From contig NZ_QWET01000001.1 of NCBI RefSeq assembly GCF_003573545.1, positions 186,001 to 250,000 of the forward strand: a DNA stretch of 64,000 nt, read 5' to 3'. Both the position numbers and the translations under genes were made by a program. Of this stretch, positions 1 to 64,000 are shown in pieces. The notes under the pieces were generated by a model. The model ran no database searches and was not told where the DNA came from. It saw only the letters and a program-made list of their open reading frames with translations. How positions within the stretch are numbered: the stretch's first letter is position 1; each line of letters starts with the position of its first letter. Source of the DNA: Mariniphaga sediminis. GTDB taxonomy: Bacteria > Bacteroidota > Bacteroidia > Bacteroidales > Prolixibacteraceae.

Positions 1-1
1 T

Positions 2-46
2 AAAGAAGCGATAGCTCAAATTGGGAGAGCCATAAAAAAGTTCTAA
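2..46 (+). CDS. 3' end of an upstream gene (partial)
   Basis: Only the last 14 codons are in the window. The frame starting at base 2 encodes a basic amphipathic tail (KEAIAQIGRAIKKF) followed by TAA at 44-46, 25 bp before the next gene. Such a tail is common at the C-terminus of PLP-dependent aminotransferases, but 14 residues cannot identify a family. Its close spacing and same strand suggest that it is the preceding cistron of the operon. Confidence 0.4.
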   Translation, partial: KEAIAQIGRAIKKF

Positions 47-71
47 TTGGAAGTTATTCAAAGCAAGAATA

Positions 72-1475
72 ATGAATGTGTTAAAACGTTTTCTTTTAAT
101 TGTGTATTCCGGGCTGCTTTTCTGTGTCGGCTGTAGCCAACCAACTAACGGCGGCAGCTTAAATGTTGGCGTGGCAAAAGTGGACATTACTCCGCCTGTC
201 GGATACCCGGTACATAAAGTCACGAGCGAAGGAGTGCTGGATCCTCTTGAAGCCAGGGCAATTGTTTGGAGCGATGGTGATCGTCAGGCTGCCCTGGTAA
301 TGGCCGATCTTTTTTACATTCCGTTAAGTCTTTCGGAGGTGGTTCGCAAACGGGCCTCTGAGAAAACCGGTATCCCCGTTTCCAATATTTGCCTGGCCGC
401 TACACATACCCATGCTGATCCAACATGCTATACCGAAGTTGAAGAGTATGCACAATGGCTGGAGTCCGGCAAACCTTTACCTGGGGATAAGTATTCTTAT
501 GCCGAACAACTTGTGGAGAGACTGGTAAATTCCATTGCGGAAGCACAGGCGAACCGTAAACAGGCAACTATAAAGTCGGGAGTTGTAAATACGGAGGGAG
601 TGGCCTTTAACCGCCGGCATCTTATGAAAGACGGGACGGTAAAAATGAACGGTGGTTTTTTGAACCCCGACATTATCGGTGCGGTAGGCCCTGTGGATCC
701 GGAACTGGGGATTATTTTATTTACAGCAGAAGGCGATGAAAAACCTTTTTCCTCCTTTTCAACATTTGCCATGCAACTGGCAACAATAGGCGGAACAACA
801 AAGTTTAGCAGTGGCTATCCTCATTTTCTGGAAAAAGGATTACAACGGCATTTTGGTGACGGGTACCTATCCGTTTTTGGCGAGGGACCCTGTGCCGATG
901 TCAACCATTGGGATATATCTAAGCCGGGGCCGCAAATAGGATATGAACTGGCAACCAGGCCCATTGGAGAAAAGCTGGCAGCCGGTTTCCTTGAAAAGTA
1001 TTCCGGATTAAAAGAAAATAAGGCCGCCCTTGCCGTAAGCAGCAAAGTTGTTGAGGTTCCAATCCAAACTTACAGTGCTATGGATTTGAACTGGGCCAAA
1101 AGCTTTAAAGGGAAACCTGCGTCTGCTTTGGTTACTGCCCGTGTGAAAAAGATCCTTGCTCTTGATGAACTTCGCCAAAAGTATGGCGAAACAATGCCGC
1201 TCGAAGTCCAGGTTTTTAAGCTGGGAGATGAGACCGCAATTGTTGCATTGCCCGGACAAATTTTTGTTGAACTGGGCCTGGAACTTAAACAATCCTCTCC
1301 GTTTGAGACAACCCTGGTTGTTACACTGGCAAATAATCACGAGGAGTGTATCCCGCTAAGAAAAGCTTTCGCGGAAGGAAGTTATGAGATCGTTTACTCG
1401 CTGGTCGATTCCGGCGGAGGAGAAATGTTGGTGGAAACAGCCCTCTCTTTATTGAATGAAATTAAAAGAAGATAA
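72..1475 (+). CDS. Neutral-ceramidase-fold lipoprotein, probable pseudoenzyme
   Basis: A 467-aa protein with a lipoprotein signal (lipobox Cys21) and the N-terminal domain of the neutral/alkaline non-lysosomal ceramidase family. The first metal motif THTH (residues 111-114) is present. In neutral ceramidase zinc is held by a His in this motif, a second His, a Glu in a PGE motif and a Tyr. By-eye alignment with the relative at 9215 puts Gln235 at the second His, Gln396 at the Glu (PGQ) and Cys426 at the Tyr. The GDVSPN nucleophile motif also reads ADVNHW here. Three of four ligands therefore look lost, so a binding or structural role is more likely than ceramide hydrolysis. It heads the region 1 genes in this window and should be tethered in the envelope. 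The fold assignment is good; the lack of activity is inferred. Confidence 0.8.
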   Translation: MNVLKRFLLIVYSGLLFCVGCSQPTNGGSLNVGVAKVDITPPVGYPVHKVTSEGVLDPLEARAIVWSDGDRQAALVMADLFYIPLSLSEVVRKRASEKTGIPVSNICLAATHTHADPTCYTEVEEYAQWLESGKPLPGDKYSYAEQLVERLVNSIAEAQANRKQATIKSGVVNTEGVAFNRRHLMKDGTVKMNGGFLNPDIIGAVGPVDPELGIILFTAEGDEKPFSSFSTFAMQLATIGGTTKFSSGYPHFLEKGLQRHFGDGYLSVFGEGPCADVNHWDISKPGPQIGYELATRPIGEKLAAGFLEKYSGLKENKAALAVSSKVVEVPIQTYSAMDLNWAKSFKGKPASALVTARVKKILALDELRQKYGETMPLEVQVFKLGDETAIVALPGQIFVELGLELKQSSPFETTLVVTLANNHEECIPLRKAFAEGSYEIVYSLVDSGGGEMLVETALSLLNEIKRR

Positions 1476-1539
1476 AAGAATAGTAAATCAAATATTCAAC
1501 AAGTAATATTATTTATTGTGAAATAAAAATTAGCGGTAG

Positions 1540-1635
1540 ATGGAGAATAAAAAGTTAGAAGGCTGTGAAAAAGAGTATTGCCTTGAGGATAAGAATGGAA
1601 ATTCTATTATCCTAACGGATGATTTGAATAGCTAA
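1540..1635 (+). CDS. Small ORF, 31 aa, unknown
   Basis: An ATG-initiated 31-codon frame ending TAA lies in the AT-rich gap between the ceramidase-like gene and the GNAT gene. The peptide is acidic, contains two cysteines and has no recognised motif. It may be a chance ORF or part of the AT-rich insertion that also carries the GNAT gene. Confidence 0.2.
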   Translation: MENKKLEGCEKEYCLEDKNGNSIILTDDLNS

Positions 1636-1683
1636 TAATGAACTTTAGTTGAATATTTATTCGAATGAAAAATAAATTTTGGA

Positions 1684-2259
1684 ATGAAATTAAATGAAAA
1701 GATTATAGTAACAAGTAGGAATCATAAACAATTTATTATTCGTCGTCTTTTAATAACTGATCGAGTAGTATTACAAAATTTTGGTAATTCTTTATCAGAA
1801 AAATCCACTGCTTCTTTTTTTCCCCACTCATATGACGACAAAACTGTCGAAGCAATTCTGTCACGCTCTGAAATCGGAAAAGATCTAACACTTGGCCTTT
1901 TCAATAAAGATGAAATGGCAGCATATTTTTTTCTTTGGTATTTTGACGAACCCATTCCTTTGTTAGGAATTGGCATTTTAGATACATTTCAAGGACAGGG
2001 TTTGAGCAAAAAAATAATACAGATTCTTATAAATGCAGCTTGTAAAAAAGGTTGTGATGGTATTGAACTCACCACATTACCGGATAATCATATAGCATTT
2101 TCTCTTTACGAAAGTATGGGCTTTAGGCATTATGCCGATGTTGAAAACGTTGCTGGTGACGGACGTGTGCTCATGGAACATGCTATGTTTTTACAATTTA
2201 ATCCGAATGTAGCCCCCTCAACAGATTTACACAAACCACCGGTAGATTTTACAACTTAG
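1684..2259 (+). CDS. GNAT-family N-acetyltransferase
   Basis: A 191-aa protein with the GNAT acetyl-CoA-binding signature: a beta strand (about 92-100) followed by the pyrophosphate loop QGQGL at 103-107, then the helix and the late N-x-x-A-x-x-x-Y-x-x-x-G-F motif (about residues 138-151). It should transfer an acetyl group from acetyl-CoA to an amine; the substrate is unknown. The gene and its flanks (about 1476-2322) are visibly richer in A/T than the ceramidase-like gene before and the deacetylase after, and codon choice differs. It appears inserted into the catabolic operon and may not belong to the pathway. Confidence 0.8.
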   Translation: MKLNEKIIVTSRNHKQFIIRRLLITDRVVLQNFGNSLSEKSTASFFPHSYDDKTVEAILSRSEIGKDLTLGLFNKDEMAAYFFLWYFDEPIPLLGIGILDTFQGQGLSKKIIQILINAACKKGCDGIELTTLPDNHIAFSLYESMGFRHYADVENVAGDGRVLMEHAMFLQFNPNVAPSTDLHKPPVDFTT

Positions 2260-2322
2260 TTTTATTTAGCTGTATGCAGGTGAATCAACAGGAAATATAG
2301 TTCATTTAAATTATTAAATAGT

Positions 2323-3075
2323 ATGGAAAAAAGAGTATTGGGTTTGTTTGCCCATCCGGATGATGCTGAGTTAATGTGTGCCGGAACCCTTTCGCTGATG
2401 CGGAAACTGGGTTGGGAGGTTCATATAGCAACCATGGCCCCCGGTGACAAAGGTACAGTGGAATATAACCGGGCCGAAATAAGCGCTATCCGAAAAGCGG
2501 AAGCAAAAAAATCTGCCGAATTAATAGGAGGCACCTATCATTGCCTTGAATTTGAGGATGTTTATATACTGTATGATCGGGAAACCGTTAACGCCGCATC
2601 AGCGTTGATCCGGAAGGTTAAGCCAAGCATTGTTTTTACGGCAAGCCCCTCAGATTATATGGTGGATCATGAGATGACCAGTATGGTTGCCCAGACCGCA
2701 TGTTTCTGCTGCGGAATAAAAAACCTGGAGGTAGAGGAACCCACGTTCGAACCGGTCCCTTACCTGTACTATTGCGATGCCATGGAAGGCAAAGACAAAC
2801 TGGGACAACCGTTACAACCATCCATGTATGTTGATATTTCAGAAGATATGCCGGTGAAGGAAAAGATGCTGGGATGTCATGAAAGCCAGCGTAACTGGTT
2901 GCTGGAGCATCATAAAATGGATGAATACATCCTGGCCATGAAACGGTTTGCTGCCATAAGGGGGAAAGAGATAGGGACAGAATATGCGGAAGGATTCCGG
3001 CAGCACCTGGGGCACGGATATCCGCAGGATAATATTCTGCAGGAGATTCTCGGCAAACATATCAGGGTAATATAA
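2323..3075 (+). CDS. PIG-L/LmbE-family metal-dependent N-deacetylase
   Basis: A 250-aa cytosolic protein of the LmbE/PIG-L fold. The N-terminal AHPDD motif (residues 10-14) supplies the metal-binding His11 and Asp14 and the general-base Asp13, and His116 in VDHEM is the usual third ligand. Family members remove N-acetyl groups from sugars such as GlcNAc-inositol, GlcNAc-PI and diacetylchitobiose. It is followed after 34 bp by a NagB-like gene, which supports deacetylation of an N-acetylated amino sugar or glycoside before deamination. No signal peptide is visible. The family is clear; the substrate is inferred. Confidence 0.85.
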   Translation: MEKRVLGLFAHPDDAELMCAGTLSLMRKLGWEVHIATMAPGDKGTVEYNRAEISAIRKAEAKKSAELIGGTYHCLEFEDVYILYDRETVNAASALIRKVKPSIVFTASPSDYMVDHEMTSMVAQTACFCCGIKNLEVEEPTFEPVPYLYYCDAMEGKDKLGQPLQPSMYVDISEDMPVKEKMLGCHESQRNWLLEHHKMDEYILAMKRFAAIRGKEIGTEYAEGFRQHLGHGYPQDNILQEILGKHIRVI

Positions 3076-3109
3076 ACAATCATTTTTAACAAAATAAAAA
3101 AAGAATAGA

Positions 3110-4042
3110 ATGGCACGAAAACAAAGTATGCTGGCACCGGGGTGGTGGGATTATACTACCCTCGAAGATGATTTGCTCAAAGATGTGGCAAAGCTAACCC
3201 CCAACGATCTTCTTCAGCTATCCCGTCCCGGTTTCAAGGTCGTTTTTTATGACACACTGGAAGATTTTTACCTGGCCGAAGCGCTGGAGTACATCACCGC
3301 CTGGAAACAGGCAACGGCATCTGCCCCTGTTGGTATTTGCGGCCCCATTGGCCCAACGGAGCAATTACCGCTGGTTGCCCGTTTGGTAAATGAACTGCAG
3401 TTGGATTTATCCAATGCTCATTTCTGGGGTATGGACGAATGGTTTGTTGATGGGAAAGAGATCAGCCCGGACAGTCCCATATCCTTTGAGAGGGCAGACC
3501 GTGAGATGTGTTTTGACCGGATGGATAAAAAGTACAGAATCCCGGACTCTAACCTGCATTTTCCCAAGGCAGACACCCGGGAATATATCAGTAGCTGGGA
3601 CAGTGGCATCCGTTGTGCTGTAATGCAGGGAGGCCAGGGAGATGTAAAACACTGGGCATTTAACGACCCTGCAAAAAGGGAAGGCAAATATGCAGATGCA
3701 CCCCCCACGCCGGAGGAATTCCGGAAGTTGACAACACGGGTAGTGGATCTTCATCCGGTAACGTGTATGCAAAATGCCCGGACAAGCGCAGGGGGCGTAG
3801 TAACAGGTATTCCGGCGCAGGCGATAACTGTTGGCCCGACCGAAACCTGGAAGGCAGAAAAAGTATCGATTTGGCAGGCTGGGGTACACGACAATCCTTT
3901 TGGTCAGCGACTGACCGCTTTTATGATTGGAAAAAAGATAATGGATTCATCCGTTCCCATGTCCTTACTGGCCGATCATCCCAATGTGCAGTTTAATTAC
4001 TACAGAGGAGGGATTGGCGCCTGCGGAACTGAAATGCATTGA
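3110..4042 (+). CDS. NagB-like glucosamine-6-phosphate deaminase/isomerase family protein
   Basis: A 310-aa protein of the NagB/6-phosphogluconolactonase superfamily. The phosphate-binding region [10 protein letters not shown] lies at 75-84, the MDEWF motif at 108-112 matches the catalytic LDEY of NagB, and [14 protein letters not shown] (174-187) corresponds to the NagB G-x-G-x-D-G-H-x-A-F-N-E-P loop with His181 as the ring-opening base. The divergence of the motifs and the extra N-terminal about 40 residues place it outside classical NagB. It should deaminate or isomerise an amino-sugar phosphate in the cytosol. It stops 11 bp before the permease start, so the two are translationally close. 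Whether the substrate is GlcN6P is not shown. Confidence 0.8.
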
Positions 4043-4053
4043 ACAGTAATTTT

Positions 4054-5463
4054 ATGAGCGATAGTTCGACGGTATTACCGGAGGGGAAAGCCCCTTCGTT
4101 ACAACGGGTTTTGGGGTTATGGGATTTGGTTTTTTACGGTATTGTTCTGAACCAGCCCGTGGCCGCCGTTGGTTTGTTTGGGTTGGTAGCTGTTTTGTCG
4201 GGCGGGCATATGGTTACCACCCTTTTGTTAAGCATGGTGGCCATGCTTTTTACTGCCTCAAGTTACGGGCGCATGGCTGCCCTGTACCCCTCTGCAGGTT
4301 CAGCGTATACTTATGTAGGGAGAGGGCTTAATCCATATCTTGGCTTTATGGCCGGGTGGGCTATGGTGTTATGTTATATGGTAATACCTATCATTAATAC
4401 TGTTTTTGGGGTTTTGTCGCTTCAGCGGTTGTTTCCCGGTATTCCTTTTTCTCTGGGGGTGGTTGCTTTTATATCATTTATAACCATCCTTAATTTGCTT
4501 GGGGCCCGCACAAGTATAAATGCCAACAAAACGATGCTTTATATTATGCTCGTTATTATAACGGCTTTTATTATCCTTGCCATACGGTATATTCTTCATA
4601 AAACGGGAACAGAAGGGCTGTTTGCCACAAAGCCCGTTTATAACAAGGAAACGTTTAGTGTGAATTCCTTGTTTGCAGGAACAGCCCTGGTTGCGCTTAC
4701 TTATGTTGGTTTTGATGGTATCACCACACTGGCTGAAGAGGTGAAGAATCCGAAACGGAATATTCTGATGGCTGTTGTAATCGTATGCCTTTTTACCGGT
4801 CTTTTCAGCAGTTTGCAAATGTACCTGGCACAGCAGGCAGCGCAGTCAATGTGGTTGGATAATGTGACTCAGGCTGTTCCGTTTTATGAAAGAATACCTT
4901 CGGAACACATTGAAACAGCATTTATGACAGTTTGTTTGGAAGTAGGAGGAGTATTATTATTTAATGCTATGACAATCACTATGTTTGTTGCTTGTTTGGG
5001 GAGCGGGATGGCCGGCCAGTTAGGAGCGGCCCGGTTGCTTTATGGTATGGGAAAAGAAAACGTTCTGCCCGCACGGTTTTTTTCCTACCTCGATAAAAAA
5101 CATAATTCTCCTGCTTTAAATATTTTGGTAATCGGTATTTTGTCACTTGTTGGGGCCATGGTACTGAACTACCAGCGAACTGCGGAGCTGATAAATTTTG
5201 CCGCCCTTATCGCATTTATGGGAGTGAACATAGCTGCTATCAGACAACTGTATTTTAGAGTGCCCCGAAAAGAACGGAATCTGATAACCGGGTTTATGAT
5301 GCCTGCTGCCGGATTTCTTTTTTGTCTGTGGATATGGATGAGCTTACCCGGAAGTCCGAAAATATTAGGAGGTATATGGTTACTCATCGGTGTTATTTAC
5401 CTGGCAGTATCCACCCGGGGATTTCGAAAACAGCCGGTGGCGCTTGATTTTAAAGAGGTATAA
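4054..5463 (+). CDS. APC-superfamily amino acid/amine permease
   Basis: A 469-aa inner-membrane protein with about 12 hydrophobic segments. The APC features are an unwound first helix region near GLWDLVFYGIV and the later FDGITTLAEEVKNPKRN segment typical of amino-acid/polyamine/organocation permeases. The ATG at 4054 is chosen over an in-frame TTG at 4039 that would overlap the previous stop. In this operon it is the only transporter, so it probably imports the operon's amine- or amino-acid-like substrate, or a released amino compound. Substrate specificity cannot be read from the sequence. Confidence 0.82.
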   Translation: MSDSSTVLPEGKAPSLQRVLGLWDLVFYGIVLNQPVAAVGLFGLVAVLSGGHMVTTLLLSMVAMLFTASSYGRMAALYPSAGSAYTYVGRGLNPYLGFMAGWAMVLCYMVIPIINTVFGVLSLQRLFPGIPFSLGVVAFISFITILNLLGARTSINANKTMLYIMLVIITAFIILAIRYILHKTGTEGLFATKPVYNKETFSVNSLFAGTALVALTYVGFDGITTLAEEVKNPKRNILMAVVIVCLFTGLFSSLQMYLAQQAAQSMWLDNVTQAVPFYERIPSEHIETAFMTVCLEVGGVLLFNAMTITMFVACLGSGMAGQLGAARLLYGMGKENVLPARFFSYLDKKHNSPALNILVIGILSLVGAMVLNYQRTAELINFAALIAFMGVNIAAIRQLYFRVPRKERNLITGFMMPAAGFLFCLWIWMSLPGSPKILGGIWLLIGVIYLAVSTRGFRKQPVALDFKEV

Positions 5464-5480
5464 AATGAGAGAAAGAAGAT

Positions 5481-6674
5481 ATGGAAAAAATTACTGTTTC
5501 GGGAGTAGGCTGTTGTCTGGTCGATCGTGTCTATAATAATGTCTCCTTTTCCTCCGGGATTTTTTCCTCCTGTCTTTCGAAGGAAAGGGGCGACGGAGGT
5601 TTAGTTCCCGGGCATCTGGTATTTAAAGAAGAGTTTGAGGGGTTTGTAAAAAAAGATTTGCAGGTAACTCTTGGCGAAATTACAGGGAACAAATTGCCGG
5701 ACAAGCTTAGTATTGGAGGCCCCTGCATTGTGGCGATGATACATGCTGCCCAGATTTTGGATAATAAGAACTGCGACTTTCGTTTTTACGGATGCGGGGG
5801 AAAAGATACTGATGGCGAATTTTTAGTGTCAGCGTTGAAGCAGACTCCTCTTGATGTCAGCCAGTATGAGTTAACCGGTTCGGTAACCCCGTCAACAATA
5901 GTGCTTTCAGATCCTGATTATGATCAGGGAAACGGGGAGCGCGTTTTTATCAATTCCATCGGAGCTGCCTGGGATTATTCACCGGATAGCCTAAACAATG
6001 ATTTTTTTTCTTCTGATATTGTTGTGTTTGGAGGGACAGCCCTTGTTCCGCAAATTCATGATCACCTTACCGGGCTGTTGGCAAAAGCCAAAACCAAAGG
6101 GTGTATTACCGTCGTAAACACAGTTTACGATTTCAGGAACGAAAAGGCAAACAGCGGGAAGAAATGGCCGCTGGGAGAAAGCGACGAAAGCTACCGGCAT
6201 ATCGATTTATTAATTACTGATTCGGAAGAAGCTTTTCGCCTCAGCGGAAAAAAATCTATACCCGATGCCTTGCAGTTTTTTCGCGACCAGGGAACGGGGG
6301 CAGTCGTTGTAACAAATGGCCCCAATAATCTGGCAGGATTTTCGGCAGGGAATGCCCTGTTTGACAAACAGGAGTATTTCGAAATGCCGGTCTCTGCTGC
6401 TGTTTCAGAAGAATTACAAAAAGGACGTAAGGGAGACACTACGGGATGCGGCGATAATTTTGCAGGCGGGGTAATGGCCGGTTTGGTACTTCAGCTTCAA
6501 TCCGGACAATTCCCAGTTGACCTTCGGGAAGCGTGTGCCTGGGGGGTTGTGTCTGGGGGGTATTCCTGCTTCTATGTTGGGGGAACTTATCTTGAGAAAT
6601 ATCCCGGAGAAAAGCGCAAGTTGCTTGCTCCTTATTATGAAAAGTATAAAATGCAAATTCGGGTCGGAGGATAA
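5481..6674 (+). CDS. PfkB-family sugar kinase, enlarged
   Basis: A 397-aa ribokinase-fold kinase. The signature motif at 318-330 (GDTTGCGDNFAGG) contains the catalytic Asp325, with Cys323 where most family members have Ala. Sugar-binding glycine motifs occur near 78-80 (IGGP) and 104-111. The protein is roughly 60-80 residues longer than common ribokinases and fructokinases, with an unusual N-terminal insertion at residues 20-65. It should phosphorylate a sugar, nucleoside or cyclitol-like alcohol in the cytosol using ATP. It follows the permease by 17 bp and fits the kinase step of the operon. Confidence 0.82.
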   Translation: MEKITVSGVGCCLVDRVYNNVSFSSGIFSSCLSKERGDGGLVPGHLVFKEEFEGFVKKDLQVTLGEITGNKLPDKLSIGGPCIVAMIHAAQILDNKNCDFRFYGCGGKDTDGEFLVSALKQTPLDVSQYELTGSVTPSTIVLSDPDYDQGNGERVFINSIGAAWDYSPDSLNNDFFSSDIVVFGGTALVPQIHDHLTGLLAKAKTKGCITVVNTVYDFRNEKANSGKKWPLGESDESYRHIDLLITDSEEAFRLSGKKSIPDALQFFRDQGTGAVVVTNGPNNLAGFSAGNALFDKQEYFEMPVSAAVSEELQKGRKGDTTGCGDNFAGGVMAGLVLQLQSGQFPVDLREACAWGVVSGGYSCFYVGGTYLEKYPGEKRKLLAPYYEKYKMQIRVGG

Positions 6675-6755
6675 AATAGGGTATGTATAAAGTAGTATTA
6701 CGAGAGTAAATGTAGTTGGAAAAAATACAGAAACTTAGTTTTAAAATTTATTCGT

Positions 6756-8018
6756 ATGGAAAATTTATCAAGACGAAAATTTATTAAAAGCAGTGCCATT
6801 GTTACATCGGGCGTAGGTGTTTTGCCCAATTCATTAACTATACTGAAAAAGGGGAGGGCCCTGGGAGCCAACGATCGGATTCGCATCGGAATTATTGGAT
6901 GTGGTTCACGTGGAAATAATGTATTTATGGACGGTGTGTATAAACATGCCGACAAAATGAATGTAGAGATTGTTGCCCTTTGCGACCCCTGGCGTATTGC
7001 CCGGGAGGAGGCCAATCAAAAAGTGAAAAAATGGTTTGGACGGGATGCAAGGCAGGTCGTTTCTTACCGGGAACTATTTGAGTTGGACAATGTTGATGCG
7101 GTGATGATAGCCTCTCCCGACCACCTGCATACTACGCATCTGGAAGCGGCAGCCAGGGCAGGGAAACATGTTTATGTGGAGAAACCTCTTGCCATGGATA
7201 TGGATAGACTGATCAAGGCTGTTGATGCGGTTGACGAGGCCGGCGTGGTAGTGCAGGTTGGAACCCAGTTACGCAGTTACCCCGGAATAATGGGGACCCG
7301 CGAGCTTTTCCGTCAGGGAAAATTGGGCAAACTGTCGCGGATTGAGGAGTGCCGTAACAGTAAAAGACCATACTGGTATAATTACCTCAGAGATGTTAAG
7401 GCAGAGGATGTGGACTGGAAAGAGTTTTTGGGCGATCGCCCGTTCCGGCCTTTCCGGTCTGACCTGTATTCGGCCTGGTATGGTTATTACGATTTTTCGC
7501 ATGGTCCTATTCCGAATTTAGGAGCTCATTTTATTGATATTGTACATTTTGTTACCGGCGCTAAATTCCCGGAATCATGTGTGTGCCTGGGTGGTACTTT
7601 CACATGGAAAGACGAACATGAGTTTACTGCCCCTGATTGTATTCAGGCAACATGGATTTATCCGGAAGGTTTTCTGGTAAGCAGTTCAAATAACCTCGGC
7701 AACGGGAAGGGAAGCGTCCGTAACTTTTACGGAGACAAAGGTTCACTCAATATGGCAAGTTGGGGGAGCCCCACTTACAGCGATGAAGACTCGCCCCGCC
7801 CGGATGGAACCATAAATGGCGAGAAACCAGTGGTTAAGGTTGAAGGGCCTGATCATTTTCTTGATTGGTTGCAGTGTATCCGTAATGGTCAGAAAACGAT
7901 TGCACCCATTGAGGCAGGCTACCAGCATGCAGTGGCCGTGTTAATGGCAATGAAATCATACGAAACAGGCCGTAAAGTAATTTATGATGCGAAAAAACGG
8001 AAAATTCTCTCTGCGTAA
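6756..8018 (+). CDS. Gfo/Idh/MocA-family oxidoreductase with twin-arginine leader
   Basis: A 420-aa NAD(P)-dependent oxidoreductase. The N-terminus carries a twin-arginine leader (SRRKFIKSSA, residues 5-14), so the folded, cofactor-loaded enzyme is probably exported to the periplasm. A Rossmann motif GIIGCGSRG (45-53) and the EKP motif (142-144, Lys143 being the usual catalytic lysine) follow, then the C-terminal substrate domain. Exported family members typically oxidise or reduce a glycoside hydroxyl using tightly bound cofactor. The second Gfo/Idh gene downstream lacks a leader, giving a periplasmic/cytosolic pair. The reaction and substrate are not known. Confidence 0.85.
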   Translation: MENLSRRKFIKSSAIVTSGVGVLPNSLTILKKGRALGANDRIRIGIIGCGSRGNNVFMDGVYKHADKMNVEIVALCDPWRIAREEANQKVKKWFGRDARQVVSYRELFELDNVDAVMIASPDHLHTTHLEAAARAGKHVYVEKPLAMDMDRLIKAVDAVDEAGVVVQVGTQLRSYPGIMGTRELFRQGKLGKLSRIEECRNSKRPYWYNYLRDVKAEDVDWKEFLGDRPFRPFRSDLYSAWYGYYDFSHGPIPNLGAHFIDIVHFVTGAKFPESCVCLGGTFTWKDEHEFTAPDCIQATWIYPEGFLVSSSNNLGNGKGSVRNFYGDKGSLNMASWGSPTYSDEDSPRPDGTINGEKPVVKVEGPDHFLDWLQCIRNGQKTIAPIEAGYQHAVAVLMAMKSYETGRKVIYDAKKRKILSA

Positions 8019-8042
8019 TTGTTTCAAAACTTTCTGTTGAGG

Positions 8043-8060
8043 AAAACCTGTTGGTTTTTT
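8043..8060 (+). terminator. Weak terminator-like hairpin
   Basis: AAAACC-TGTT-GGTTTT forms a short stem (8043-8048 with 8053-8058) continuing into T residues, just after the first Gfo/Idh gene. The stem is short and AT-rich, so termination would be partial at best. It sits in a 160-bp gap that also contains a promoter-like element. Confidence 0.25.
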
Positions 8061-8118
8061 ATACAAAAAAAGATAAATCATTCTGTTTGTAACAGATAAA
8101 AAACGTAATTTAAATTTT

Positions 8119-8126
8119 TATTTTTG
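8119..8126 (+). promoter_or_regulatory. Candidate -7 box TATTTTTG
   Basis: An exact match to the Bacteroidota -7 consensus TAnnTTTG, 52 bp upstream of the second Gfo/Idh gene. A TTTG at 8086-8089 lies 29 bp upstream, which is too far for the normal 19-20 bp spacing, so the -33 element is poor. It could give an internal, regulated start within the operon. Confidence 0.35.
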
Positions 8127-8178
8127 ACTTTAGACCGTTTAGTAACAGTTCTTTTAGTGAATTTCAAAATTATAAATC

Positions 8179-9192
8179 ATGAAGAAATATAATGTAGGTA
8201 TTATTGGCTATAGTTGGGCTGCAGGAGCCCATATCGAAGCGATTAATCAAACCTCTCTGGCACAGGTTACTGCCATTTGTTCTTCCCGGAATCTTAATTC
8301 AAAGGAGATAAGTGCCAAACACGGTGGAACAATTAAATGTTATACCGATTTGGCAGAAATGCTTGCTGATCCGGAACTCCATATCATTTCGATTTGCAGT
8401 TATCCGGCCGAACATGCCGAGCAGGCGATTATGGCTGCAAAGGCTGGCAAACATCTTATCATTGAAAAGCCGGTGGCATTGTCATGGGAAGACTGCCTGG
8501 CTGTTCAATCAGCTGTGGAAAGTGCCGGGGTTAGAACCTGTGTTTGTTTTGAGTGCCGTTTCTCCAGCCAACTGGAAACCACCAAGGCAATCATTGATAA
8601 GGGGCTGTTGGGGAAAATACACTACGGTGAGGTAGATTACTATCACGGAGTTGGCCCCTGGTATGGCCAGTTCAGGTGGAATATAAAGAAGGAAGCCGCC
8701 GGAAGTAGTCTGTTGTCTGCCGGATGTCATGCGTTGGATGCCCTGCTGTTTCTCATGGGAAATGATGTGGAGAGCGTGCATAGCCTGGCTACGTATTCTG
8801 CAAATGAAGATTTCGCCAAATATGAATATCCCACTACCTCGGTTAGTGTTCTCAAATTTGACGGAGGAAGGATTGGAAAGGTATCTTCAGTAATTGATTG
8901 TTTACAACCCTATTATTTCCATATCCATTTGATTGGCAGCGAAGGTAGTCTGCTCGACAATAAATTCTACTCGACCCAAATGGGAGGGCTTAATAAGAAT
9001 AAATGGAGCGAATTGTCAATGAAAATGCTTGATTCGGGCGATGTTTCCGATCATCCTTACCAGAAACAGTTTGAGACCTTTTTTCAGGCTATTGACGAAA
9101 ATAAGGAAATGCCGCTTACCAGTCTGACTGATGCTTTGCACACGCATGAAGTGCTGTTTGCAGCGGATCAGTCGGCGGAGCAAAATGGATAG
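8179..9192 (+). CDS. Gfo/Idh/MocA-family oxidoreductase, cytosolic
   Basis: A 337-aa oxidoreductase without a signal peptide. The N-terminal dinucleotide fold starts GIIGYSWAAG (residues 7-16), and the EKP motif is at 96-98 with catalytic-type Lys97. The C-terminal domain contains AAGSSLLSAGCHALD, the segment that carries the active-site His in this family. It should interconvert a hydroxyl and keto group on a sugar, sugar acid or cyclitol with NAD(P)H. It lies 160 bp after the exported homologue and 22 bp before a ceramidase-fold gene. Confidence 0.83.
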   Translation: MKKYNVGIIGYSWAAGAHIEAINQTSLAQVTAICSSRNLNSKEISAKHGGTIKCYTDLAEMLADPELHIISICSYPAEHAEQAIMAAKAGKHLIIEKPVALSWEDCLAVQSAVESAGVRTCVCFECRFSSQLETTKAIIDKGLLGKIHYGEVDYYHGVGPWYGQFRWNIKKEAAGSSLLSAGCHALDALLFLMGNDVESVHSLATYSANEDFAKYEYPTTSVSVLKFDGGRIGKVSSVIDCLQPYYFHIHLIGSEGSLLDNKFYSTQMGGLNKNKWSELSMKMLDSGDVSDHPYQKQFETFFQAIDENKEMPLTSLTDALHTHEVLFAADQSAEQNG

Positions 9193-9214
9193 ATGCTTCT
9201 TCAAAAACAGAAGT

Positions 9215-10657
9215 ATGAATACAAAGGTTTTACTTCTTCTGTTGCTGTTTTTTACATGCTGTGTAAAAGTGAAGAAGGATACTACTCCCTTTCTGATAGG
9301 GACGGGAGTAGTTGAAATTACTCCTCCGGAGGGGTTTCCGCTTTATGGGGTACCGGCGGTGAAAAGTACCGGGGTAAAAGACCCGTTGTACGCAAAAGCC
9401 ATTGTGTTTTCCCAGGGGGAAGCGCAGGGAGTACTGCTTGTGTGTAACTTGTTGGGTATTCCCAGGGATTTGAGCCGGATTGTCAGGGAGCGGGCTTCCG
9501 ATCAAACCGGCATTCCTTTTCAAAATATCAGTATTTCAGCAACACATACCCATACCAGTCCCGGCATAACAGCGGCGTTTAAAGAATATGCTTTACGTGA
9601 ATTGTCGGGCCGGTTAACAGAAGAGGATCAAAAAAGTTACTTTACATTCCTGATCAAAGGAATGACCGAAGCCATTGTGTTGGCAACCAAAAATCAACAG
9701 GAGGTTGAAATTGTTTCGGGAAAAGGACATGCCCCCGGTATATCTTTTAACCGGCGGTATTTAATGACTGATGGCCGTGTACGTTTTAACCCGGGACATC
9801 AAAATCCAGGGATTGTTCGTCCTGCCGGGCCGGTAGACCCGGATGTCCATTTTGTTCTTTTGCAGCCTAAAGATACCGTTGCCAATTCTGCTTCACTTAC
9901 TGTTTTTGCCAGTCATTATGTGCGGGGAGGTACCGAATTTAGCTCCGATTATCCCTTTTATTTGCAGGAGCAACTCAAAACCATTTTTGGCAGGGAGCAT
10001 ATTTCCGTATTCGGGTTGGGGGCCTGTGGCAACATAAATACCGTAAACCCGGAGGAGGAAGCCGGAGAAGATCCGGATGTAAAAGTGAAAAGAATCGGAA
10101 ACATACTTGCCCATGCGGTAGAGAACGCGCTTCCTGGCGCAAGACAGGGAGAGCCTGATTTCTGTGTCGTATCCCGGGTATTGTATCTTCCGATGCAGGA
10201 TTATACCGGGGAAGAACTGCTCTGGTCAAAAGAGGGCACGGAACCTCTTTATCCGGAACGGGATTTTTTAACAAAAAGGCGTAAACTGAAGATTTCTGAA
10301 TGGGGGGTTCAGCCTCCCCTTGAACAACTGCGTATCCATGAGGCTGTTACTCCTGCCGTTTCAGGAGAACCGTATCGTTTGCCTGTGGAGATACATGTTT
10401 TCAGGCTTGATTCGGAAACGGCGATTGTTACTATGCCGGGAGAACTTTTTTCCGAATTGGGGCTCAGTCTTAAGAAACGATCTCCCTTTGCTAATACGAT
10501 GTTAATTGAGCTGGCAAATGCCGATATCGCTTACATTCCAACTTTGCAGGCATTTAAAGAAGGTGATTACGAGGCTGTTAATTCCCGGCTGGCTCCGGGG
10601 GCAGGCGAAGAGATGGTGAATCAGGCATTGGAAATATTGGAAGGTTTTAAAAAGTAA
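9215..10657 (+). CDS. Neutral-ceramidase-fold secreted hydrolase, metal site intact
   Basis: Starting at the ATG at 9215 gives a 480-aa protein with a hydrophobic leader ending in a Cys-rich lipobox-like segment (LFFTCC, 11-16). Upstream in-frame starts at 9131 and 9185 would overlap the previous gene and bury the leader. The metal residues of neutral ceramidase appear conserved: THTH (110-113), His234 in FASH, Glu410 in PGE and Tyr440 in AYIP. The nucleophile motif is GNIN (272-275) instead of GDVS, so the Ser of true ceramidase is absent. It is probably a metal-dependent amidase or esterase acting in the periplasm or at the surface on a non-ceramide substrate. It is the active-looking partner of the defective copy at 72. 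Confidence 0.82.
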   Translation: MNTKVLLLLLLFFTCCVKVKKDTTPFLIGTGVVEITPPEGFPLYGVPAVKSTGVKDPLYAKAIVFSQGEAQGVLLVCNLLGIPRDLSRIVRERASDQTGIPFQNISISATHTHTSPGITAAFKEYALRELSGRLTEEDQKSYFTFLIKGMTEAIVLATKNQQEVEIVSGKGHAPGISFNRRYLMTDGRVRFNPGHQNPGIVRPAGPVDPDVHFVLLQPKDTVANSASLTVFASHYVRGGTEFSSDYPFYLQEQLKTIFGREHISVFGLGACGNINTVNPEEEAGEDPDVKVKRIGNILAHAVENALPGARQGEPDFCVVSRVLYLPMQDYTGEELLWSKEGTEPLYPERDFLTKRRKLKISEWGVQPPLEQLRIHEAVTPAVSGEPYRLPVEIHVFRLDSETAIVTMPGELFSELGLSLKKRSPFANTMLIELANADIAYIPTLQAFKEGDYEAVNSRLAPGAGEEMVNQALEILEGFKK

Positions 10658-10678
10658 TCTTTGCTAAAACATAAAATT

Positions 10679-12106
10679 ATGTTCAAAAAAATAATTCAGC
10701 TTAACAGTTGTATCTTATTATTTTGTTGTTGTGTTAGCTGCAATAATAATTCTGCAAAAATAGAAACACCAAACATTATATTTATTTATGCTGATAACCT
10801 GGGGTATGGAGACATTGGATGTTTTGGTTCCCAGATACATAAAACGCCTCACATTGATAAAATGGCAAAAGAGGGGATGCGGCTTACTTCGTTGTATTCT
10901 TCATCTCCTGTTTGTACACCGTCGCGGGCCAGCCTAATGACCGGCTGCTATGCGCAGCGCGTTGATATGCATTGGGATGACAGGAACGGAGCCGTATTAC
11001 GCCCTGTTTCCCCCAAAGGGATGAACCCCGAAGAAATAACGATTGCTGAAATCCTCCGGGACAGGGGGTACGCAACGGCATGTATTGGCAAATGGCATTT
11101 AGGGGATCAACCGCAATTTCTGCCCGTAAATCAGGGGTTTGATTATTTTTTCGGAATTCCTTACAGTGAAGATATGATTCCCTCCATCTCTTCGGAGTGG
11201 CCTGAGTTGCCGCTTCTTAAGAATGATAAGGTAATTGAAGCTCCGGCCGATTTGACAACAACTACCAGCAGATACGTGAGGGAAGCCATCCGGTTTATTT
11301 CGGAGAACAAAAACAAACCATTCTTTTTATATTTCCCGGAAAATCTTCCCGGAAGCAGGATGGTGCCGGTGGTAGATGAGCGTTTTTGCGGTAAATCGGT
11401 TAACGGAGCCTGGGGAGATGCTGTGGAGGAGATTGATTGGTCTGTTGGGGAGATAATGAAAACATTGGAGGAATATGGGCTTGAAGAGAAGACCATCATT
11501 GTATTTACTTCGGATAACGGGGCACCGCAAGGAGGTCGGGAAACCAGAAGTGGTATGGGCAGCAATGAACCGTTCTCCGGTCCAGGATATACTACAACGG
11601 AAGGGGGAATGCGTGTTCCCTGCATTGTAAAATGGAAGGGGAAAATTCCGGCCGGCCAATCCAATAATGAATGGTGTACAATGATGGACTGGTTCCCTAC
11701 ATTTGCCGAAGTTTCCGGAGCGAAAATACCCGAAGATCGGATTATCGACGGTAAAAATATCTGGCCGCTCCTTTTGGGAAATAAGGAGGCAAAAACACCC
11801 CATAAAATTTTCTATTACTATTATACAGGTGATTTGCAGGCTGTTCGGGAAGGAAAATGGAAACTTTATCTGTCTGCCGGAAAGGAAAGGGATGAGCCGG
11901 ATGCGAACAGCAAGCTGAAGTTGATTGATTTAAGCAGAGACATTAAAGAGTTGAATAATGTGAGTGAACAATTTCCGGAGGTCGTAAAAAGATTGGAATT
12001 GCATGCAAAGCAAATATCCGGAGAACTTGGAAACGGAACAAAAAAAGGAGAGAAAATAAGGCCTGCCGGCTATGTTGAAAACCCGAAGGGTTTGATTATG
12101 AAATGA
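10679..12106 (+). CDS. Sulfatase lipoprotein (formylglycine-dependent, CTPSR type)
   Basis: A 475-aa type I sulfatase. The lipobox ends at Cys21. The metal-binding start is YADNLGYGD (37-45), the maturation motif CTPSR lies at 79-83 with Cys79 as the residue converted to formylglycine, and TGCY follows. A late DNGAPQGG segment supplies the second pair of metal ligands. The enzyme removes a sulfate ester from a sugar in the periplasm. The ATG at 10679 is chosen because the frame further upstream only offers a TTG at 10661. The stop overlaps the next gene by 4 bp (ATGA). An anaerobic or aerobic maturase is not present in the window. Confidence 0.88.
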   Translation: MFKKIIQLNSCILLFCCCVSCNNNSAKIETPNIIFIYADNLGYGDIGCFGSQIHKTPHIDKMAKEGMRLTSLYSSSPVCTPSRASLMTGCYAQRVDMHWDDRNGAVLRPVSPKGMNPEEITIAEILRDRGYATACIGKWHLGDQPQFLPVNQGFDYFFGIPYSEDMIPSISSEWPELPLLKNDKVIEAPADLTTTTSRYVREAIRFISENKNKPFFLYFPENLPGSRMVPVVDERFCGKSVNGAWGDAVEEIDWSVGEIMKTLEEYGLEEKTIIVFTSDNGAPQGGRETRSGMGSNEPFSGPGYTTTEGGMRVPCIVKWKGKIPAGQSNNEWCTMMDWFPTFAEVSGAKIPEDRIIDGKNIWPLLLGNKEAKTPHKIFYYYYTGDLQAVREGKWKLYLSAGKERDEPDANSKLKLIDLSRDIKELNNVSEQFPEVVKRLELHAKQISGELGNGTKKGEKIRPAGYVENPKGLIMK

Positions 12107-13314
12107 AAACTATGAATGATAAAATAATAATTTTTGGTGCCGGAAAAATCGGACGCTCGTTTATCGGGCAACTTTTCAGTACCGGAGGTTTTGAAGTTGT
12201 ATTTGCAGATATTGCACTTCCGGTTATTCAGGAGATGAATGCCAGGAAACAGTATGAGGTGGTTATCAAATCGGAGGAGGAAAAGGTGATAACAGTTCGG
12301 AACGTGCGGGCGGTAGATGCCCGCAATACAGAGCTGGTAGCAAAAGAGATCAGCGAAGCGCGTATTTTGGCCGTTTCGGTGGGAAAAAATGCCTTACATG
12401 CCATTCTTCCGTTAATCGCCAGGGGAATAGAAAGAAGGTACGCCAACAATAAATCCAATGCGATTGATATTATCATTGCCGAGAATATGCTTGATGCTTC
12501 TTCCTTTTTCAGGGAGAAGCTACAGCGCTGTTTGCCCCAAGGTTTTCCTATCGACCAGTTTGTTGGGTTGGTAGAAACCAGTATCGGAAAAATGGTGCCT
12601 ATCGTTCCCCAAAAGCTTGTGGAAGAGGATCCGTTGAGGGTATTTGCCGAACCTTACAATACGTTAATTTTAGACAGGAAAGCATTTCGAAACCCGATTC
12701 CTGAGGTAGAGGGATTAGCGCCAAAGGAAAACATAAAAGCCTGGGTGGACAGAAAATTGTTTATTCATAATCTGGGGCATGCCGCTACCGCCTACTGGGG
12801 GTACTATTATAATCCCCTTCACCAGTATATTTGGGAAGCGTTGGAAGTGCCGCTGATTTATAAAACGGTGAGAAAGACAATGCTGCAGGCAGCCGATTTG
12901 TTGGAGAAAAAGTATCCGGGTGAATTTACCCGGACTGACCTGGCCGATCATGTGGATGATTTACTTGAGAGGTTTCAAAATAAGGCATTGGGGGATACAA
13001 TTTTCAGGGTTGGGTGCGATTTGAGTAGAAAACTGGGAGCCGACGACCGGCTGGCAGGAGCCATTAAATTGGCTGTTTCGCTAAACCTTCCCTATGATAA
13101 TATCCTTAATACCCTTGTGGTTGGGTGCCATTTCCGGGCAAAGGATGAGAATGGATTACTGCATCCGGGTGATGAGGCGTTTATGGAAACTTATAAAAAC
13201 GGAATATCCCGGGTATTAGAGAGCGTGTGTGGTTTTAATGAAAGTAACTATTTTCACATTCTTATCGAAGGACAGCAAATAGAGAAGAAATTGTATTTAT
13301 TACGTGATTTTTGA
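12103..13314 (+). CDS. Mannitol-1-phosphate 5-dehydrogenase-like protein (MtlD family)
   Basis: A 403-aa member of the polyol-specific long-chain dehydrogenase family. The N-terminal FGAGKIGRSFIG motif (near residues 11-22) binds NAD, and the segment KLFIHNLGHAATAYWGY (about 219-235) contains the catalytic Lys and Asn-x-x-x-His of mannitol and altronate/fructuronate reductases. Length and N-terminus fit mannitol-1-phosphate dehydrogenase, which interconverts mannitol-1-P and fructose-6-P. The ATG overlaps the sulfatase stop by 4 bp, implying translational coupling. In this operon it may act on a related phosphorylated polyol. Confidence 0.78.
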   Translation: MKTMNDKIIIFGAGKIGRSFIGQLFSTGGFEVVFADIALPVIQEMNARKQYEVVIKSEEEKVITVRNVRAVDARNTELVAKEISEARILAVSVGKNALHAILPLIARGIERRYANNKSNAIDIIIAENMLDASSFFREKLQRCLPQGFPIDQFVGLVETSIGKMVPIVPQKLVEEDPLRVFAEPYNTLILDRKAFRNPIPEVEGLAPKENIKAWVDRKLFIHNLGHAATAYWGYYYNPLHQYIWEALEVPLIYKTVRKTMLQAADLLEKKYPGEFTRTDLADHVDDLLERFQNKALGDTIFRVGCDLSRKLGADDRLAGAIKLAVSLNLPYDNILNTLVVGCHFRAKDENGLLHPGDEAFMETYKNGISRVLESVCGFNESNYFHILIEGQQIEKKLYLLRDF

Positions 13315-13337
13315 AAGTACCATTTTTATATCATAAT

Positions 13338-15530
13338 ATGAACCAATACGTTTTTAAAGCAGGTAGAATCCCCTTTTCGATAATTTTTATAACGGTGTTA
13401 ATACTGTGTTCTTTTGGCAGGGATGCAAATGCACAGGATGAGTATCAGGTGCTGGAGCGCTGGCTTCAATACAGCGATTCCCCGAATGCATTGTACCATC
13501 ATCTTACAGGTGATGCATACGGTCTGCTGGACTCCCGGGAGGAAAAAATATCCGGACTGGATGCACCAGAGCAATGGCAACAGAGGCAGACAGAAATGAA
13601 ACAGCTTTTGCGAAAAACCGTGGGGCTGTTTCCTGAAAAAACACCGTTGAATGCCCGGCTTACCGGAGAAGTTAAAAAGGATGGTTACCGGATAGAAAAT
13701 ATTATTTATGAATCGCTACCCGGTTTTTATGTTACGGCATCACTGTTTATACCTGATAATTTAAAAGGCCCTGCGCCGGCAATACTTTTTTGCTCCGGGC
13801 ACAGCACGGAGGTATACCGGAAACAATCTTACCAGCTTCCTCTTTTAAATCTTGTAAAAAAGGGATTTGTTGTTTTGGCGATTGACCCTCTCGGACAGGG
13901 AGAGCGCCTTCAGTATTTCAACCCTGAAACGGGAAAATCCATTTTGGGAGGTTCTACCAGGGAACATTCCTATCCTTCTGTACAAACAGCGCTGATTGGC
14001 CAGCCGGTTGCCCGCTATTTTACCTGGGACGGTATTCGGGGCATCGATTACCTCGTCAGCCGGAAGGAAGTGGATGCCCAACGGATAGGAGTACATGGAA
14101 TATCGGGTGGTGGTACCCAAACGGCCTATATTTCGGCACTGGACGAACGGGTAACGGCATCGGCGCCTGCCTGTTACATCACCAGCTTCCGGCGGTTGAT
14201 GGAGTCAATTGGGGTGCAGGACGGGGAGCAGAATTTTTACCGTGGAATCCTGAATGGGATTGACCATGGCGATTTTATCGTGGCACGGGCTCCGAAACCT
14301 ACCCTGATAATGGCTACCACCCATGATTTTTTTAATATTCAGGGAACACGTGAAACCTACGAAGAGGTAAAAAAGGTTTACACTATTTTGGGTAAGGCTG
14401 ATAATATGGAGTTGGTGGAAGATGATTACGGACATGGTTATACGAAGATAATCAGGGAAGGGATGTACGCCTTTTTCCAAAAGCACCTGAATAATCCGGG
14501 GCCTTTTGAGGAAGAGGAGGTGGAATATCTTACCGAAAAAGAGTTGCAAAAGACGCCGACAGGACAGCTTGCTACGTCACTTAAGGGAGAAACTGTTTTT
14601 AGCCTGAACCGCAGCGAAGCCGGTAAATACATTGATGAACTGGAGGAATCGAGGAAAGAGTTGGGAGCCCACCTTCAAAAGATTCCTGCACAGGCCCGGC
14701 ACCTGTCGGGTTATAAAAAACCGTCGTTGTCTGATAATCCGGTGTTTACCGGCAGGATTCAGAAGGAAGGATATGTTGTTGAGAAATATTTTGTAAAAGG
14801 GGAAGGAGACTACGTTCTTCCTTACCTGTTATTTATTCCGGAGAAAAAGAATGGGAATGCCGTTATTTATTTGCATCCGGAAGGAAAAGCAGGGATGGTG
14901 AAAGAAGAGGATGAAATGGCATTTTTGCTTCACAATGGTTTTACCCTGCTTGCTCCCGATTTGCCGGGTACCGGGGAGTTGGGAGGAGGCGCCCTGAAGG
15001 GGGATGCCTACATCGATAATGTCTCTTACAATTTGTGGTATACTGCCATGCTGATCGGAAGGAGCATCGTGGGGGTACAGGCTTCGGATGTGGTAAAACT
15101 TTCATATTTATTGCAGCAAAGCCATGGAGTTACAGATATTTATGGTGTTGCCCGGGAAGAGATGTCCCCGTTACTTTTGCATGCAGCGGCATTTGATTCC
15201 GTAATTTCCCGCGTAGTGTTGATTAATCCGTATTCCTCTTATCGTTCTTTTGTCGAAAACCGGTTTTATACTCCCCGTTTTGTTTACAGTCTGGTGCCGG
15301 GAGCGCTCACCGGTTACGATCTTCCTGATCTGGCTGCAAGCCTGGCACCAACGAAACTTTTGATTACAGGAATGACGGATGCCAATAGTCAGGCGGATGA
15401 TGAAGCGCTTTCCAAAGATTTGAAAATAGTAAAAGATGCTTATCGACTGTCCGGTAAAGGAGATCAGTTGGAAATTATAAAGCAGACGACTGGGAGTCCG
15501 GAAATATTATTCGGAGATTGGATTAAATAG
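13338..15530 (+). CDS. Two-lobed acetyl-xylan-esterase-like alpha/beta hydrolase, secreted
   Basis: About 730 aa starting from the ATG at 13338, which gives a hydrophobic signal segment ending near ANA-QDE; the alternative TTG at 13311 overlaps the previous gene. The first lobe (about residues 50-400) is an acetyl-xylan-esterase/peptidase-type alpha/beta hydrolase with nucleophile elbow GISGGG at about 254-259 (Ser256) and a late His in DDYGHGYT. The second lobe (about 450-730) looks like a degenerate repeat of the same fold; its elbow region reads GVAREE without a Ser. It probably removes O-acyl groups from a polysaccharide in the periplasm. It is the last gene of the operon, converging on the AsmA-like gene 19 bp away. 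Confidence 0.75.
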   Translation: MNQYVFKAGRIPFSIIFITVLILCSFGRDANAQDEYQVLERWLQYSDSPNALYHHLTGDAYGLLDSREEKISGLDAPEQWQQRQTEMKQLLRKTVGLFPEKTPLNARLTGEVKKDGYRIENIIYESLPGFYVTASLFIPDNLKGPAPAILFCSGHSTEVYRKQSYQLPLLNLVKKGFVVLAIDPLGQGERLQYFNPETGKSILGGSTREHSYPSVQTALIGQPVARYFTWDGIRGIDYLVSRKEVDAQRIGVHGISGGGTQTAYISALDERVTASAPACYITSFRRLMESIGVQDGEQNFYRGILNGIDHGDFIVARAPKPTLIMATTHDFFNIQGTRETYEEVKKVYTILGKADNMELVEDDYGHGYTKIIREGMYAFFQKHLNNPGPFEEEEVEYLTEKELQKTPTGQLATSLKGETVFSLNRSEAGKYIDELEESRKELGAHLQKIPAQARHLSGYKKPSLSDNPVFTGRIQKEGYVVEKYFVKGEGDYVLPYLLFIPEKKNGNAVIYLHPEGKAGMVKEEDEMAFLLHNGFTLLAPDLPGTGELGGGALKGDAYIDNVSYNLWYTAMLIGRSIVGVQASDVVKLSYLLQQSHGVTDIYGVAREEMSPLLLHAAAFDSVISRVVLINPYSSYRSFVENRFYTPRFVYSLVPGALTGYDLPDLAASLAPTKLLITGMTDANSQADDEALSKDLKIVKDAYRLSGKGDQLEIIKQTTGSPEILFGDWIK

Positions 15531-15549
15531 TGGGGGAATATGGGGAAAG

Positions 15550-18500
15550 TTATTCCGGCTCTTCCAACCCCAACACTTTTTTCGCTCCGGAGTAGATTGA
15601 TTTCCACCAATAGTTAAGAACAGAGCGCTGTTCATCGCGCACATAGGAGATCTCCACCGGATAGAGTTTGTCGTTTTTAGGGCTTTGGGAGTTGAAAGCC
15701 ATTTTGTTAGCCAGAAAGGAGGCAAATTTCGCCTTTTGTATTTTGTCGTTACTATAGTCTAACACGGCAATTTTCAGATTGTCGTAATCGAAATAAAGGA
15801 ATCCGTCTGCCTGGGCTTCGTTGAAAGAGAGCTCGAATTCCAACTGGTTTAGCTGCCCTTCTTCAATGGCTAATGGAGCAGAAGTTGAGATCATGGAATT
15901 CAGCGGTACGAGCGACATGGGTTGCAGGAAACCTTTAGCCGTATGCACATATTCCGGGCTGTTCAGGTCGAAGGAAAACCGCACAGAAAGTAGCGACTGT
16001 CCGAGAAGTTGTGCCCTGGCATCCAGGGTTAAATTACTGTTTTGCTGCAATACTTTCTTTATGTTTGAAACGCGTCCTCCGTTAAATGCCAGGTTGTTAA
16101 ACTCGATGGTTCCCGGCTCGTCCGTAATTCCCATCAACTCACTGTATGTGAGGTTTGTTGGGAGGAGTATAACAGAGTCAAAAATAAAGGGTTGCTCAAT
16201 CCGCTTCAGTAAGTCCTGTGGCCAGGGTGGTCGCTGGTCAGGATCAAGCGGGTAACGTTTATTCCGGAATATACTTATTCTGCCAGGGCCAATTTTCAAG
16301 GCCGCGGCATCCAGTATATTCTCCTGCAGCCACCGTTTTTCATTGAGGTTTTTCAACTCGATAAAAGAGATGTGGGCTTTTGCTACATCGGTTTGAAACC
16401 CCTTTTGAAGGGGAAACGATTCCGGTTCGATAAGCGGAATAATTCCGATACTTTTCAGAAGCACCTGGTGGCGGGCTGAATTGTAAATAAATGAGTCGGC
16501 AGAGAACTGGTACAACCCGTCCGTACTTTTGGTGGCAAGGTGGGTAGTCGAAATTTCAAACTCCCTTGAGTTTAGCAGGTTGGCTGGAGGCTGGTTTTCA
16601 CCAATCAGAATGTCACTAAACCCAATATTGATTTTTTGGTTGAAGAATTGTTTTTCAAGCCAGTTGAAATGGAGGTCGGCATTGCTGAGCCGGAGGTGAT
16701 CCACTTTTATTTGATTTACTACATTTTCCACGTAAGGGTAAAGATCCAGCGTTTGTAAAAATTCTAACGTGTCGTCGTTCACCTGCCGGTTTATTTCAAT
16801 GGATATTTTGGGACTGTCGATGTCAATATTTTTGAGCGCAAAACTGTTGTCATTTAAAACGGCATCTAAATCAAATTCAGAAAGATGAATGGTGGGGGCT
16901 GTAATGGAAAAACGGTTTTGTTTCGCGCGGGGCAATAACGGGTTTACTTTCAGGTTTGAAATAGCAATGGATTTTTGTGTGCGGTCCAAATCAATTCGTT
17001 CTATTGTAAGGTTATGGTCCCGGTCTATGGGCGCCCTGAAATCAGAAACGGTAAGCTGTATATTATTACTGGTGAGCTGCACCTGGTTTTGTGCATCGTT
17101 TTTTACCAGGATGCCGGGCATGGAAAAATCGAACAGGAATCGGGCCTGCGGGTGATGGTCGATTCCCCGGGTTTGGTGTGTGATGGCCTCTCCGTCGGTA
17201 ATTTTTAGTTCGTTCAAACGGAGCGATTCCACAAAGGAGGGCAGGGGAAAACGGTAAGCATTCAGGTCGAGGGGTTTGGCCATGCCTTCCTGCGTATAAA
17301 TTTGAAACCGGGGAGAGAGGAGTTCCAGTTTTTTGATTTCTGGCTCTTGCGAATACCAGGCTTTTTGGAAATCGAATCCTTCAATTTTGAGTTCAGGGAT
17401 GGCTACCTGGTATGTAGTGGCCAGTTCGTGGTATTTCTCCGATGTAATCAGCGGATAAAGCAGTGCATCTTTTACACGCACCGAAGATTGGGCTGAAGAC
17501 AATCGTATCTCACTTCCTTTCAGTACATGTACGTTGTCTGATAATTCAAACTCCTGATCTTTGATGGTTACATCGAAATTATCTGAAAACAAAAGACGCT
17601 CTTTGCCCAGTTCTTCCTTGTTTAACCTGAAGTTCTCGAGCGAGGCCGAAAATTCATTGTCAAACGAAGTCGTCCGGCCGCGCCGGGTGTGGTTTACCCA
17701 CGTGAGCTTTCCGTCAGGGACAGTGAAATGTTTGATGTCAAAATCTTCCAGATAGTTGAAGATAAGTTGGTAAAACTCGGTGATTTCCACCTTCTTTTTG
17801 CCGGCTCTCAATACGCCGAAATTCTCAAAATAAATATCAGGATTGGATATGCTGAACTTCGAAATATATAGTTTTTTGTAAAAAAACGCATCGCGCAGGC
17901 TCACTCCGCTGAGGTTAATTTTTGGGATGGAGATATGAAATAGCTCCGATCGGTTGAAGCGTTGCATATCGAGGAGATTTACATCGTCGATGACCGGTTG
18001 AAGGTCGAGGTTTTCAATTTGCACCCGCTGGTTGGTGCTCGAAATAGAAACATTTTTTACCCGTAACTTGTGCAAGTCATCTATCAGTCTCATCTGGTAA
18101 TCAGAGAAATGCAGGTCGAAGTTCGTGGCATAAAAAAATTTGTCGGTGCGCTCCAGGCTGGCTGAGTCGAGACTGAAATCTGTCAGGCTGAAATCGAAAC
18201 GGGTTTCAAAATATCCCTGTACATTTCCTCTGTAACTGTTTTTTATGTCTAATCTCCCGTCATTTATGTACACCAGGTTGGCATAAACTCCCCTCAGGTA
18301 ATCGGTCACCAGTTCAAAGAGCAATCCCGCGTCCACCTGCTTTTTTCGCTTTACTTTTTCGAGGTGATACAATAAATGTACATCAGGCTCAATCACTTCA
18401 ATCCGCGAAGTGGGCAGCGTGCGGGTTTGATACACATTCCGTAAATCTACCTCTTCGATATTCAGCGCCTTACATTCGATGTTTACCTCAGTGCGGGTGG

Positions 18501-19821
18501 TGGTTTCCTTTATATTTTCCGGGTGAATGTGAATTTCTTTGGCACTCAGCCGGTCAGAAAAGGTGGAAACAAACAGCGAGTCGGCCCTGAAATGGTGTTC
18601 ATCATCTTCCAGCCGCAGGTGGTAACCGGCAACTTTCATTTCAAGATTATCGGAATGAAGGAGTTTTTCCGGGTTGGCGGCAGAAGTGGAATCCAGCACA
18701 AATCCTTCGAGGGTAATGTCAATGGACTCAAATTGTTGCCGGTAGTCCTGGTAATCGGGCTGCCTGAAAATTTTGAGGTGGGCGCCCCGCAGCAAAAATG
18801 TGTCCACCTCCAGTTTTCTGAAATGATTTTGAACCAGCGTATATAAGTCGAAATTATCAAAGTCTTCAGGATTCAGTCGATCCGGATTTTCTTTCTGAAA
18901 GAATTGTATCTCCGGATTGTCGAACTCAAGAAAACTGATTTTGATGGAATCGTTGAGGGCAAAACGTGTAATGCTCTGGCTTTTAACATATACATTGGGT
19001 ACTGTTACTTCAAACAGGTTGTTGCCTGTTGTGCGGGAAAGGGGCGAAAGGTTGAATCCGGCTACGCGGATAACGGAAGTTTTGAGTGAATACAACAAGG
19101 TGTCGATGGTTAAAACATGCAGACTGTCACCCATTTCGTTTCTAAAGTCGTTCATCCGGATAAAAACGTCATCGGTTTCAAAAAAATGGTCGTCCCTTAA
19201 AATCATTGCTGTATCGGTTCTAAACCCAAGTACGTCAATAGAAACTTTTTCGGTGCGTGAGATAAAATTGGCTTTCCCCGCTGCTCCGTATAAATCAAAA
19301 TCAGCTTCCTCCATTTCGATTTTCCGGATATCGACTTCCCGCACCCATTCAAACAACGGGCGTATCTGGGAAACAATGCCTGCTGCCATTTTTAGCGAAT
19401 CGTTTTGCAGTAACTCTTCTCCTTCCATTTCGATATCGGGTTTTACGATGCGCATCTTTTGACAGGAAAATTTTTTATCGCGGACTAATGCCCGAAGGTT
19501 AATGCCCTCCATAACAATATCGGATGCTCCGAGGGTAAATAGTGTTTTTGAATGAAGATTCTCTCCGATTGTCGCGGCCTCGTCGGGGGTTAATAACAGT
19601 TGACTGAATCTGACTGAAAACGGGAAAACCTTCCATTTCATTTCGCCTATGGAAAGGGCATACTGGCCCCCCGATTTTTTATCTGTGAAATCGGTGAGCT
19701 TTTTAATGACAAACTGCGGAAAACGGATACCGGCTATTATTATAGTAAATAGCACCAATCCCAGCAGGATGACCGAAAACCACCCTGCCATTTTTTTTAT
19801 TTTTTCCCTGCGTGCAGTCAT
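15550..19821 (-). CDS. AsmA/DUF748-like giant envelope protein
   Basis: About 1423 aa from the ATG at 19821; the open frame extends to 19941 but the extra 40 residues would precede the membrane segment and look non-coding. The architecture is a basic N-terminus, one transmembrane helix (about 12-34 from this start) and a very long periplasmic part made of repeating beta-rich segments with recurrent phrases such as IPKINLSGV, IPELKIEGF and APTIHLSEF. The C-terminus resembles the DUF748/AsmA C-terminal domain. AsmA-like proteins of this size are proposed to bridge the inner and outer membranes for lipid transfer. It is monocistronic and convergent with region 1. The family call is by architecture only. 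Confidence 0.65.
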   Translation of the reverse strand: MTARREKIKKMAGWFSVILLGLVLFTIIIAGIRFPQFVIKKLTDFTDKKSGGQYALSIGEMKWKVFPFSVRFSQLLLTPDEAATIGENLHSKTLFTLGASDIVMEGINLRALVRDKKFSCQKMRIVKPDIEMEGEELLQNDSLKMAAGIVSQIRPLFEWVREVDIRKIEMEEADFDLYGAAGKANFISRTEKVSIDVLGFRTDTAMILRDDHFFETDDVFIRMNDFRNEMGDSLHVLTIDTLLYSLKTSVIRVAGFNLSPLSRTTGNNLFEVTVPNVYVKSQSITRFALNDSIKISFLEFDNPEIQFFQKENPDRLNPEDFDNFDLYTLVQNHFRKLEVDTFLLRGAHLKIFRQPDYQDYRQQFESIDITLEGFVLDSTSAANPEKLLHSDNLEMKVAGYHLRLEDDEHHFRADSLFVSTFSDRLSAKEIHIHPENIKETTTRTEVNIECKALNIEEVDLRNVYQTRTLPTSRIEVIEPDVHLLYHLEKVKRKKQVDAGLLFELVTDYLRGVYANLVYINDGRLDIKNSYRGNVQGYFETRFDFSLTDFSLDSASLERTDKFFYATNFDLHFSDYQMRLIDDLHKLRVKNVSISSTNQRVQIENLDLQPVIDDVNLLDMQRFNRSELFHISIPKINLSGVSLRDAFFYKKLYISKFSISNPDIYFENFGVLRAGKKKVEITEFYQLIFNYLEDFDIKHFTVPDGKLTWVNHTRRGRTTSFDNEFSASLENFRLNKEELGKERLLFSDNFDVTIKDQEFELSDNVHVLKGSEIRLSSAQSSVRVKDALLYPLITSEKYHELATTYQVAIPELKIEGFDFQKAWYSQEPEIKKLELLSPRFQIYTQEGMAKPLDLNAYRFPLPSFVESLRLNELKITDGEAITHQTRGIDHHPQARFLFDFSMPGILVKNDAQNQVQLTSNNIQLTVSDFRAPIDRDHNLTIERIDLDRTQKSIAISNLKVNPLLPRAKQNRFSITAPTIHLSEFDLDAVLNDNSFALKNIDIDSPKISIEINRQVNDDTLEFLQTLDLYPYVENVVNQIKVDHLRLSNADLHFNWLEKQFFNQKINIGFSDILIGENQPPANLLNSREFEISTTHLATKSTDGLYQFSADSFIYNSARHQVLLKSIGIIPLIEPESFPLQKGFQTDVAKAHISFIELKNLNEKRWLQENILDAAALKIGPGRISIFRNKRYPLDPDQRPPWPQDLLKRIEQPFIFDSVILLPTNLTYSELMGITDEPGTIEFNNLAFNGGRVSNIKKVLQQNSNLTLDARAQLLGQSLLSVRFSFDLNSPEYVHTAKGFLQPMSLVPLNSMISTSAPLAIEEGQLNQLEFELSFNEAQADGFLYFDYDNLKIAVLDYSNDKIQKAKFASFLANKMAFNSQSPKNDKLYPVEISYVRDEQRSVLNYWWKSIYSGAKKVLGLEEPE

Positions 19822-20205
19822 TGGATAAAAATGGGATTTTTTTTTAAGATAAACGAATTTCCAAATGGTTGCGTTTGACGGGGAAGTTATGGAACATATT
19901 TCCGGTAAAATATCATGTTTAAATTTCTCTGTGCACCGCACCTGCTTTCCCTTCCACGTGCCCGTACTACTGCAAATATTGCCCGGTGTTACTGCTTACA
20001 TTTCAAATGGTGTCTCATTTATTTTCCTGAAAATGTTGCAGGACACCAAACACCTGTCCGGTAACTTATGGCCTCTCTGAATTTAGTAGATGTTTAAAAA
20101 TGAGGTGCAAAGCATCAGAATATTAAAGGATATTTTGTTGTAATTTATACTGAAAGTAAATTAAATTTTTATTTTTACTTTCTCTAACAAGTTAAGGCAA
20201 CAACC
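19822..20205. other. Non-coding gap between divergent genes
   Basis: A 384-bp divergent intergenic region between the AsmA-like gene (-) and the ThuA gene (+). A 71-codon frame at 19865-20080 shows no domain, hydrophobic or composition signal and is treated as non-coding. An A/T-rich stretch with ATTTTTATTTTTAC at 20165-20178 lies just upstream of the ThuA start and may hold its promoter, but no clean TTTG / TAnnTTTG pair is present. I see no terminator, RNA gene or repeat. Confidence 0.5.
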
Positions 20206-20916
20206 ATGAGACTGATTTTGACCTTTGCTGTTTCACTTCTGGTTTATTTTTCCCTGAATGCCCGGCCTGTAAAAATAATGTTAGTGACCGGAGGCCATTC
20301 ATTTGATACCCTTCAGTTTTTTCAATTGTTTGATTCGTTGGAAGATGTTGATTACACACACTTTCCTCAGCCCGAAGCTAACAGGGCCATTGCCCGCGGA
20401 GAGGCGCAGCATTTTGATGTGCTGGTTTTTTATGATATGTGGGAGGATATTTCGGAAACGGAAAAACAGGCCTATCTGGATTTGACCAGGGAGGGAAAAC
20501 CTTTCCTTTTTTTGCACCATGCGTTGGTTTCGTACCAAAACTGGCCCCGGTTTGAAAAGCTTATCGGAGGGAAATATATCCAAAAGGGAAAAGGGGTTGC
20601 GGTCTCTGAACAATCAACTTATGAACACGATGTGTGGGTTTTTATTCAGGTGCCACACAACCATTCTGTTACCAAAGGATTTAGTAGTTTGCATTTTTTT
20701 GACGAAGTGTACGGAAACTTCCGGGTTTCTGAAAATGTAATACCCCTTTTAACCACTACCCACCCGAAAAGTGAAAAGATAATCGGCTGGGAAAACCATT
20801 TTAACGCGTCGAAAATAATTTACCTTCAGCCCGGTCATGATTACCGGACTTATGAAACGGAGGATTACAGGAGGCTGTTGCTTCAGGCTGTTCGGTACCT
20901 TACTGACGGGAAGTAG
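20206..20916 (+). CDS. Secreted ThuA-domain protein
   Basis: A 236-aa protein with an N-terminal signal peptide (about residues 1-19) and a ThuA/trehalose-utilisation-like domain of the glutamine-amidotransferase-like fold. Visible ThuA features are the VTGGHSFD segment (about 26-33), the FDVLVFYDMW strand-turn and FLFLHHALVSYQNWP with paired His residues. ThuA-like proteins accompany sugar catabolism genes; some are involved in 3-keto-sugar metabolism, though biochemical roles are mostly unproven. The MFS transporter 46 bp downstream is probably co-transcribed. Confidence 0.8.
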   Translation: MRLILTFAVSLLVYFSLNARPVKIMLVTGGHSFDTLQFFQLFDSLEDVDYTHFPQPEANRAIARGEAQHFDVLVFYDMWEDISETEKQAYLDLTREGKPFLFLHHALVSYQNWPRFEKLIGGKYIQKGKGVAVSEQSTYEHDVWVFIQVPHNHSVTKGFSSLHFFDEVYGNFRVSENVIPLLTTTHPKSEKIIGWENHFNASKIIYLQPGHDYRTYETEDYRRLLLQAVRYLTDGK

Positions 20917-20962
20917 CAGCGAACGATACATTTTTACATCTTAAACCAATGATTACCAAGTT

Positions 20963-22285
20963 ATGAAAGATCTAAATCAAAAAAGGCTTTTTATTGCAAG
21001 TTGCCTGGCCCTTCTGGTCACTGCAATTACATTTGCTATCCGGGCAAGGATTGAGGGAGTTTTTACCGGCGATTACGGATTGACAGCCGAGCAGGTTGGG
21101 CGTGCTTTTGCGCCTGCATTCTGGGGGTTTGCTGTTGCCATGTTTGCCGGAGGTTATTTTATCGACATTGTAAAAACCAGAACAGTTATCTGGATGGCAT
21201 TCGGGATGCACCTGGTGGGTATTGTATTGTTGTTACTGGCAAAAGATTACACTTCGTTGTTCATTTCCAATGTATTTATCGGTTTGGGCAACGGAAGTGT
21301 GGAGGCAGCGTGTAATCCGCTGGTTACAACCCTCTTCCCCGATAAAAAGTCGAAAATGCTGAACCGGTTCCATGTGTGGTTTCCTGGCGGAATTGTAATC
21401 GGAAGCCTGCTGGCTGCCCTGGTAATTGATCAACTGAACTTATCCTGGCAGGTGCTTGTGGCGTTACTGTTTATCCCGTTGGGTATCTACGGATTTTTGT
21501 TCCTGGGACAAAAAATTCCGGAAACTGAACGGGTGGCATCGGGTGTAAGTTATAAGGAAATGATGCGTAACGTAGGAGCTCCGGTAACCATAACCCTGGC
21601 TGTTGTTTTTATGATTCTGGCTGCCAACGTTCAGTCTATATCTCATGCCATTACCGGCAGTTATTATTTGCCACTTCTTATAATTGGGGTAATTGCCGTT
21701 TTGATAATCATAGAAGGCAAAGCAGTCAATAAAATTACGTTGCTGTTTCCGTTTATTTTTGCCTGCATGCTGCTTACTGCTTCCACGGAGTTGGGAACAA
21801 CGCAGTGGATTAATGCATTATTGGCAAATAAAGGCGTTCATCCCATGATAATTCTGGCTGTGGTAACCGGTTTAATGGCCGTTGGCCGTTACTTTGCGGG
21901 AGGGTTGATTCACCGGTTGAACCCTCCGGGAGTTCTTTTGGGATCTGCGATTTTCTCTGTGGCGGGTTTATTGTTGCTAAGTGTGACCAACGGCGCTTTT
22001 ATGACGGTAGTATCTGCGGCCGTTTTTGCTGTTGGCGTTTGTTATTTCTGGCCCACAATGATTGGTTCCGCAGCTGAGTATGCACCTAAAACCGGGGCTT
22101 TGGGAATGTCGATCCTGGGTGGTGCCGGATTTGTTGCTACCTCAATGGTGTTGCCCATTATGGGAGAGTCTATTGAAACGGCCGGTCCGCAGATGACATT
22201 GCGGAATATGGCAGTGCTTCCGGCAATTTTGGTACTCGCATTTATTCTCCTTTCTTTTTGGGTGAAAAATAAAAAGAAGGCTTGA
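20963..22285 (+). CDS. MFS transporter
   Basis: A 440-aa major-facilitator protein with 12 predicted hydrophobic segments. It has a long loop between the halves near residues 185-200 and the sequence NVFIGLGNGSVEAACNPLVT in helix 4, as seen in sugar-type MFS carriers of Bacteroidota. It lies directly after the ThuA gene, suggesting that the two process and import the same small carbohydrate. No substrate motif is decisive. Confidence 0.8.
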   Translation: MKDLNQKRLFIASCLALLVTAITFAIRARIEGVFTGDYGLTAEQVGRAFAPAFWGFAVAMFAGGYFIDIVKTRTVIWMAFGMHLVGIVLLLLAKDYTSLFISNVFIGLGNGSVEAACNPLVTTLFPDKKSKMLNRFHVWFPGGIVIGSLLAALVIDQLNLSWQVLVALLFIPLGIYGFLFLGQKIPETERVASGVSYKEMMRNVGAPVTITLAVVFMILAANVQSISHAITGSYYLPLLIIGVIAVLIIIEGKAVNKITLLFPFIFACMLLTASTELGTTQWINALLANKGVHPMIILAVVTGLMAVGRYFAGGLIHRLNPPGVLLGSAIFSVAGLLLLSVTNGAFMTVVSAAVFAVGVCYFWPTMIGSAAEYAPKTGALGMSILGGAGFVATSMVLPIMGESIETAGPQMTLRNMAVLPAILVLAFILLSFWVKNKKKA

Positions 22286-22491
22286 GGCAGGTGTTGTATC
22301 CTGTATCTAACGGTACATACTTTATGAACGTTTAATCCCCGGGCACAACGCTATGCGCAAGAAAGTTGTGAACACTGTGCAGGGATAAAGGAAAGAATTG
22401 TTCCTGATGTGGTTCTGCCGTTTTTTTTTACCACTTCTTTATTTTGCGGGAGTGTTTTTGTAACTTATGAAAGAATTTAAATATTCTTACT

Positions 22492-22737
22492 ATGTTATAT
22501 GTTTTGTTAGTCGGATTGGTAGCAGGTGCCCTTGCGGGGCTTATTGTTCGCGGAAAAGGGTATGGCTGTCTTTTGAATATAATCGTTGGTGTTATCGGCG
22601 CCTGGTTTGGTAACTGGCTGCTACACGAGTTTGGAATTTTTATCGAAAGTGGGTTGATGGGAAATTTGCTAACCGCGGTAATTGGCGCGGTGGCATTGCT
22701 TGCCCTGGTTGGCCTAATCCGGAAAATAGCCAATTAA
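22492..22737 (+). CDS. GlsB/YeaQ/YmgE-family small membrane protein
   Basis: An 81-aa protein with three hydrophobic helices and the glycine-rich GALAGLIVRGKGYGCLLNII segment characteristic of the transglycosylase-associated/YeaQ family. These small inner-membrane proteins are linked to stress and stationary phase; the molecular function is unknown. It appears monocistronic, with 206 bp upstream and the - strand region 3 following. Confidence 0.82.
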   Translation: MLYVLLVGLVAGALAGLIVRGKGYGCLLNIIVGVIGAWFGNWLLHEFGIFIESGLMGNLLTAVIGAVALLALVGLIRKIAN

Positions 22738-22788
22738 CTGATTCTTTTTCCGGCCTGCATTAATTGGTTAAGCCCTTACATTATTTTT

Positions 22789-22956
22789 TTACGTACCGGT
22801 TTCAGGTTTTGCGCCTATTGGTTCGCCCACAATCAGTGTTATCGAAATGAATGCCACAATGAGCAATGCCGATGGCCAAAATACGGGAGCATCCACATCG
22901 AAGTACTTCTTGCTGCTTTTTATTGTCGGGTGAATCCCTTTACGCGTATTTCCCAA
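22789..22956 (-). pseudogene. Possible remnant of a BCCT-type transporter N-terminus
   Basis: Reading the - strand in the frame ending TAA at 22789-22791 gives a 55-residue peptide with a charged start followed by FDVDAPVFWPSALLIVAF and a short hydrophobic helix ending near GEPIG. This resembles the first helix of betaine/carnitine/choline (BCCT) transporters, which begin P-V-F-W/Y-x-S-A. The frame has only a TTG (22954-22956) as a possible start and stops after one helix, so the gene appears truncated. It is also in frame with, and just past, the MATE stop codon. The family call is tentative. Confidence 0.35.
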
Positions 22957-22989
22957 AATACGAAAATCAGGATGAAAGTCAAAAACAAT

Positions 22990-24312
22990 TTAGTTCTTTC
23001 TGTCTGCTCCGCTCCGTATTTTGAGGGAAATAGCTTTTTTGAAAAGGAATGTTTGAATGATTCCTCTTGCAAACATAAAAAGAGACATGGCCAGCCAAAG
23101 TGCATGATTCTCCCATACAGGATGAAGAAAATAGTAAACCGGGGCAAAAAAGAGAAAAGTGGAAGCCAGCAGTGTATTGCGCATTGCACGAGAGGCAGTG
23201 GCTCCGATATAAATGCCATCCCATATAAACGAACCGAAACTGGCCAACGGAACAAGAATTACCCAAACTAAAAAAGGTTGGGCCTTTTGAAGGACCTCCT
23301 CCTGCGAGGTGAGCAGGTGAAGAATAAAATTAACGCCGGCAAAGTAGAAAAGGGTAAACAGCAAAGCCAATCCGGTGCCCCAGATAAAAAGCAGTTTCAC
23401 TACCTTCAACAGGTGATTCTTTTGTTTCGCTCCGATAAACTTACCCACCAACGCTTCCCCTGCAAACGCAAATCCATCGATAAAAAAGGAAAAAAACAGC
23501 AGCAGCTGAATAAGGAGCGAGTTGACGGCCAGTATGGTATCGTTGGAGCTGGCAGACTTGGAAGTGAAAAAGGTAAATACCAGGATAATACAGAAACTCC
23601 GGATAAAAATATCGCCATTTACACGGAAAAAAGCCGATAGCCGTTTTAAGTCGAAAACATTTTGAAGCCGGAGGTAGAAGAGGAGGTTCCGGTATTTTTT
23701 CAGGAACAGTATGATGGCTAAAGCCATTCCGATGTATTGCGAAAGAGCCGTTCCCAAAGCCACGCCGTCTGATTTCATATTCAGCCCAAAAACAAACAGC
23801 ACGCTTAGCAAAATATTGGCCACATTGGCTGAAATGGCAATTATCATGGGGTAGCGGGCATTTTGCATTCCCAAAAACCACCCGCTGAAAACAAACTGGG
23901 CCAGGGCGGCGGGGGCAGCCCACACCCGGATGAGGAAATATTGACGGGCAAGCGTTTCTACTTCTTCGCTGCCGCCAATCACTTCGAAACTCACCCATAC
24001 GATGGGTACTTGCAGTGCCAGGATGATTAGCCCGGTGAAAAGTGCAACGGCCAGCGCCCTTACCAGAATGGTGACGGTTTCGGAAATGTTTTTTTCTCCG
24101 AAAGCCTGGGCGGCAAAGCCCGAAGTACTCATGCGCAGAAATCCGAATCCCCAGTATATAAAATTGAAAATAACGCCTCCCAGCGCAATGGCGCCTATGT
24201 ATATCTCCGAGCCAAGATGTCCCATTAAAGCCAGGTCTACCAGCCCCAGCAGCGGGACTGTAATATTGCTGACAATATTTGGAATGGCAAGCCGGAGAAT
24301 ATCGCGGTTCAT
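22990..24312 (-). CDS. MATE-family efflux transporter (DinF-like)
   Basis: About 440 aa from the ATG at 24312 (a TTG at 24321 is possible but adds nothing). It has 12 hydrophobic helices arranged as two six-helix halves, with the MATE opening LAIPNIVSNITVPLLGLVD and LALMGHLG, and the repeat start of the second half near RSFCIILVFTFF. Members export drugs or metabolites using Na+ or H+. An exact -7 box lies on the - strand at 24332-24339, giving a short leader. It is divergent from the fructan locus. Confidence 0.87.
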   Translation of the reverse strand: MNRDILRLAIPNIVSNITVPLLGLVDLALMGHLGSEIYIGAIALGGVIFNFIYWGFGFLRMSTSGFAAQAFGEKNISETVTILVRALAVALFTGLIILALQVPIVWVSFEVIGGSEEVETLARQYFLIRVWAAPAALAQFVFSGWFLGMQNARYPMIIAISANVANILLSVLFVFGLNMKSDGVALGTALSQYIGMALAIILFLKKYRNLLFYLRLQNVFDLKRLSAFFRVNGDIFIRSFCIILVFTFFTSKSASSNDTILAVNSLLIQLLLFFSFFIDGFAFAGEALVGKFIGAKQKNHLLKVVKLLFIWGTGLALLFTLFYFAGVNFILHLLTSQEEVLQKAQPFLVWVILVPLASFGSFIWDGIYIGATASRAMRNTLLASTFLFFAPVYYFLHPVWENHALWLAMSLFMFARGIIQTFLFKKAISLKIRSGADRKN

Positions 24313-24331
24313 AACAAACAATTTTGAGGGG

Positions 24332-24339
24332 CAAAGGTA
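24332..24339 (-). promoter_or_regulatory. -7 box TACCTTTG for the MATE gene
   Basis: On the - strand this is an exact TAnnTTTG match ending about 20 bp from the MATE start codon. No good TTTG is found 19-20 bp further upstream. It overlaps the first GTAACAT repeat, so binding there could also affect the MATE gene. Confidence 0.4.
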
Positions 24340-24423
24340 ACATTTGTATTATCGGGGTAACATGTTTTCATCTTTTATTGATTTCCGGCTGAAATGTAAC
24401 ATTCTGAAGTGATTTTGTAACAT
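24337..24423 (+). promoter_or_regulatory. Four GTAACAT direct repeats, candidate operator of the fructan locus
   Basis: Identical heptamers GTAACAT occur at 24337-24343, 24357-24363, 24396-24402 and 24417-24423. Start-to-start distances are 20, 39 and 21 bp, close to multiples of two helical turns, so all lie on one DNA face. They sit between the divergent MATE and sugar-porter genes, ending 29 bp upstream of a -7 box. AraC-output hybrid regulators, as encoded at 40948-43743, commonly bind direct repeats upstream of susC-type operons. The regulator assignment is an inference. Confidence 0.5.
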
Positions 24424-24452
24424 GGGTGAAAGAGCAGAAGGTATCATGAATC

Positions 24453-24460
24453 TACATTTG
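24453..24460 (+). promoter_or_regulatory. -7 box TACATTTG of the fructan operon
   Basis: An exact TAnnTTTG element 23 bp upstream of the sugar-porter start codon. The expected -33 TTTG is missing at 19-20 bp, as is usual for promoters that need an activator. The GTAACAT repeats lie just upstream. Confidence 0.5.
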
Positions 24461-24483
24461 GGGCAAAATGAATCTGTAATTTT

Positions 24484-25842
24484 ATGAAGAAACAAAATGT
24501 AATCGCTGTTGCGTTGATAATTGCCCTGGGGGGATTTCTGTTCGGGTATGATATTGCAATGATGTCGGGTACTACTGCACAATTGGAAAAAGTATTTAAC
24601 CTGAATAATTTTTGGTTGGGTTTTACGGTCGCTGTTGCAATTATCGGAACCATCATTGGCACGTTAATAATAGGTAAACCTGTGGAAAAATTTGGGCGGC
24701 GCAAATCTTTAATTGTGCTTTCCGGCCTTTTTATTCTTTCAACTATAGGAAGTACAAATGCGTTAAACTGGGAAATGCTTTTATTTTTCCGTTTTAGTAC
24801 AGGGGTGCTGTTAGGTTGCATCACCGTGGTTACCCCTATGTTTATTGCCGAGATTTCACCTGCAAAAAGGCGTGGACAATTGGTTTTGCTTAACCAGTTT
24901 TTTGTGGTGACGGCCATCTTTTTGGCATTTGTGGTCAATTATTTTCTTTTGAAAATGTTTGGAGATACCTCCTGGCGATGGATGATTGGGGTTGAGTCTA
25001 TTCCGGCTGCCATCTTTTTTGGATTGCTTTTTTCTGTGCCTGAGAGTCCCCGCTGGCTTATCAATCAGAACCGTGATGATGAAGCTTTGGTCGTTTTTGA
25101 AAGAATAAAAGCGGAGAACCCGGAGAAGGAAGTTACAATAGTTAAAGCTTCCGTAGAAAAAGAGATGTACCTGGCCCATGGGAAATTATTTGTAAAGGAG
25201 AACAGACTTCCTGTTATGATTGCCATTTTAATGGCGGCGTTTAATCAACTGGCAGGCATTAATGCGATAATGATATATGCTCCGCGGGTATTTGAAATGG
25301 CCGGTTTTGGCATAAATTCAGCTTTGTTACAATCTGTTTCAATTGGCGCTACTAATTTGCTGTTTACCATTCTGGCCATATTTCTGATTGATAAGTATGG
25401 CAGACGGACCCTTTTAATGATTGGATCTGTGGGAATGGTATTTTTCCTGGGTATGCTTTCGAAGTCGTTTTTCACAGGTAATTTTAGTGAATTGGACGGA
25501 TATGGTGTGATGGTTTATCTGATGGGCTTTATTGCCTTCTTTGCCTTTTCTCAGGGAGCCGTATTGTGGGTTGTAATTTCTGAAATATTTCCGAATAAGG
25601 TACGTTCGAAGGGGCAGGCACTGGGCAGTTTTACACATTGGATATTTGCGGCTGCTTTAATTTGGGGTTTTCCTGTATTTGCGAAAATGCCCAATATTGG
25701 AGGCGGTCCTTCATTCGCATTTTTTGCCGTGATGATGTTGCTGCATTTCTTTTTCGCATGGAGAATCCTACCCGAAACCAAAGGGAAATCACTGGAAGAA
25801 ATTCAGGCTGTATTAATAGAAAAAAGAGAATCATTACAATAA
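24484..25842 (+). CDS. Sugar-porter MFS transporter, probable fructose importer
   Basis: A 452-aa MFS protein of the sugar-porter subfamily with 12 helices. The signatures are GGFLFGYDIA (16-25), the GKPVEKFGRRKS loop after helix 2, the PESPRWL motif and PETKGKSLEEIQ at the end of helix 12. In characterised Bacteroides levan loci an equivalent inner-membrane transporter carries fructose released in the periplasm. A fructokinase gene follows after 12 bp and the GH32/SusCD genes are in the same direction, which supports fructose as substrate. First gene of the fructan operon. Confidence 0.87.
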   Translation: MKKQNVIAVALIIALGGFLFGYDIAMMSGTTAQLEKVFNLNNFWLGFTVAVAIIGTIIGTLIIGKPVEKFGRRKSLIVLSGLFILSTIGSTNALNWEMLLFFRFSTGVLLGCITVVTPMFIAEISPAKRRGQLVLLNQFFVVTAIFLAFVVNYFLLKMFGDTSWRWMIGVESIPAAIFFGLLFSVPESPRWLINQNRDDEALVVFERIKAENPEKEVTIVKASVEKEMYLAHGKLFVKENRLPVMIAILMAAFNQLAGINAIMIYAPRVFEMAGFGINSALLQSVSIGATNLLFTILAIFLIDKYGRRTLLMIGSVGMVFFLGMLSKSFFTGNFSELDGYGVMVYLMGFIAFFAFSQGAVLWVVISEIFPNKVRSKGQALGSFTHWIFAAALIWGFPVFAKMPNIGGGPSFAFFAVMMLLHFFFAWRILPETKGKSLEEIQAVLIEKRESLQ

Positions 25843-25854
25843 AATCAGTAGTCT

Positions 25855-26751
25855 ATGGAATTTAAAAACAAATATGTTTTATGTATTGGTGAGGTGCTGT
25901 GGGACAGATTACCGTCAGGGACAAAGCCTGGTGGAGCTCCTATGAACGCGGCGCTTCATTTAAATGCTATTGGACAGAATGTGTCCATTGCCAGCCGTAT
26001 CGGGAATGACCAGGCCGGGGATGAACTGAAAACATTCCTGGAAAAATCGGGCATGAGTACTGCATTGATACAGGTTGACAAACAGCTCCCTACCAGCGAG
26101 GTATTAGTGCATTTGGATGAAAACAACAACGCCACTTACGAAATTTGCGAGCCCGTTGCCTGGGATAATATAGAGGTAACAGATTCTTTGTTGAAGCATG
26201 CGGAAAAATCCGGGATATTGATTTATGGCTCGCTGGCTTCACGTAATCAGGAAACTCGTCATACTATGATGAAATTACTTGAAGGTGAAGCCGTAAAGCT
26301 GATTGATGTTAACCTTCGGGCACCATACAATAGCAGGGAGATTGTTGAACCATTACTGCAGAAATCGGACATTATTAAACTCAATGACGATGAATTATTA
26401 CGGGTTGCAACTTGGTACAACAAACAAAGCATGGACGAACGGGAACTCACCCGATGGTTGTCGGAAAAGTATAATGCAAAAATGGTTTGTGTGACAAAAG
26501 GTGAAAAGGGAGCACTGTTGTTTTGCGAAGACTGTTTTTATGAGCATCCGGGTTTTACAGTCAATGCGGTTGATACCGTGGGAGCCGGAGATGCTTTTCT
26601 GGCAGGACTAATTGCCTCCCTGTTAAACAATAAATCGTATCCTGACTCCCTGGCTTTTGCCTGTGCAACAGGTGCTTTTGTTGCCTCAAAAGCGGGTGCA
26701 ACACCTGAATATAACATGCAGGAAATTGAACAAATATTATTATCTAATTAA
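25855..26751 (+). CDS. PfkB-family fructokinase
   Basis: A 298-aa ribokinase-fold kinase of normal length. The N-terminal sugar-binding GEVLWDRLPSGTKPGGAPMN segment (about 12-31) is typical of bacterial fructokinases, and the DTVGAGDAF signature near the C-terminus holds the ATP-site Asp. It phosphorylates fructose in the cytosol. It lies directly after the sugar porter and ends only 7 bp before the SusC start, inside the same operon. Confidence 0.88.
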   Translation: MEFKNKYVLCIGEVLWDRLPSGTKPGGAPMNAALHLNAIGQNVSIASRIGNDQAGDELKTFLEKSGMSTALIQVDKQLPTSEVLVHLDENNNATYEICEPVAWDNIEVTDSLLKHAEKSGILIYGSLASRNQETRHTMMKLLEGEAVKLIDVNLRAPYNSREIVEPLLQKSDIIKLNDDELLRVATWYNKQSMDERELTRWLSEKYNAKMVCVTKGEKGALLFCEDCFYEHPGFTVNAVDTVGAGDAFLAGLIASLLNNKSYPDSLAFACATGAFVASKAGATPEYNMQEIEQILLSN

Positions 26752-26758
26752 TGAATTT

Positions 26759-29700
26759 ATGATGAATAAAACAGTTAGGTTTCTAAAAATGACCAAAGTA
26801 TTGTTGGTAATTCTTATGTGTTTGTGTTCATTTGAAATTATTGCCCAGGAAGTGACCGTCGCGGGTAAAGTAATGGATGAAGAAGGCAATTTATTACCGA
26901 ATGTTTCCATTGTGGAAAAAGGGACCACCAAAGGGACAATCACTAATTTGGAGGGTGAATATTCTATATCGGTTACTCCCGGTGTGACATTACAGTTTTC
27001 TTTTTTAGGTATGCGGCAAAAGGAAATTGTTGTTGACGGTCAAACCACAATAAATGTAGTTCTGAAGGAAGAAACTATCGGACTTGAGCAGATTGTTGTT
27101 ACCGGATATCAGACACAGCGTAAAGCTGATTTAACAGGGGCTGTATCGGTAGCAGAAATAGATGAAATAGAAGATTTGCCTCCGGGCAATATCATGAAAA
27201 ACCTGCAGGGAAGGCTCCCGGGTATTTCAATATATACGAATGGACATCCCGGCTCCCCGGCAACAATTCGGATAAGGGGTATTGGTACCTTAAATAACAA
27301 TGATCCGTTGTTTGTCATTGATGGCGTTCCGACTAAAAAAGGAATGCACGAATTAAATCCGAATGATATTGAATCTCTTCAGGTGCTAAAAGATGCATCT
27401 GCCGCCAGTATATATGGCTCCCGTGCTGCCAATGGAGTAATTATTATTACGACAAAGAAGGCAAAATCAAACAGGATGAGAATAGATTTTGACTTCAGCG
27501 CAACGTATCAGCAATATGAAAATCATTTGGATATGATGAATACAAGGGAACGTGCGGAAGTAGCATGGAGGGCTGCTGTTAATGACGGAATTGAGCCGAA
27601 CGATCAACTCTATCTTTTTGATACAGGAGTTGATGGGGAAGGTCATCCGGTGTTAAATGGTGTTTTGTTTCCTGAATTTATCGATCCGCAGAGAACTATG
27701 AGGCCAGGTGATACGGACTGGTTTGACGAAGTAAGTTCACCTTCTTTGTTGCAGTCTTATAACCTCACAATTTCAAATGGCAATGAAAATGCCAATTTTC
27801 TGATTTCGTTGGGGCATATGAATAATGATGGTATCATTAAGGGGTCTAATGTAGAACGGACAAATTTACGCCTGAATTCTGAATTCCGGTTTTTAGATAA
27901 TAAACTGAGGATTGGCGAAAATTTACAGATATCCCGACAGGCGGAAGTGCTTATTCCTTCAGATGATATTATGTTTCTTGCCCTGGTCCAGCAGCCCATT
28001 GTTCCGGTTTATACAACGGATGGTGGTTGGGGAGGACCTGCTCCCGGAATGTCTGACAGGCACAACCCCGTTCGTTTGATAGAGGATAATTTACAGAACA
28101 GGGGTACTTATGTAAGACCTTTTGGTAACATTTATGTTGAAGCAGAACCCATTCCCGGATTAAAGTTAAGAAGTAGCTTTGGAATTGATTACGGGATGCA
28201 TTACAGCCGGACGCTGCAAAAGAGTTATCGTTCGGGTTTTTTGAGCGAACCGAACAACAGAGTTTCAAATAGTATGTGGTTCAACGGCAGTTGGGTGTTT
28301 CAGAATACTGTAAACTATGATTTTACCGTTCAAAAACACACGTTTAGTCTATTGGCTGGTATTGAGCAGATTAAACACAATAGTGAAGAGTTTTCTGCCT
28401 CTCAGCGCGGGCTTGCAATAGAAAAAATTGATTATGCTTTTTTGAATGCGGCAACCGAACTCCCGGTTAACGGAGGTTCAGGGGGGCGTTATGCGCTGCA
28501 ATCATTTTTTGGCAAGGTAAATTACAGCTACGACGATAAATACCTTGCCTCCTTTACCATGAGGAGAGATGGATCTTCGCGGTTTGGTGAAAACAACAGG
28601 TATGGTAATTTCCCCGCATTTTCTGTTGGCTGGAGGGTTTCAGAGGAAAGTTTTCTTGATAAGGCAGAATTCATCTCTGATCTGAAGGTCAGATTTGGAT
28701 GGGGACAAAACGGAAATCAGGAAATTTCAAATACAGCAATCCATAATTTATACATTGCCCAGTATGCCACCAATGCAACATGGAGCCCGGATGGTGGAAC
28801 GGCTTATGATATTGATGGAGCCGACAGGGGAGAATTGCCTTCCGGTTTTCGGCTGACACAACAGGCCAATCCAAATCTAAAATGGGAAACAACTACCCAA
28901 ACGAATTTTGGTATTGACTTTTCTCTTTTTAATAGTCAGTTATATGGGTTGGCAGACTATTTTATTAAAAAAACCGAGGATATTCTTATTAGTCCGCCTT
29001 ATTTGGGAGCGATTGGTGAAGGAGGTGGCCGATGGGTTAACGGAGCTTCCATTGAGAATAAAGGAATTGAGATGGTTGTTGGGTATTTGAAGCAGGTTGG
29101 AGAAGTCCAGATTGATATTTCTGCCAATGCATCAAATTACAAGAACGAGGTGGTGTATTTGCCCGAAGAAGTGGTCAATGCTTATGGCGGAAACGGAAGG
29201 GATAAAAATATTCTGGGCAGATCCATAAATTCGTTGTTTGGGTATGTTCACGACGGTCTTTTTACTACCGAGGAAGAAGTGAATATGCATGTTGATCAAC
29301 CCGGGAAAGGGTTAGGCCGGATTAAATATGTTGATGTCAGTGAAGATGAGGTAATTAATGATGATGACAGGGACTGGATAGGTATTGGCGACCCACTTTT
29401 AGCGTATGGATTGAATGCTGATATTACCTGGAGGCAATTTAACTTAAAGTGTTTTTTCCAGGGAATTACCGGAATCGATGTTTTTAACGATACAAAAATA
29501 TATACCGATTTTACGACAGTACAGGGAACCAATTATGGAAGAAGAACCTTGAACGCCTGGTCTGAAAGTAATCCGAATTCCACTATTCCGGCGCTTTCAT
29601 TATCGGATAATAATAACGAAGCACGAACATCTACCTATTTTATGGAGAGCGGATCGTATCTGAAGTTAAGAAACCTTCAGATAGGGTATTCTATTCCTCC

Positions 29701-29866
29701 GTCTCTGTTAAGCAAATATTCTATTCGGAATATCCGGGTATTTATCCAGGGACAAAACCTTTGGACTATAAAAGATAAAAGTTTTACAGGGCCGGATCCT
29801 GAAAATCCCGGAAACGGTTATCCTATTCCAGCAATGTACACTTTAGGTGTTAATATTTCACTTTAA
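26759..29866 (+). CDS. SusC/RagA-family TonB-dependent outer-membrane transporter
   Basis: About 1035 aa starting at the tandem ATGs at 26759/26762, which open a signal peptide (ends near IIAQ). The upstream in-frame start at 26657 lies inside the kinase gene and is rejected. Order: carboxypeptidase-regulatory-like domain (VTVAGKVMDEEGNLLPNVSI), a Ton-box-like region before VVTGYQTQRKADLTGAVS, plug with IRIRGIGTLNNNDPLFVIDG and SIYGSRAANGVIIITTK, and a long C-terminal beta-barrel ending in an aromatic-containing strand. It imports oligofructosides across the outer membrane using TonB energy, with the SusD partner directly downstream. Confidence 0.93.
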   Translation: MMNKTVRFLKMTKVLLVILMCLCSFEIIAQEVTVAGKVMDEEGNLLPNVSIVEKGTTKGTITNLEGEYSISVTPGVTLQFSFLGMRQKEIVVDGQTTINVVLKEETIGLEQIVVTGYQTQRKADLTGAVSVAEIDEIEDLPPGNIMKNLQGRLPGISIYTNGHPGSPATIRIRGIGTLNNNDPLFVIDGVPTKKGMHELNPNDIESLQVLKDASAASIYGSRAANGVIIITTKKAKSNRMRIDFDFSATYQQYENHLDMMNTRERAEVAWRAAVNDGIEPNDQLYLFDTGVDGEGHPVLNGVLFPEFIDPQRTMRPGDTDWFDEVSSPSLLQSYNLTISNGNENANFLISLGHMNNDGIIKGSNVERTNLRLNSEFRFLDNKLRIGENLQISRQAEVLIPSDDIMFLALVQQPIVPVYTTDGGWGGPAPGMSDRHNPVRLIEDNLQNRGTYVRPFGNIYVEAEPIPGLKLRSSFGIDYGMHYSRTLQKSYRSGFLSEPNNRVSNSMWFNGSWVFQNTVNYDFTVQKHTFSLLAGIEQIKHNSEEFSASQRGLAIEKIDYAFLNAATELPVNGGSGGRYALQSFFGKVNYSYDDKYLASFTMRRDGSSRFGENNRYGNFPAFSVGWRVSEESFLDKAEFISDLKVRFGWGQNGNQEISNTAIHNLYIAQYATNATWSPDGGTAYDIDGADRGELPSGFRLTQQANPNLKWETTTQTNFGIDFSLFNSQLYGLADYFIKKTEDILISPPYLGAIGEGGGRWVNGASIENKGIEMVVGYLKQVGEVQIDISANASNYKNEVVYLPEEVVNAYGGNGRDKNILGRSINSLFGYVHDGLFTTEEEVNMHVDQPGKGLGRIKYVDVSEDEVINDDDRDWIGIGDPLLAYGLNADITWRQFNLKCFFQGITGIDVFNDTKIYTDFTTVQGTNYGRRTLNAWSESNPNSTIPALSLSDNNNEARTSTYFMESGSYLKLRNLQIGYSIPPSLLSKYSIRNIRVFIQGQNLWTIKDKSFTGPDPENPGNGYPIPAMYTLGVNISL

Positions 29867-29878
29867 ACTATTGAACCA

Positions 29879-31591
29879 ATGAAAAAATTACAGTTTATAT
29901 TTTTGATTCTATGGAGTGTCTTTCAAACTTCATGTAACAAGGATTTTCTCGATGTACCTCCGTTGGGAACAATCTCTGACGCGCAATTGAATACTCCTGA
30001 GAACATTGAAAAATTAATCATTGCAGCTTATTCCAGCCTGGGGAATGATCATTACACGGCTCCAAATTCCCTGTGGCCTTATGGCGATTTAAGAAGTGGT
30101 GATGCTTATAAAGGGGGAGCAGGCCCCACTGATTTAGGCGATTTTCACTTCTTTGAAACCTTTGTTTTTTATTCGCCGGACAACGGGCTTGCCGACATCA
30201 AATGGTTCAGACAATATGTGGCCATTTCCAGGGTGAATAATGCCTTACGCCGAATTAACGAAATGGACGAAGAAGAGTTTCCGCTAAAAAAGGTTCGTCA
30301 GGCCGAGTTAAAGTTTTTGAGAGGTCATTTTTTCTTTGACCTGAAAATTCTGTTTAAACACATCCCTCATTTTGATGAAACAGCTACCGTTGATGATATC
30401 AATAAAGCAGGCAATGATTTGTCTAATAATGAACTTTGGGATAGGATTGCAGCCGATTTTAGGTTTGCTGCTGAAAACCTGCCGGAAAGTCAAACACAAA
30501 TAGGAAGGATCAACAAATTCCAGGCAAAAGCTTATTTGGCAAAGGTTTTATTGTATCAGGCCTATGAACAGGATGAAAACCATAATGTTACCGGAATTAA
30601 TCAGGACAAGTTAAATGAAGTGGTTACATTGATTGATGAAGTAATTGCTTCAGGGAAATATAAATTGACAGATGATTTTGCTGAACCCTTTTTGTGGGAA
30701 TTTGAGAATGGCCCGGAATCTGTATTTGCCATTCAGCGTTCAATTGATGACAATACGCCGCAAGGCGGAAGAGTGGATTTTTCTGCCATGCTGAATAATC
30801 CTATGAATCCGGAATTCGGATGTTGCTGGTTTCATATCCCTTCACAGAACCTCGTAAATGCTTTTCAAACCAATTCAGAAGGACTGCCCTTATTTGATAC
30901 ATTTAACAATAATGATGTTAAAAATGTGCAGGATTTAAAGAGCGGGAATATAGATCCCCGTTTAAATCATACCGTTGCATTTCCCGGTGTTCCCTGGAAG
31001 TACGATCATAATCACATTTATCAAACCAATTGGGCAAGAACTGTAAATATTTATGGTTATTACTCCTCATTAAAAGAGAATGTTTCGCCGGATTGTGATT
31101 GTTTTGTAAAACTTCCGCCGTTCATGTCCAGTTCCAAGAATACAATACTTATACGATTTTCAGATGTATTGTTGTGGAAAGCTGAAGCTTTAATAGAGTT
31201 GGGCAGGCACGGTGAGGCGTTGCCCATAATAAACCGGATAAGGAGCAGGGCAGCTTCAAGTATTCAGAGACTTACGCTTCCTGATGAAACACTCATTGGA
31301 AATTATAATATTTCCATGTATGGGAGTACCGGTTGGACCCAGGACTTTGCAAGGCGGGCCCTGAGATGGGAAAGGCGATTAGAACTTGCCATGGAAGGCC
31401 ACCGGTTTTTCGATCTGGTTAGATGGGGTATCGCATCGGAGTATATCAATAATTATTTTGAAGAAGAGAAGAGTAAAAGAGAGTATTTGAGAGAGGCATA
31501 CTTTGAAAAGAACAGAGATGAGTACCTTCCTATCCCACAGCAACAGTTAAATTGGAGTAAAAATCTTTATGAACAAAATGCAGGTTGGTAA
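29879..31591 (+). CDS. SusD/RagB-family surface lipoprotein
   Basis: A 570-aa lipoprotein with lipobox Cys19. The start NKDFLDVPPLGTISD is the typical SusD N-terminus, the helical SusD TPR-like core lies around 100-250, and the C-terminal signature RRALRWERRLELAMEGHRFFDLVRWG is clear. It caps the SusC barrel and binds glycan at the cell surface. It begins 12 bp after the susC stop. The locus context indicates fructan as ligand. Confidence 0.93.
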   Translation: MKKLQFIFLILWSVFQTSCNKDFLDVPPLGTISDAQLNTPENIEKLIIAAYSSLGNDHYTAPNSLWPYGDLRSGDAYKGGAGPTDLGDFHFFETFVFYSPDNGLADIKWFRQYVAISRVNNALRRINEMDEEEFPLKKVRQAELKFLRGHFFFDLKILFKHIPHFDETATVDDINKAGNDLSNNELWDRIAADFRFAAENLPESQTQIGRINKFQAKAYLAKVLLYQAYEQDENHNVTGINQDKLNEVVTLIDEVIASGKYKLTDDFAEPFLWEFENGPESVFAIQRSIDDNTPQGGRVDFSAMLNNPMNPEFGCCWFHIPSQNLVNAFQTNSEGLPLFDTFNNNDVKNVQDLKSGNIDPRLNHTVAFPGVPWKYDHNHIYQTNWARTVNIYGYYSSLKENVSPDCDCFVKLPPFMSSSKNTILIRFSDVLLWKAEALIELGRHGEALPIINRIRSRAASSIQRLTLPDETLIGNYNISMYGSTGWTQDFARRALRWERRLELAMEGHRFFDLVRWGIASEYINNYFEEEKSKREYLREAYFEKNRDEYLPIPQQQLNWSKNLYEQNAGW

Positions 31592-31607
31592 TATAAAAAT
31601 GTGTGCC

Positions 31608-33026
31608 ATGAAATATTTAAAATTGAATTATCTGATAGTTTACTTTCTACTGGTCGTTTTTTCTTCGTGTGAGGAATATGTAAGCTCTCTAAAACTCGAT
31701 GCTGATGTTACAATACATGAGTTTACGATGAATAACAAGCAGGGTGAAATCAGTGAAGAGAATAAAACCATTGTTGTATATGTGCCGGCGGGGACCGATG
31801 TGACACAGATGTCCCCCAATATCTCATTGGATACTGACGCGGTATTGCTACCCGATGTTACATCAGGATACGATTTTTCTCAACCTGTTAAATTGAAAGT
31901 CATTAATGGAGATGTTTACAGCGAATATACCATTCACGTATTATTTATAGATCTTACCTTTTCTTCATTTTATTTGAATGGAGTAAGAGGTACCATAGAT
32001 AATAATGCAAATACAGTCACCGTAACACTTCCTGTAAATACAGATTTAACGAACCTGGTTGTAACAGCTGATGTCAATGAGAATGCAGTCATTTCACCTG
32101 ATATAACGTTAGGTTTGGATTTCACCAATCCGGTGGAGCTGACAGTTTCTAATCAGGGCGAATCCAAAACCTACACCATAATGGTGAAACTTCAGGAAAC
32201 CTATATGGGTTTTCTGGGTACCTATGCAGACTCTCTTTCTATTACCGAAGATGATGAAAAAGCAGCCGCTGAATGGTTTTTTGACAATTTTGAAAATGGG
32301 CGGTACGTCAGTTTTGACGCAATAAAAAGTGGTTCTGTAGATCTCAGCCAATACCAGGTATTATGGTGGTATCATGATGCTTCCCCGGATATACCTGAGA
32401 TAGCTTTAGATGCAGAAGTGTTGGGTGCCATTACTGATTTTTATAAAGCCGGAGGTGACCTGTTATTGAATACACATGCTGTTGGGTATTTATGGCCCAT
32501 GGGACGTATAACCAATAATTATGCAAAAGTAGTTGGTTCCGGCGGAGGTTGGGATCTTAATGACAGCTGGTATGTTGGAGTCACCGTTGGAGGGAACCTG
32601 CAACCGTACGATAAAAGTTCGCATCCCGTTTACCAGGGGCTTTCTACTGTTGTTCAGGGCAATGGCGATATTTGGATTCCGCTTACCTCTCCGGGATGGG
32701 TAGAAGATCACAACCATGTGATTATAGAAATAGCTCCTTTTCACGGATTTGACTATGGAAATGCCGGCGCTTATAATGCATTTAGAAATGCCAATCAGGT
32801 AGAGTGGCTGGGCGTTTGGGCCGGTAACCGGGATTATTATATGGCAGGCGTTATGGAGTTCCTGCCGACAGAAGAATTCCAGGGAAGAGTTATTGCACAG
32901 GGACTTGGAGCATTTGAGTTTAATAAAAATGCCCAGGGAGAATTAAATCCTGATGGAACAAACTTATACCAGAATAATGTTGAAAGATTTACGAAGAATG
33001 CGTTAGAATATCTGTTAACGAATTAG
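31608..33026 (+). CDS. Surface glycan-binding lipoprotein, DUF5018/DUF4960-like
   Basis: About 472 aa from the ATG at 31608, which best places the signal peptide and lipobox (VFSSC) followed by two Glu residues. Two Ig-like repeats of the DUF5018 type follow (about 20-105 and 105-190, each with a V-x-V-PxGTD or LPVNTD phrase), then a C-terminal domain of about 270 residues rich in Trp, similar to DUF4960. Levan loci of Bacteroides carry a protein of this layout immediately after SusD that binds fructan at the surface. Position and architecture match. It ends just before a strong hairpin. Confidence 0.72.
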   Translation: MKYLKLNYLIVYFLLVVFSSCEEYVSSLKLDADVTIHEFTMNNKQGEISEENKTIVVYVPAGTDVTQMSPNISLDTDAVLLPDVTSGYDFSQPVKLKVINGDVYSEYTIHVLFIDLTFSSFYLNGVRGTIDNNANTVTVTLPVNTDLTNLVVTADVNENAVISPDITLGLDFTNPVELTVSNQGESKTYTIMVKLQETYMGFLGTYADSLSITEDDEKAAAEWFFDNFENGRYVSFDAIKSGSVDLSQYQVLWWYHDASPDIPEIALDAEVLGAITDFYKAGGDLLLNTHAVGYLWPMGRITNNYAKVVGSGGGWDLNDSWYVGVTVGGNLQPYDKSSHPVYQGLSTVVQGNGDIWIPLTSPGWVEDHNHVIIEIAPFHGFDYGNAGAYNAFRNANQVEWLGVWAGNRDYYMAGVMEFLPTEEFQGRVIAQGLGAFEFNKNAQGELNPDGTNLYQNNVERFTKNALEYLLTN

Positions 33027-33035
33027 TAATGAAAG

Positions 33036-33065
33036 AGTATTTCCCGGAATTGTCCGGGAAATACT
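33036..33065 (+). terminator. Perfect 13-bp hairpin within the fructan operon
   Basis: AGTATTTCCCGGA (33036-33048) and TCCGGGAAATACT (33053-33065) pair perfectly around a 4-base loop ATTG and are followed by a T-rich run (TTGTTTATGTTT). It lies between the surface-binding gene and the first GH32 gene. It could be a partial intrinsic terminator or an mRNA-end stabiliser that keeps susCD-type transcripts more abundant than the enzyme transcripts. Confidence 0.6.
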
Positions 33066-33093
33066 TTGTTTATGTTTAATCATATAAATAGTA

Positions 33094-34653
33094 ATGATGA
33101 AGTTATCAGGGGAGAGAACAGGTTTATTTTTGTTGATATTTTGGGTGTCACTTGTTATGTACTCCTGTAGCTCAGGTGAAGATGATGATCCCATAGATGA
33201 GCACAAGAATTTAGAAGTGAGAAGTACACGGCCTTTTTACCATTTAACACCACCAACAGGCTGGATGAATGATCCCAATGGGATGGTTTTTTTTAAAGGG
33301 GAGTACCACATTTTTTATCAGCATAACCCAGACGACATAGTATGGGGCCCCATGCACTGGCGACATGCTATCAGTTCCGATCTTTTTCACTGGAAAGATC
33401 AGGGGATTAAAATTGAACCGGATGAGATAGGCACCATATTTTCCGGAAGTGCGGTGGTCGACTGGCAAAATACCAGTGGTTTTCAGACAGGGGATGAAGA
33501 GGTTTTGGTAGCCATGTTTACTCATGCCGGTAATTTGCAGGTGCAGAGCCTTGCCTACAGTAACGACCGGGGACGTACCTGGGAAAAATACGACAACAAC
33601 CCGGTACTTTCAAAGGTCGGTGATTTCAGGGACCCTAAAGTATTCTTCTATTCGCCTGAACAAAAGTGGATACAGGTGATTGCCGCAGGGGATCGAATTC
33701 AAATTTATTCTTCTTTGAATATGGTTGATTGGGTTTTTGAAAGTGATTTTGGACCAGGTATTGGTTACACAAATGGCGTATGGGAATGCCCGGATCTTTT
33801 CCCGCTTAAAAGTGAAGATGGAACAGAAAAGTGGATCATGATAGTGAGCGTGGGGGGAACCTCAGAATATAGCGGAGTGAATGGCGGGAGTGCTACTCAG
33901 TATTTTGTAGGAGATTTTGATGGAAATAAGTTTACCCATGAAAATGACGAAATATTATGGGCCGATTATGGTATTGATAATTATGCAGGCATCACCTGGT
34001 CTGATATTCCAAATGAAGATGGAAGAAGGATTTTTATCGGATGGATGAATAATTGGCATTATGCCGGACTCATCCCGGCCACAGAATGGAGAGGAGCAAT
34101 GACTGTCCCAAGGCAACTGGGACTGAAAAAAAACTCAGATAACGAGTATTTCATGACTTTTGAACCAGTAGAGGAATTGCTGGGGGTAGCAGGGAAAAAT
34201 GAAACCTATAACGAAGCGGTTCAGGAAATAAACATAGAAGATAATGAAATAATACAAAGTGGAAGTTTCAAAATTAAAACCCAAATTAATCTATCCAATA
34301 ACTCCTTTTTTGAGTTGAAAATATATAACAGCAGGGAGGAGGTCCTGTTGAAATACGATAAGAATCAGGCCGTTTTTAGTATAGATAGAAGTTTTTCAGG
34401 AAATACTCATGTTCACAATCTTTTTGTCAAAACAATAAAGTGTGATTACGCCATAAAAGATAATATCCTTCCCCTCGAAATACTTCTCGACCAGTCTTCA
34501 ATAGAGGTATTTGTCAATAACGGGGAAAAGGTTATGACAGCACTTATCTTTCCGCGTTACGAGTTTAATGATTTGAAAATTACCGGAAGCGGAGGAAGCG
34601 AACTGATACAGGGGCTGGAATTGGTGTCCATTAAAAAAACAGTTGATAATTAG
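33094..34653 (+). CDS. GH32 fructan hydrolase, probable surface lipoprotein
   Basis: A 519-aa glycoside hydrolase family 32 enzyme. The lipobox Cys25 is followed by SSGEDDD, an acidic stretch resembling the Bacteroidota surface-export signal. Catalytic residues are all visible: nucleophile Asp60 in WMNDPNG, the transition-state Asp180 in FRDP and acid/base Glu231 in WECPD. The five-bladed propeller is followed by a C-terminal beta-sandwich. It cleaves levan-, inulin- or sucrose-type beta-fructosides; endo or exo action cannot be decided by eye. It lies 67 bp after the glycan-binding gene. Confidence 0.9.
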   Translation: MMKLSGERTGLFLLIFWVSLVMYSCSSGEDDDPIDEHKNLEVRSTRPFYHLTPPTGWMNDPNGMVFFKGEYHIFYQHNPDDIVWGPMHWRHAISSDLFHWKDQGIKIEPDEIGTIFSGSAVVDWQNTSGFQTGDEEVLVAMFTHAGNLQVQSLAYSNDRGRTWEKYDNNPVLSKVGDFRDPKVFFYSPEQKWIQVIAAGDRIQIYSSLNMVDWVFESDFGPGIGYTNGVWECPDLFPLKSEDGTEKWIMIVSVGGTSEYSGVNGGSATQYFVGDFDGNKFTHENDEILWADYGIDNYAGITWSDIPNEDGRRIFIGWMNNWHYAGLIPATEWRGAMTVPRQLGLKKNSDNEYFMTFEPVEELLGVAGKNETYNEAVQEINIEDNEIIQSGSFKIKTQINLSNNSFFELKIYNSREEVLLKYDKNQAVFSIDRSFSGNTHVHNLFVKTIKCDYAIKDNILPLEILLDQSSIEVFVNNGEKVMTALIFPRYEFNDLKITGSGGSELIQGLELVSIKKTVDN

Positions 34654-34667
34654 TAAAAACGAGAGCG

Positions 34668-36047
34668 ATGAAATATAAGAATATTTATTATTTGTTGGTT
34701 TTTATCATTTTTATCGGGGCAGGATGTTCGGATGATGATAACTCTCCTGGAGAAGGTAATCAGGAGAATGAATTGAAAACATTTGCTCTGGATGAGAGCC
34801 GAAATAATATCCCTGTAACCTCGGAGGGCTCTATCGATGGTAATATGGTAGAGGTATTTTTACCGCCCGGAACTGATATCTCTGCTTTAGTAGCCGATTT
34901 TACACTTTCCGATAATGCAAAAGCTTTTATTGAAAATACGGAAGTTGTTAGCGGAAAGTCGGTTATTGATTTCCGGGAGGTGGTTGAACTAACGGTAATT
35001 TCAGAGAGTGGATTATCCCGGGTATACAAAGTTGGTATAAAACAGGATTATGAATCTGTTGACGAGGAAGCAGAGTATATAATGAATAAATATAATATTC
35101 CGGGTCTTCAGTTGGCTGTAACTTATAAGGAAAGGCTGGTTTATTTGAAATCATACGGGATAGCCGATAAAGAAACGAATGCACCTGTAACCAATGAATC
35201 CTTATTCCGGGTTGCCAGCGTTTCAAAGTCGGTTACTCTTGCTGCCATATTAAAGCTGATTGAAAATAATAAGTTGAGTTTTGACGATAAAGTATTTGGA
35301 AGCGAAGGTATTCTTGCTTTCGACTACGGAACACCACCTTATGGTCAGCATGTGGAATCAGTAACCGTTAAACATTTAGTAGAACATAAATCAGGGTGGA
35401 CCAATTACCCCTTTGATCCTATGTTTGGTTACCCGGGGTATAATAATGAAGAACTTTTAAACGAAATGTTAGACAACAGATCTATCGCCAATACTCCGGG
35501 AACCGTTGAGAATTATTTGAATTTTGGCTATTTCGTTTTGGCCAGGGTTATTGAAAAAATAACCGGGCTTCCGTACGAAGAATATGTTCAACAGGCCATA
35601 CTTGAACCCTGTGGTATTAGTAATATGAAAGTGGGTAAAACGTTGGTCACGGATCGGTTTGAAAAGGAAGTGGTTTATTATGATCAGGAAAACTATAGTC
35701 CTTACCTTATTGATGTCGCACGGATGGATGCCGGCGGCGGATGGATAGCCAGTGCAGAAGATCTGACCCGCTTCCTGGTCAGGATGGACAGAAACAATTC
35801 GAAGCCGGACATTTTATCCGCCACTAGTCTGAATTACCTCTATCTGTCCTATGGAACATGGGTTTTTAATGGTTCCATGTCAGGTACCGCTTCATCGTTA
35901 TCCAGAATCAATGACGATTTGGGAGGTTCGGTAGTGGTAAATACCAGAGCTATACCCGATACGGAAATGCTGTCAGCTATAAATAATTTACTCACTGTTC
36001 GTATCGCAAGTATAACCAAATGGCCTAAGTATGATCTTTTCGACTGA
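34668..36047 (+). CDS. Beta-lactamase-fold serine hydrolase lipoprotein with Ig-like N-terminal module
   Basis: A 459-aa lipoprotein (Cys20) followed by SDDD, an acidic surface-export-like signal. Residues about 36-126 form a DUF5018-type Ig-like module like those in the glycan-binding protein of the same operon. The rest is a class-C beta-lactamase/esterase fold with SVSK (184-187, nucleophile Ser184 and Lys187) and YLN (283-285). The domain after the YLN motif is short, and the usual late H/K-T/S-G motif is not obvious. It probably acts as a surface esterase or peptidase; antibiotic resistance is unlikely. It is placed between two GH32 genes. Confidence 0.72.
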   Translation: MKYKNIYYLLVFIIFIGAGCSDDDNSPGEGNQENELKTFALDESRNNIPVTSEGSIDGNMVEVFLPPGTDISALVADFTLSDNAKAFIENTEVVSGKSVIDFREVVELTVISESGLSRVYKVGIKQDYESVDEEAEYIMNKYNIPGLQLAVTYKERLVYLKSYGIADKETNAPVTNESLFRVASVSKSVTLAAILKLIENNKLSFDDKVFGSEGILAFDYGTPPYGQHVESVTVKHLVEHKSGWTNYPFDPMFGYPGYNNEELLNEMLDNRSIANTPGTVENYLNFGYFVLARVIEKITGLPYEEYVQQAILEPCGISNMKVGKTLVTDRFEKEVVYYDQENYSPYLIDVARMDAGGGWIASAEDLTRFLVRMDRNNSKPDILSATSLNYLYLSYGTWVFNGSMSGTASSLSRINDDLGGSVVVNTRAIPDTEMLSAINNLLTVRIASITKWPKYDLFD

Positions 36048-36119
36048 TGACAGAGAGCATGCAGGCATTTGCCAATTAAACGAAAGATTTTAAGAGAAAC
36101 ACTTAATCGAACAAAATAT

Positions 36120-37745
36120 ATGAGATATCTGAATTTTGGAATAAAAGGCTATTTACATCGTGCGGGGCTAATGATATTTACGTCATACATCATATTGTCG
36201 ATTGCAGGATGTACCCGTTCGTCTGAAAAACAGTCCTCATTGGGAGCAGATGAAACCCACAAAGAGAAGTTCCGTCCACAGTACCATTTTACCCCTAAAG
36301 AGATGTGGATGAATGATCCCAATGGTATGGTCTATTTTGAAGGAGAATATCACCTTTTTTATCAGCACTATCCTGACAGTGTTGTTTGGGGGCCCATGCA
36401 TTGGGGGCATGCTGTCAGTAAGGATCTGGTACATTGGGAACATCTTCCCATCGCACTTTACCCCGACAGTTTGGGATACATATTTTCGGGGAGTGCTGTA
36501 ATAGACTGGAATAATACAAGCGGATTTGGTTCAAAAGATAATCCTCCCATGGTGGCCATTTTTACTCACCGGCACCTGAATGGCAAACCGCGCGGTTTTG
36601 AAAGCCAGTCTGTTGCCTTTAGTGTGGATAAGGGAAGAAGCTGGACGAAGTATAAAAATAATCCTGTGTTGGTAGATGAGAACAGCCTGGGTTTTCGGGA
36701 TCCAAAAGTATTCTGGCACACGAATACCCAAAAATGGATTATGATTCTCTCCGCTGAGGATAAGGTAAGGTTATTTTCTTCAGCAAACCTGATTGACTGG
36801 AACCCGGAAAGTAGCTTTGGAGAAAATATCGGAGCTCATGGCGGAGTTTGGGAATGCCCGGATCTGTTTGAACTTCCGGTGGAAGGGACACAGGAGTCAA
36901 AATGGGTAATGCTGGTAAGTATTGGCAATGGCGGGCCAAACGGCGGGTCAGCAACGCAATATTTTATTGGCGATTTTGACGGGACACATTTTACTCCGGT
37001 GAACGAAGATATAAACTGGCTTGACTACGGCAAGGATAATTATGCCGGAGTTACATGGTCTGATTTGCCCGACAACAGCAGAAGGGTTTTTCTTGGCTGG
37101 ATGAGCAACTGGCAATATGCAAATGTAGTTCCTACGCATCCCTGGAGAAGTGCCATGACAATTCCCCGGGATCTTTATTTGAAATGTACAGAGGATACAT
37201 ATCGACTGGTATCCTCGCCGGTGCCCGAACTTATTGACTTGAGAAATAATGTAGAAGTAGTTTCCTCGCAGGTAATTTCAACAAATCTTGATTTGAACCT
37301 TAAAAATAATCAGCTGTGCCAGTCTGAATATATTTTTGAATTCGAAAATGCAACAGACAATGAGACTTTAAAGGCTGATTCTATAATTGTAGAATGGTCT
37401 AATGTGGAGGGAGAAAGGCTGGAGGTTGGCTATTTGTTAAAGAAGAATGTAGTCTTTATAAATCGCACCGTATCTGGACTGACAGATTTTTCAAATGAGT
37501 TTCCGGTAAAACAAACCGCTCCTTACAGCAGTGACAGAAGTTTGAAACTTCATGTGTTTATGGATTGGTCATCCACAGAGGTTTTTGTTAATGACGGAGA
37601 GGTTGTGATGACTTCGTTGTTTTTCCCTGATAAACCGTATGAAGATGTCCGGATATATTCTAAAGGCGGAGAGATAACGTTAAAAGAAGCGAAGATATGG
37701 GAATTAAATTCTGTTTGGAACGAGGATAAACGTCTGGCAGATTAA
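36120..37745 (+). CDS. GH32 fructan hydrolase, probable periplasmic lipoprotein
   Basis: A 541-aa GH32 enzyme from the ATG at 36120 (an upstream in-frame TTG at 36069 precedes the signal). The lipobox ends at Cys31 and is followed by TRSSEK, without an acidic export signal, so it likely faces the periplasm. Nucleophile Asp66 in WMNDPNG, Asp194 in FRDP and Glu245 in WECPD are conserved. It is clearly related to the enzyme at 33094. A surface plus periplasmic GH32 pair is the usual division of labour in fructan loci: outside depolymerisation, inside release of fructose. Confidence 0.9.
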   Translation: MRYLNFGIKGYLHRAGLMIFTSYIILSIAGCTRSSEKQSSLGADETHKEKFRPQYHFTPKEMWMNDPNGMVYFEGEYHLFYQHYPDSVVWGPMHWGHAVSKDLVHWEHLPIALYPDSLGYIFSGSAVIDWNNTSGFGSKDNPPMVAIFTHRHLNGKPRGFESQSVAFSVDKGRSWTKYKNNPVLVDENSLGFRDPKVFWHTNTQKWIMILSAEDKVRLFSSANLIDWNPESSFGENIGAHGGVWECPDLFELPVEGTQESKWVMLVSIGNGGPNGGSATQYFIGDFDGTHFTPVNEDINWLDYGKDNYAGVTWSDLPDNSRRVFLGWMSNWQYANVVPTHPWRSAMTIPRDLYLKCTEDTYRLVSSPVPELIDLRNNVEVVSSQVISTNLDLNLKNNQLCQSEYIFEFENATDNETLKADSIIVEWSNVEGERLEVGYLLKKNVVFINRTVSGLTDFSNEFPVKQTAPYSSDRSLKLHVFMDWSSTEVFVNDGEVVMTSLFFPDKPYEDVRIYSKGGEITLKEAKIWELNSVWNEDKRLAD

Positions 37746-37765
37746 TATAGAATGATACCTTAAGA

Positions 37766-38845
37766 ATGAAAGATCTTACATTGAGTAAACCAACCTTTAT
37801 TATTGATAAAAAGAAGTCAATAGATAAAATAGAGGCAATGTTTAAGAAGGCTACCCGCCAGGGAGTTCAACTCCGACCACATTTTAAAACACATCAAAAC
37901 TATGAAATCGGGACATGGTTTAGAGAGGTTGGTGTCCGGGCAATTACTGTTTCTTCCTGTGAAATGGCGGAATATTTTGCATTCGATGGTTGGAATGATA
38001 TTACCATAGCCTTTTCTGTAAACCTGAATGAAGCAGATAAGATAAATTCGCTATCGTCAAGAATCAATTTGAATATCTTACTGGAAGATATTGAGGTGGT
38101 AACTAGTCTGGAAGAAAAGCTTACCAATAAAGTGGGCGTATTTGTAGAAATTGATACAGGCTATAAAAGGGCAGGGCTTAATCCTGCGGATACGGAAACA
38201 ATTGGGCAACTTTTGAAAAAAATAAGCACGTCAGATAAATTGATTTTTAAGGGCTTCTTAACTTTTGCCGGGCATAGTTATTTTGCGCAAGGGGAAGCGG
38301 AAATTCAGCGTGTATTCAATCAATACATGGATGATATGTTACGCCTGAAGGAGAAATTTGGAAGGGCATTTCTCTCCTTAAAACTTTCGGCCGGAGACAC
38401 TCCTACATGTAGTATTGTCAGTAACTTCAGAGGAGTTGATGAGATACGCCCCGGGAATTTTATATTTTACGATTTGATGCAGGTATTGATAGGTTCCTGC
38501 AAAAGAGAACAGGTTTCAGCAATCGTTGCATGTCCGGTAGTTGCCATCCATAAAGAGAGGCAGGAGATCATTATTTTTGGCGGAGCTGTACATTTTTCCA
38601 AAGAGATGCTAACAACGCCTGAGAAAGGTGCTTTTTATGGCGATGTGGTGGAGTTGAGCGGGAAAGGTTGGAAGACTGAAGAAACAGGAGCATATGTATC
38701 CTGGATGTCGCAGGAGCATGGTGTTGTCAAAGCGCCTGCATCCTTTTTCGAGAGAATAAAAGTTGGGGAATTTATTGGGGTTATACCCGTTCATAGTTGT
38801 CTTGTGGCCAACCTGATGAAGGGATCTACCCTGATAATAAATTGA
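37766..38845 (+). CDS. D-threonine aldolase/D-serine dehydratase-like PLP enzyme
   Basis: A 359-aa fold-type III PLP protein. The N-terminal alanine-racemase-like barrel has RPHFKTH with PLP-binding Lys41, and SAGDTPTC near residue 212 for phosphate binding. The C-terminal domain has SQEHG and PVHSC, matching the metal-binding His and Cys of D-serine dehydratases and D-threonine aldolases. It should cleave or dehydrate a beta-hydroxy D-amino acid. It is co-directional with the GH32 genes and 20 bp after one, an unexpected function in a fructan operon. Confidence 0.82.
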   Translation: MKDLTLSKPTFIIDKKKSIDKIEAMFKKATRQGVQLRPHFKTHQNYEIGTWFREVGVRAITVSSCEMAEYFAFDGWNDITIAFSVNLNEADKINSLSSRINLNILLEDIEVVTSLEEKLTNKVGVFVEIDTGYKRAGLNPADTETIGQLLKKISTSDKLIFKGFLTFAGHSYFAQGEAEIQRVFNQYMDDMLRLKEKFGRAFLSLKLSAGDTPTCSIVSNFRGVDEIRPGNFIFYDLMQVLIGSCKREQVSAIVACPVVAIHKERQEIIIFGGAVHFSKEMLTTPEKGAFYGDVVELSGKGWKTEETGAYVSWMSQEHGVVKAPASFFERIKVGEFIGVIPVHSCLVANLMKGSTLIIN

Positions 38846-38853
38846 CACTATAT

Positions 38854-40671
38854 ATGAAGCGACTGAAAATAAGTATTTTGCTATTATTCGTGATATGCTT
38901 TGGGTTTCATTGGAATAGTAAGGCCCAGCCAAGTACGGAGAATTTATTTTTAGGGGTGGAGACGTCGAAAGATATTTTTCCGGGACAAAACCATCGGTTC
39001 TCAATAGAACTGGACAGCGGTTTACAGGCAAGCGGGCATATTAAACAAAACGGTGTAAACCTGAACATTTCGGTATTCTCACCAACGGGAAAAGTTCTTC
39101 TCTCACAGGATTTACAGAAGAATGTCCATTCGGCTGAACCTTTTAGTTTTGAAACCACCGAAAAGGGGAAATACCTTGTTGAGCTTTTGCCTGTACAAGG
39201 GAATATTATACATCTGGAAAATGATAAAAACAGGTTTGTTTGGGATGGAGAAAGAAGAGTTCCTTACGAGGCAATAAATCAACAAGGTACTTATTCGATT
39301 TTGGTAGAGAAGGCAGATAAAGGGAAAACTTTTTCCGAACGGATAGATGAACTTTTCAGGTTTTATGACCGGAAAGAATACCCGGGAGTGGCAATGGCTA
39401 TTGTAAAGAATGACGAAGTTATTTATTCTAAAGGCTATGGGGTGGCAAATGTTGAATATGATATCCCGGTAACTGTTTCTACCGTCTTTCATATCGCTTC
39501 TGTTTCCAAACAATTTACAGGGTTTGCCCTGGCAACGCTGCATCACGAAGGTATGATTTCCCTGGATGATGCTATTCAGGAATACATTCCTGAGTTGCAA
39601 ATAGAAAGTAAGATTACCATACGGCAGATGCTTAATCATACAAGTGGATTAAGGGATCAATGGATGTTAATGGCCCTTGCCGGATGGAGGATGGATGATG
39701 TGATTACCCAGAATCAATTGTTGAAAATGATTTATAATCAAAAAGACCTGAATTTCAAACCCGGTGAAAAGTATAGTTATTCCAACACCAATTATACGTT
39801 GGCAGCACAAATTGTGCACAGGGTAACCGGGAAAACACTGAGAGAGTGGGCCTCAGAGAGGATATTTAAACCTTTGGGAATGGATAATACTTTTTTTTAT
39901 GATGATCATGAAGAAATTGTAAAAAACAGAGCCTATTCCTATGATGACAGATCCGGAAGCCTCAAAAAAAGTAATCTGAATTTTGCGAATACCGGGGCCA
40001 CCGGACTTTTTACCACAGCCGGTGATTTTTCCAAATGGCTTATCAATTTTAATGAAGAAAATGTAGGCAACCAGGCTATTTTTGACTTGTTCACAACGAA
40101 AGGGATACTCAATAACGGAACAGAAATCCATTATGCCCTTGGGTTGGCATTGGGAGAATACAAGGGGCATCCTGTTATCGATCATTCAGGTGTTGATGCG
40201 GGCTATCGGTCATTTATGATGTTTTTCCCCAAAGATACATTGGGTATCATTGTATTGAGCAATATTGCATCGTGCAATACGATTCAACTTGCCATGAAAG
40301 TGGCTGATATTTGCTTCGATATTAAGACGAAGCCGGAAGTTGTGTGCCATGAAAGTTCGGAAACAATCGTCCCTTATGCAGATACTAAGGAGATTGATAA
40401 AAACATTTTGGAACAATATACAGGGAATTATTATTGTAGCGAGTTGGATACCCGGTATCATTTTTCTATTAAGAATGAAAAACTAGTGGCCAGCCATAAA
40501 AGACTGGAGGATATCGAATTTCTGTCCAAAGGAGCTGACATTTTTAAAGGTACCTACTGGATTTTTGACCATGTTGAGTTTGTTCGGGATAAGGAGGGCA
40601 AGGTTTATGGTTTTAATGTATCTAATGAGGGGGTTGAAAAAATTACGTTTATTAAAACGGACGGTTTTTAA
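38854..40671 (+). CDS. Secreted beta-lactamase-fold serine hydrolase
   Basis: A 605-aa protein from the ATG at 38854, which opens a signal peptide ending near SKAQ; an earlier in-frame start at 38797 lies within the previous gene. Residues about 30-155 form a beta-rich domain of unknown type. A class-C beta-lactamase-like domain follows with SVSK (216-219) and YSN (309-311) and a later HSG that fits the third motif. A C-terminal DUF3471-like domain (about 510-600) completes the common layout of Bacteroidota esterase/D-aminopeptidase-type proteins. It lies only 8 bp after the PLP-enzyme gene, so the two are probably co-expressed, perhaps releasing D-amino acids for it. Confidence 0.8.
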   Translation: MKRLKISILLLFVICFGFHWNSKAQPSTENLFLGVETSKDIFPGQNHRFSIELDSGLQASGHIKQNGVNLNISVFSPTGKVLLSQDLQKNVHSAEPFSFETTEKGKYLVELLPVQGNIIHLENDKNRFVWDGERRVPYEAINQQGTYSILVEKADKGKTFSERIDELFRFYDRKEYPGVAMAIVKNDEVIYSKGYGVANVEYDIPVTVSTVFHIASVSKQFTGFALATLHHEGMISLDDAIQEYIPELQIESKITIRQMLNHTSGLRDQWMLMALAGWRMDDVITQNQLLKMIYNQKDLNFKPGEKYSYSNTNYTLAAQIVHRVTGKTLREWASERIFKPLGMDNTFFYDDHEEIVKNRAYSYDDRSGSLKKSNLNFANTGATGLFTTAGDFSKWLINFNEENVGNQAIFDLFTTKGILNNGTEIHYALGLALGEYKGHPVIDHSGVDAGYRSFMMFFPKDTLGIIVLSNIASCNTIQLAMKVADICFDIKTKPEVVCHESSETIVPYADTKEIDKNILEQYTGNYYCSELDTRYHFSIKNEKLVASHKRLEDIEFLSKGADIFKGTYWIFDHVEFVRDKEGKVYGFNVSNEGVEKITFIKTDGF

Positions 40672-40947
40672 GGTTGTTTGAACATGTGGGCAGGAAAATG
40701 ACCAGAAGGAAAATATTCAATTCGGGTTGGCCGAAACGGAGTACGTTAATCTCTTCCGGATGACTTCTTTCAACAAAAAATAATCTTCACAAATAAATTT
40801 TAAACAACCCCTGAAATTTACGGTAAATTACTGCATGGTTGTGCCGCTGAAATATCCGCCATTTCCTTTCAATCTTTCTGCACAGAACTTATTTGTACAA
40901 TGACATATTTTTCCTGGAAACAGGAATAAAATGCAGGGTAATGGAGG

Positions 40948-43743
40948 CTAATACTCTGTTCTTTGCCGGAATTCGCTTGGCGACATTTTAAACTGATCTT
41001 TGAAGCAGCGTGTGAAGTAGGATGGGGAAGAGAACCCTGATTCATACGCAATTTCTGCAATCGATTTGCCACTGTTTTTCAGTAGTTCGAGAGATTTTCG
41101 AAGCTTGACAGAATTGGCAAACTCACTGACAGACATGTCCGTCAGTTTTTTAATTTTCCGGTAAAGGTGTACCCGCGACATGCCGGCTCTTTGTCCTAAC
41201 TCGTCCACACTCAAATCTTCCTTCCCTATGTTTTGTTCGATAATCCGGGTGAGCTCATTAATAAACTTGCGGTCCATGCGGCTTAAGTTCCCAAAATCTT
41301 CCCTAAAATCAAGACTGACTTTGTAGTGTTCCCTTATTTTCGACCTCAACTCAAGCAGTTTTTTTACTCTTATTTGCAGGTGTTTGCTGTTGAATGGCTT
41401 GGGAATGTATGAATCAGCGCCTTCTTCCAGCCCTTCCAGTTTATGTTCCAGCTCTGCTTTGGCCGTAAGCAGAATAATGGGAATGTGGCAGGTTTTTATA
41501 TCTGTTTTTAGCAGGCGTGTTAACTCAAGTCCGTCCATTTCCGGCATCATTACATCACTAATGATAAGATCCGGTTCTTCCTTCAGAGCCATTTCAATGC
41601 CTGATTTACCATTGGCAGCTTCCACAATCTGATACTTATTCCCCAAACTGAAACGGATGAAATCTCTTACATCTGCCATGTCTTCTACTAATAAAATGAG
41701 CGGCTTCTCAGCCTGATTCATTTTATTTTCGATATCACCCGGTGAGGTTACTAATTTGGGAGTAGAAACATGGTAGTTTAGCAGATGCTTCGGTATTGTT
41801 TCCTCAGCCACCATCTCTTCCGGTCTCAAATGTTGGTTCCCCAGTGGTAAGTATATATAGAATGTGGTGCCTTTCCCTTCGTCACTTTCCACTTTAATTC
41901 GGCCATGGTGTATCTCAATAAATTCTTTTGACAGGCTCAATCCCAAACCAGTTCCGTTAAAGGTTTGCGATTTGCCAACCTGGTAAAAACGATCGAAGAT
42001 TTTATCCAAATGTTTTGTGGCAATGCCGGTGCCTGTATCAGATATTATTATCTGAACTTCATCCGGATTTATGCCGGGAGTTTGAGAGCGATGTTTTTTT
42101 AAGGTTATTGAAATTTCACCTCCATCGGAAGTAAATTTGTAGGCATTGGAAAGAATGTTAAAGAAAACTTTATCCATTTTATCACGGTCAAACCAAACAA
42201 ATAAGTGTTCTTCTTCCGAGATAAATGAGAACCTTATATTTCGACTTTGTGCCAGGGATGAAAATGATTCTTCAATTTCTTTTAAAAAGAGTATCAAATC
42301 GTTTTCTGAGGCTACCAAATCCATCTTTTTGTTTTCCAGTTTTCTAAAATCCATTAACTGGTTGACAAGCCGCATAAGCCTGATGGTATTTTGGTGCATA
42401 AGCCGAAACTGGTTTTGGTGCATCTCACTATATTGAGAAGATTCCATCATATTTTCCAGGGGGCCTTTAATGAGAGTTAACGGGGTTCTGAATTCATGCG
42501 AAATATTGGTAAAAAAGCGGAGTTTAGCCTGGGTTGCTTCTTCCAGTTGTTCGCTTATTTTTATCAGCTCATCGCGTTGTTTTAAGATGGCGGTATTTTG
42601 TTTTTCAATTTCCCGGTTTTGTACCTCCAGTTTTTCGTTGGCCATTTTTTTATTTCTGAAGGCATTGAGAATTACAATGGCCAATATTACAATCATTACG
42701 AGCAGGGTAATGGCAAGCAGGAGCATCAGGCGCTGGCTCTGATACCTCGATATTTGAAGATCAAGCACCGAACGTTGAGCTTCTATTTTTTGCTGGAGTG
42801 CTTCAATCTGTTCGCTTTGAAGTTTTAAGACCTGTGCATTGTTGGAATCGATTACAATAGTTTGCATCACATTATCGCGTACAAACGGCTGTTGATTTAA
42901 AATTTTATACGCAGTTTGAATGGCTTCTTCTCCTCCGGTTGGATAAAGGAATGTGGCATCCAGTTTGCCATTAATTATGGCTTCTATTCCACCTCCCACA
43001 CCAGGCAGGCCGTCAATTCCCAAAAAGAATAAGTCTTTTTGTATTCCCTGCTCATAAGCAACCTTATACGCTTCCCGTGCCATTACATCATTATGGGCAA
43101 ACACCAGATCAAAATCCTTTTCTGTTTTAAGCACCTTTTGCATGGCCTCCCTTGCGCCTTCTTCGTTCCATTCTCCTGATGCGGAAAAAACAATATTTAT
43201 TTCAGGATAATTGGAAATGACATCTTCAAAACCTTTCCTCCTTTCTGTAGCCGGCGACGATCCCTCCAACCCGGAAATTTCCAATATTTTTCCCTTCCCT
43301 TTCAGTAATTCCACCGTATATTTCCCTGCCTCTTGTCCGATTCGGTAGTTGTCTCCTCCAATATATGCGGTATATTTGTTCGATTCAATCTTCCTGTCAA
43401 CAACAATGACCGGGATGCCTGAATCAAAAACTTTTTCTACAATGGGAGTTATGGGTGCCGATTCGTTGGGCGATACAATGAGGAGATCTATACCTTCTTG
43501 TAGAAATGATTCGATCTGTTCAATCTGTGTTTGGTTATCCTCTTTGGCATCTTTTATATAAAGCTCCATTTCCGGATGAAAAGAAAGCTCGATCTGCATA
43601 AGCCTTTGCTGGGTTTGTCTCCATAAATCAGTAGTGGTGCACTGAGAAAAGCCAATGGTATATTTTTTTGCTCCAACTGAAAATACATTGAATAGCAGCG
43701 TAAGAAGAAGAATAAAGGTTAGGAAAGTCTTTCTTTCAGTCAA
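40948..43743 (-). CDS. Hybrid two-component regulator with periplasmic sugar-binding sensor
   Basis: A 931-aa one-protein signalling system. Order: signal peptide (1-25), type I periplasmic-binding-protein sensor (about 28-300), transmembrane helix (339-361), HisKA with phospho-His416 in NISHEFRTP, HATPase (about 515-636), receiver with Asp730 in DLIISDVMMPEMDG, and an AraC-type HTH (about 830-929). The levan-locus regulator of Bacteroides thetaiotaomicron has this sensor type and binds fructose directly, so fructose is the likely ligand. The start is a TTG at 43741-43743: no in-frame ATG exists between the upstream stop and residue 49, and this start alone keeps the signal peptide. It is transcribed against the fructan operon. 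Confidence 0.9.
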   Translation of the reverse strand: MTERKTFLTFILLLTLLFNVFSVGAKKYTIGFSQCTTTDLWRQTQQRLMQIELSFHPEMELYIKDAKEDNQTQIEQIESFLQEGIDLLIVSPNESAPITPIVEKVFDSGIPVIVVDRKIESNKYTAYIGGDNYRIGQEAGKYTVELLKGKGKILEISGLEGSSPATERRKGFEDVISNYPEINIVFSASGEWNEEGAREAMQKVLKTEKDFDLVFAHNDVMAREAYKVAYEQGIQKDLFFLGIDGLPGVGGGIEAIINGKLDATFLYPTGGEEAIQTAYKILNQQPFVRDNVMQTIVIDSNNAQVLKLQSEQIEALQQKIEAQRSVLDLQISRYQSQRLMLLLAITLLVMIVILAIVILNAFRNKKMANEKLEVQNREIEKQNTAILKQRDELIKISEQLEEATQAKLRFFTNISHEFRTPLTLIKGPLENMMESSQYSEMHQNQFRLMHQNTIRLMRLVNQLMDFRKLENKKMDLVASENDLILFLKEIEESFSSLAQSRNIRFSFISEEEHLFVWFDRDKMDKVFFNILSNAYKFTSDGGEISITLKKHRSQTPGINPDEVQIIISDTGTGIATKHLDKIFDRFYQVGKSQTFNGTGLGLSLSKEFIEIHHGRIKVESDEGKGTTFYIYLPLGNQHLRPEEMVAEETIPKHLLNYHVSTPKLVTSPGDIENKMNQAEKPLILLVEDMADVRDFIRFSLGNKYQIVEAANGKSGIEMALKEEPDLIISDVMMPEMDGLELTRLLKTDIKTCHIPIILLTAKAELEHKLEGLEEGADSYIPKPFNSKHLQIRVKKLLELRSKIREHYKVSLDFREDFGNLSRMDRKFINELTRIIEQNIGKEDLSVDELGQRAGMSRVHLYRKIKKLTDMSVSEFANSVKLRKSLELLKNSGKSIAEIAYESGFSSPSYFTRCFKDQFKMSPSEFRQRTEY

Positions 43744-43867
43744 TTGGTATTGTTTTAAAATATTTATTCAAATATGACAAAAATAACAGTAATATGTAAG
43801 GGTAAAATAAATTATTACTCTTGTTGGTGAACAATAGAATACTTAAATGTGTTTTTATCTCAAAATA

Positions 43868-43899
43868 TTTGCAAGGACAGAAAATGGAACCTATATTTG
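43868..43899 (+). promoter_or_regulatory. Promoter of the superoxide dismutase gene
   Basis: TTTG at 43868-43871 and TATATTTG at 43892-43899 are separated by 20 bp, an exact match to the Bacteroidota primary-sigma consensus TTTG-N19/20-TAnnTTTG. The predicted start site leaves a leader of about 45 bp before the ATG. Confidence 0.75.
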
Positions 43900-43951
43900 C
43901 AGATAAGGACAAAAAAGTATTTTAATAATTTTAAAAAAGACACATAAAGAT

Positions 43952-44551
43952 ATGGCATTTGAATTACCAAAATTAAGTTACGATTATTCAGCTTTGGAGC
44001 CGCATATTGATGCGCGCACGATGGAAATACATCACACAAAACACCACGCAGGTTACACAACTAATCTGAACAATGCAGTTTCAGGAAGTTCTCTTGAAGG
44101 AAAAAGCATTGAAGAAATATTGAAAGGTGTTTCGGGGCATTCCACAGCTGTTAGAAATAATGGAGGAGGATATTACAATCATAATTTGTACTGGGAGGTA
44201 TTAGCTCCGGGTGGACCGGAAGGTCCTCAGGGTGAATTGCTCAGTGCAATAAACGATTCATTTGGTTCAGTACAAAATTTCCAGGAGGCTTTTGTTCAGG
44301 CTGCTTTAACGCGGTTTGGATCAGGTTGGGCATGGTTGGTTCTTCAAGATAAAAAACTGGTGGTTTCGTCTACGCCCAACCAGGATAATCCGCTGATGGA
44401 TGTTGCAGATGTTCAGGGAATGCCCATTCTGGGTATTGACGTGTGGGAACACGCCTATTACCTGAATTATCAAAACAGACGTCCGGATTATGTAAATGCA
44501 TTTTGGAATCTCATCAACTGGGACGAAGTTACCAGGCGGTTTAAAGGTTAG
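43952..44551 (+). CDS. sodB: Fe/Mn superoxide dismutase
   Basis: A 199-aa cytosolic superoxide dismutase. The first ligand His27 lies in MEIHHTKHH, a second in the NHNLYWE segment, and the family signature DVWEHAYY supplies the Asp and His ligands. Length is normal. It converts superoxide to oxygen and peroxide, important for an anaerobe meeting oxygen. Metal preference (Fe, Mn or cambialistic) cannot be settled by eye, so the symbol is provisional. It has its own promoter and terminator. Confidence 0.93.
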
Positions 44552-44569
44552 TTGATTTTTGGTTTTTTT

Positions 44570-44596
44570 CCCCGGGACGAGGTCCCGGGGTTTTTC
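44570..44596 (+). terminator. Intrinsic terminator after superoxide dismutase
   Basis: CCCCGGGAC (44570-44578) and GTCCCGGGG (44582-44590) form a perfect 9-bp GC-rich stem with a 3-base loop, followed by TTTTTC. It ends 45 bp after the gene and is a textbook factor-independent terminator. Confidence 0.85.
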
Positions 44597-44667
44597 TTGC
44601 ATTTTTGTGTAGTATTATGTTAATTAACGGTGTCGTAAATTGTACTACTATTCATAGGGTAAAATTC

Positions 44668-44698
44668 TTTTCGGCGTTTTTAAAAAATAGTATCTTTG
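44668..44698 (+). promoter_or_regulatory. Promoter of the ABC-F gene
   Basis: TATCTTTG at 44691-44698 matches the -7 consensus exactly; TTTT at 44668-44671, 19 bp upstream, is a one-mismatch -33 element. Transcription would start near 44705, leaving a leader of about 90 bp with a short ORF. Confidence 0.6.
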
Positions 44699-44721
44699 TA
44701 GTTCACTAAAAAACAAGTAAG

Positions 44722-44850
44722 ATGAATACAATAATTTCTTTCGGAAATCTCAAAAACACATTTTTTAATCCGGTAAAAACAAAAGAAAGAAATTATGCTT
44801 ACTGCTCAAAATATCAGTTATATACATCCCGACAAAGAGTTGTTGTTTGA
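44722..44850 (+). CDS. Leader ORF (42 aa) overlapping the ABC-F start
   Basis: An ATG-initiated 42-codon frame begins just inside the predicted transcript and ends TGA at 44848-44850, overlapping the first 56 bases of the ABC-F gene in another frame. The peptide is basic and rich in Asn, Lys and Tyr, with no known motif. Short upstream ORFs control several antibiotic-inducible ABC-F genes by ribosome stalling, so a regulatory leader is possible but unproven. Confidence 0.35.
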   Translation: MNTIISFGNLKNTFFNPVKTKERNYAYCSKYQLYTSRQRVVV

Positions 44851-46411
44851 AAACATCACTTTTTCAATATCCAAACAAGACAAAGTTGCATTAATTGGAA
44901 ATAATGGTTCAGGCAAATCGACCTTTTTAAAAGTCCTTGCCGGCATTTTGTCGCCCGCAGGCGGAGTCCTTCTTCAGAGTTCCACTCCCTATTATGTTCC
45001 GCAGCATTTCGGGCAATTTAATGATCTTACGGTTGCCGGAGCCCTGCAGATTGAGAATAAGCTGGAGGCACTAAGAGAAATTCTGAATGGGAATGTATCT
45101 GAGAAATACATGACTTTGCTGAATGAAGACTGGACAATAGAAGAGAGGTGCCAAAAAGCAATGGCCTATTGGGGAATTCAGGATATTCCCCTCATGGAAA
45201 AGATGAATAAACTGAGTGGTGGTGAAAAAACAAAGGTTTTTCTGGCCGGTATTTTCATCCATAAGCCCGGCATTGTGTTGCTTGACGAGCCGACAAACCA
45301 TTTGGATCTGCAAAGCAGGGAGCTGCTATACCATTATGTCAGTTCATGTTCCGAAACGCTGGTTGTTGTGAGTCACGACCGGCTTTTACTCGACCTGGTT
45401 CATACGGTGTATGAACTCGAAAAGGGTGGTGTTATCGCCTATGGTGGAAATTTCAGCTTTTACAGGGAGCAAAAAGAAATGGCAGAACAAACTGCTGTTC
45501 ATCAGGTAAAAGAAAAGGAAAAAACGCTGAGGAAAGAGAAAAAGCTCATGGTAAAGTCTTTGGAAAGACAACAGCGAAAGGAAGTGAGAGGCAGCAAGAA
45601 GCATGAAAAGGAAGGCGGTCCCCGTATTCTGGCGCATCTCTTGAAAAATAAGGCAGAAATGACCTCGGCCCGGTTAAAGGATACACATTCAGGCAAAATT
45701 GAAATAATCTCAAACGAACTGGCTCAGGCAAGGATGCAACTGCCTGAAATGCGAAGAATAAAAATGGATTTTGAGAATTCATCGCTTCATTTTGGAAAAA
45801 TACTTGTTACCGCAAAAATGATCAATTTTGGTTATCAGAATCAAATGTTGTGGAATGAACCACTGAGTTTTCAAATCAGAAGCGGGGAACGGATAAGCTT
45901 AAAAGGAAAGAATGGCTCGGGGAAAACCACTCTGATAAAGATTATTTTGGGTGAAATTCAACCGTCCTGCGGGATAATCACACGCGCCGGACTGAAGTCA
46001 ATCTACATCGACCAGGATTATTCACTTATTAAAGACCATCTGACCATTTATGAGCAGGCTTGTCAATATAACTATTCTGCGCTGGAGGAGCATGAGATTA
46101 AAATCCGGTTAGCCCGCTACCTGTTTCACCGCGAAGTTTGGGATAAGCCATGTTATACCCTGAGCGGCGGTGAAAAAATGCGGCTGATGCTTTGCTGCCT
46201 GATGATAAGCAACAGGGCTCCGGATGTGTTCGTTCTGGATGAACCAACCAATAACCTAGACATTCAAAACACGGAAATGCTTACCTCTGCCATACAGGAA
46301 TACTCCGGAACATTGCTGGTTGTTTCCCACGACAGTTGGTTTTTGAAAGAAATAAACATTGGACGAACGATTGACCTGGATGCATCTTTAGAAAAGAATG
46401 TGTTTATATGA
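44795..46411 (+). CDS. ABC-F family ATPase
   Basis: A 538-aa soluble protein with two ATP-binding cassettes and no membrane segments. Walker A motifs are GNNGSGKS (35-42) and GKNGSGKT (371-378), signature LSGGEKTK at 140-147, LLDEPTNHLDL near 162, and a second LSGGEKMR later. A charged helical linker (about 225-330, Lys/Glu-rich) joins them. ABC-F proteins act on the ribosome in translation quality control or antibiotic protection. The long basic linker and the leader ORF resemble resistance-type members, but housekeeping roles are equally possible. Confidence 0.87.
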   Translation: MLTAQNISYIHPDKELLFENITFSISKQDKVALIGNNGSGKSTFLKVLAGILSPAGGVLLQSSTPYYVPQHFGQFNDLTVAGALQIENKLEALREILNGNVSEKYMTLLNEDWTIEERCQKAMAYWGIQDIPLMEKMNKLSGGEKTKVFLAGIFIHKPGIVLLDEPTNHLDLQSRELLYHYVSSCSETLVVVSHDRLLLDLVHTVYELEKGGVIAYGGNFSFYREQKEMAEQTAVHQVKEKEKTLRKEKKLMVKSLERQQRKEVRGSKKHEKEGGPRILAHLLKNKAEMTSARLKDTHSGKIEIISNELAQARMQLPEMRRIKMDFENSSLHFGKILVTAKMINFGYQNQMLWNEPLSFQIRSGERISLKGKNGSGKTTLIKIILGEIQPSCGIITRAGLKSIYIDQDYSLIKDHLTIYEQACQYNYSALEEHEIKIRLARYLFHREVWDKPCYTLSGGEKMRLMLCCLMISNRAPDVFVLDEPTNNLDIQNTEMLTSAIQEYSGTLLVVSHDSWFLKEINIGRTIDLDASLEKNVFI

Positions 46412-46456
46412 TGTCTCTTTTCGGGGTAGTTGGCGGCAAGTATGAATAATTTGGTT

Positions 46457-46487
46457 TTTGTGCTTTTATTCCGATTGGTTACATTTA
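46457..46487 (+). promoter_or_regulatory. Promoter-like pair upstream of the PAS regulator
   Basis: TTTG at 46457-46460 and TACATTTA at 46480-46487 are 19 bp apart and match the Bacteroidota consensus except for the last base of the -7 box. The element lies 25 bp upstream of the regulator ATG. Confidence 0.45.
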
Positions 46488-46511
46488 TACCTTTTAAAGC
46501 CAATAATGTAA

Positions 46512-47504
46512 ATGGCAGCAAGCAGCAAAATGGAAGAAATTGACGATCAGCTTCGGGAACTGGAAAGCCAGCTTTCGGATTTGAAATTTAAACTGGAGGA
46601 AACCCGGGAATTGCACCGGGAGGAGCACGAAAAGCGTGAGTTTTTCCAGTTGGTGGCCGATTTTACTTTCGGTTGGGAGTTGTGGTTCGACCCTTCCGGA
46701 AAGATCAATTATTGCTCTCCTTCCTGCCTCGATTTGACTGGTTTTACAGCTAACCAGGTAATGACAGCTTCTTCGGTTTCAGAGTTGCTTGTTTTTAACC
46801 CTGATCGTGAACGGTTCGATGAGTTTCTTACCAACTCTCTCAATCAGTTACTCGTAAATCCCTCGCTTGAATTCCGGATTTTGACACGCACCCGCCAGTT
46901 ACGCTGGTGTTCGGTAAACGTGCGTGGCGTTTACAACCGTCAGGGACGCTACCTTGGTATCCGTGCTTCCGTTCACGATATTACAAAGCTAAAACAGGCC
47001 CTGGGGCACATTAACGATCTTTCGGCGGGGAAACAGCTGGAAAATCGCAACCGGCAGCGACTCCGCTCCGAACTGGAAATAAAAGAACGGGAACTGGTTG
47101 CTTTCCTGCTACAGCTTTCCAGGAAAAATGAACTCATTGCCCGCATTACCCAGGAACTGCGCAGTATTGAAGGTGCAAGTGCAAAGAATAGCCGGGAAAA
47201 AATCGAAAAGCTTTTGCAACTGCTGGAGAAAACTCCGGTTGCCAATGTTGACTGGGAAATGGTAGAATTACAGCTCGAAAAGTTGCATCCCGGTTTTATG
47301 GGGCGACTGCTGCTGAAGCATTCCAAACTCACTCAAAAAGACAGGAAACTTTGTGCCTGTTTGCGGCTGGGCCTTACCAGCAAAGAGATCGCCGGTTTGA
47401 ATAACCTCACTCCGCAAAGTGTGGAAATTGCCCGAGTGCGACTGCGTAAAAAATTGAAACTACGTCATGAAATCAGGCTGACGAATTACCTTTCCCAGGT
47501 TTAA
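46512..47504 (+). CDS. PAS-domain regulator with LuxR-like HTH
   Basis: A 330-aa cytosolic protein. Order: coiled coil (about 5-40), PAS domain (about 45-160, with the WELWFDPSGKINYCSPSCLD start and a VHDITKLK end), helical linker (about 165-245) and a C-terminal helix-turn-helix (about 270-327) with LGLTSKEIAGLNNLTPQSVE, the recognition pattern of LuxR-type HTHs. There is no kinase or receiver. It probably binds a small ligand or redox cue and regulates transcription; the targets are unknown. Convergent with the SDR gene 25 bp away. Confidence 0.8.
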   Translation: MAASSKMEEIDDQLRELESQLSDLKFKLEETRELHREEHEKREFFQLVADFTFGWELWFDPSGKINYCSPSCLDLTGFTANQVMTASSVSELLVFNPDRERFDEFLTNSLNQLLVNPSLEFRILTRTRQLRWCSVNVRGVYNRQGRYLGIRASVHDITKLKQALGHINDLSAGKQLENRNRQRLRSELEIKERELVAFLLQLSRKNELIARITQELRSIEGASAKNSREKIEKLLQLLEKTPVANVDWEMVELQLEKLHPGFMGRLLLKHSKLTQKDRKLCACLRLGLTSKEIAGLNNLTPQSVEIARVRLRKKLKLRHEIRLTNYLSQV

Positions 47505-47529
47505 CAGGATTGCCGGTCTCTTTCCCGGT

Positions 47530-48567
47530 TTATTCGGTTAGCCTCAGTTTTATCACACTTTCGGCACAGGAAAGAACGGCTTCGTGGTTGGGCAGGGGCT
47601 CCCATCCCAACAGTTTTTTTGCTTTGGAATTATCGACTTTTCGTTCTAGTCCCAAGTCAATTAGAACCGGCTGGACTGATTTGTCAAATGTGGCAAAAAG
47701 ACGGATCATAAAATTTGGGAGAACTTTTGAAGGAATTTTTTTCTCCGGGTAGGCCTCTTTTAACATTTGGGCCACTGTCCTGAGTTTTAAAAATCCGGCC
47801 GAACCAATAAACCTTTCATTGGCAGCTTCCGGCACTTCCATGGCACGGATCAAAAGGTCAGCAACCGAACGTACATCAACGATCTCGAAACCAATGTCGG
47901 GAAGAGCGGGAAAGCTACCATCCAACATTTTAATTACAATATTGGCCGAAGTCCCAAAGTCTTTTCCCAAAACCGGCCCCAATATGGCACCCGGGCAAAT
48001 GGTAGACAATTCAAGCCCGTTTTTCTCCTGGTTCATAAAATCCCAGGCTGCCTTTTCTGCGATAGTCTTACTGCGAAAGTAAGGCGTTGTGTCCTTCTTG
48101 TTTGTATCGTTTGTCCAGTGCGATTCATTAAATGTGCCGCTGCGCTGTTTTTTTTCTTTGCCATAAGCAACAGCCGCCATAGAAGATGTAAGAACAACCC
48201 TCTTAACATTAGCTGCTGATGCTGCTTCCAGTATGTTTAGCGTACCTTCATATGCAGGAATAATCAGCTCGTTTTCATCTTTGGGAAGTTCCCTTGGAAA
48301 CGGGGATGCAATGTGCTGTACAAAATCCACATCGGCAGTTAGTTTTTTCCATATGTTCTTGTCTGTTAAATCGGCTTCCTCAAAACTAAGCTTTTGGGTT
48401 TCCGGGTAAGTGTGTTTGGTAATGATTTTTTTTATGGTATCTGCCCGGTTTATGTTGCGCAGGGTTCCAACAACCTCATAGTTTTTTTTCAGTAACTGAA
48501 TGGCTGTATGCAAGCCTACAAAGCCTGTAATGCCTGTGAGTAAAACTTTGCCTTTTGTTTTTTCCAT
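47530..48567 (-). CDS. Extended SDR reductase (dihydroflavonol-4-reductase-like)
   Basis: A 345-aa NAD(P)-dependent extended short-chain dehydrogenase. The Rossmann motif TGITGFVGLH sits at 11-20, the catalytic Ser lies in VLTSSMAAVAYG and the Tyr-x-x-x-Lys in YFRSK (about 152-156). It resembles aldehyde/ketone reductases of the dihydroflavonol-4-reductase group, which reduce diverse carbonyls. The substrate is unknown. It is monocistronic, with a perfect 13-bp palindrome 88 bp upstream that may be an operator. Confidence 0.82.
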   Translation of the reverse strand: MEKTKGKVLLTGITGFVGLHTAIQLLKKNYEVVGTLRNINRADTIKKIITKHTYPETQKLSFEEADLTDKNIWKKLTADVDFVQHIASPFPRELPKDENELIIPAYEGTLNILEAASAANVKRVVLTSSMAAVAYGKEKKQRSGTFNESHWTNDTNKKDTTPYFRSKTIAEKAAWDFMNQEKNGLELSTICPGAILGPVLGKDFGTSANIVIKMLDGSFPALPDIGFEIVDVRSVADLLIRAMEVPEAANERFIGSAGFLKLRTVAQMLKEAYPEKKIPSKVLPNFMIRLFATFDKSVQPVLIDLGLERKVDNSKAKKLLGWEPLPNHEAVLSCAESVIKLRLTE

Positions 48568-48654
48568 GCCTTTAATTATTCGATGAAGCGTAAAAATAAG
48601 TTTCCCGGTTCACATTTCCATAATTAATTGGCAGAAAAGGAAATGTATATTTCG

Positions 48655-48667
48655 AAGGACTGTCCTT
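48655..48667. promoter_or_regulatory. Palindrome AAGGACTGTCCTT, possible operator
   Basis: A perfect 6+1+6 inverted repeat in the 279-bp gap between the SDR gene and the beta-helix gene, upstream of the SDR start. An adjacent imperfect repeat GAAAT-GTAT-ATTTC lies just before it. Such dyads are typical of dimeric repressors; no regulator is assigned. Confidence 0.3.
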
Positions 48668-48846
48668 TCCTGAAATAGCTTGACAGATTTAACTTTTATT
48701 TCTGATAGATGTAAATGTTTATTCTGCATTTACTGGTTTACAAAACTATTCAATTTTTTATTCCTGCAAATTCTTTCCTGTATACATTTAATTCCTGCCG
48801 AAGAGTACGTTTTTCTTTGTTAATCCTGGTTGACGGGACGTTTGTA

Positions 48847-50244
48847 TCAAAGCGATTGATTATTTATAAGGTTAGCAGTGCCAGAAACTACATCGATAAC
48901 ACCATTTGTATAGTTATTAATTATAAGGTTCCCTTTACCACCCTGAATTCTGATAGACACAGGGTTTCTGCTATCAGGACGATCGTCATTAATATAATTA
49001 CCGGATACCTTACCATTCTCTGAATCTTTTAATAAGATACCTTCCCCGTTGCAATTTAGTATCGTTGAATTCATGAAATTATAATTACGGCATCGCTCCA
49101 ATATTATATTTGTTGGACTGACTGAATTATTACTGAGATGAAATCCATTTACTGTAATATTACGACTGTCCCTAATTATTACACTGTTATTACTTTCTGT
49201 GCCATAATCAGGATTTCTATCTAGTATATTTGTGCCAAAAACTATATGATCACTATGTTCTACTAGAATGTTAGAAGAGAACCCTTCTCCAAATGCGTTG
49301 CCAGTAATGATTATTCCCCGGGCATATTTAATATGTAAATTTTGCTGAGTATCACTCAGTATATTGTTGGCAATTGTAAAATAACCCGTTTTGTGTCTGG
49401 TCTCTGTTCCATGTCCAATAAATCTTATGTTTGCTGACCCTATCCCATTATGATTATGCTGAATGGTGCATCCGATTATCGAACCCTCCCGCATTGAGCC
49501 TTCCGTTATATCTATTAATACATTGGCCGATGGTGGGCCGTTTATGTCTATATTACTTTCAATATCACAACTGCCTATCTGGAAATTTCGAATTTCTCCT
49601 TTATGTACTACTATACCTCCGCCTCCATTATAACTAATATGACAATTTGTAATATTTATCTGATGAAGGTTAAGTTCATCAAGAAAGATACCAACTCCTC
49701 GATTGTTATACAAATTGCATTCGGAAATAATTATGTTACGGTTTCGTTTAGACAGATGAATGCCATGGAGGGTCTCCCGAACAAGAACTCTGGTAATAAT
49801 AAGTTGCAATGTTTCAATGGCTTCAATCCCTTTTGATATAGGATGTCTTCCGATAATTTCAATGCCATCGATTATGGGCATTCGTTGATTATGCCACACA
49901 TTCTGTTTTACGGTGTAGGGATCAGCGGTACCCGTGTGGGTTCCAACAAATTTAAATGCTGGACCGGCTCCGTTCATCATAACCTTAGCAGTACCATTAC
50001 CAATTATGGCAATAGGCCCTGATTGGTTAAGATCAATCAAGATGGGGGCAGTAAGCCTATATACACCTGAAGGGAAAGAGATTTGTCCAATTCCGGAATC
50101 AACTGCTTTCTGAATAGCTTCTGTATCATCTGATATACTATCTCCTTTTGCTCCAAAGTCCTTTACATCCATGGCGTTGCAAACTCCAAAAATAAATAAT
50201 GAACAAAAGAATAGTACAACTTTATTATTAATAGTCCTTTTCAT
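48847..50244 (-). CDS. Secreted right-handed beta-helix protein (pectate-lyase-3-like)
   Basis: A 465-aa protein with a signal peptide (about 1-24, ending CNA). It then has the VKDFGAKGDSISDDTEAIQKA start that marks the pectate-lyase-3/GH28-like superfamily, followed by many parallel beta-helix rungs (about 150-450) with Asn-rich turns such as NNRGVGIF and NHNGIGSANI. It may be a polysaccharide lyase, epimerase or binding protein. No catalytic residues can be fixed by eye. It is the last gene of the region 6 operon and overlaps the preceding gene by 17 bp. Confidence 0.75.
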   Translation of the reverse strand: MKRTINNKVVLFFCSLFIFGVCNAMDVKDFGAKGDSISDDTEAIQKAVDSGIGQISFPSGVYRLTAPILIDLNQSGPIAIIGNGTAKVMMNGAGPAFKFVGTHTGTADPYTVKQNVWHNQRMPIIDGIEIIGRHPISKGIEAIETLQLIITRVLVRETLHGIHLSKRNRNIIISECNLYNNRGVGIFLDELNLHQINITNCHISYNGGGGIVVHKGEIRNFQIGSCDIESNIDINGPPSANVLIDITEGSMREGSIIGCTIQHNHNGIGSANIRFIGHGTETRHKTGYFTIANNILSDTQQNLHIKYARGIIITGNAFGEGFSSNILVEHSDHIVFGTNILDRNPDYGTESNNSVIIRDSRNITVNGFHLSNNSVSPTNIILERCRNYNFMNSTILNCNGEGILLKDSENGKVSGNYINDDRPDSRNPVSIRIQGGKGNLIINNYTNGVIDVVSGTANLINNQSL

Positions 50245-50980
50245 TTTTATAAACTTTTATTTTTACTTTATCTATTAGTTTAGGCTTTGGACGAATAACT
50301 GATATTTGTATGCTGTCAAATATATTTTTTGCTGTTGTAATGCCATCGCCTACCGGTTCAATTTTGTTCTCTCCATCTAACCATTTTGATTGAGCAACAA
50401 TATCAGGTGTGTAAATCATCCCTTCTGCTGCAATTATTTCAGCTTTATATAGCAATGCAGGTTGGCCGGTGGCAAATTCATCCTCCTCGAATGTTTGAAG
50501 ATTAAGTTCAGGGAATGCTTCATTATAGTCACCCGCCAAATTCACCTCGATCCAGCAAAACCACTTCGTACCGGGCTTTACTTCAATACGTATAGAAAAA
50601 TAATCTTTTTTTGGAGTTGCCCCTGTCACTGCCATAAATTTTTCATCTTCAATAATTGTAAAGGGAGTATTTTCTTCCATAAAAAGATCATACCATCTTG
50701 GTAAAGCAACAGGAACATGCGTTTTGCCTTCCCAATCGCCAGTACTAGCACGATGAGTTACAAAAACAGTTTTTAGTTCATGTGTCCTGATATTTTCAAT
50801 CCAGATAGCGAATTGAGGTGGCTCTGCGTAAGTTGAAAGCGCTATTATATCTAAATTTTGGCAAATATCAATCTGAATTTTTGTCCTGTTCAAAGTCTGA
50901 AAAATTAGCAATCCTGCCATAATAAGGAGGAAGGCCAGACCTGTAAAGAATACAAATAAAATATTTTTATATTTTATCAT
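50228..50980 (-). CDS. Membrane-anchored DUF2271-like protein
   Basis: A 250-aa protein with an N-terminal transmembrane or uncleaved signal helix (about 7-27) and an exported domain. The pattern FAIWIENIRTHELKTVFVT, then RWYDLF, VTGATPKKDYFS and a Trp-rich strand WFCWIEVN resembles DUF2271, whose function is unknown. No catalytic motif is recognised. It lies between a Gfo/Idh gene (14 bp upstream) and the beta-helix gene (overlapping), implying tight co-expression. Confidence 0.55.
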   Translation of the reverse strand: MIKYKNILFVFFTGLAFLLIMAGLLIFQTLNRTKIQIDICQNLDIIALSTYAEPPQFAIWIENIRTHELKTVFVTHRASTGDWEGKTHVPVALPRWYDLFMEENTPFTIIEDEKFMAVTGATPKKDYFSIRIEVKPGTKWFCWIEVNLAGDYNEAFPELNLQTFEEDEFATGQPALLYKAEIIAAEGMIYTPDIVAQSKWLDGENKIEPVGDGITTAKNIFDSIQISVIRPKPKLIDKVKIKVYKNEKDY

Positions 50981-50994
50981 TAAATCTATATTTC

Positions 50995-52257
50995 TTATTC
51001 ATTAATAACTTCCGCTATTTCATAGCCCTCTCTATAGATTCTGTTATCTAGAAAATTGGCTTCTTCTGAGTTTGTTATTTTTTTTCCGTCAAAGAGAAGA
51101 TGTTTTTTTCCTGCTCTGTAAGACAAATTGGCAAGATGCACTAAATTTGCACTGCAATGGCCTTGTTTAATATCACCATTTGGTATTTTCCGGGTACGAA
51201 CTGATTCTAAAAAATTTTGTTGATGGGCTTCATCAGGGAAATATCCATATTCTTCATCCAAAACTTGTGAATCATTCCCTATAACCTGCCAGCCACCACC
51301 ATGTCTTCCCAGATACATCATCGCTTCGGTACCATAAATTTCAATGCGGGTGCTGTTTAATTGCCAGTTTGGGAATAAGTTCCCATGTCTAATCTCAGTG
51401 GAGGTCTTTGAAAGGTAATTTCCGTACTTGGAGCTTTCACAGGTCATAAGAAAATTTCCATAATCAAAAGTTATGGTTTGGTAGTCGGGGACTTCCCTGT
51501 TATCATCAAATAAAACCCTACCCCCGGCACAATACACTGAATTAGGAAAATCAGGATCTCCAATTACCATACGTGCCAAGTCTAAAACATGTGAAGCATC
51601 ACCTGCCAGAACTTGTCCCCCCGAATAAGCCCACCAATCATACCAAGCCTTGTGCCTGCTAACGTTATAGGGAACCATAGAAGCAGGGCCGAGCCAAAGA
51701 TCCCAGTTTAACCCTTCCGGTATTTCTGAATTAGGTTTTAAAATCCAAGGACTACCCCCTGGGAGCATGCAATAGGTTTTTACCAAAACAATTTTTCCTA
51801 ATTTACCGCTTTGAATATAATCGCGAGCCGAAAAAGAATAAAGTGCACTGCGGTTTTGTGTTCCACATTGGATAATCCTGTTGTATTTTTTAGCCGCCTC
51901 AATCATTTTTTCTCCTTCCGAAATTGAAAGTGATATGTTTTTTTCTACGTACACATCCTTACCTGCCTGGCAAGCCCATACTGTTGCCAATGCATGCCAA
52001 TGCTCAGGGGTCGCAATTATTACTGCATTAACATCTTTATCATCATAGACATGGCGCATGTCTTCCACATATTTAGGCTTTTTTTTCTGTCTTTTTTTCA
52101 ATACGCTGATTGCTCTACCCCCACGACCTTTGTCAACATCGCAAACATATTTAACCTCAACGCCAGAACAGTTTTCCTGAGTACTAAGGATTAACTGTGT
52201 TCCTCTGGCTCCGGCACCAATAAGCGCTAAAATTATTTTGTCATTTGTATCAGCCAT
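50995..52257 (-). CDS. Gfo/Idh/MocA-family oxidoreductase, cytosolic
   Basis: A 420-aa oxidoreductase without a leader. The Rossmann motif is ALIGAGARGT (11-20); PEHWHALAT (about 84-92) precedes the lysine motif, here EKN (105-107) instead of EKP, keeping Lys106. GGQVLAGDASHVLDLARMV carries the active-site His. It closely resembles the exported neighbour at 52342, and the two share the EKN variation, so they may have duplicated locally. It should interconvert hydroxyl and keto groups on a sugar-like substrate with NAD(P). Confidence 0.83.
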   Translation of the reverse strand: MADTNDKIILALIGAGARGTQLILSTQENCSGVEVKYVCDVDKGRGGRAISVLKKRQKKKPKYVEDMRHVYDDKDVNAVIIATPEHWHALATVWACQAGKDVYVEKNISLSISEGEKMIEAAKKYNRIIQCGTQNRSALYSFSARDYIQSGKLGKIVLVKTYCMLPGGSPWILKPNSEIPEGLNWDLWLGPASMVPYNVSRHKAWYDWWAYSGGQVLAGDASHVLDLARMVIGDPDFPNSVYCAGGRVLFDDNREVPDYQTITFDYGNFLMTCESSKYGNYLSKTSTEIRHGNLFPNWQLNSTRIEIYGTEAMMYLGRHGGGWQVIGNDSQVLDEEYGYFPDEAHQQNFLESVRTRKIPNGDIKQGHCSANLVHLANLSYRAGKKHLLFDGKKITNSEEANFLDNRIYREGYEIAEVINE

Positions 52258-52341
52258 TATATACTTCCTGTAATTATTTTGTTTGAATATTGTTAGAGTA
52301 GATAGTTCCTGTTTTTAAATTATTTTTCTTTTAAATAAGAA

Positions 52342-53706
52342 TTAAATTTTATCAGGTATTTTATAGTTCTCTCTGTACGTAGTTTTTATATATTCATTCG
52401 CTTTTTTATCGTTTGTAAACTGCTCATTTTTACTATCAAAATACAGTTGTTTGTTTCCTGTACGATATGCAATATTTGCCAGGTGGACGAGGCAGGCACT
52501 TAATTGTCCCTGTACAACATCTCCATTTGGTTGTTTGCGACTTCTTATGGATTCGATGAAGTTTTGCTGGTGGTCCATATCAGGCATTGTACCACCATCC
52601 TGGGCAATTATTTCCGAATTTTCACCAATAACCTGCCATCCGCTGCCATGAGGGCCAAGGTACATCAAACCTTCCGTACCATATATTTCAATCCTCATTG
52701 CATTAATTCTCCAATCAGGGAAAAGATTGGAATTCATTAGGATATTATTAGGTGTTTTCTTCATGTAATTTGTTGCATTTCCACTATCGCATGTCATGGT
52801 GAAGCCTTCAAAATCATATGTGATTGAAATAAATTCAGGGGTTTCCTTTTCAGACCCCCAAGGCCAGTTGCCACCATAGGCAAAAACCGATTTTGGTTGC
52901 GGAGGATCCCCTATTACAAAACGAGCCAGGTCCATAACGTGGCTTGTCTCGTCCGATAGTACCCCACCTCCGAAAGCCCAAAAATCGAACCAGCCACTAC
53001 GTTCTTCTGAAGTGGTTATTGCCGGATTGTAAGGACGATAAGGGGCAGGCCCCAGCCATGCGTCCCAATTAATCCACCCGGGAGCTTTCTTGTTGGGTTT
53101 TGGTATCCATTTTTTACCACTAAGTAGGTTGAAACATTTTACATGTATTATTTTCCCTAGTTTACCACTCTTTATATAGCTACGTGCGGAAAAAGCTGAT
53201 GATGCACTGCGGTTTTGAAATCCAATTTGTACTATTCTTTTGTATTTCTCCACTGCTTCAATCATTTTACGCCCTTCCCATATACTTATAGTAGGATTCT
53301 TTTCTACATATACATCTTTCCCTGACTGACAGGCCCAAATAGTTGCTAAAGCATGCCAGTGATCAGGAGTAGATATCCACACGGCGTCTATATCTTTATC
53401 ATTGAAAACCTCCTTCATATTTTTAACAAACACAGGCCTGTATCCCAATTCTTTTTCAATCTCCTTTATGGCCTTGGTCGCTTTTAATTCGTTAACGTCG
53501 CAAATTGTTTTTATCTCAACATTTTCATTACATCTGCAGGTGCAAATTATGGAACGAGTACCCCGCGTGCCAGAACCTATAAGACCAAGTATAATCTTGT
53601 CGTTAACCATATGACAAGAATGCAATGGGAAAATTGATGCTCCAAGTGATATTCCCGTAATACCAGTAACAGTAGTATTGATGAAATTTCGTCTGTTTAT
53701 GTTCAT
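52342..53706 (-). CDS. Gfo/Idh/MocA-family oxidoreductase with twin-arginine leader
   Basis: A 454-aa homologue of the previous gene, with a twin-arginine leader (INRRNFINTT, 3-12) and a hydrophobic segment ending at a possible lipobox (PLHSC, Cys31), so a Tat-exported, perhaps lipid-anchored, enzyme is likely. The Rossmann motif GLIGSGTRGT lies at 41-50 and EKNP at 135-138. With the cytosolic copy it forms a periplasmic/cytosolic oxidoreductase pair, mirroring the pair in region 1. The start places the RR motif at the extreme N-terminus. Confidence 0.83.
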   Translation of the reverse strand: MNINRRNFINTTVTGITGISLGASIFPLHSCHMVNDKIILGLIGSGTRGTRSIICTCRCNENVEIKTICDVNELKATKAIKEIEKELGYRPVFVKNMKEVFNDKDIDAVWISTPDHWHALATIWACQSGKDVYVEKNPTISIWEGRKMIEAVEKYKRIVQIGFQNRSASSAFSARSYIKSGKLGKIIHVKCFNLLSGKKWIPKPNKKAPGWINWDAWLGPAPYRPYNPAITTSEERSGWFDFWAFGGGVLSDETSHVMDLARFVIGDPPQPKSVFAYGGNWPWGSEKETPEFISITYDFEGFTMTCDSGNATNYMKKTPNNILMNSNLFPDWRINAMRIEIYGTEGLMYLGPHGSGWQVIGENSEIIAQDGGTMPDMDHQQNFIESIRSRKQPNGDVVQGQLSACLVHLANIAYRTGNKQLYFDSKNEQFTNDKKANEYIKTTYRENYKIPDKI

Positions 53707-53744
53707 CGTTTTTAAGATGGCGTATTAATTTTATATCCTCGAAT

Positions 53745-54662
53745 TCATTGCTTTTGTTGATGAAATTGAATGAATCTTCTAAATATTATTAATAAAGTAT
53801 TCCATGGGAACTCTGAGAGAATCATCAAAATCAGGACGGTAGGATTAAAATAGATTGAAGCTAGAACGATAGCCATACTATTATTCATATAAGCAGCACT
53901 AACTGATATAGCCACTTTGTCTTCCAAATTTTTCTTATGGCCCGCTAAAAATCCTAAAATATGAAGCAGGATAAAAACCACATACAAAAATCCAGCCTGC
54001 CAAAGAATATTCATGAAATCATTGAATATGATATTGCGTTGTGATCCGATTACCACATATACCATCAGGGAAAGCATTAAAATATTTAATGATGTAAACA
54101 AGTGGGTTCTTTTCTCTATTTCTTTAGGAGAATATCTTTTTATAACCTGAGAAAGAACCATTGGGAGGAATACTATGAGTGCCAGATCTTTAAAGACCAA
54201 CCCAAGGTCGAATGATATGTTATCAAAATTTATTATCCGGAATAACAGAGGAATAGTAAAAGGAGCAACCAGTGAGGTTAGAATTGCTAGGCTTGCCGAT
54301 AATGCTGTGTTACCCTTAACAACGTCAGTCAGCGCAGGGGTTGCCACGCCAGCTGGCATTGCTGTAAGTAACAAGACACTAATAGCCAATTCACGGTCAA
54401 AAATATTGGTGATCCCAAACAGCAACAACGGTATAACTACCATGAAGGATATGACAAGGAATATCATTTGCCTGTAATTTTTCATTCTTTTAAATACCTG
54501 AGCAACATCTATCTTTAAAAAAACGAAGAATAGCATTACCATCAAAAATGGTTTTAGCAGCGACATTAAAAAGACATTAAAAACAGGATAAGTTAGACCG
54601 AGTAGAATTCCAGCCATAAAAAAAGCCCAAAAATATTTTTCTATAACTAAATTTTTCTCCAT
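53745..54662 (-). CDS. BASS-family (bile acid:sodium symporter-like) transporter
   Basis: About 305 aa from the ATG at 54662; a TTG at 54680 would overlap the Nramp-fold gene stop. It has about nine to ten hydrophobic helices and the cross-over region MPAGVATPALTDVVKGNTALS (about 97-117) characteristic of the BASS fold. These Na+-coupled carriers move organic anions, including sugar-acid-like and keto acids. Adjacent oxidoreductase and LarA-like genes suggest an organic acid. Confidence 0.75.
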   Translation of the reverse strand: MEKNLVIEKYFWAFFMAGILLGLTYPVFNVFLMSLLKPFLMVMLFFVFLKIDVAQVFKRMKNYRQMIFLVISFMVVIPLLLFGITNIFDRELAISVLLLTAMPAGVATPALTDVVKGNTALSASLAILTSLVAPFTIPLLFRIINFDNISFDLGLVFKDLALIVFLPMVLSQVIKRYSPKEIEKRTHLFTSLNILMLSLMVYVVIGSQRNIIFNDFMNILWQAGFLYVVFILLHILGFLAGHKKNLEDKVAISVSAAYMNNSMAIVLASIYFNPTVLILMILSEFPWNTLLIIFRRFIQFHQQKQ

Positions 54663-54676
54663 GTAGTTCTTTAAAA

Positions 54677-55948
54677 TCAAAAAATAGAATTAAAGGATGT
54701 AATTAGCCCAATAACTGATTGATAAGAGATTATTAATGAGAAAATAAATGTCAACAGAAGTCCGGTGTTTAACCAATAACCAGCTTTATATTCTCCCATC
54801 AAATCCTTTCTGTTCAGCAAATAAATGATTGCCAGAACGACAACCGGCAATACAAAAATCTGAAATAACTGGCTAATTAACATAGCAAAAACCGGCCGTA
54901 CACCTAATAAAGGCACGATTAATCCGAATAAAATAGCAATTCCGGTAAGAATCCGAAACTGGAAACCTTTATAATTAATGGATTTATTTCTGTAGTCTCC
55001 AATTAACAACGGTGCCAGCATTGCTATTGGAAATATTGAAGACAATGCGGCACCCAGAATTCCCATAACAAAAATGGAAAGCGCAAAACGACCAAGCAAT
55101 GGTTCTACTAGTGTAACCATCGTGATTACTTCCTCCACAGGCTTGTTGATAACGTAAAGTGTTCCTGCGGCACATGCCATAATAGCCCCACTCACTAAAA
55201 ATATTAATATCACGGCAACAATTGCGTCTTTTCTCTGCTGTTTCATCTGTTTTAACTTCCACTTTTTTTCTTTGAGTAAAGTACTACGCACAACAAAGGT
55301 TGGGGCAGTCAGGGTGGTGCCGACAAGGGCCGCAATAATCATCGGCGCATTTGTATTATCAGGAATAGTAGGGATAAGCCCTTTTGCCAATTCCCCCGGT
55401 TCAGGTAAAACCAGAAACATAGTGAGGATAAAGCTTAGTCCCATGGCGGATACAAAGACAATTAGCACTTTCTCGAAAAATGAGTATTCGCCCAATAAAA
55501 TCAAGATATATAAGATGATTATAATTGAACCTGCAACCCAAAGAGGATTCCACCCATTTCCCCCAAACAGGAGTACGGACCATTCCTTGATTAGGTTAGC
55601 TATTATTCCCATGATCCCAATCAAGGCCAATATTTCAACGATTATTAATCCGACAAGTGTAATTAATGCAAGAAGAGATCCAAATTGCTTAAAATGTTTT
55701 TTATAGCTGTACAATGCCCCCTCTCCTGTGACCAGCGCATACCGGCCATAGGCTTCCAGCATTACAAAGCTGAATATACAGGAAAGTGCCAGCGCCCACA
55801 GAAAAGACAAGCCAAATCGTGAGCCTGCCGAAGCCATAGCTACCACACTGCCCGTACCAACACTATATCCAACCAGAAAAAAACCAGGCCCCACGGAAAC
55901 CATAAGGTTCCATAAACGTTTTAAAATAAAGCCTTTATTATTTAACAT
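54677..55948 (-). CDS. Nramp-fold transporter lacking canonical metal-site residues
   Basis: A 423-aa membrane protein with about 11 helices. The opening GPGFFLVGYSVGTGSV (20-35) aligns to the first helix of Nramp, where the metal-binding DPGN reads GTGS here. The helix-6 segment GTTLTAPTFVVRS aligns to G-A-x-x-M-P-H-N of metal transporters and lacks both Met and His. The fold is retained but the divalent-metal site appears absent, so it probably transports something else. Its place between BASS and LarA-like genes hints at an organic substrate. 14 bp separate its stop from the BASS start. Confidence 0.75.
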   Translation of the reverse strand: MLNNKGFILKRLWNLMVSVGPGFFLVGYSVGTGSVVAMASAGSRFGLSFLWALALSCIFSFVMLEAYGRYALVTGEGALYSYKKHFKQFGSLLALITLVGLIIVEILALIGIMGIIANLIKEWSVLLFGGNGWNPLWVAGSIIIILYILILLGEYSFFEKVLIVFVSAMGLSFILTMFLVLPEPGELAKGLIPTIPDNTNAPMIIAALVGTTLTAPTFVVRSTLLKEKKWKLKQMKQQRKDAIVAVILIFLVSGAIMACAAGTLYVINKPVEEVITMVTLVEPLLGRFALSIFVMGILGAALSSIFPIAMLAPLLIGDYRNKSINYKGFQFRILTGIAILFGLIVPLLGVRPVFAMLISQLFQIFVLPVVVLAIIYLLNRKDLMGEYKAGYWLNTGLLLTFIFSLIISYQSVIGLITSFNSIF

Positions 55949-55980
55949 GTTTCCGGATTTTATATTGACTTTTTAAGATA

Positions 55981-57270
55981 TCAAATGATATCCTCTAACT
56001 GAAGGGACGAAGTTTCTTCTTCTATTTCCCATACAGGGAGTATTTCTCCACTGTTATTAACGATTCCTATTTTTAAATTCCTGTCTAGTTCTATACGCTT
56101 ACTAATGTATTTTTGTAGATCGTCTACCGCTAGGTAGTAAAATCCCATCATGTTGGCCAACATGGGTTGATTCATTGTTAATGTCATTTTATAGTTACGC
56201 TTGACATAATTTAGGTACATACATTCAGAAGCAGCGAAGCGATCGCCAATAACATCATCATCCAGCATTTTCCATAAGGTACTGTCATCATGTCTGGCCA
56301 AACGACACATTTCTTCTTCGTGGGTAGGGGCAATACCTTCTTCACATGGTGACAATAGGATGATTTCTCCACCTGGTTTTGTGGCTCGTTCAGCAGAGAA
56401 CATGCCTTTATCTGCCTGGGTAAGATCATAGTCAAACGGAAAAGAACTGCTCAGTGTGATATCTGCTTTTTTGCGGAATTTTACCCCATTAATTGTTAAA
56501 CCCCATTTAATAATTTCCCTATGTGCATGAATAAAATGACCGGATACTGCTTTTACCAGCTTGTTTTTTTCATTTAATATTACATTTACTATAAAATGTA
56601 ATCCTACTTCTTTTGCAAAATCTTCCATCTCCTCACGCATGGGCGTTAATACCTTTCCCAGTTGTGCTTCTGTCGCCCCTAACAAATGCATTGCATTGAC
56701 TGTTTCTGTCCCTGCTACCCCTGGCAGAAGCATCTTGGCCCCACCGCTCCAGCCGGTAGGATGGTGGGGCAGGGATGCACCAACCGCAATCCGTATGTCT
56801 GCATCAAGTACGTTTTTATTAACGAGAATCCTGGTTCCTCTTCGCGTCAGACCCTTGTTGACTAAATTACTGTGGCAGTTATGATTTTGGATTTCAACTC
56901 TGTTTACAATATCCTCTCCAAACCTTTCCAGTATTTCTTCTTTAGTCATATCCCTGTGTGTTCCGGTGGCAATTACCAGCTTAATTTGACTGTCGTCCAC
57001 CCCCGCACTGTTTAATTCTTCCAAAACAAATGGGAGTATTAGTTTCTGTGGGGTTTTTCGTGTTCGATCATCAACCATGATTACAACCGATGAACCTTTC
57101 TGTACAATTTCTTTTAGCCTTTTTGAACCTACAGGCACCTCGAGAGCCCTTCTTATTTCATCTTCTTCACTCTCTGGAGCTTGAAAATTATTCCTCTTTA
57201 GGTTAAAGCAAAGGTTTTCATCAGGGATATCCAACTTAATTATTTTTTTTCCAAAATGGACAGGTATCAT
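55981..57270 (-). CDS. LarA-family nickel-pincer racemase/epimerase
   Basis: A 429-aa LarA/DUF2088 protein. Conserved residues are visible: VDDRTRKTP (66-74), ATGTHRD with His105, LPHHPTGWSGGAK with a His at 169/170 and Lys179, the residue that covalently holds the nickel-pincer cofactor, and His195, the expected nickel ligand. LarA homologues invert the alpha carbon of 2-hydroxy acids, including lactate and sugar acids. No larB, larC or larE cofactor genes are in the window. The neighbourhood of Gfo/Idh and TIM-barrel genes favours a sugar acid or related hydroxy acid over lactate. Confidence 0.87.
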   Translation of the reverse strand: MIPVHFGKKIIKLDIPDENLCFNLKRNNFQAPESEEDEIRRALEVPVGSKRLKEIVQKGSSVVIMVDDRTRKTPQKLILPFVLEELNSAGVDDSQIKLVIATGTHRDMTKEEILERFGEDIVNRVEIQNHNCHSNLVNKGLTRRGTRILVNKNVLDADIRIAVGASLPHHPTGWSGGAKMLLPGVAGTETVNAMHLLGATEAQLGKVLTPMREEMEDFAKEVGLHFIVNVILNEKNKLVKAVSGHFIHAHREIIKWGLTINGVKFRKKADITLSSSFPFDYDLTQADKGMFSAERATKPGGEIILLSPCEEGIAPTHEEEMCRLARHDDSTLWKMLDDDVIGDRFAASECMYLNYVKRNYKMTLTMNQPMLANMMGFYYLAVDDLQKYISKRIELDRNLKIGIVNNSGEILPVWEIEEETSSLQLEDII

Positions 57271-57315
57271 TTCTTAATTTATCTTATGAATTTTAATATT
57301 TACAGCAGTAAATGG

Positions 57316-58164
57316 TCAGCCCATAGCAGTCTCAGCTTCCTCCAGTAGTGACAGAACAACTTTTTTACTTTTATAGGCTGCAGCATCAGGATTGGCTGTA
57401 TAATCAAATCCCAGTTCTACTGTTAAAAATCCTTTATACCCGATTTCAAGTAAAGCACGAAAAAAGGGTACAAAGTCTATTGTTCCTTCACCAGGTATTT
57501 TATGCTGATCTCCCATCGTATTGTTATCGTCCAAATGGATATGAATCGGGATTTGTTTTTGGTTTAACAGATAGACTGCATCCACCAACGATTCTTTATT
57601 AATATGGCAATGTCCTGTGTCCAATGCAATTCCCATATTGTTATAACCCTGTTCTTCAATTAGCCTTGCACCATCTTCAATGGTTAATATAAGATCGCTT
57701 TCTAACATGTGGGCAGGTTCCAACAATAGGAGCACATCTTTTTTAATAGCATAATTAACCAGTGCAGAGAGACTGAAATTTAAATTTTCCATTCCCTGCT
57801 TATAACCTTGACCGTATAGCGTCCGTCCAGGACAAAGGCTGACTTTTTTACAGCCCAGAGCAAGGGAGGTATCGATACTTTTTTTTATGTATTCAACACT
57901 ATTTTTCCTGATATTTTCAATTGGACTGCATAAATTTGTCGGATAACCGAACTGTGCCGGAATGAAACCAGATATTTCTGTACCGGTTTCGTTAATTGCA
58001 TCTATTATTGATGAGATACTTTCTTTGTCCATGTCTTTGTAATAGGCATGTGGACGGCCACCCCAGATTTCAACTCCAGGGTAGCCTGCTTTTGATGCCC
58101 TTCTGATAGTGTCTTCAAGCCTGTAATTATAATACAGCTTTGTTGAATAACTTAATTTCATCAT
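57316..58164 (-). CDS. TIM-barrel sugar isomerase/epimerase
   Basis: A 282-aa xylose-isomerase-like TIM-barrel protein (AP-endonuclease-2 superfamily). Typical metal-ligand segments are visible: GVEIWGG near 35, the LLLEPAHM strand near 150 (Glu), ALDTGHCHI (Asp/His), HIHLDDN...GDQHKIPGEG, and the final TVELGF Glu. Members isomerise or epimerise sugars and keto-sugars or cleave 3-keto-glycosides. It lies 9 bp before its paralogue in the same operon. Confidence 0.82.
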   Translation of the reverse strand: MMKLSYSTKLYYNYRLEDTIRRASKAGYPGVEIWGGRPHAYYKDMDKESISSIIDAINETGTEISGFIPAQFGYPTNLCSPIENIRKNSVEYIKKSIDTSLALGCKKVSLCPGRTLYGQGYKQGMENLNFSLSALVNYAIKKDVLLLLEPAHMLESDLILTIEDGARLIEEQGYNNMGIALDTGHCHINKESLVDAVYLLNQKQIPIHIHLDDNNTMGDQHKIPGEGTIDFVPFFRALLEIGYKGFLTVELGFDYTANPDAAAYKSKKVVLSLLEEAETAMG

Positions 58165-58173
58165 GGCAATAGA

Positions 58174-59052
58174 TTATTCTGCAATTAGTTCCTCTACGAG
58201 ATTTTTCATCTTCACTGCCTCTTCAAGAATATTATCGATTCCGCTGATATCAACAACAACATGCCCATCAAAATTGACTTTTTTCAGGGTATCAATAATA
58301 TTTTTGAAATCAATATTCCCTTTTCCGGGCTGGTAATGGTAAGGCCGTGTACCATCATTATCAGAAAGGTGCACCAGTTTAAGATATTTCCCTAACTTGT
58401 ATATCCCCAGGTCAAGGTATTCGTTGATAGCATTTGCGTGTGCAACATCGTACACCATCCCAATGTTTTTTACATTACAATCATTAAATATGCTGATGAT
58501 ACCGTCAACAGAAGAGATAAAATCCCCGGCACGCATTTCCATGGCAAACTGCAGGCCGTTTTGGCTGGCAATAGCCGATGACTTCTGAAGTTGTTCTATA
58601 ACAATCCCCCTAAGGTCAGACCACCGGAAACCTTCCGGTACATCAACTGCTACCGAAGGGCCTCCATGATAAATGGAAGTCCTTTCTTTTGGTACCATTT
58701 CGGGAGGCAGGTAGAAACAGTTAGTAATCATTTTTGCACCAATCCCAGCGGTCATTTCGCATATTGTGGCAAAATCTTCCAGAGACTTATCACGTTTTGC
58801 CTTGTCCAGAGAAAACATCTCGTAGGTTACAGCCATAATGCTTACTACGTCGAGCTTTAGACTCTGGGCATGATTAGTTATTGTATCCCAGTTTGCTTTG
58901 TAGTCATCATACTCACCGGCAACGATCTCCATCTCCATAGTATTAAAGCCGGCATCAGTAATTTCACCCATCACTTTCAGGATATTGTTTACACTTGGCG
59001 GCAGGCCGTACAATGTTATTGGGATTGTAAACCCACATGTTACTTTCATCAT
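58174..59052 (-). CDS. TIM-barrel sugar isomerase/epimerase, second copy
   Basis: A 292-aa member of the same superfamily. The FAMEMRAG strand supplies the first Glu, VYDVAHAN the Asp/His pair, and LVHLSDNDG plus QPGKGNIDF the next ligands. The last ligand position reads VVVDISG, Asp rather than Glu. The sequence is only distantly related to the upstream-encoded neighbour, so the two probably do successive or different reactions. It is 29 bp from the ceramidase-fold gene that precedes it in transcription. Confidence 0.8.
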   Translation of the reverse strand: MMKVTCGFTIPITLYGLPPSVNNILKVMGEITDAGFNTMEMEIVAGEYDDYKANWDTITNHAQSLKLDVVSIMAVTYEMFSLDKAKRDKSLEDFATICEMTAGIGAKMITNCFYLPPEMVPKERTSIYHGGPSVAVDVPEGFRWSDLRGIVIEQLQKSSAIASQNGLQFAMEMRAGDFISSVDGIISIFNDCNVKNIGMVYDVAHANAINEYLDLGIYKLGKYLKLVHLSDNDGTRPYHYQPGKGNIDFKNIIDTLKKVNFDGHVVVDISGIDNILEEAVKMKNLVEELIAE

Positions 59053-59081
59053 AATAATTTACTTTTGTTGTGAAATCTGTT

Positions 59082-60650
59082 TTATAGTTTTTGTAATATT
59101 TCTATTACTTTTTCTTCGTATATTTTTTGCCATTCAGGAGCCAACAGATTACTATGGTCCTGATAGGCACCGCTTCCGGACTGTTCGGCTGTAGTCGCAT
59201 AATGGATATAACCATTGGTATAACCCGCAACAAAGGTATTTTCAAATGGCGACATTTTTTTTATATTAAGCCCTACCTGTACAGACACTTCTGCGGGGAA
59301 GGTTATAAGAACAAAATCCCCGATTTTCATCACCTGTACTTCAACATCCATAGTACTCTCACCTGCAGATTCATTCTCAACCTTACGATCCTTTTCCAGC
59401 CCTAAATTATACTGCAGTCTTGAAAGTTTTTCCATGGCATGAATATTTCTCAGGTATTTATCTATATTCCGCCTGTTTGCAGCATCAAGCTTTTCCATGT
59501 CGTTCCTACCAATCATTTTGTCATGAAGATACCTATGGGAATAATAGGAGGGATATTCTTCCCAAAGATTATATTTTATGAACAAGGGCAAAAAAGTTTT
59601 AAAGTTCAGGCTTGTGCCCTTTAAGGAGTTAAGAAGTTCTCCCTGCTTCTTCTCCATCTCTGCAATTCTTTCAGCATGATCAGTTCGCCTGGGAAATTTA
59701 ACTGTTTCATTTATTACTTGCAGTTCGCCACTTTTTTCTGTATTTATATTCTTAAAGGCTTCTATCGCACTTAGACCCAACATGGTTCCCAGCGGTTCTT
59801 GATCCCTGACACTATGAACATCCTTATAAAGGCTTGGGATGACATCTCCGCAAAAACCTTGAATAAAAAGCGCCATAGTCCCTTCACCCAGATTTTCTTC
59901 AATTAATTTGGATGCAAAACCAGGATATCCAGCTGTTTGTTCTGTAATTGATTGATAGGGATGGCCTGTGAAATTATATACAACTGCAAGTGGATCCCCA
60001 TTTTTCTTGTCAAGTCTCAATATCCCTATCTCCGGATCAATAGGACCTACACTTTCAATCTCTTCATCTGGTGGTAGCGGATTTGCATGGCGAATAGCCC
60101 ACCCCTTACCATTTTTTAATTTTAGAATGTGATTTTGAGTAATCCTATCTTCATACCCTGATCCTACTCCTATATTGACCGGTATCATATTTTGAGAGGC
60201 TTTTTTTACAGCCTGAAAAGTATAATCCTCAATATTCGGGCTAACGTTATACCCTGCTCCATGCAAATGGCTTGCATTTACAAGAACATTTGTCCGATCT
60301 ATGCCTAAATCTGCTTTTATTCTCGACCGTATATTCTCTAGGTAATTATCTCCAATTGAACCTATTCTTCCAATTGCAACTGCGTCAACTGAGATAATTA
60401 TGGCCTTGGTATCTCCATTATCAAGTACCAGGGCTTTAACATATAATGAATCTGTGACATTACTTGTTGGGTCAGGGTTTGTTATATTTACCTTTGATAC
60501 TCCTGCTTTAAGCTGGGCAGAAACAGTAGAAGCAAGGAGTATGAAGCAGGCAAATACCGATAAAGAAACAATATTATCCAGTTTGAAATTTTTGCTGGTA
60601 ATCTTGATAACTAACCCAATTATTCTAGTATAAATTGATCTTTTGTACAT
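59082..60650 (-). CDS. Neutral-ceramidase-fold secreted protein, copy A
   Basis: A 522-aa protein with an extended N-region and a signal sequence cleaved near VSA-QLK (residue 45). The metal motif reads SHLH (127-130) and His230, Glu454 (PAE) and Tyr484 complete the neutral-ceramidase zinc set by eye. The nucleophile region reads GDVIPS (268-273), with Ile in place of Ser. It probably hydrolyses an amide or ester in the periplasm. It is the third of three tandem paralogues in transcription order and shares the motifs KGTSLNFKTFLPL and EEYPSYYSHRYL with both. Confidence 0.8.
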   Translation of the reverse strand: MYKRSIYTRIIGLVIKITSKNFKLDNIVSLSVFACFILLASTVSAQLKAGVSKVNITNPDPTSNVTDSLYVKALVLDNGDTKAIIISVDAVAIGRIGSIGDNYLENIRSRIKADLGIDRTNVLVNASHLHGAGYNVSPNIEDYTFQAVKKASQNMIPVNIGVGSGYEDRITQNHILKLKNGKGWAIRHANPLPPDEEIESVGPIDPEIGILRLDKKNGDPLAVVYNFTGHPYQSITEQTAGYPGFASKLIEENLGEGTMALFIQGFCGDVIPSLYKDVHSVRDQEPLGTMLGLSAIEAFKNINTEKSGELQVINETVKFPRRTDHAERIAEMEKKQGELLNSLKGTSLNFKTFLPLFIKYNLWEEYPSYYSHRYLHDKMIGRNDMEKLDAANRRNIDKYLRNIHAMEKLSRLQYNLGLEKDRKVENESAGESTMDVEVQVMKIGDFVLITFPAEVSVQVGLNIKKMSPFENTFVAGYTNGYIHYATTAEQSGSGAYQDHSNLLAPEWQKIYEEKVIEILQKL

Positions 60651-60659
60651 CTTTTTAAT

Positions 60660-62225
60660 TTAAAAATTGGTTAAAATTTTTTTGACTTTTTGTTCATAGA
60701 TATATTGCCATTCAGGAGCCATAATGCAATATGTATCTTCCAAGGCATGAGTCTTATACTGTTCTGCTGTGGGTGAATAGCCCACATCTCCGTTGGAATA
60801 TGCAGTTACAAAGGTATTTGGGAAAGGCGATAACTCCTTAATGTTAAGGCCGATTTGGGCAACAGGTTCACCAGGGAATGTTACTAATACCATATCACCA
60901 ATTTTTAAACACTGTATCTCAAAATCAATAGTTTTTCCAATTTTTGTAGCCAGTCTTTCTTGCTGTTCCATTAAAATTGAGAGATTGTTCTGAATCCTTG
61001 TGAGTTTTTCCATTGCATATATATTTCTCAGATACTTGTCAAGATTTCTGAGGTTTTCTTTGTCAAGATTTTCAAGATCTTTGGAGTCGGTCATTTTTTC
61101 TCGAAGATACCTGTGAGAATAATATGAAGGATATTCCTCGAAGATACTGTATGTAATATATAAAGGGAAGAAAGTCTTGAAGTTAAGACTTGTACCCTTC
61201 AAAGATCGCAATAGCTTTTCCTGTTCTTTTTCCAATGATGCGATTCTTTCAGAAATATCGGTTCTCGAAGGGATTTCTATTACCTCTCTTATACCTTTTA
61301 ATTCGCTGTTTTTTGAAGTATTAATGCTCTTTAGTGAGGTTAAAACGCTTATACCTAGTTTGTTCCCTAGTGCTTCTGCATCTCTGGGACTATTTACGTC
61401 TTTGTATAAAACAGTTGAAATATCACCAAGGCTACCCTGTAGAAAAATCGCCATTGTTCCTGCTGGAAGATTATTTTCAATTACCCTTGAGGAGAAGGCC
61501 GGAACGTCAGCTGTAAGTCCATTATTTGGGACTCCTTGATAGGGGTGCACTGCAAAGTTATAAAGAATAGCAAGAGGGTTACCATTTTTTTTGTCAAGCC
61601 TCAGTATCCCAATCTCAGGATCAACAGGGCCTATACCTGCTACTTCCTCATCGGGAGGTAAAGGACTGGCATGCCGGATTGTCCACTCTTTTCCATTGGT
61701 TAATTTTAATCTGCGGTTCTCAGTTATCTTATTTTCTTTACCAATTCCAACACCAATATTTACTGGAACCAAATTTTGATAGGCGTTCCTGACCGCATTA
61801 AATATACGCTCTTCAATATCCGTACATATAAATTTTTCACCTGATACGCCTGTGGCAGTAATCATTACGTTGTTACCATCAATTTTCAGTTGATTCTGTA
61901 TTTTGTTACGAAGCCTTTCGGTGAAATTTATTCCAACTCCGCCTTTTTCTCCCATGGCCCTTGTGTCAAGACTTATTATAACTAGACTTTCTAATTTGTT
62001 GTCAAGTACCAGTATCCGGGCATATAAAGAATCATTAATTAATCTATTGATATCCTTTCTCGTAATATTAACTTTGGCAATGCCAGCTTTAAGTTGGGCA
62101 GCATCTGCTACGATAGTTCCTAGCAGAAGGGATAGTCCTGTCAAAAGTAGTATAAGGTATATTTTGAGCGAGATAAAAATATGCTTACAGGTAAATTTAA
62201 AATTCGAACGATAAAATAAACTCAT
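60660..62225 (-). CDS. Neutral-ceramidase-fold secreted protein, copy B, metal motif lost
   Basis: A 521-aa tandem paralogue with a signal sequence ending near ADAA-QLK. The first zinc motif, SHLHG in its neighbours, reads TGVSG here (125-129), so both His residues are replaced. The second His (NFAVHPYQ), the PGE Glu and the Tyr (VGYSPT) remain, and the nucleophile region reads GDIST. Loss of the main ligand suggests an inactive or modified copy retained for binding or as a partner. Only 9 bp separate it from copy A. Confidence 0.8.
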   Translation of the reverse strand: MSLFYRSNFKFTCKHIFISLKIYLILLLTGLSLLLGTIVADAAQLKAGIAKVNITRKDINRLINDSLYARILVLDNKLESLVIISLDTRAMGEKGGVGINFTERLRNKIQNQLKIDGNNVMITATGVSGEKFICTDIEERIFNAVRNAYQNLVPVNIGVGIGKENKITENRRLKLTNGKEWTIRHASPLPPDEEVAGIGPVDPEIGILRLDKKNGNPLAILYNFAVHPYQGVPNNGLTADVPAFSSRVIENNLPAGTMAIFLQGSLGDISTVLYKDVNSPRDAEALGNKLGISVLTSLKSINTSKNSELKGIREVIEIPSRTDISERIASLEKEQEKLLRSLKGTSLNFKTFFPLYITYSIFEEYPSYYSHRYLREKMTDSKDLENLDKENLRNLDKYLRNIYAMEKLTRIQNNLSILMEQQERLATKIGKTIDFEIQCLKIGDMVLVTFPGEPVAQIGLNIKELSPFPNTFVTAYSNGDVGYSPTAEQYKTHALEDTYCIMAPEWQYIYEQKVKKILTNF

Positions 62226-62248
62226 TTCCGCTTCAGATTAATTTGTTA

Positions 62249-63790
62249 TTATATATTGTTTAATATATCTAAAACTTTTTCTTCATATATCTCTTGCCAT
62301 TCAGGTGCGATAAAGCAATCACAATCCTCCTGTACGCCTCCATTATATTGTTCAATTGTTGGGGCATAGTAGATGTAGCCATTAGTAAATCCTGCTGTGA
62401 ATGTAAATTTATGAGGTGACATATTTTTAATGTTCAATCCTACTTCTACTGAAACCTCACCCGGAAAAGTTACCATAACAAAATTTCCAATTCTTATACC
62501 CTGTATTTCGATATCGATTGTAGGTTCACCTGCATCTTCATTGGATTTTTGATGCTCTTGCAGTAAAGAGATATTAGCAAGAAGGCCTGCCAGTCTGTCC
62601 ATTGCATAAATATTGCTAAGATATTTATCAATATGACCCCTGTTCTCCTTATCCAGTTGTTTCAGGTCGTTCCTGCCAATACTCTTTTCGTGCAGATATC
62701 TGTGTGAATAATAAGACGGATACTCCTCAAAAAGATTATACTTGATATATAGTGGTAGAAAAGTTTTAAAATTGAGACTGGTATTTCTCAGTGATTTAAG
62801 AAGCCTGTCTACTTCAACTTCCATAGATTCAATTCGTTTCTGGAAATCTGTCCGGCGGGGTAATTTTATTATTTCATTTACAACTTTCAAACTGCCATTA
62901 TTGGTGGTTTGAATTGTTTTAAGTGCCGACATTGTGCTAATTCCCAGCTTAGTGCCTAATACTTCAGCATCCCGGGGAGTATTCACATCTTTGTAAAGGA
63001 TTGTTGAGATATCACCTCCAAACCCCTGAATAAATAAGGCTATTGTACCCTCACTAAGATTATCCTCAATTATCTTTGAGGCAAATCCAGGGAAATCAGC
63101 TGTTGCTTCCTTGTTAGGGACTCCTTGGTAAGGATGTCCTGCAAAATTGTAAACAACAGCTAAGGTTTCTCCATTCAACTTATCAAGGCGTAATATACCT
63201 ATTTCATAATCTTGCGGGCCAAGGTCAATAACCTCTTCGTCAGGTGGCATAGGATAAGCATGCCTGATGTCTGCCTCTTTCCCATTTTTAAGCTTAAATC
63301 TTCTGTTTTCAGTGATTCTGTCTTCGTATCCCTTGCCAACACCTGTCCTTACTGGAACCATATTTTGCATTGCTGATTTGACAGCTTTTACTGTTCGCTG
63401 TGCAATATCGGGACAGACGTTATAGCCAGCACCATGAAGATGGCTTGCATTGACAAGAATATTTTTACTAATTATATTTAGGTCCCTTTCTATTTCTGAC
63501 CTTACTCTTTCAAGATAACCATCATCTATTGATCCAATTCCTCCAATAGCCACAGCATCGACAGTTATTATTGCGGCTCTGACCCCATCGTTTTCAAGTA
63601 CCAGGGCTTTCACATATAATGAATCATTAACAGCAGGATATGAATCTGTATTTGTTATATCTACCTTTGCAACACCTGCTTTTAGCCAGGCAGCCTCAGC
63701 GCTGCCTGAATATATAATTCCTGAGATCCCGGGAGAAATAATAGTATATAAAATCAACCTTTTGAGAATTTTCTTTGTCAGTAAAGCCAT
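62249..63790 (-). CDS. Neutral-ceramidase-fold secreted protein, copy C
   Basis: A 513-aa tandem paralogue with a signal sequence ending near AEAA-WLK. The metal motif SHLH is intact (116-119), as are His219 in NFAGHPYQ, Glu in FPGE and Tyr in IYYAPT. The nucleophile region reads GDIST, so a Ser is present next to the Asp-Ile pair, unlike copy A. It is the first of the three tandem genes transcribed, 23 bp from copy B. The substrate is unknown; ceramide is unlikely given the operon. Confidence 0.8.
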   Translation of the reverse strand: MALLTKKILKRLILYTIISPGISGIIYSGSAEAAWLKAGVAKVDITNTDSYPAVNDSLYVKALVLENDGVRAAIITVDAVAIGGIGSIDDGYLERVRSEIERDLNIISKNILVNASHLHGAGYNVCPDIAQRTVKAVKSAMQNMVPVRTGVGKGYEDRITENRRFKLKNGKEADIRHAYPMPPDEEVIDLGPQDYEIGILRLDKLNGETLAVVYNFAGHPYQGVPNKEATADFPGFASKIIEDNLSEGTIALFIQGFGGDISTILYKDVNTPRDAEVLGTKLGISTMSALKTIQTTNNGSLKVVNEIIKLPRRTDFQKRIESMEVEVDRLLKSLRNTSLNFKTFLPLYIKYNLFEEYPSYYSHRYLHEKSIGRNDLKQLDKENRGHIDKYLSNIYAMDRLAGLLANISLLQEHQKSNEDAGEPTIDIEIQGIRIGNFVMVTFPGEVSVEVGLNIKNMSPHKFTFTAGFTNGYIYYAPTIEQYNGGVQEDCDCFIAPEWQEIYEEKVLDILNNI

Positions 63791-63859
63791 ATATTATTTT
63801 TTAGATTATTCGAATTCCCTACATCGTAGAGAAGCATGAAATGTCTAATAGTCAATTTT

Positions 63860-64000
63860 TTATTTTAGTTTTAAATACTTGTCAAGAAATTGTAATGTTC
63901 CTACTCCATGAATCTCATGGGGCCCGTTAAAAAATTCAATCGTAGTACGATCACTAATTCCCAAGTTAGCATATAGTCGCCTAACCTTAGCATATTCATA
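63860..64000 (-). CDS. 3' end of an alpha/beta-hydrolase-like gene (partial)
   Basis: The - strand frame from the window edge to TAA at 63860-63862 gives 46 residues containing EFFNGPHEIHG and ending FLDKYLKLK. A late F-x-G-x-H followed by a helix and F-L-x-x-Y/W-L is the usual catalytic-His end of acetyl-xylan-esterase and dienelactone-hydrolase-like proteins. The rest is outside the window. It precedes the three ceramidase-fold genes by 69 bp, the same strand. Confidence 0.55.
   Translation of the reverse strand, partial: YEYAKVRRLYANLGISDRTTIEFFNGPHEIHGVGTLQFLDKYLKLK

Follow-up and report, generated by a model that had tools for sequence, protein, structure and literature searches.

A predicted SusCD operon that pairs a GTGS-type Nramp-related carrier with a divergent LarA homologue and may import and isomerise an unusual sugar acid

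The gene run and its recurring module

The window, i.e. the whole 64-kb stretch of DNA that we analysed, includes 12 genes at 48847-63790, all on the minus strand; they are the distal portion of a longer run of 18 genes that starts outside it. Gene families were assigned by Pfam and NCBIfam profile matches, and the features are as follows.

48847..50244, minus: right-handed beta-helix protein (pectate-lyase/RHG-like superfamily); Pfam Beta_helix and Pect-lyase_RHGA_epim above cut-off
50228..50980, minus: 250 aa protein of no assigned family; no Pfam or NCBIfam match
50995..52257, minus: GfoC, Gfo/Idh/MocA oxidoreductase, no leader (by eye); Pfam
52342..53706, minus: GfoB, Gfo/Idh/MocA oxidoreductase, Tat/lipoprotein-like export leader (by eye); Pfam
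53745..54680, minus: SBF/BASS-type carrier; Pfam SBF_like and SBF above cut-off
54677..55948, minus: Nramp-related carrier, GTGS type; PF01566 202 bits (cut-off 29.8), motifs, tree, gene context
55981..57270, minus: LarA homologue, predicted NPN-type 2-hydroxy-acid epimerase; Lar_N 201 bits (cut-off 23.3)
57316..58164, minus: TIM1, FrlC/IolO-like TIM-barrel epimerase, E-D-H-E; AP_endonuc_2 141 bits, TM0416/IolO alignment
58174..59052, minus: TIM2, IolO-like TIM barrel, E-D-H-D variant; AP_endonuc_2 101 bits, MJ1311 and IolO alignments
59082..60650, minus: cer1, ceramidase-fold putative zinc hydrolase with leader; Ceramidase_alk 38.4 bits (cut-off 32.1), alignment
60660..62225, minus: cer2, ceramidase-fold protein without HxH motif; Ceramidase_alk 28.3 bits, under cut-off, alignment
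62249..63790, minus: cer3, ceramidase-fold putative zinc hydrolase with leader; Ceramidase_alk 30.9 bits, under cut-off, AF2 model, profile alignment
63860..64000, minus: double alpha/beta-hydrolase (double esterase), 773 aa, 3' end only in the window; ORFs of the extended contig, Pfam

No intergenic gap in the 12-gene stretch exceeds 84 bases, and in two places neighbouring genes overlap. Beyond the window (contig C1, to about 261.0 kb) the run continues with the double alpha/beta-hydrolase, a third Gfo/Idh (GfoA), SusD, SusC, FecR and an ECF sigma factor, the gene for the latter being set off from FecR by a 465-base gap. From spacing and strand we infer that the 18 genes are one operon, and the SusC/SusD pair, together with the ECF sigma factor and FecR, places it among the SusCD polysaccharide utilisation operons. 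This bears out the original prediction of an uncharacterised catabolic operon with its genes on one strand, all of which were found on the minus strand and confirmed in their families by Pfam and NCBIfam. The accompanying statement that no glycoside hydrolase is evident is correct for the window stretch; GH2, GH9, GH28, GH29 and GH42 proteins are, however, encoded at related loci. The Nramp had been listed there merely as one of two transporters.

Located via a LarA scan, the module was compared across 11 loci whose LarA is at least 63% identical to that of the window, three of them on contigs (L022, L024, L025) just 3.3-4.8 kb long. A core of TIM2-TIM1-ceramidase-fold protein-LarA-carrier recurs among records of Bacteroidota and Kiritimatiellae, with TIM2 and TIM1 in 7/11 loci and the ceramidase-fold protein in 8/11, and in a Chloroflexota record LarA-TIM2-TIM1 adjoins an AEC-like carrier. 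The carrier slot is held by an Nramp-like protein in six loci and by an MFS protein in four, never by both within the stretches compared; for the two MFS proteins scanned, the top-scoring family is TIGR00893, a D-galactonate carrier subfamily, although both (254 and 211 bits) stay under its cut-off of 395, and the MFS in this slot is predicted to be of organic-anion type. When TIM2 was searched (E 1e-50) against 395 genomes sampled from the phylum and 295 from the order, the own genome alone matched, which points to a rare module; genome G005, which has TIM2, was evidently not sampled. Among the literature matches listed, no paper joins LarA with these partners.

The enzymes and their likely substrates

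The original prediction held that a Gfo/Idh enzyme oxidises a glycoside to its 3-keto form, a TIM barrel eliminates the aglycone, and LarA handles the freed sugar acid. The run does encode three Gfo/Idh enzymes, two with leaders (by eye), whose best curated name is glycoside 3-dehydrogenase BT_2158, and the 3-keto-glucoside 4-epimerase 6wn6 is among the weaker matches of the TIM barrels. However, none of the three comes near the 750-bit cut-off of the BT_2158 family (GfoC 118, GfoB 143, GfoA 103), Pfam finds no DUF1080-type protein among the 18 proteins of the run, and the TIM barrels resemble epimerases, with the E-D-H-E set intact in TIM1. Moreover, the co-occurrence proposed as a check extends to TIM2, TIM1, the ceramidase-fold protein, LarA and the carrier but scarcely to Gfo/Idh, which joins the module run in 2/11 loci (L016, L025); at L020 it lies 9 kb off on the opposite strand. 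We therefore regard cleavage by oxidation and elimination as unsupported and unlikely here.

The best matches of TIM1 and TIM2 are keto-sugar epimerases (FrlC, IolO TM0416), with MJ1311 also matched. The E-D-H-E residues, which we take to be the ligands of IolO/FrlC-type epimerases, are kept in all 11 TIM1 proteins, and TIM2 instead has E-D-H-D, with the last Asp in 9/9. In the Thermotoga-type inositol pathway the enzymes are IolG, IolN and IolO. A pathway of this type with a ceramidase-fold protein as IolN was dropped after PF04734 matched none of 14 control genomes, Thermotoga maritima included, a weak test because cer2 and cer3 also score below that cut-off.

The LarA homologue belongs, on the evidence of Lar_N, its catalytic residues and the LarB, LarC and LarE genes of the genome, to the NPN-dependent superfamily. 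The catalytic His pair, the NPN-linked Lys and a further His (H105, H169, K179, H195) are kept in 12/12 module LarA proteins, and LarB, LarC and LarE are encoded adjacently on C12 at 303 (cut-off 175), 228 (90) and 280 (150) bits. Beside LarB lies a 236 aa protein with no NCBIfam match, labelled by eye.

Of the named families, LarAH6 malate racemase comes closest (331.9 bits, under the cut-off of 500), and the nearest structure is Mar2 (6d6z), which would fit a pathway for malate or another short, tartrate-like hydroxy acid, with the carriers importing a dicarboxylate freed by the esterase and the ceramidase-fold hydrolases; SBF, ACS-MFS and AEC carriers are, from knowledge of these families, able to move small acids. 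The available text of PMC7583248 gives Tyr172, Lys173 and Lys351 as the malate residues of Mar2, whereas the alignment places His, Pro and Phe at these positions in the LarA of the window and throughout the 12 module proteins. Since the pathway would also leave the TIM-barrel sugar epimerases idle, we consider it improbable, with malate racemase activity disfavoured by the pocket. That pocket (HHP/T284/D287/F345) is unlike that of malate or lactate racemase, and together with the partner genes it favours the earlier expectation that LarA acts on a sugar-type 2-hydroxy acid and not on lactate.

The Nramp-related carrier

The carrier of the window falls within PF01566 and has GTGS instead of the DPGN of canonical Nramp/SLC11 proteins in TM1, no MPH in TM6, and an arginine, Arg221. 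Of the 45 proteins of this type that were aligned, all have GTGS and none has MPH; the Asp, Asn and Met positions of the metal ligands are changed in 45/45, and the TM6 Arg is present in 45/45, versus His at that position in 19 canonical Nramps. In the tree the GTGS type forms a clade (support 100/99), in which the group of the window is sister to a KDG/lyase-locus group and to a mixed group. Since AF2 modelled the carrier at a pLDDT of just 39 (7 sequences), Arg221 was placed by alignment alone. For these comparisons 20 of 21 non-own phylum matches were taken in (G178 was left out), L247, which has a third motif type, was excluded from the canonical control, and L144 (ORF not called) was left out of alignment, tree and context counts; read by place, it has GTGS, GTT and the Arg, with AP_endonuc_2 and enolase-family neighbours, and is uncounted.

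Carbohydrate reference genes lie within three ORFs of the GTGS carrier in 16/18 and 17/20 of the further loci (33/38), compared with 0/19 canonical loci, and reference-free Pfam tallies agree; the remaining 5/38 have no reference-gene match. These loci are related, not independent, with L214, L216-L219 and L221 being near copies of one context. The neighbours are of hexuronate, KDG/lyase and amino-sugar kinds, e.g. in L152, where an SDR and a UxuA-like protein flank the carrier and the run also encodes UxaC (588 bits, cut-off 387), or in L208, where proteins of the DGOK and KDPG-aldolase families come next after it. Because NagA/NagB-like amino-sugar clusters contain some of the GTGS Nramps, the substrates of the clade are probably not all acids. 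Other carriers are also found close by (MFS in L209, SSS-type in several of L214-L221 and TRAP-type in L223, the latter two by eye), and because of these, and of the SBF carrier in the same run, import need not fall to the Nramp-like protein.

LarA requires nickel and TIM barrels of this kind require a metal, and an Nramp-like metal importer could feed the one with nickel or the others with manganese. Consistent with this, the NCBIfam model 'Nramp family divalent metal transporter' is exceeded (84.8 bits for the carrier of the window and 85.1, cut-off 50), as is PF01566. Against it stand the altered ligand positions, in view of the TM1 Asp that NRMT carriers retain according to the accessible part of PMC8806188, the MFS proteins that take the carrier slot in sister modules, and the occurrence of the GTGS clade near genes for uronates, KDG and amino sugars, with no LarA in the stretches covered; further, the window and its upstream extension (L005) have no match in Rfam, e.g. 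to a Mg riboswitch. On residues, displacement and context, a nickel or manganese supply role is disfavoured, and we judge it highly doubtful.

Taken together, we consider it fairly probable that the GTGS clade of PF01566 comprises importers of sugar acids (and some amino sugars), in which an invariant TM6 Arg replaces the His of metal carriers, and that this operon pairs one of them with a new LarA specificity. If so, some branches of the Nramp fold carry organic solutes and others metals, a substrate class is supplied for at least one group of Nramp-related proteins, and the annotation given by the current NCBI model, as divalent metal transporters, would be corrected. GTGS carriers could also serve Bacteroidota at the inner membrane in uronate use, and they would bear on the origin of metal selectivity in a fold that moves organic solutes elsewhere. 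The place of the clade among uronate, KDG and amino-sugar genes makes the carrier role directly and cheaply testable, and the LarA branch is a candidate for a new nickel-enzyme reaction in sugar-acid catabolism. None of the papers among the literature matches listed reports that an Nramp-related protein transports a sugar or sugar acid.

A proposed pathway and its relation to known systems

We lean somewhat towards a SusCD/ECF-type operon that imports and isomerises an unusual sugar acid by means of the Nramp-like carrier and a nickel LarA. The substrate would enter as a glycan or glycoside bearing the sugar acid, to be released or trimmed by proteins that are exported or lie in the outer membrane (SusCD, the esterase, the ceramidase-fold hydrolases, the exported Gfo/Idh and the beta-helix protein). 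The GTGS carrier, alone or with SBF, would import the acid (a hexuronate, aldonate or keto-acid), with Arg221 possibly pairing with its carboxylate. LarA would use its nickel-pincer cofactor in the cytosol to invert the carbon adjoining the carboxylate, TIM1 and TIM2 would shift or invert neighbouring carbons, and a keto-uronate product could pass to UxaC/UxaE/KdgK/KdgA-type genes elsewhere in the genome. The substrate class, direction and order of these steps are presumptive. The genome encodes UxaC, UxaE and KDPG aldolase, and the downstream route as found is incomplete because no PF03786 UxuA is present in it. RG-II, iduronate, alginate and glucuronate were each considered as the specific substrate, and support for each was insufficient.

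Among known systems, neutral ceramidase shares its fold with the cer3 model (2zws, E 3.6e-17), and the HxH motif, presumably part of the zinc site, aligns with 2zws, as do stretches with a second His, a Glu and a Tyr. The differences are low identity (13-16% in the fold match), an HxH present in cer1 and cer3 and absent from cer2, and scores that exceed the Ceramidase_alk cut-off in cer1 alone, which itself gives 26 of 1200 bits with the curated neutral ceramidase model. The 5-keto-L-gluconate epimerase IolO (TM0416) and FrlC share family and E-D-H-E with TIM1, whereas the TIM barrels of the window fall far under the curated cut-offs (91 of 300 and 136 of 305 bits) and TIM2 has Asp for the last Glu.

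GTGS Nramp-like genes near KDG-kinase-type, KDPG-aldolase, SDR or PL6 (Chondroitinas_B) genes (L209, L211, L212, L213, L225; PFK/SDR labels in L209 and L213 by eye) have the same kinds of neighbours as alginate utilisation loci, in which import of monomers or oligomers is attributed to MFS, SSS or TTT carriers in the portions consulted of PMC12472053, PMC8286568 and PMC13390454; for Alteromonas alginate systems, a legend in PMC6431674 calls an Nramp a metal-ion transporter. Nramp-related proteins without the metal site are described as a diverse group, and the one named in the passages from PMC12873925 is EleNRMT, which carries Mg2+. With the Nramp-related outgroup and the NRMT magnesium carriers the GTGS clade shares PF01566 without DPGN/MPH, and with NRMT also Thr for Ala in TM6; it may correspond to the 'orphan' group of Cellier. 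It differs from NRMT in having Gly for the TM1 Asp (DxxG) in 45/45, in its invariant TM6 Arg, and in its siting in carbohydrate operons.

Finally, the LarA of the window shares with its superfamily (LarAH6/Mar2, GntE, LarA1) Lar_N, the catalytic His pair, the cofactor Lys and genomic NPN biosynthesis genes. It differs in a pocket (HHP / T-Q-x-D-K / F-x-x-SEC) absent from the signatures in the available sections of PMC7583248 and PMC11770544, and in being encoded within a SusCD operon alongside two TIM barrels of epimerase type.

Operon layout and recurrence of the LarA module

The gene cluster of the original prediction was borne out, comprising 12 minus-strand genes between 48847 and 63790 with intergenic gaps of at most 84 bases. 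The genes discussed here are the following:

53745-54680, minus strand, SBF carrier
54677-55948, minus strand, Nramp-like carrier
55981-57270, minus strand, LarA
57316-58164, minus strand, TIM barrel (TIM1)
58174-59052, minus strand, TIM barrel (TIM2)
59082-60650, minus strand, ceramidase-fold protein (cer1)
60660-62225, minus strand, ceramidase-fold protein (cer2)
62249-63790, minus strand, ceramidase-fold protein (cer3)

Outside the window, the same-strand run continues upstream with a 773 aa double alpha/beta-hydrolase, a leader-bearing Gfo/Idh protein, SusD, SusC and FecR, preceded across a 465-base gap by an ECF sigma gene. Because of this extension, and judged by spacing, the run of about 18 genes is a SusCD operon, of which the cluster forms the distal two thirds. 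A 250 aa protein at 50228-50980 had zero Pfam or NCBIfam matches. Elsewhere in the window, 24484-37745 appeared by eye to be a fructan-type locus, with an MFS carrier, a PfkB kinase, a SusC/SusD pair and two GH32-like proteins.

Close LarA relatives were rare, being present in three of 60 genomes, the own genome (5.83 Mb) included. From a scan of named genomes, the best 80 of 110 LarA relatives were kept, and 11 had at least 63% identity (locus L021 is a contig of G005, and L025 of G008). Three of these 11 loci (L022, L024 and L025) lie on contigs of only 3.3-4.8 kb, and the module counts are therefore lower bounds: TIM2 with TIM1 at 7/11, a ceramidase-fold protein at 8/11, an Nramp-like carrier at 6/11, an MFS carrier at 4/11 (never together with the Nramp-like carrier), SBF at 4/11 and a double esterase at 3/11. 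Cleavage of glycosides via 3-keto sugars by Gfo/Idh and TIM-barrel proteins had been predicted, with co-occurrence as a check. The Gfo/Idh distribution speaks against that prediction, since a renewed search with a profile from 12 Gfo/Idh proteins placed one in the module run at only two of the 11 loci (L016 and L025), with a further copy at L020 9 kb away on the opposite strand. The Gfo/Idh mechanism is thus not the conserved core.

By record title, these LarA relatives came from Bacteroidia/Bacteroidales and relatives, with two from Kiritimatiellae and one from Chlorobiota. In L028, a Chloroflexota record, LarA-TIM2-TIM1 at 43-45% identity adjoined an AEC-like carrier (110 bits, cut-off 246), and TIM1 homologues (52% and 44%) lay near more distant LarA proteins in Caldilineae and Aerophobetes records. 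In the latter stretches (L043 7478-11678 and L048 9959-14190, respectively), two proteins recognized by eye, a zinc-type dehydrogenase and one resembling IolB/KduI, come after the divergent LarA, and ABC importer-like genes lie alongside the TIM1 homologue.

Enzymes of the module

LarA retains the full set of catalytic and cofactor residues, and LarB (303 bits, cut-off 175), LarC (228, cut-off 90) and LarE (280, cut-off 150) are adjacent in the own genome. Specificity positions named in an excerpt of PMC7583248 were transferred to this LarA through alignments, and differ from those of Mar2 and LarA1: His-Pro follows the catalytic His, Thr284 replaces Tyr, Asp287 precedes the catalytic Lys, and Phe345 completes the set, all identical in 12/12 module proteins. 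Such an Asp, turned towards the side chain, would suit a polyhydroxy chain. The protein scored below the LarAH6 malate racemase cut-off (332 of 500 bits) and failed the tests made for that family; it counts as a LarA-family member without an assigned specificity. The predicted action on a sugar acid is plausible.

The best NCBIfam matches of TIM1 and TIM2 were FrlC and IolO, respectively, both below cut-off, and the top solved structures were MJ1311, then TM0416/IolO. Residues E-D-H-E were kept in 11/11 TIM1 proteins and E-D-H-D in 9/9 TIM2 proteins, positions that we take to be ligands, from ketose 3-epimerases. The cer3 model (pLDDT 72) matched, at E <=0.001, neutral ceramidases only (four chains, best 3.6e-17), and a profile built from 11 proteins found 2zws and 4wgk. 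Of the three tandem proteins, cer1 and cer3 have the HxH motif, which cer2 has lost. The own genome has 18 PF04734 matches, eight above cut-off. Two further ceramidase-fold proteins with PF04734 matches (72-1475 and 9131-10657) lie in a second cluster at 72-15530, where a PIG-L deacetylase, a NagB-like protein, an APC permease, a sugar kinase, two Gfo/Idh proteins and a sulfatase were recognized by eye.

An Nramp-related carrier in carbohydrate loci

The most novel element of the operon is the Nramp-like carrier, which would be annotated as a divalent metal transporter on the strength of an NCBI model (84.8 bits, cut-off 50). Compared with solved Nramps and 19 canonical Nramps from the same order, it has GTGS for DPGN in TM1 and lacks MPH in TM6, where the ligand Ala is Thr. 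Among 45 GTGS-type proteins, all selected by similarity to the window protein (itself, six from LarA modules and 38 from genome searches), GTGS, GTT and the TM6 Arg were invariant; two charged positions, Arg221 (TM6, canonical His) and Asp318 (further on, canonical Gly), do not vary within the type and differed in 19/19 canonical proteins. The 45 form one clade (100/99) in a tree that flags long branches, including L227 and the outlier L247. The window's group of seven and a group of 12 are sisters (100/99), the latter made up of five KDG/lyase-type loci (L209, L211, L212, L213, L225) and seven mixed ones (L138, L139, L141, L142, L143, L208, L210). With LGPGS in its TM1, L247, on own-genome contig C10, makes a third Nramp-like type, distant in the tree from both other groups.

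At a threshold of E 1e-40, the GTGS-type carrier was found in 11/295 genomes of the order and 21/395 of the phylum (own genome in both), two genomes having four copies. Gene context was compared across 19 order, 20 phylum and 20 control loci, the last taken within the same order for their PF01566 matches, after dropping control L247 (third motif type) and order locus L144 (carrier ORF uncalled). A match to one of 17 carbohydrate-catabolism reference proteins, drawn from our own loci, lay within three ORFs at 16/18 order and 17/20 phylum loci as against 0/19 canonical loci, with several canonical stretches cut short by the end of a contig and with GTGS loci that are related rather than independent. 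Seven references derive from five tested GTGS loci (L138, L146, L147, L152, L211), and leaving these out, 28/33 still matched. Loci L150, L154, L210, L225 and L227 had no reference match within three ORFs; L225 nevertheless has a PL6-family (Chondroitinas_B) neighbor. In a reference-free Pfam tally reaching up to two ORFs in either direction, the 78 GTGS neighbors yielded 66 families, the first 25 of which included GH2, AP_endonuc_2, GH20, GH88, GH127, C5-epim_C, KDPG aldolase, PFK, glucosamine isomerase, NAGidase, GH76 and Chondroitinas_B. The 70 canonical neighbors yielded 161 families, the first 25 of which included SusD-like and TonB-receptor families, GTPases, cation efflux and housekeeping families, and lacked any family of glycoside hydrolases or sugar-catabolic enzymes.

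Individual loci carried sugar-acid and amino-sugar genes, in the orders RraA-like, UxaC (588 bits, cut-off 387), SDR, carrier, UxuA-like (156, cut-off 191) at L152; SDR, KDG-kinase-type, PFK-type, KDPG aldolase (371, cut-off 275), carrier at L212; and carrier, DGOK, KDPG-aldolase family protein at L208. The L146 carrier adjoins a sugar-acid-dehydratase-like protein (at best 240 of 650 bits), and L147 has NagA (245, cut-off 226) and NagB-like (156, cut-off 237) proteins, with L148 and L149 alike. Counter to a simple picture, an MFS carrier lies near the L209 carrier, and SSS- or TRAP-type carriers, partly recognized by eye, near others. In L144-L146 and L214-L223, stretches without LarA, TIM2-like barrels of about 22-28% identity adjoin the carriers or are close to them, several with GH20, GH2 or NagB-like genes. 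On own-genome contig C20, UxaC lies two genes beyond another Nramp-like protein (L249 8534-9895, SVVGSGE motif), UxaE intervenes, and KDG-kinase-type, KDPG aldolase (374, cut-off 275) and TRAP carrier genes come after; this Nramp-like protein is a second Nramp type without DPGN, lying in a hexuronate operon.

Proposed route and relation to known Nramp-related proteins

In the route that we propose, a sugar acid would be released outside the cytosol and imported through the GTGS carrier and/or SBF; LarA would invert the position next to the carboxylate, and shifts by TIM1/TIM2 would yield a keto-uronate, which could enter UxaC-UxaE-KdgK-KdgA-type genes. UxuA (PF03786) was not found in the own genome, a gap in this route that is perhaps filled by another dehydratase.

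Excerpts of the literature describe Nramp-related proteins as a diverse paraphyletic group without the metal and proton residues (PMC12873925), an 'orphan' or outgroup type alongside NRMT (PMC10606218, PMC9606685), and an outgroup that may link carriers of non-metal substrates with metal carriers (PMC4072509); the TM1 Asp is given as universally conserved in SLC11 proteins and retained in NRMT (PMC8806188). None of the literature matches listed assigned an organic substrate to an Nramp-related protein. Alginate systems of Alteromonas feature, in the part of PMC6431674 consulted, an 'Nramp, metal-ion transporter', which, leaving GTGS membership aside, is a separate sighting of an association between Nramp proteins and carbohydrate.
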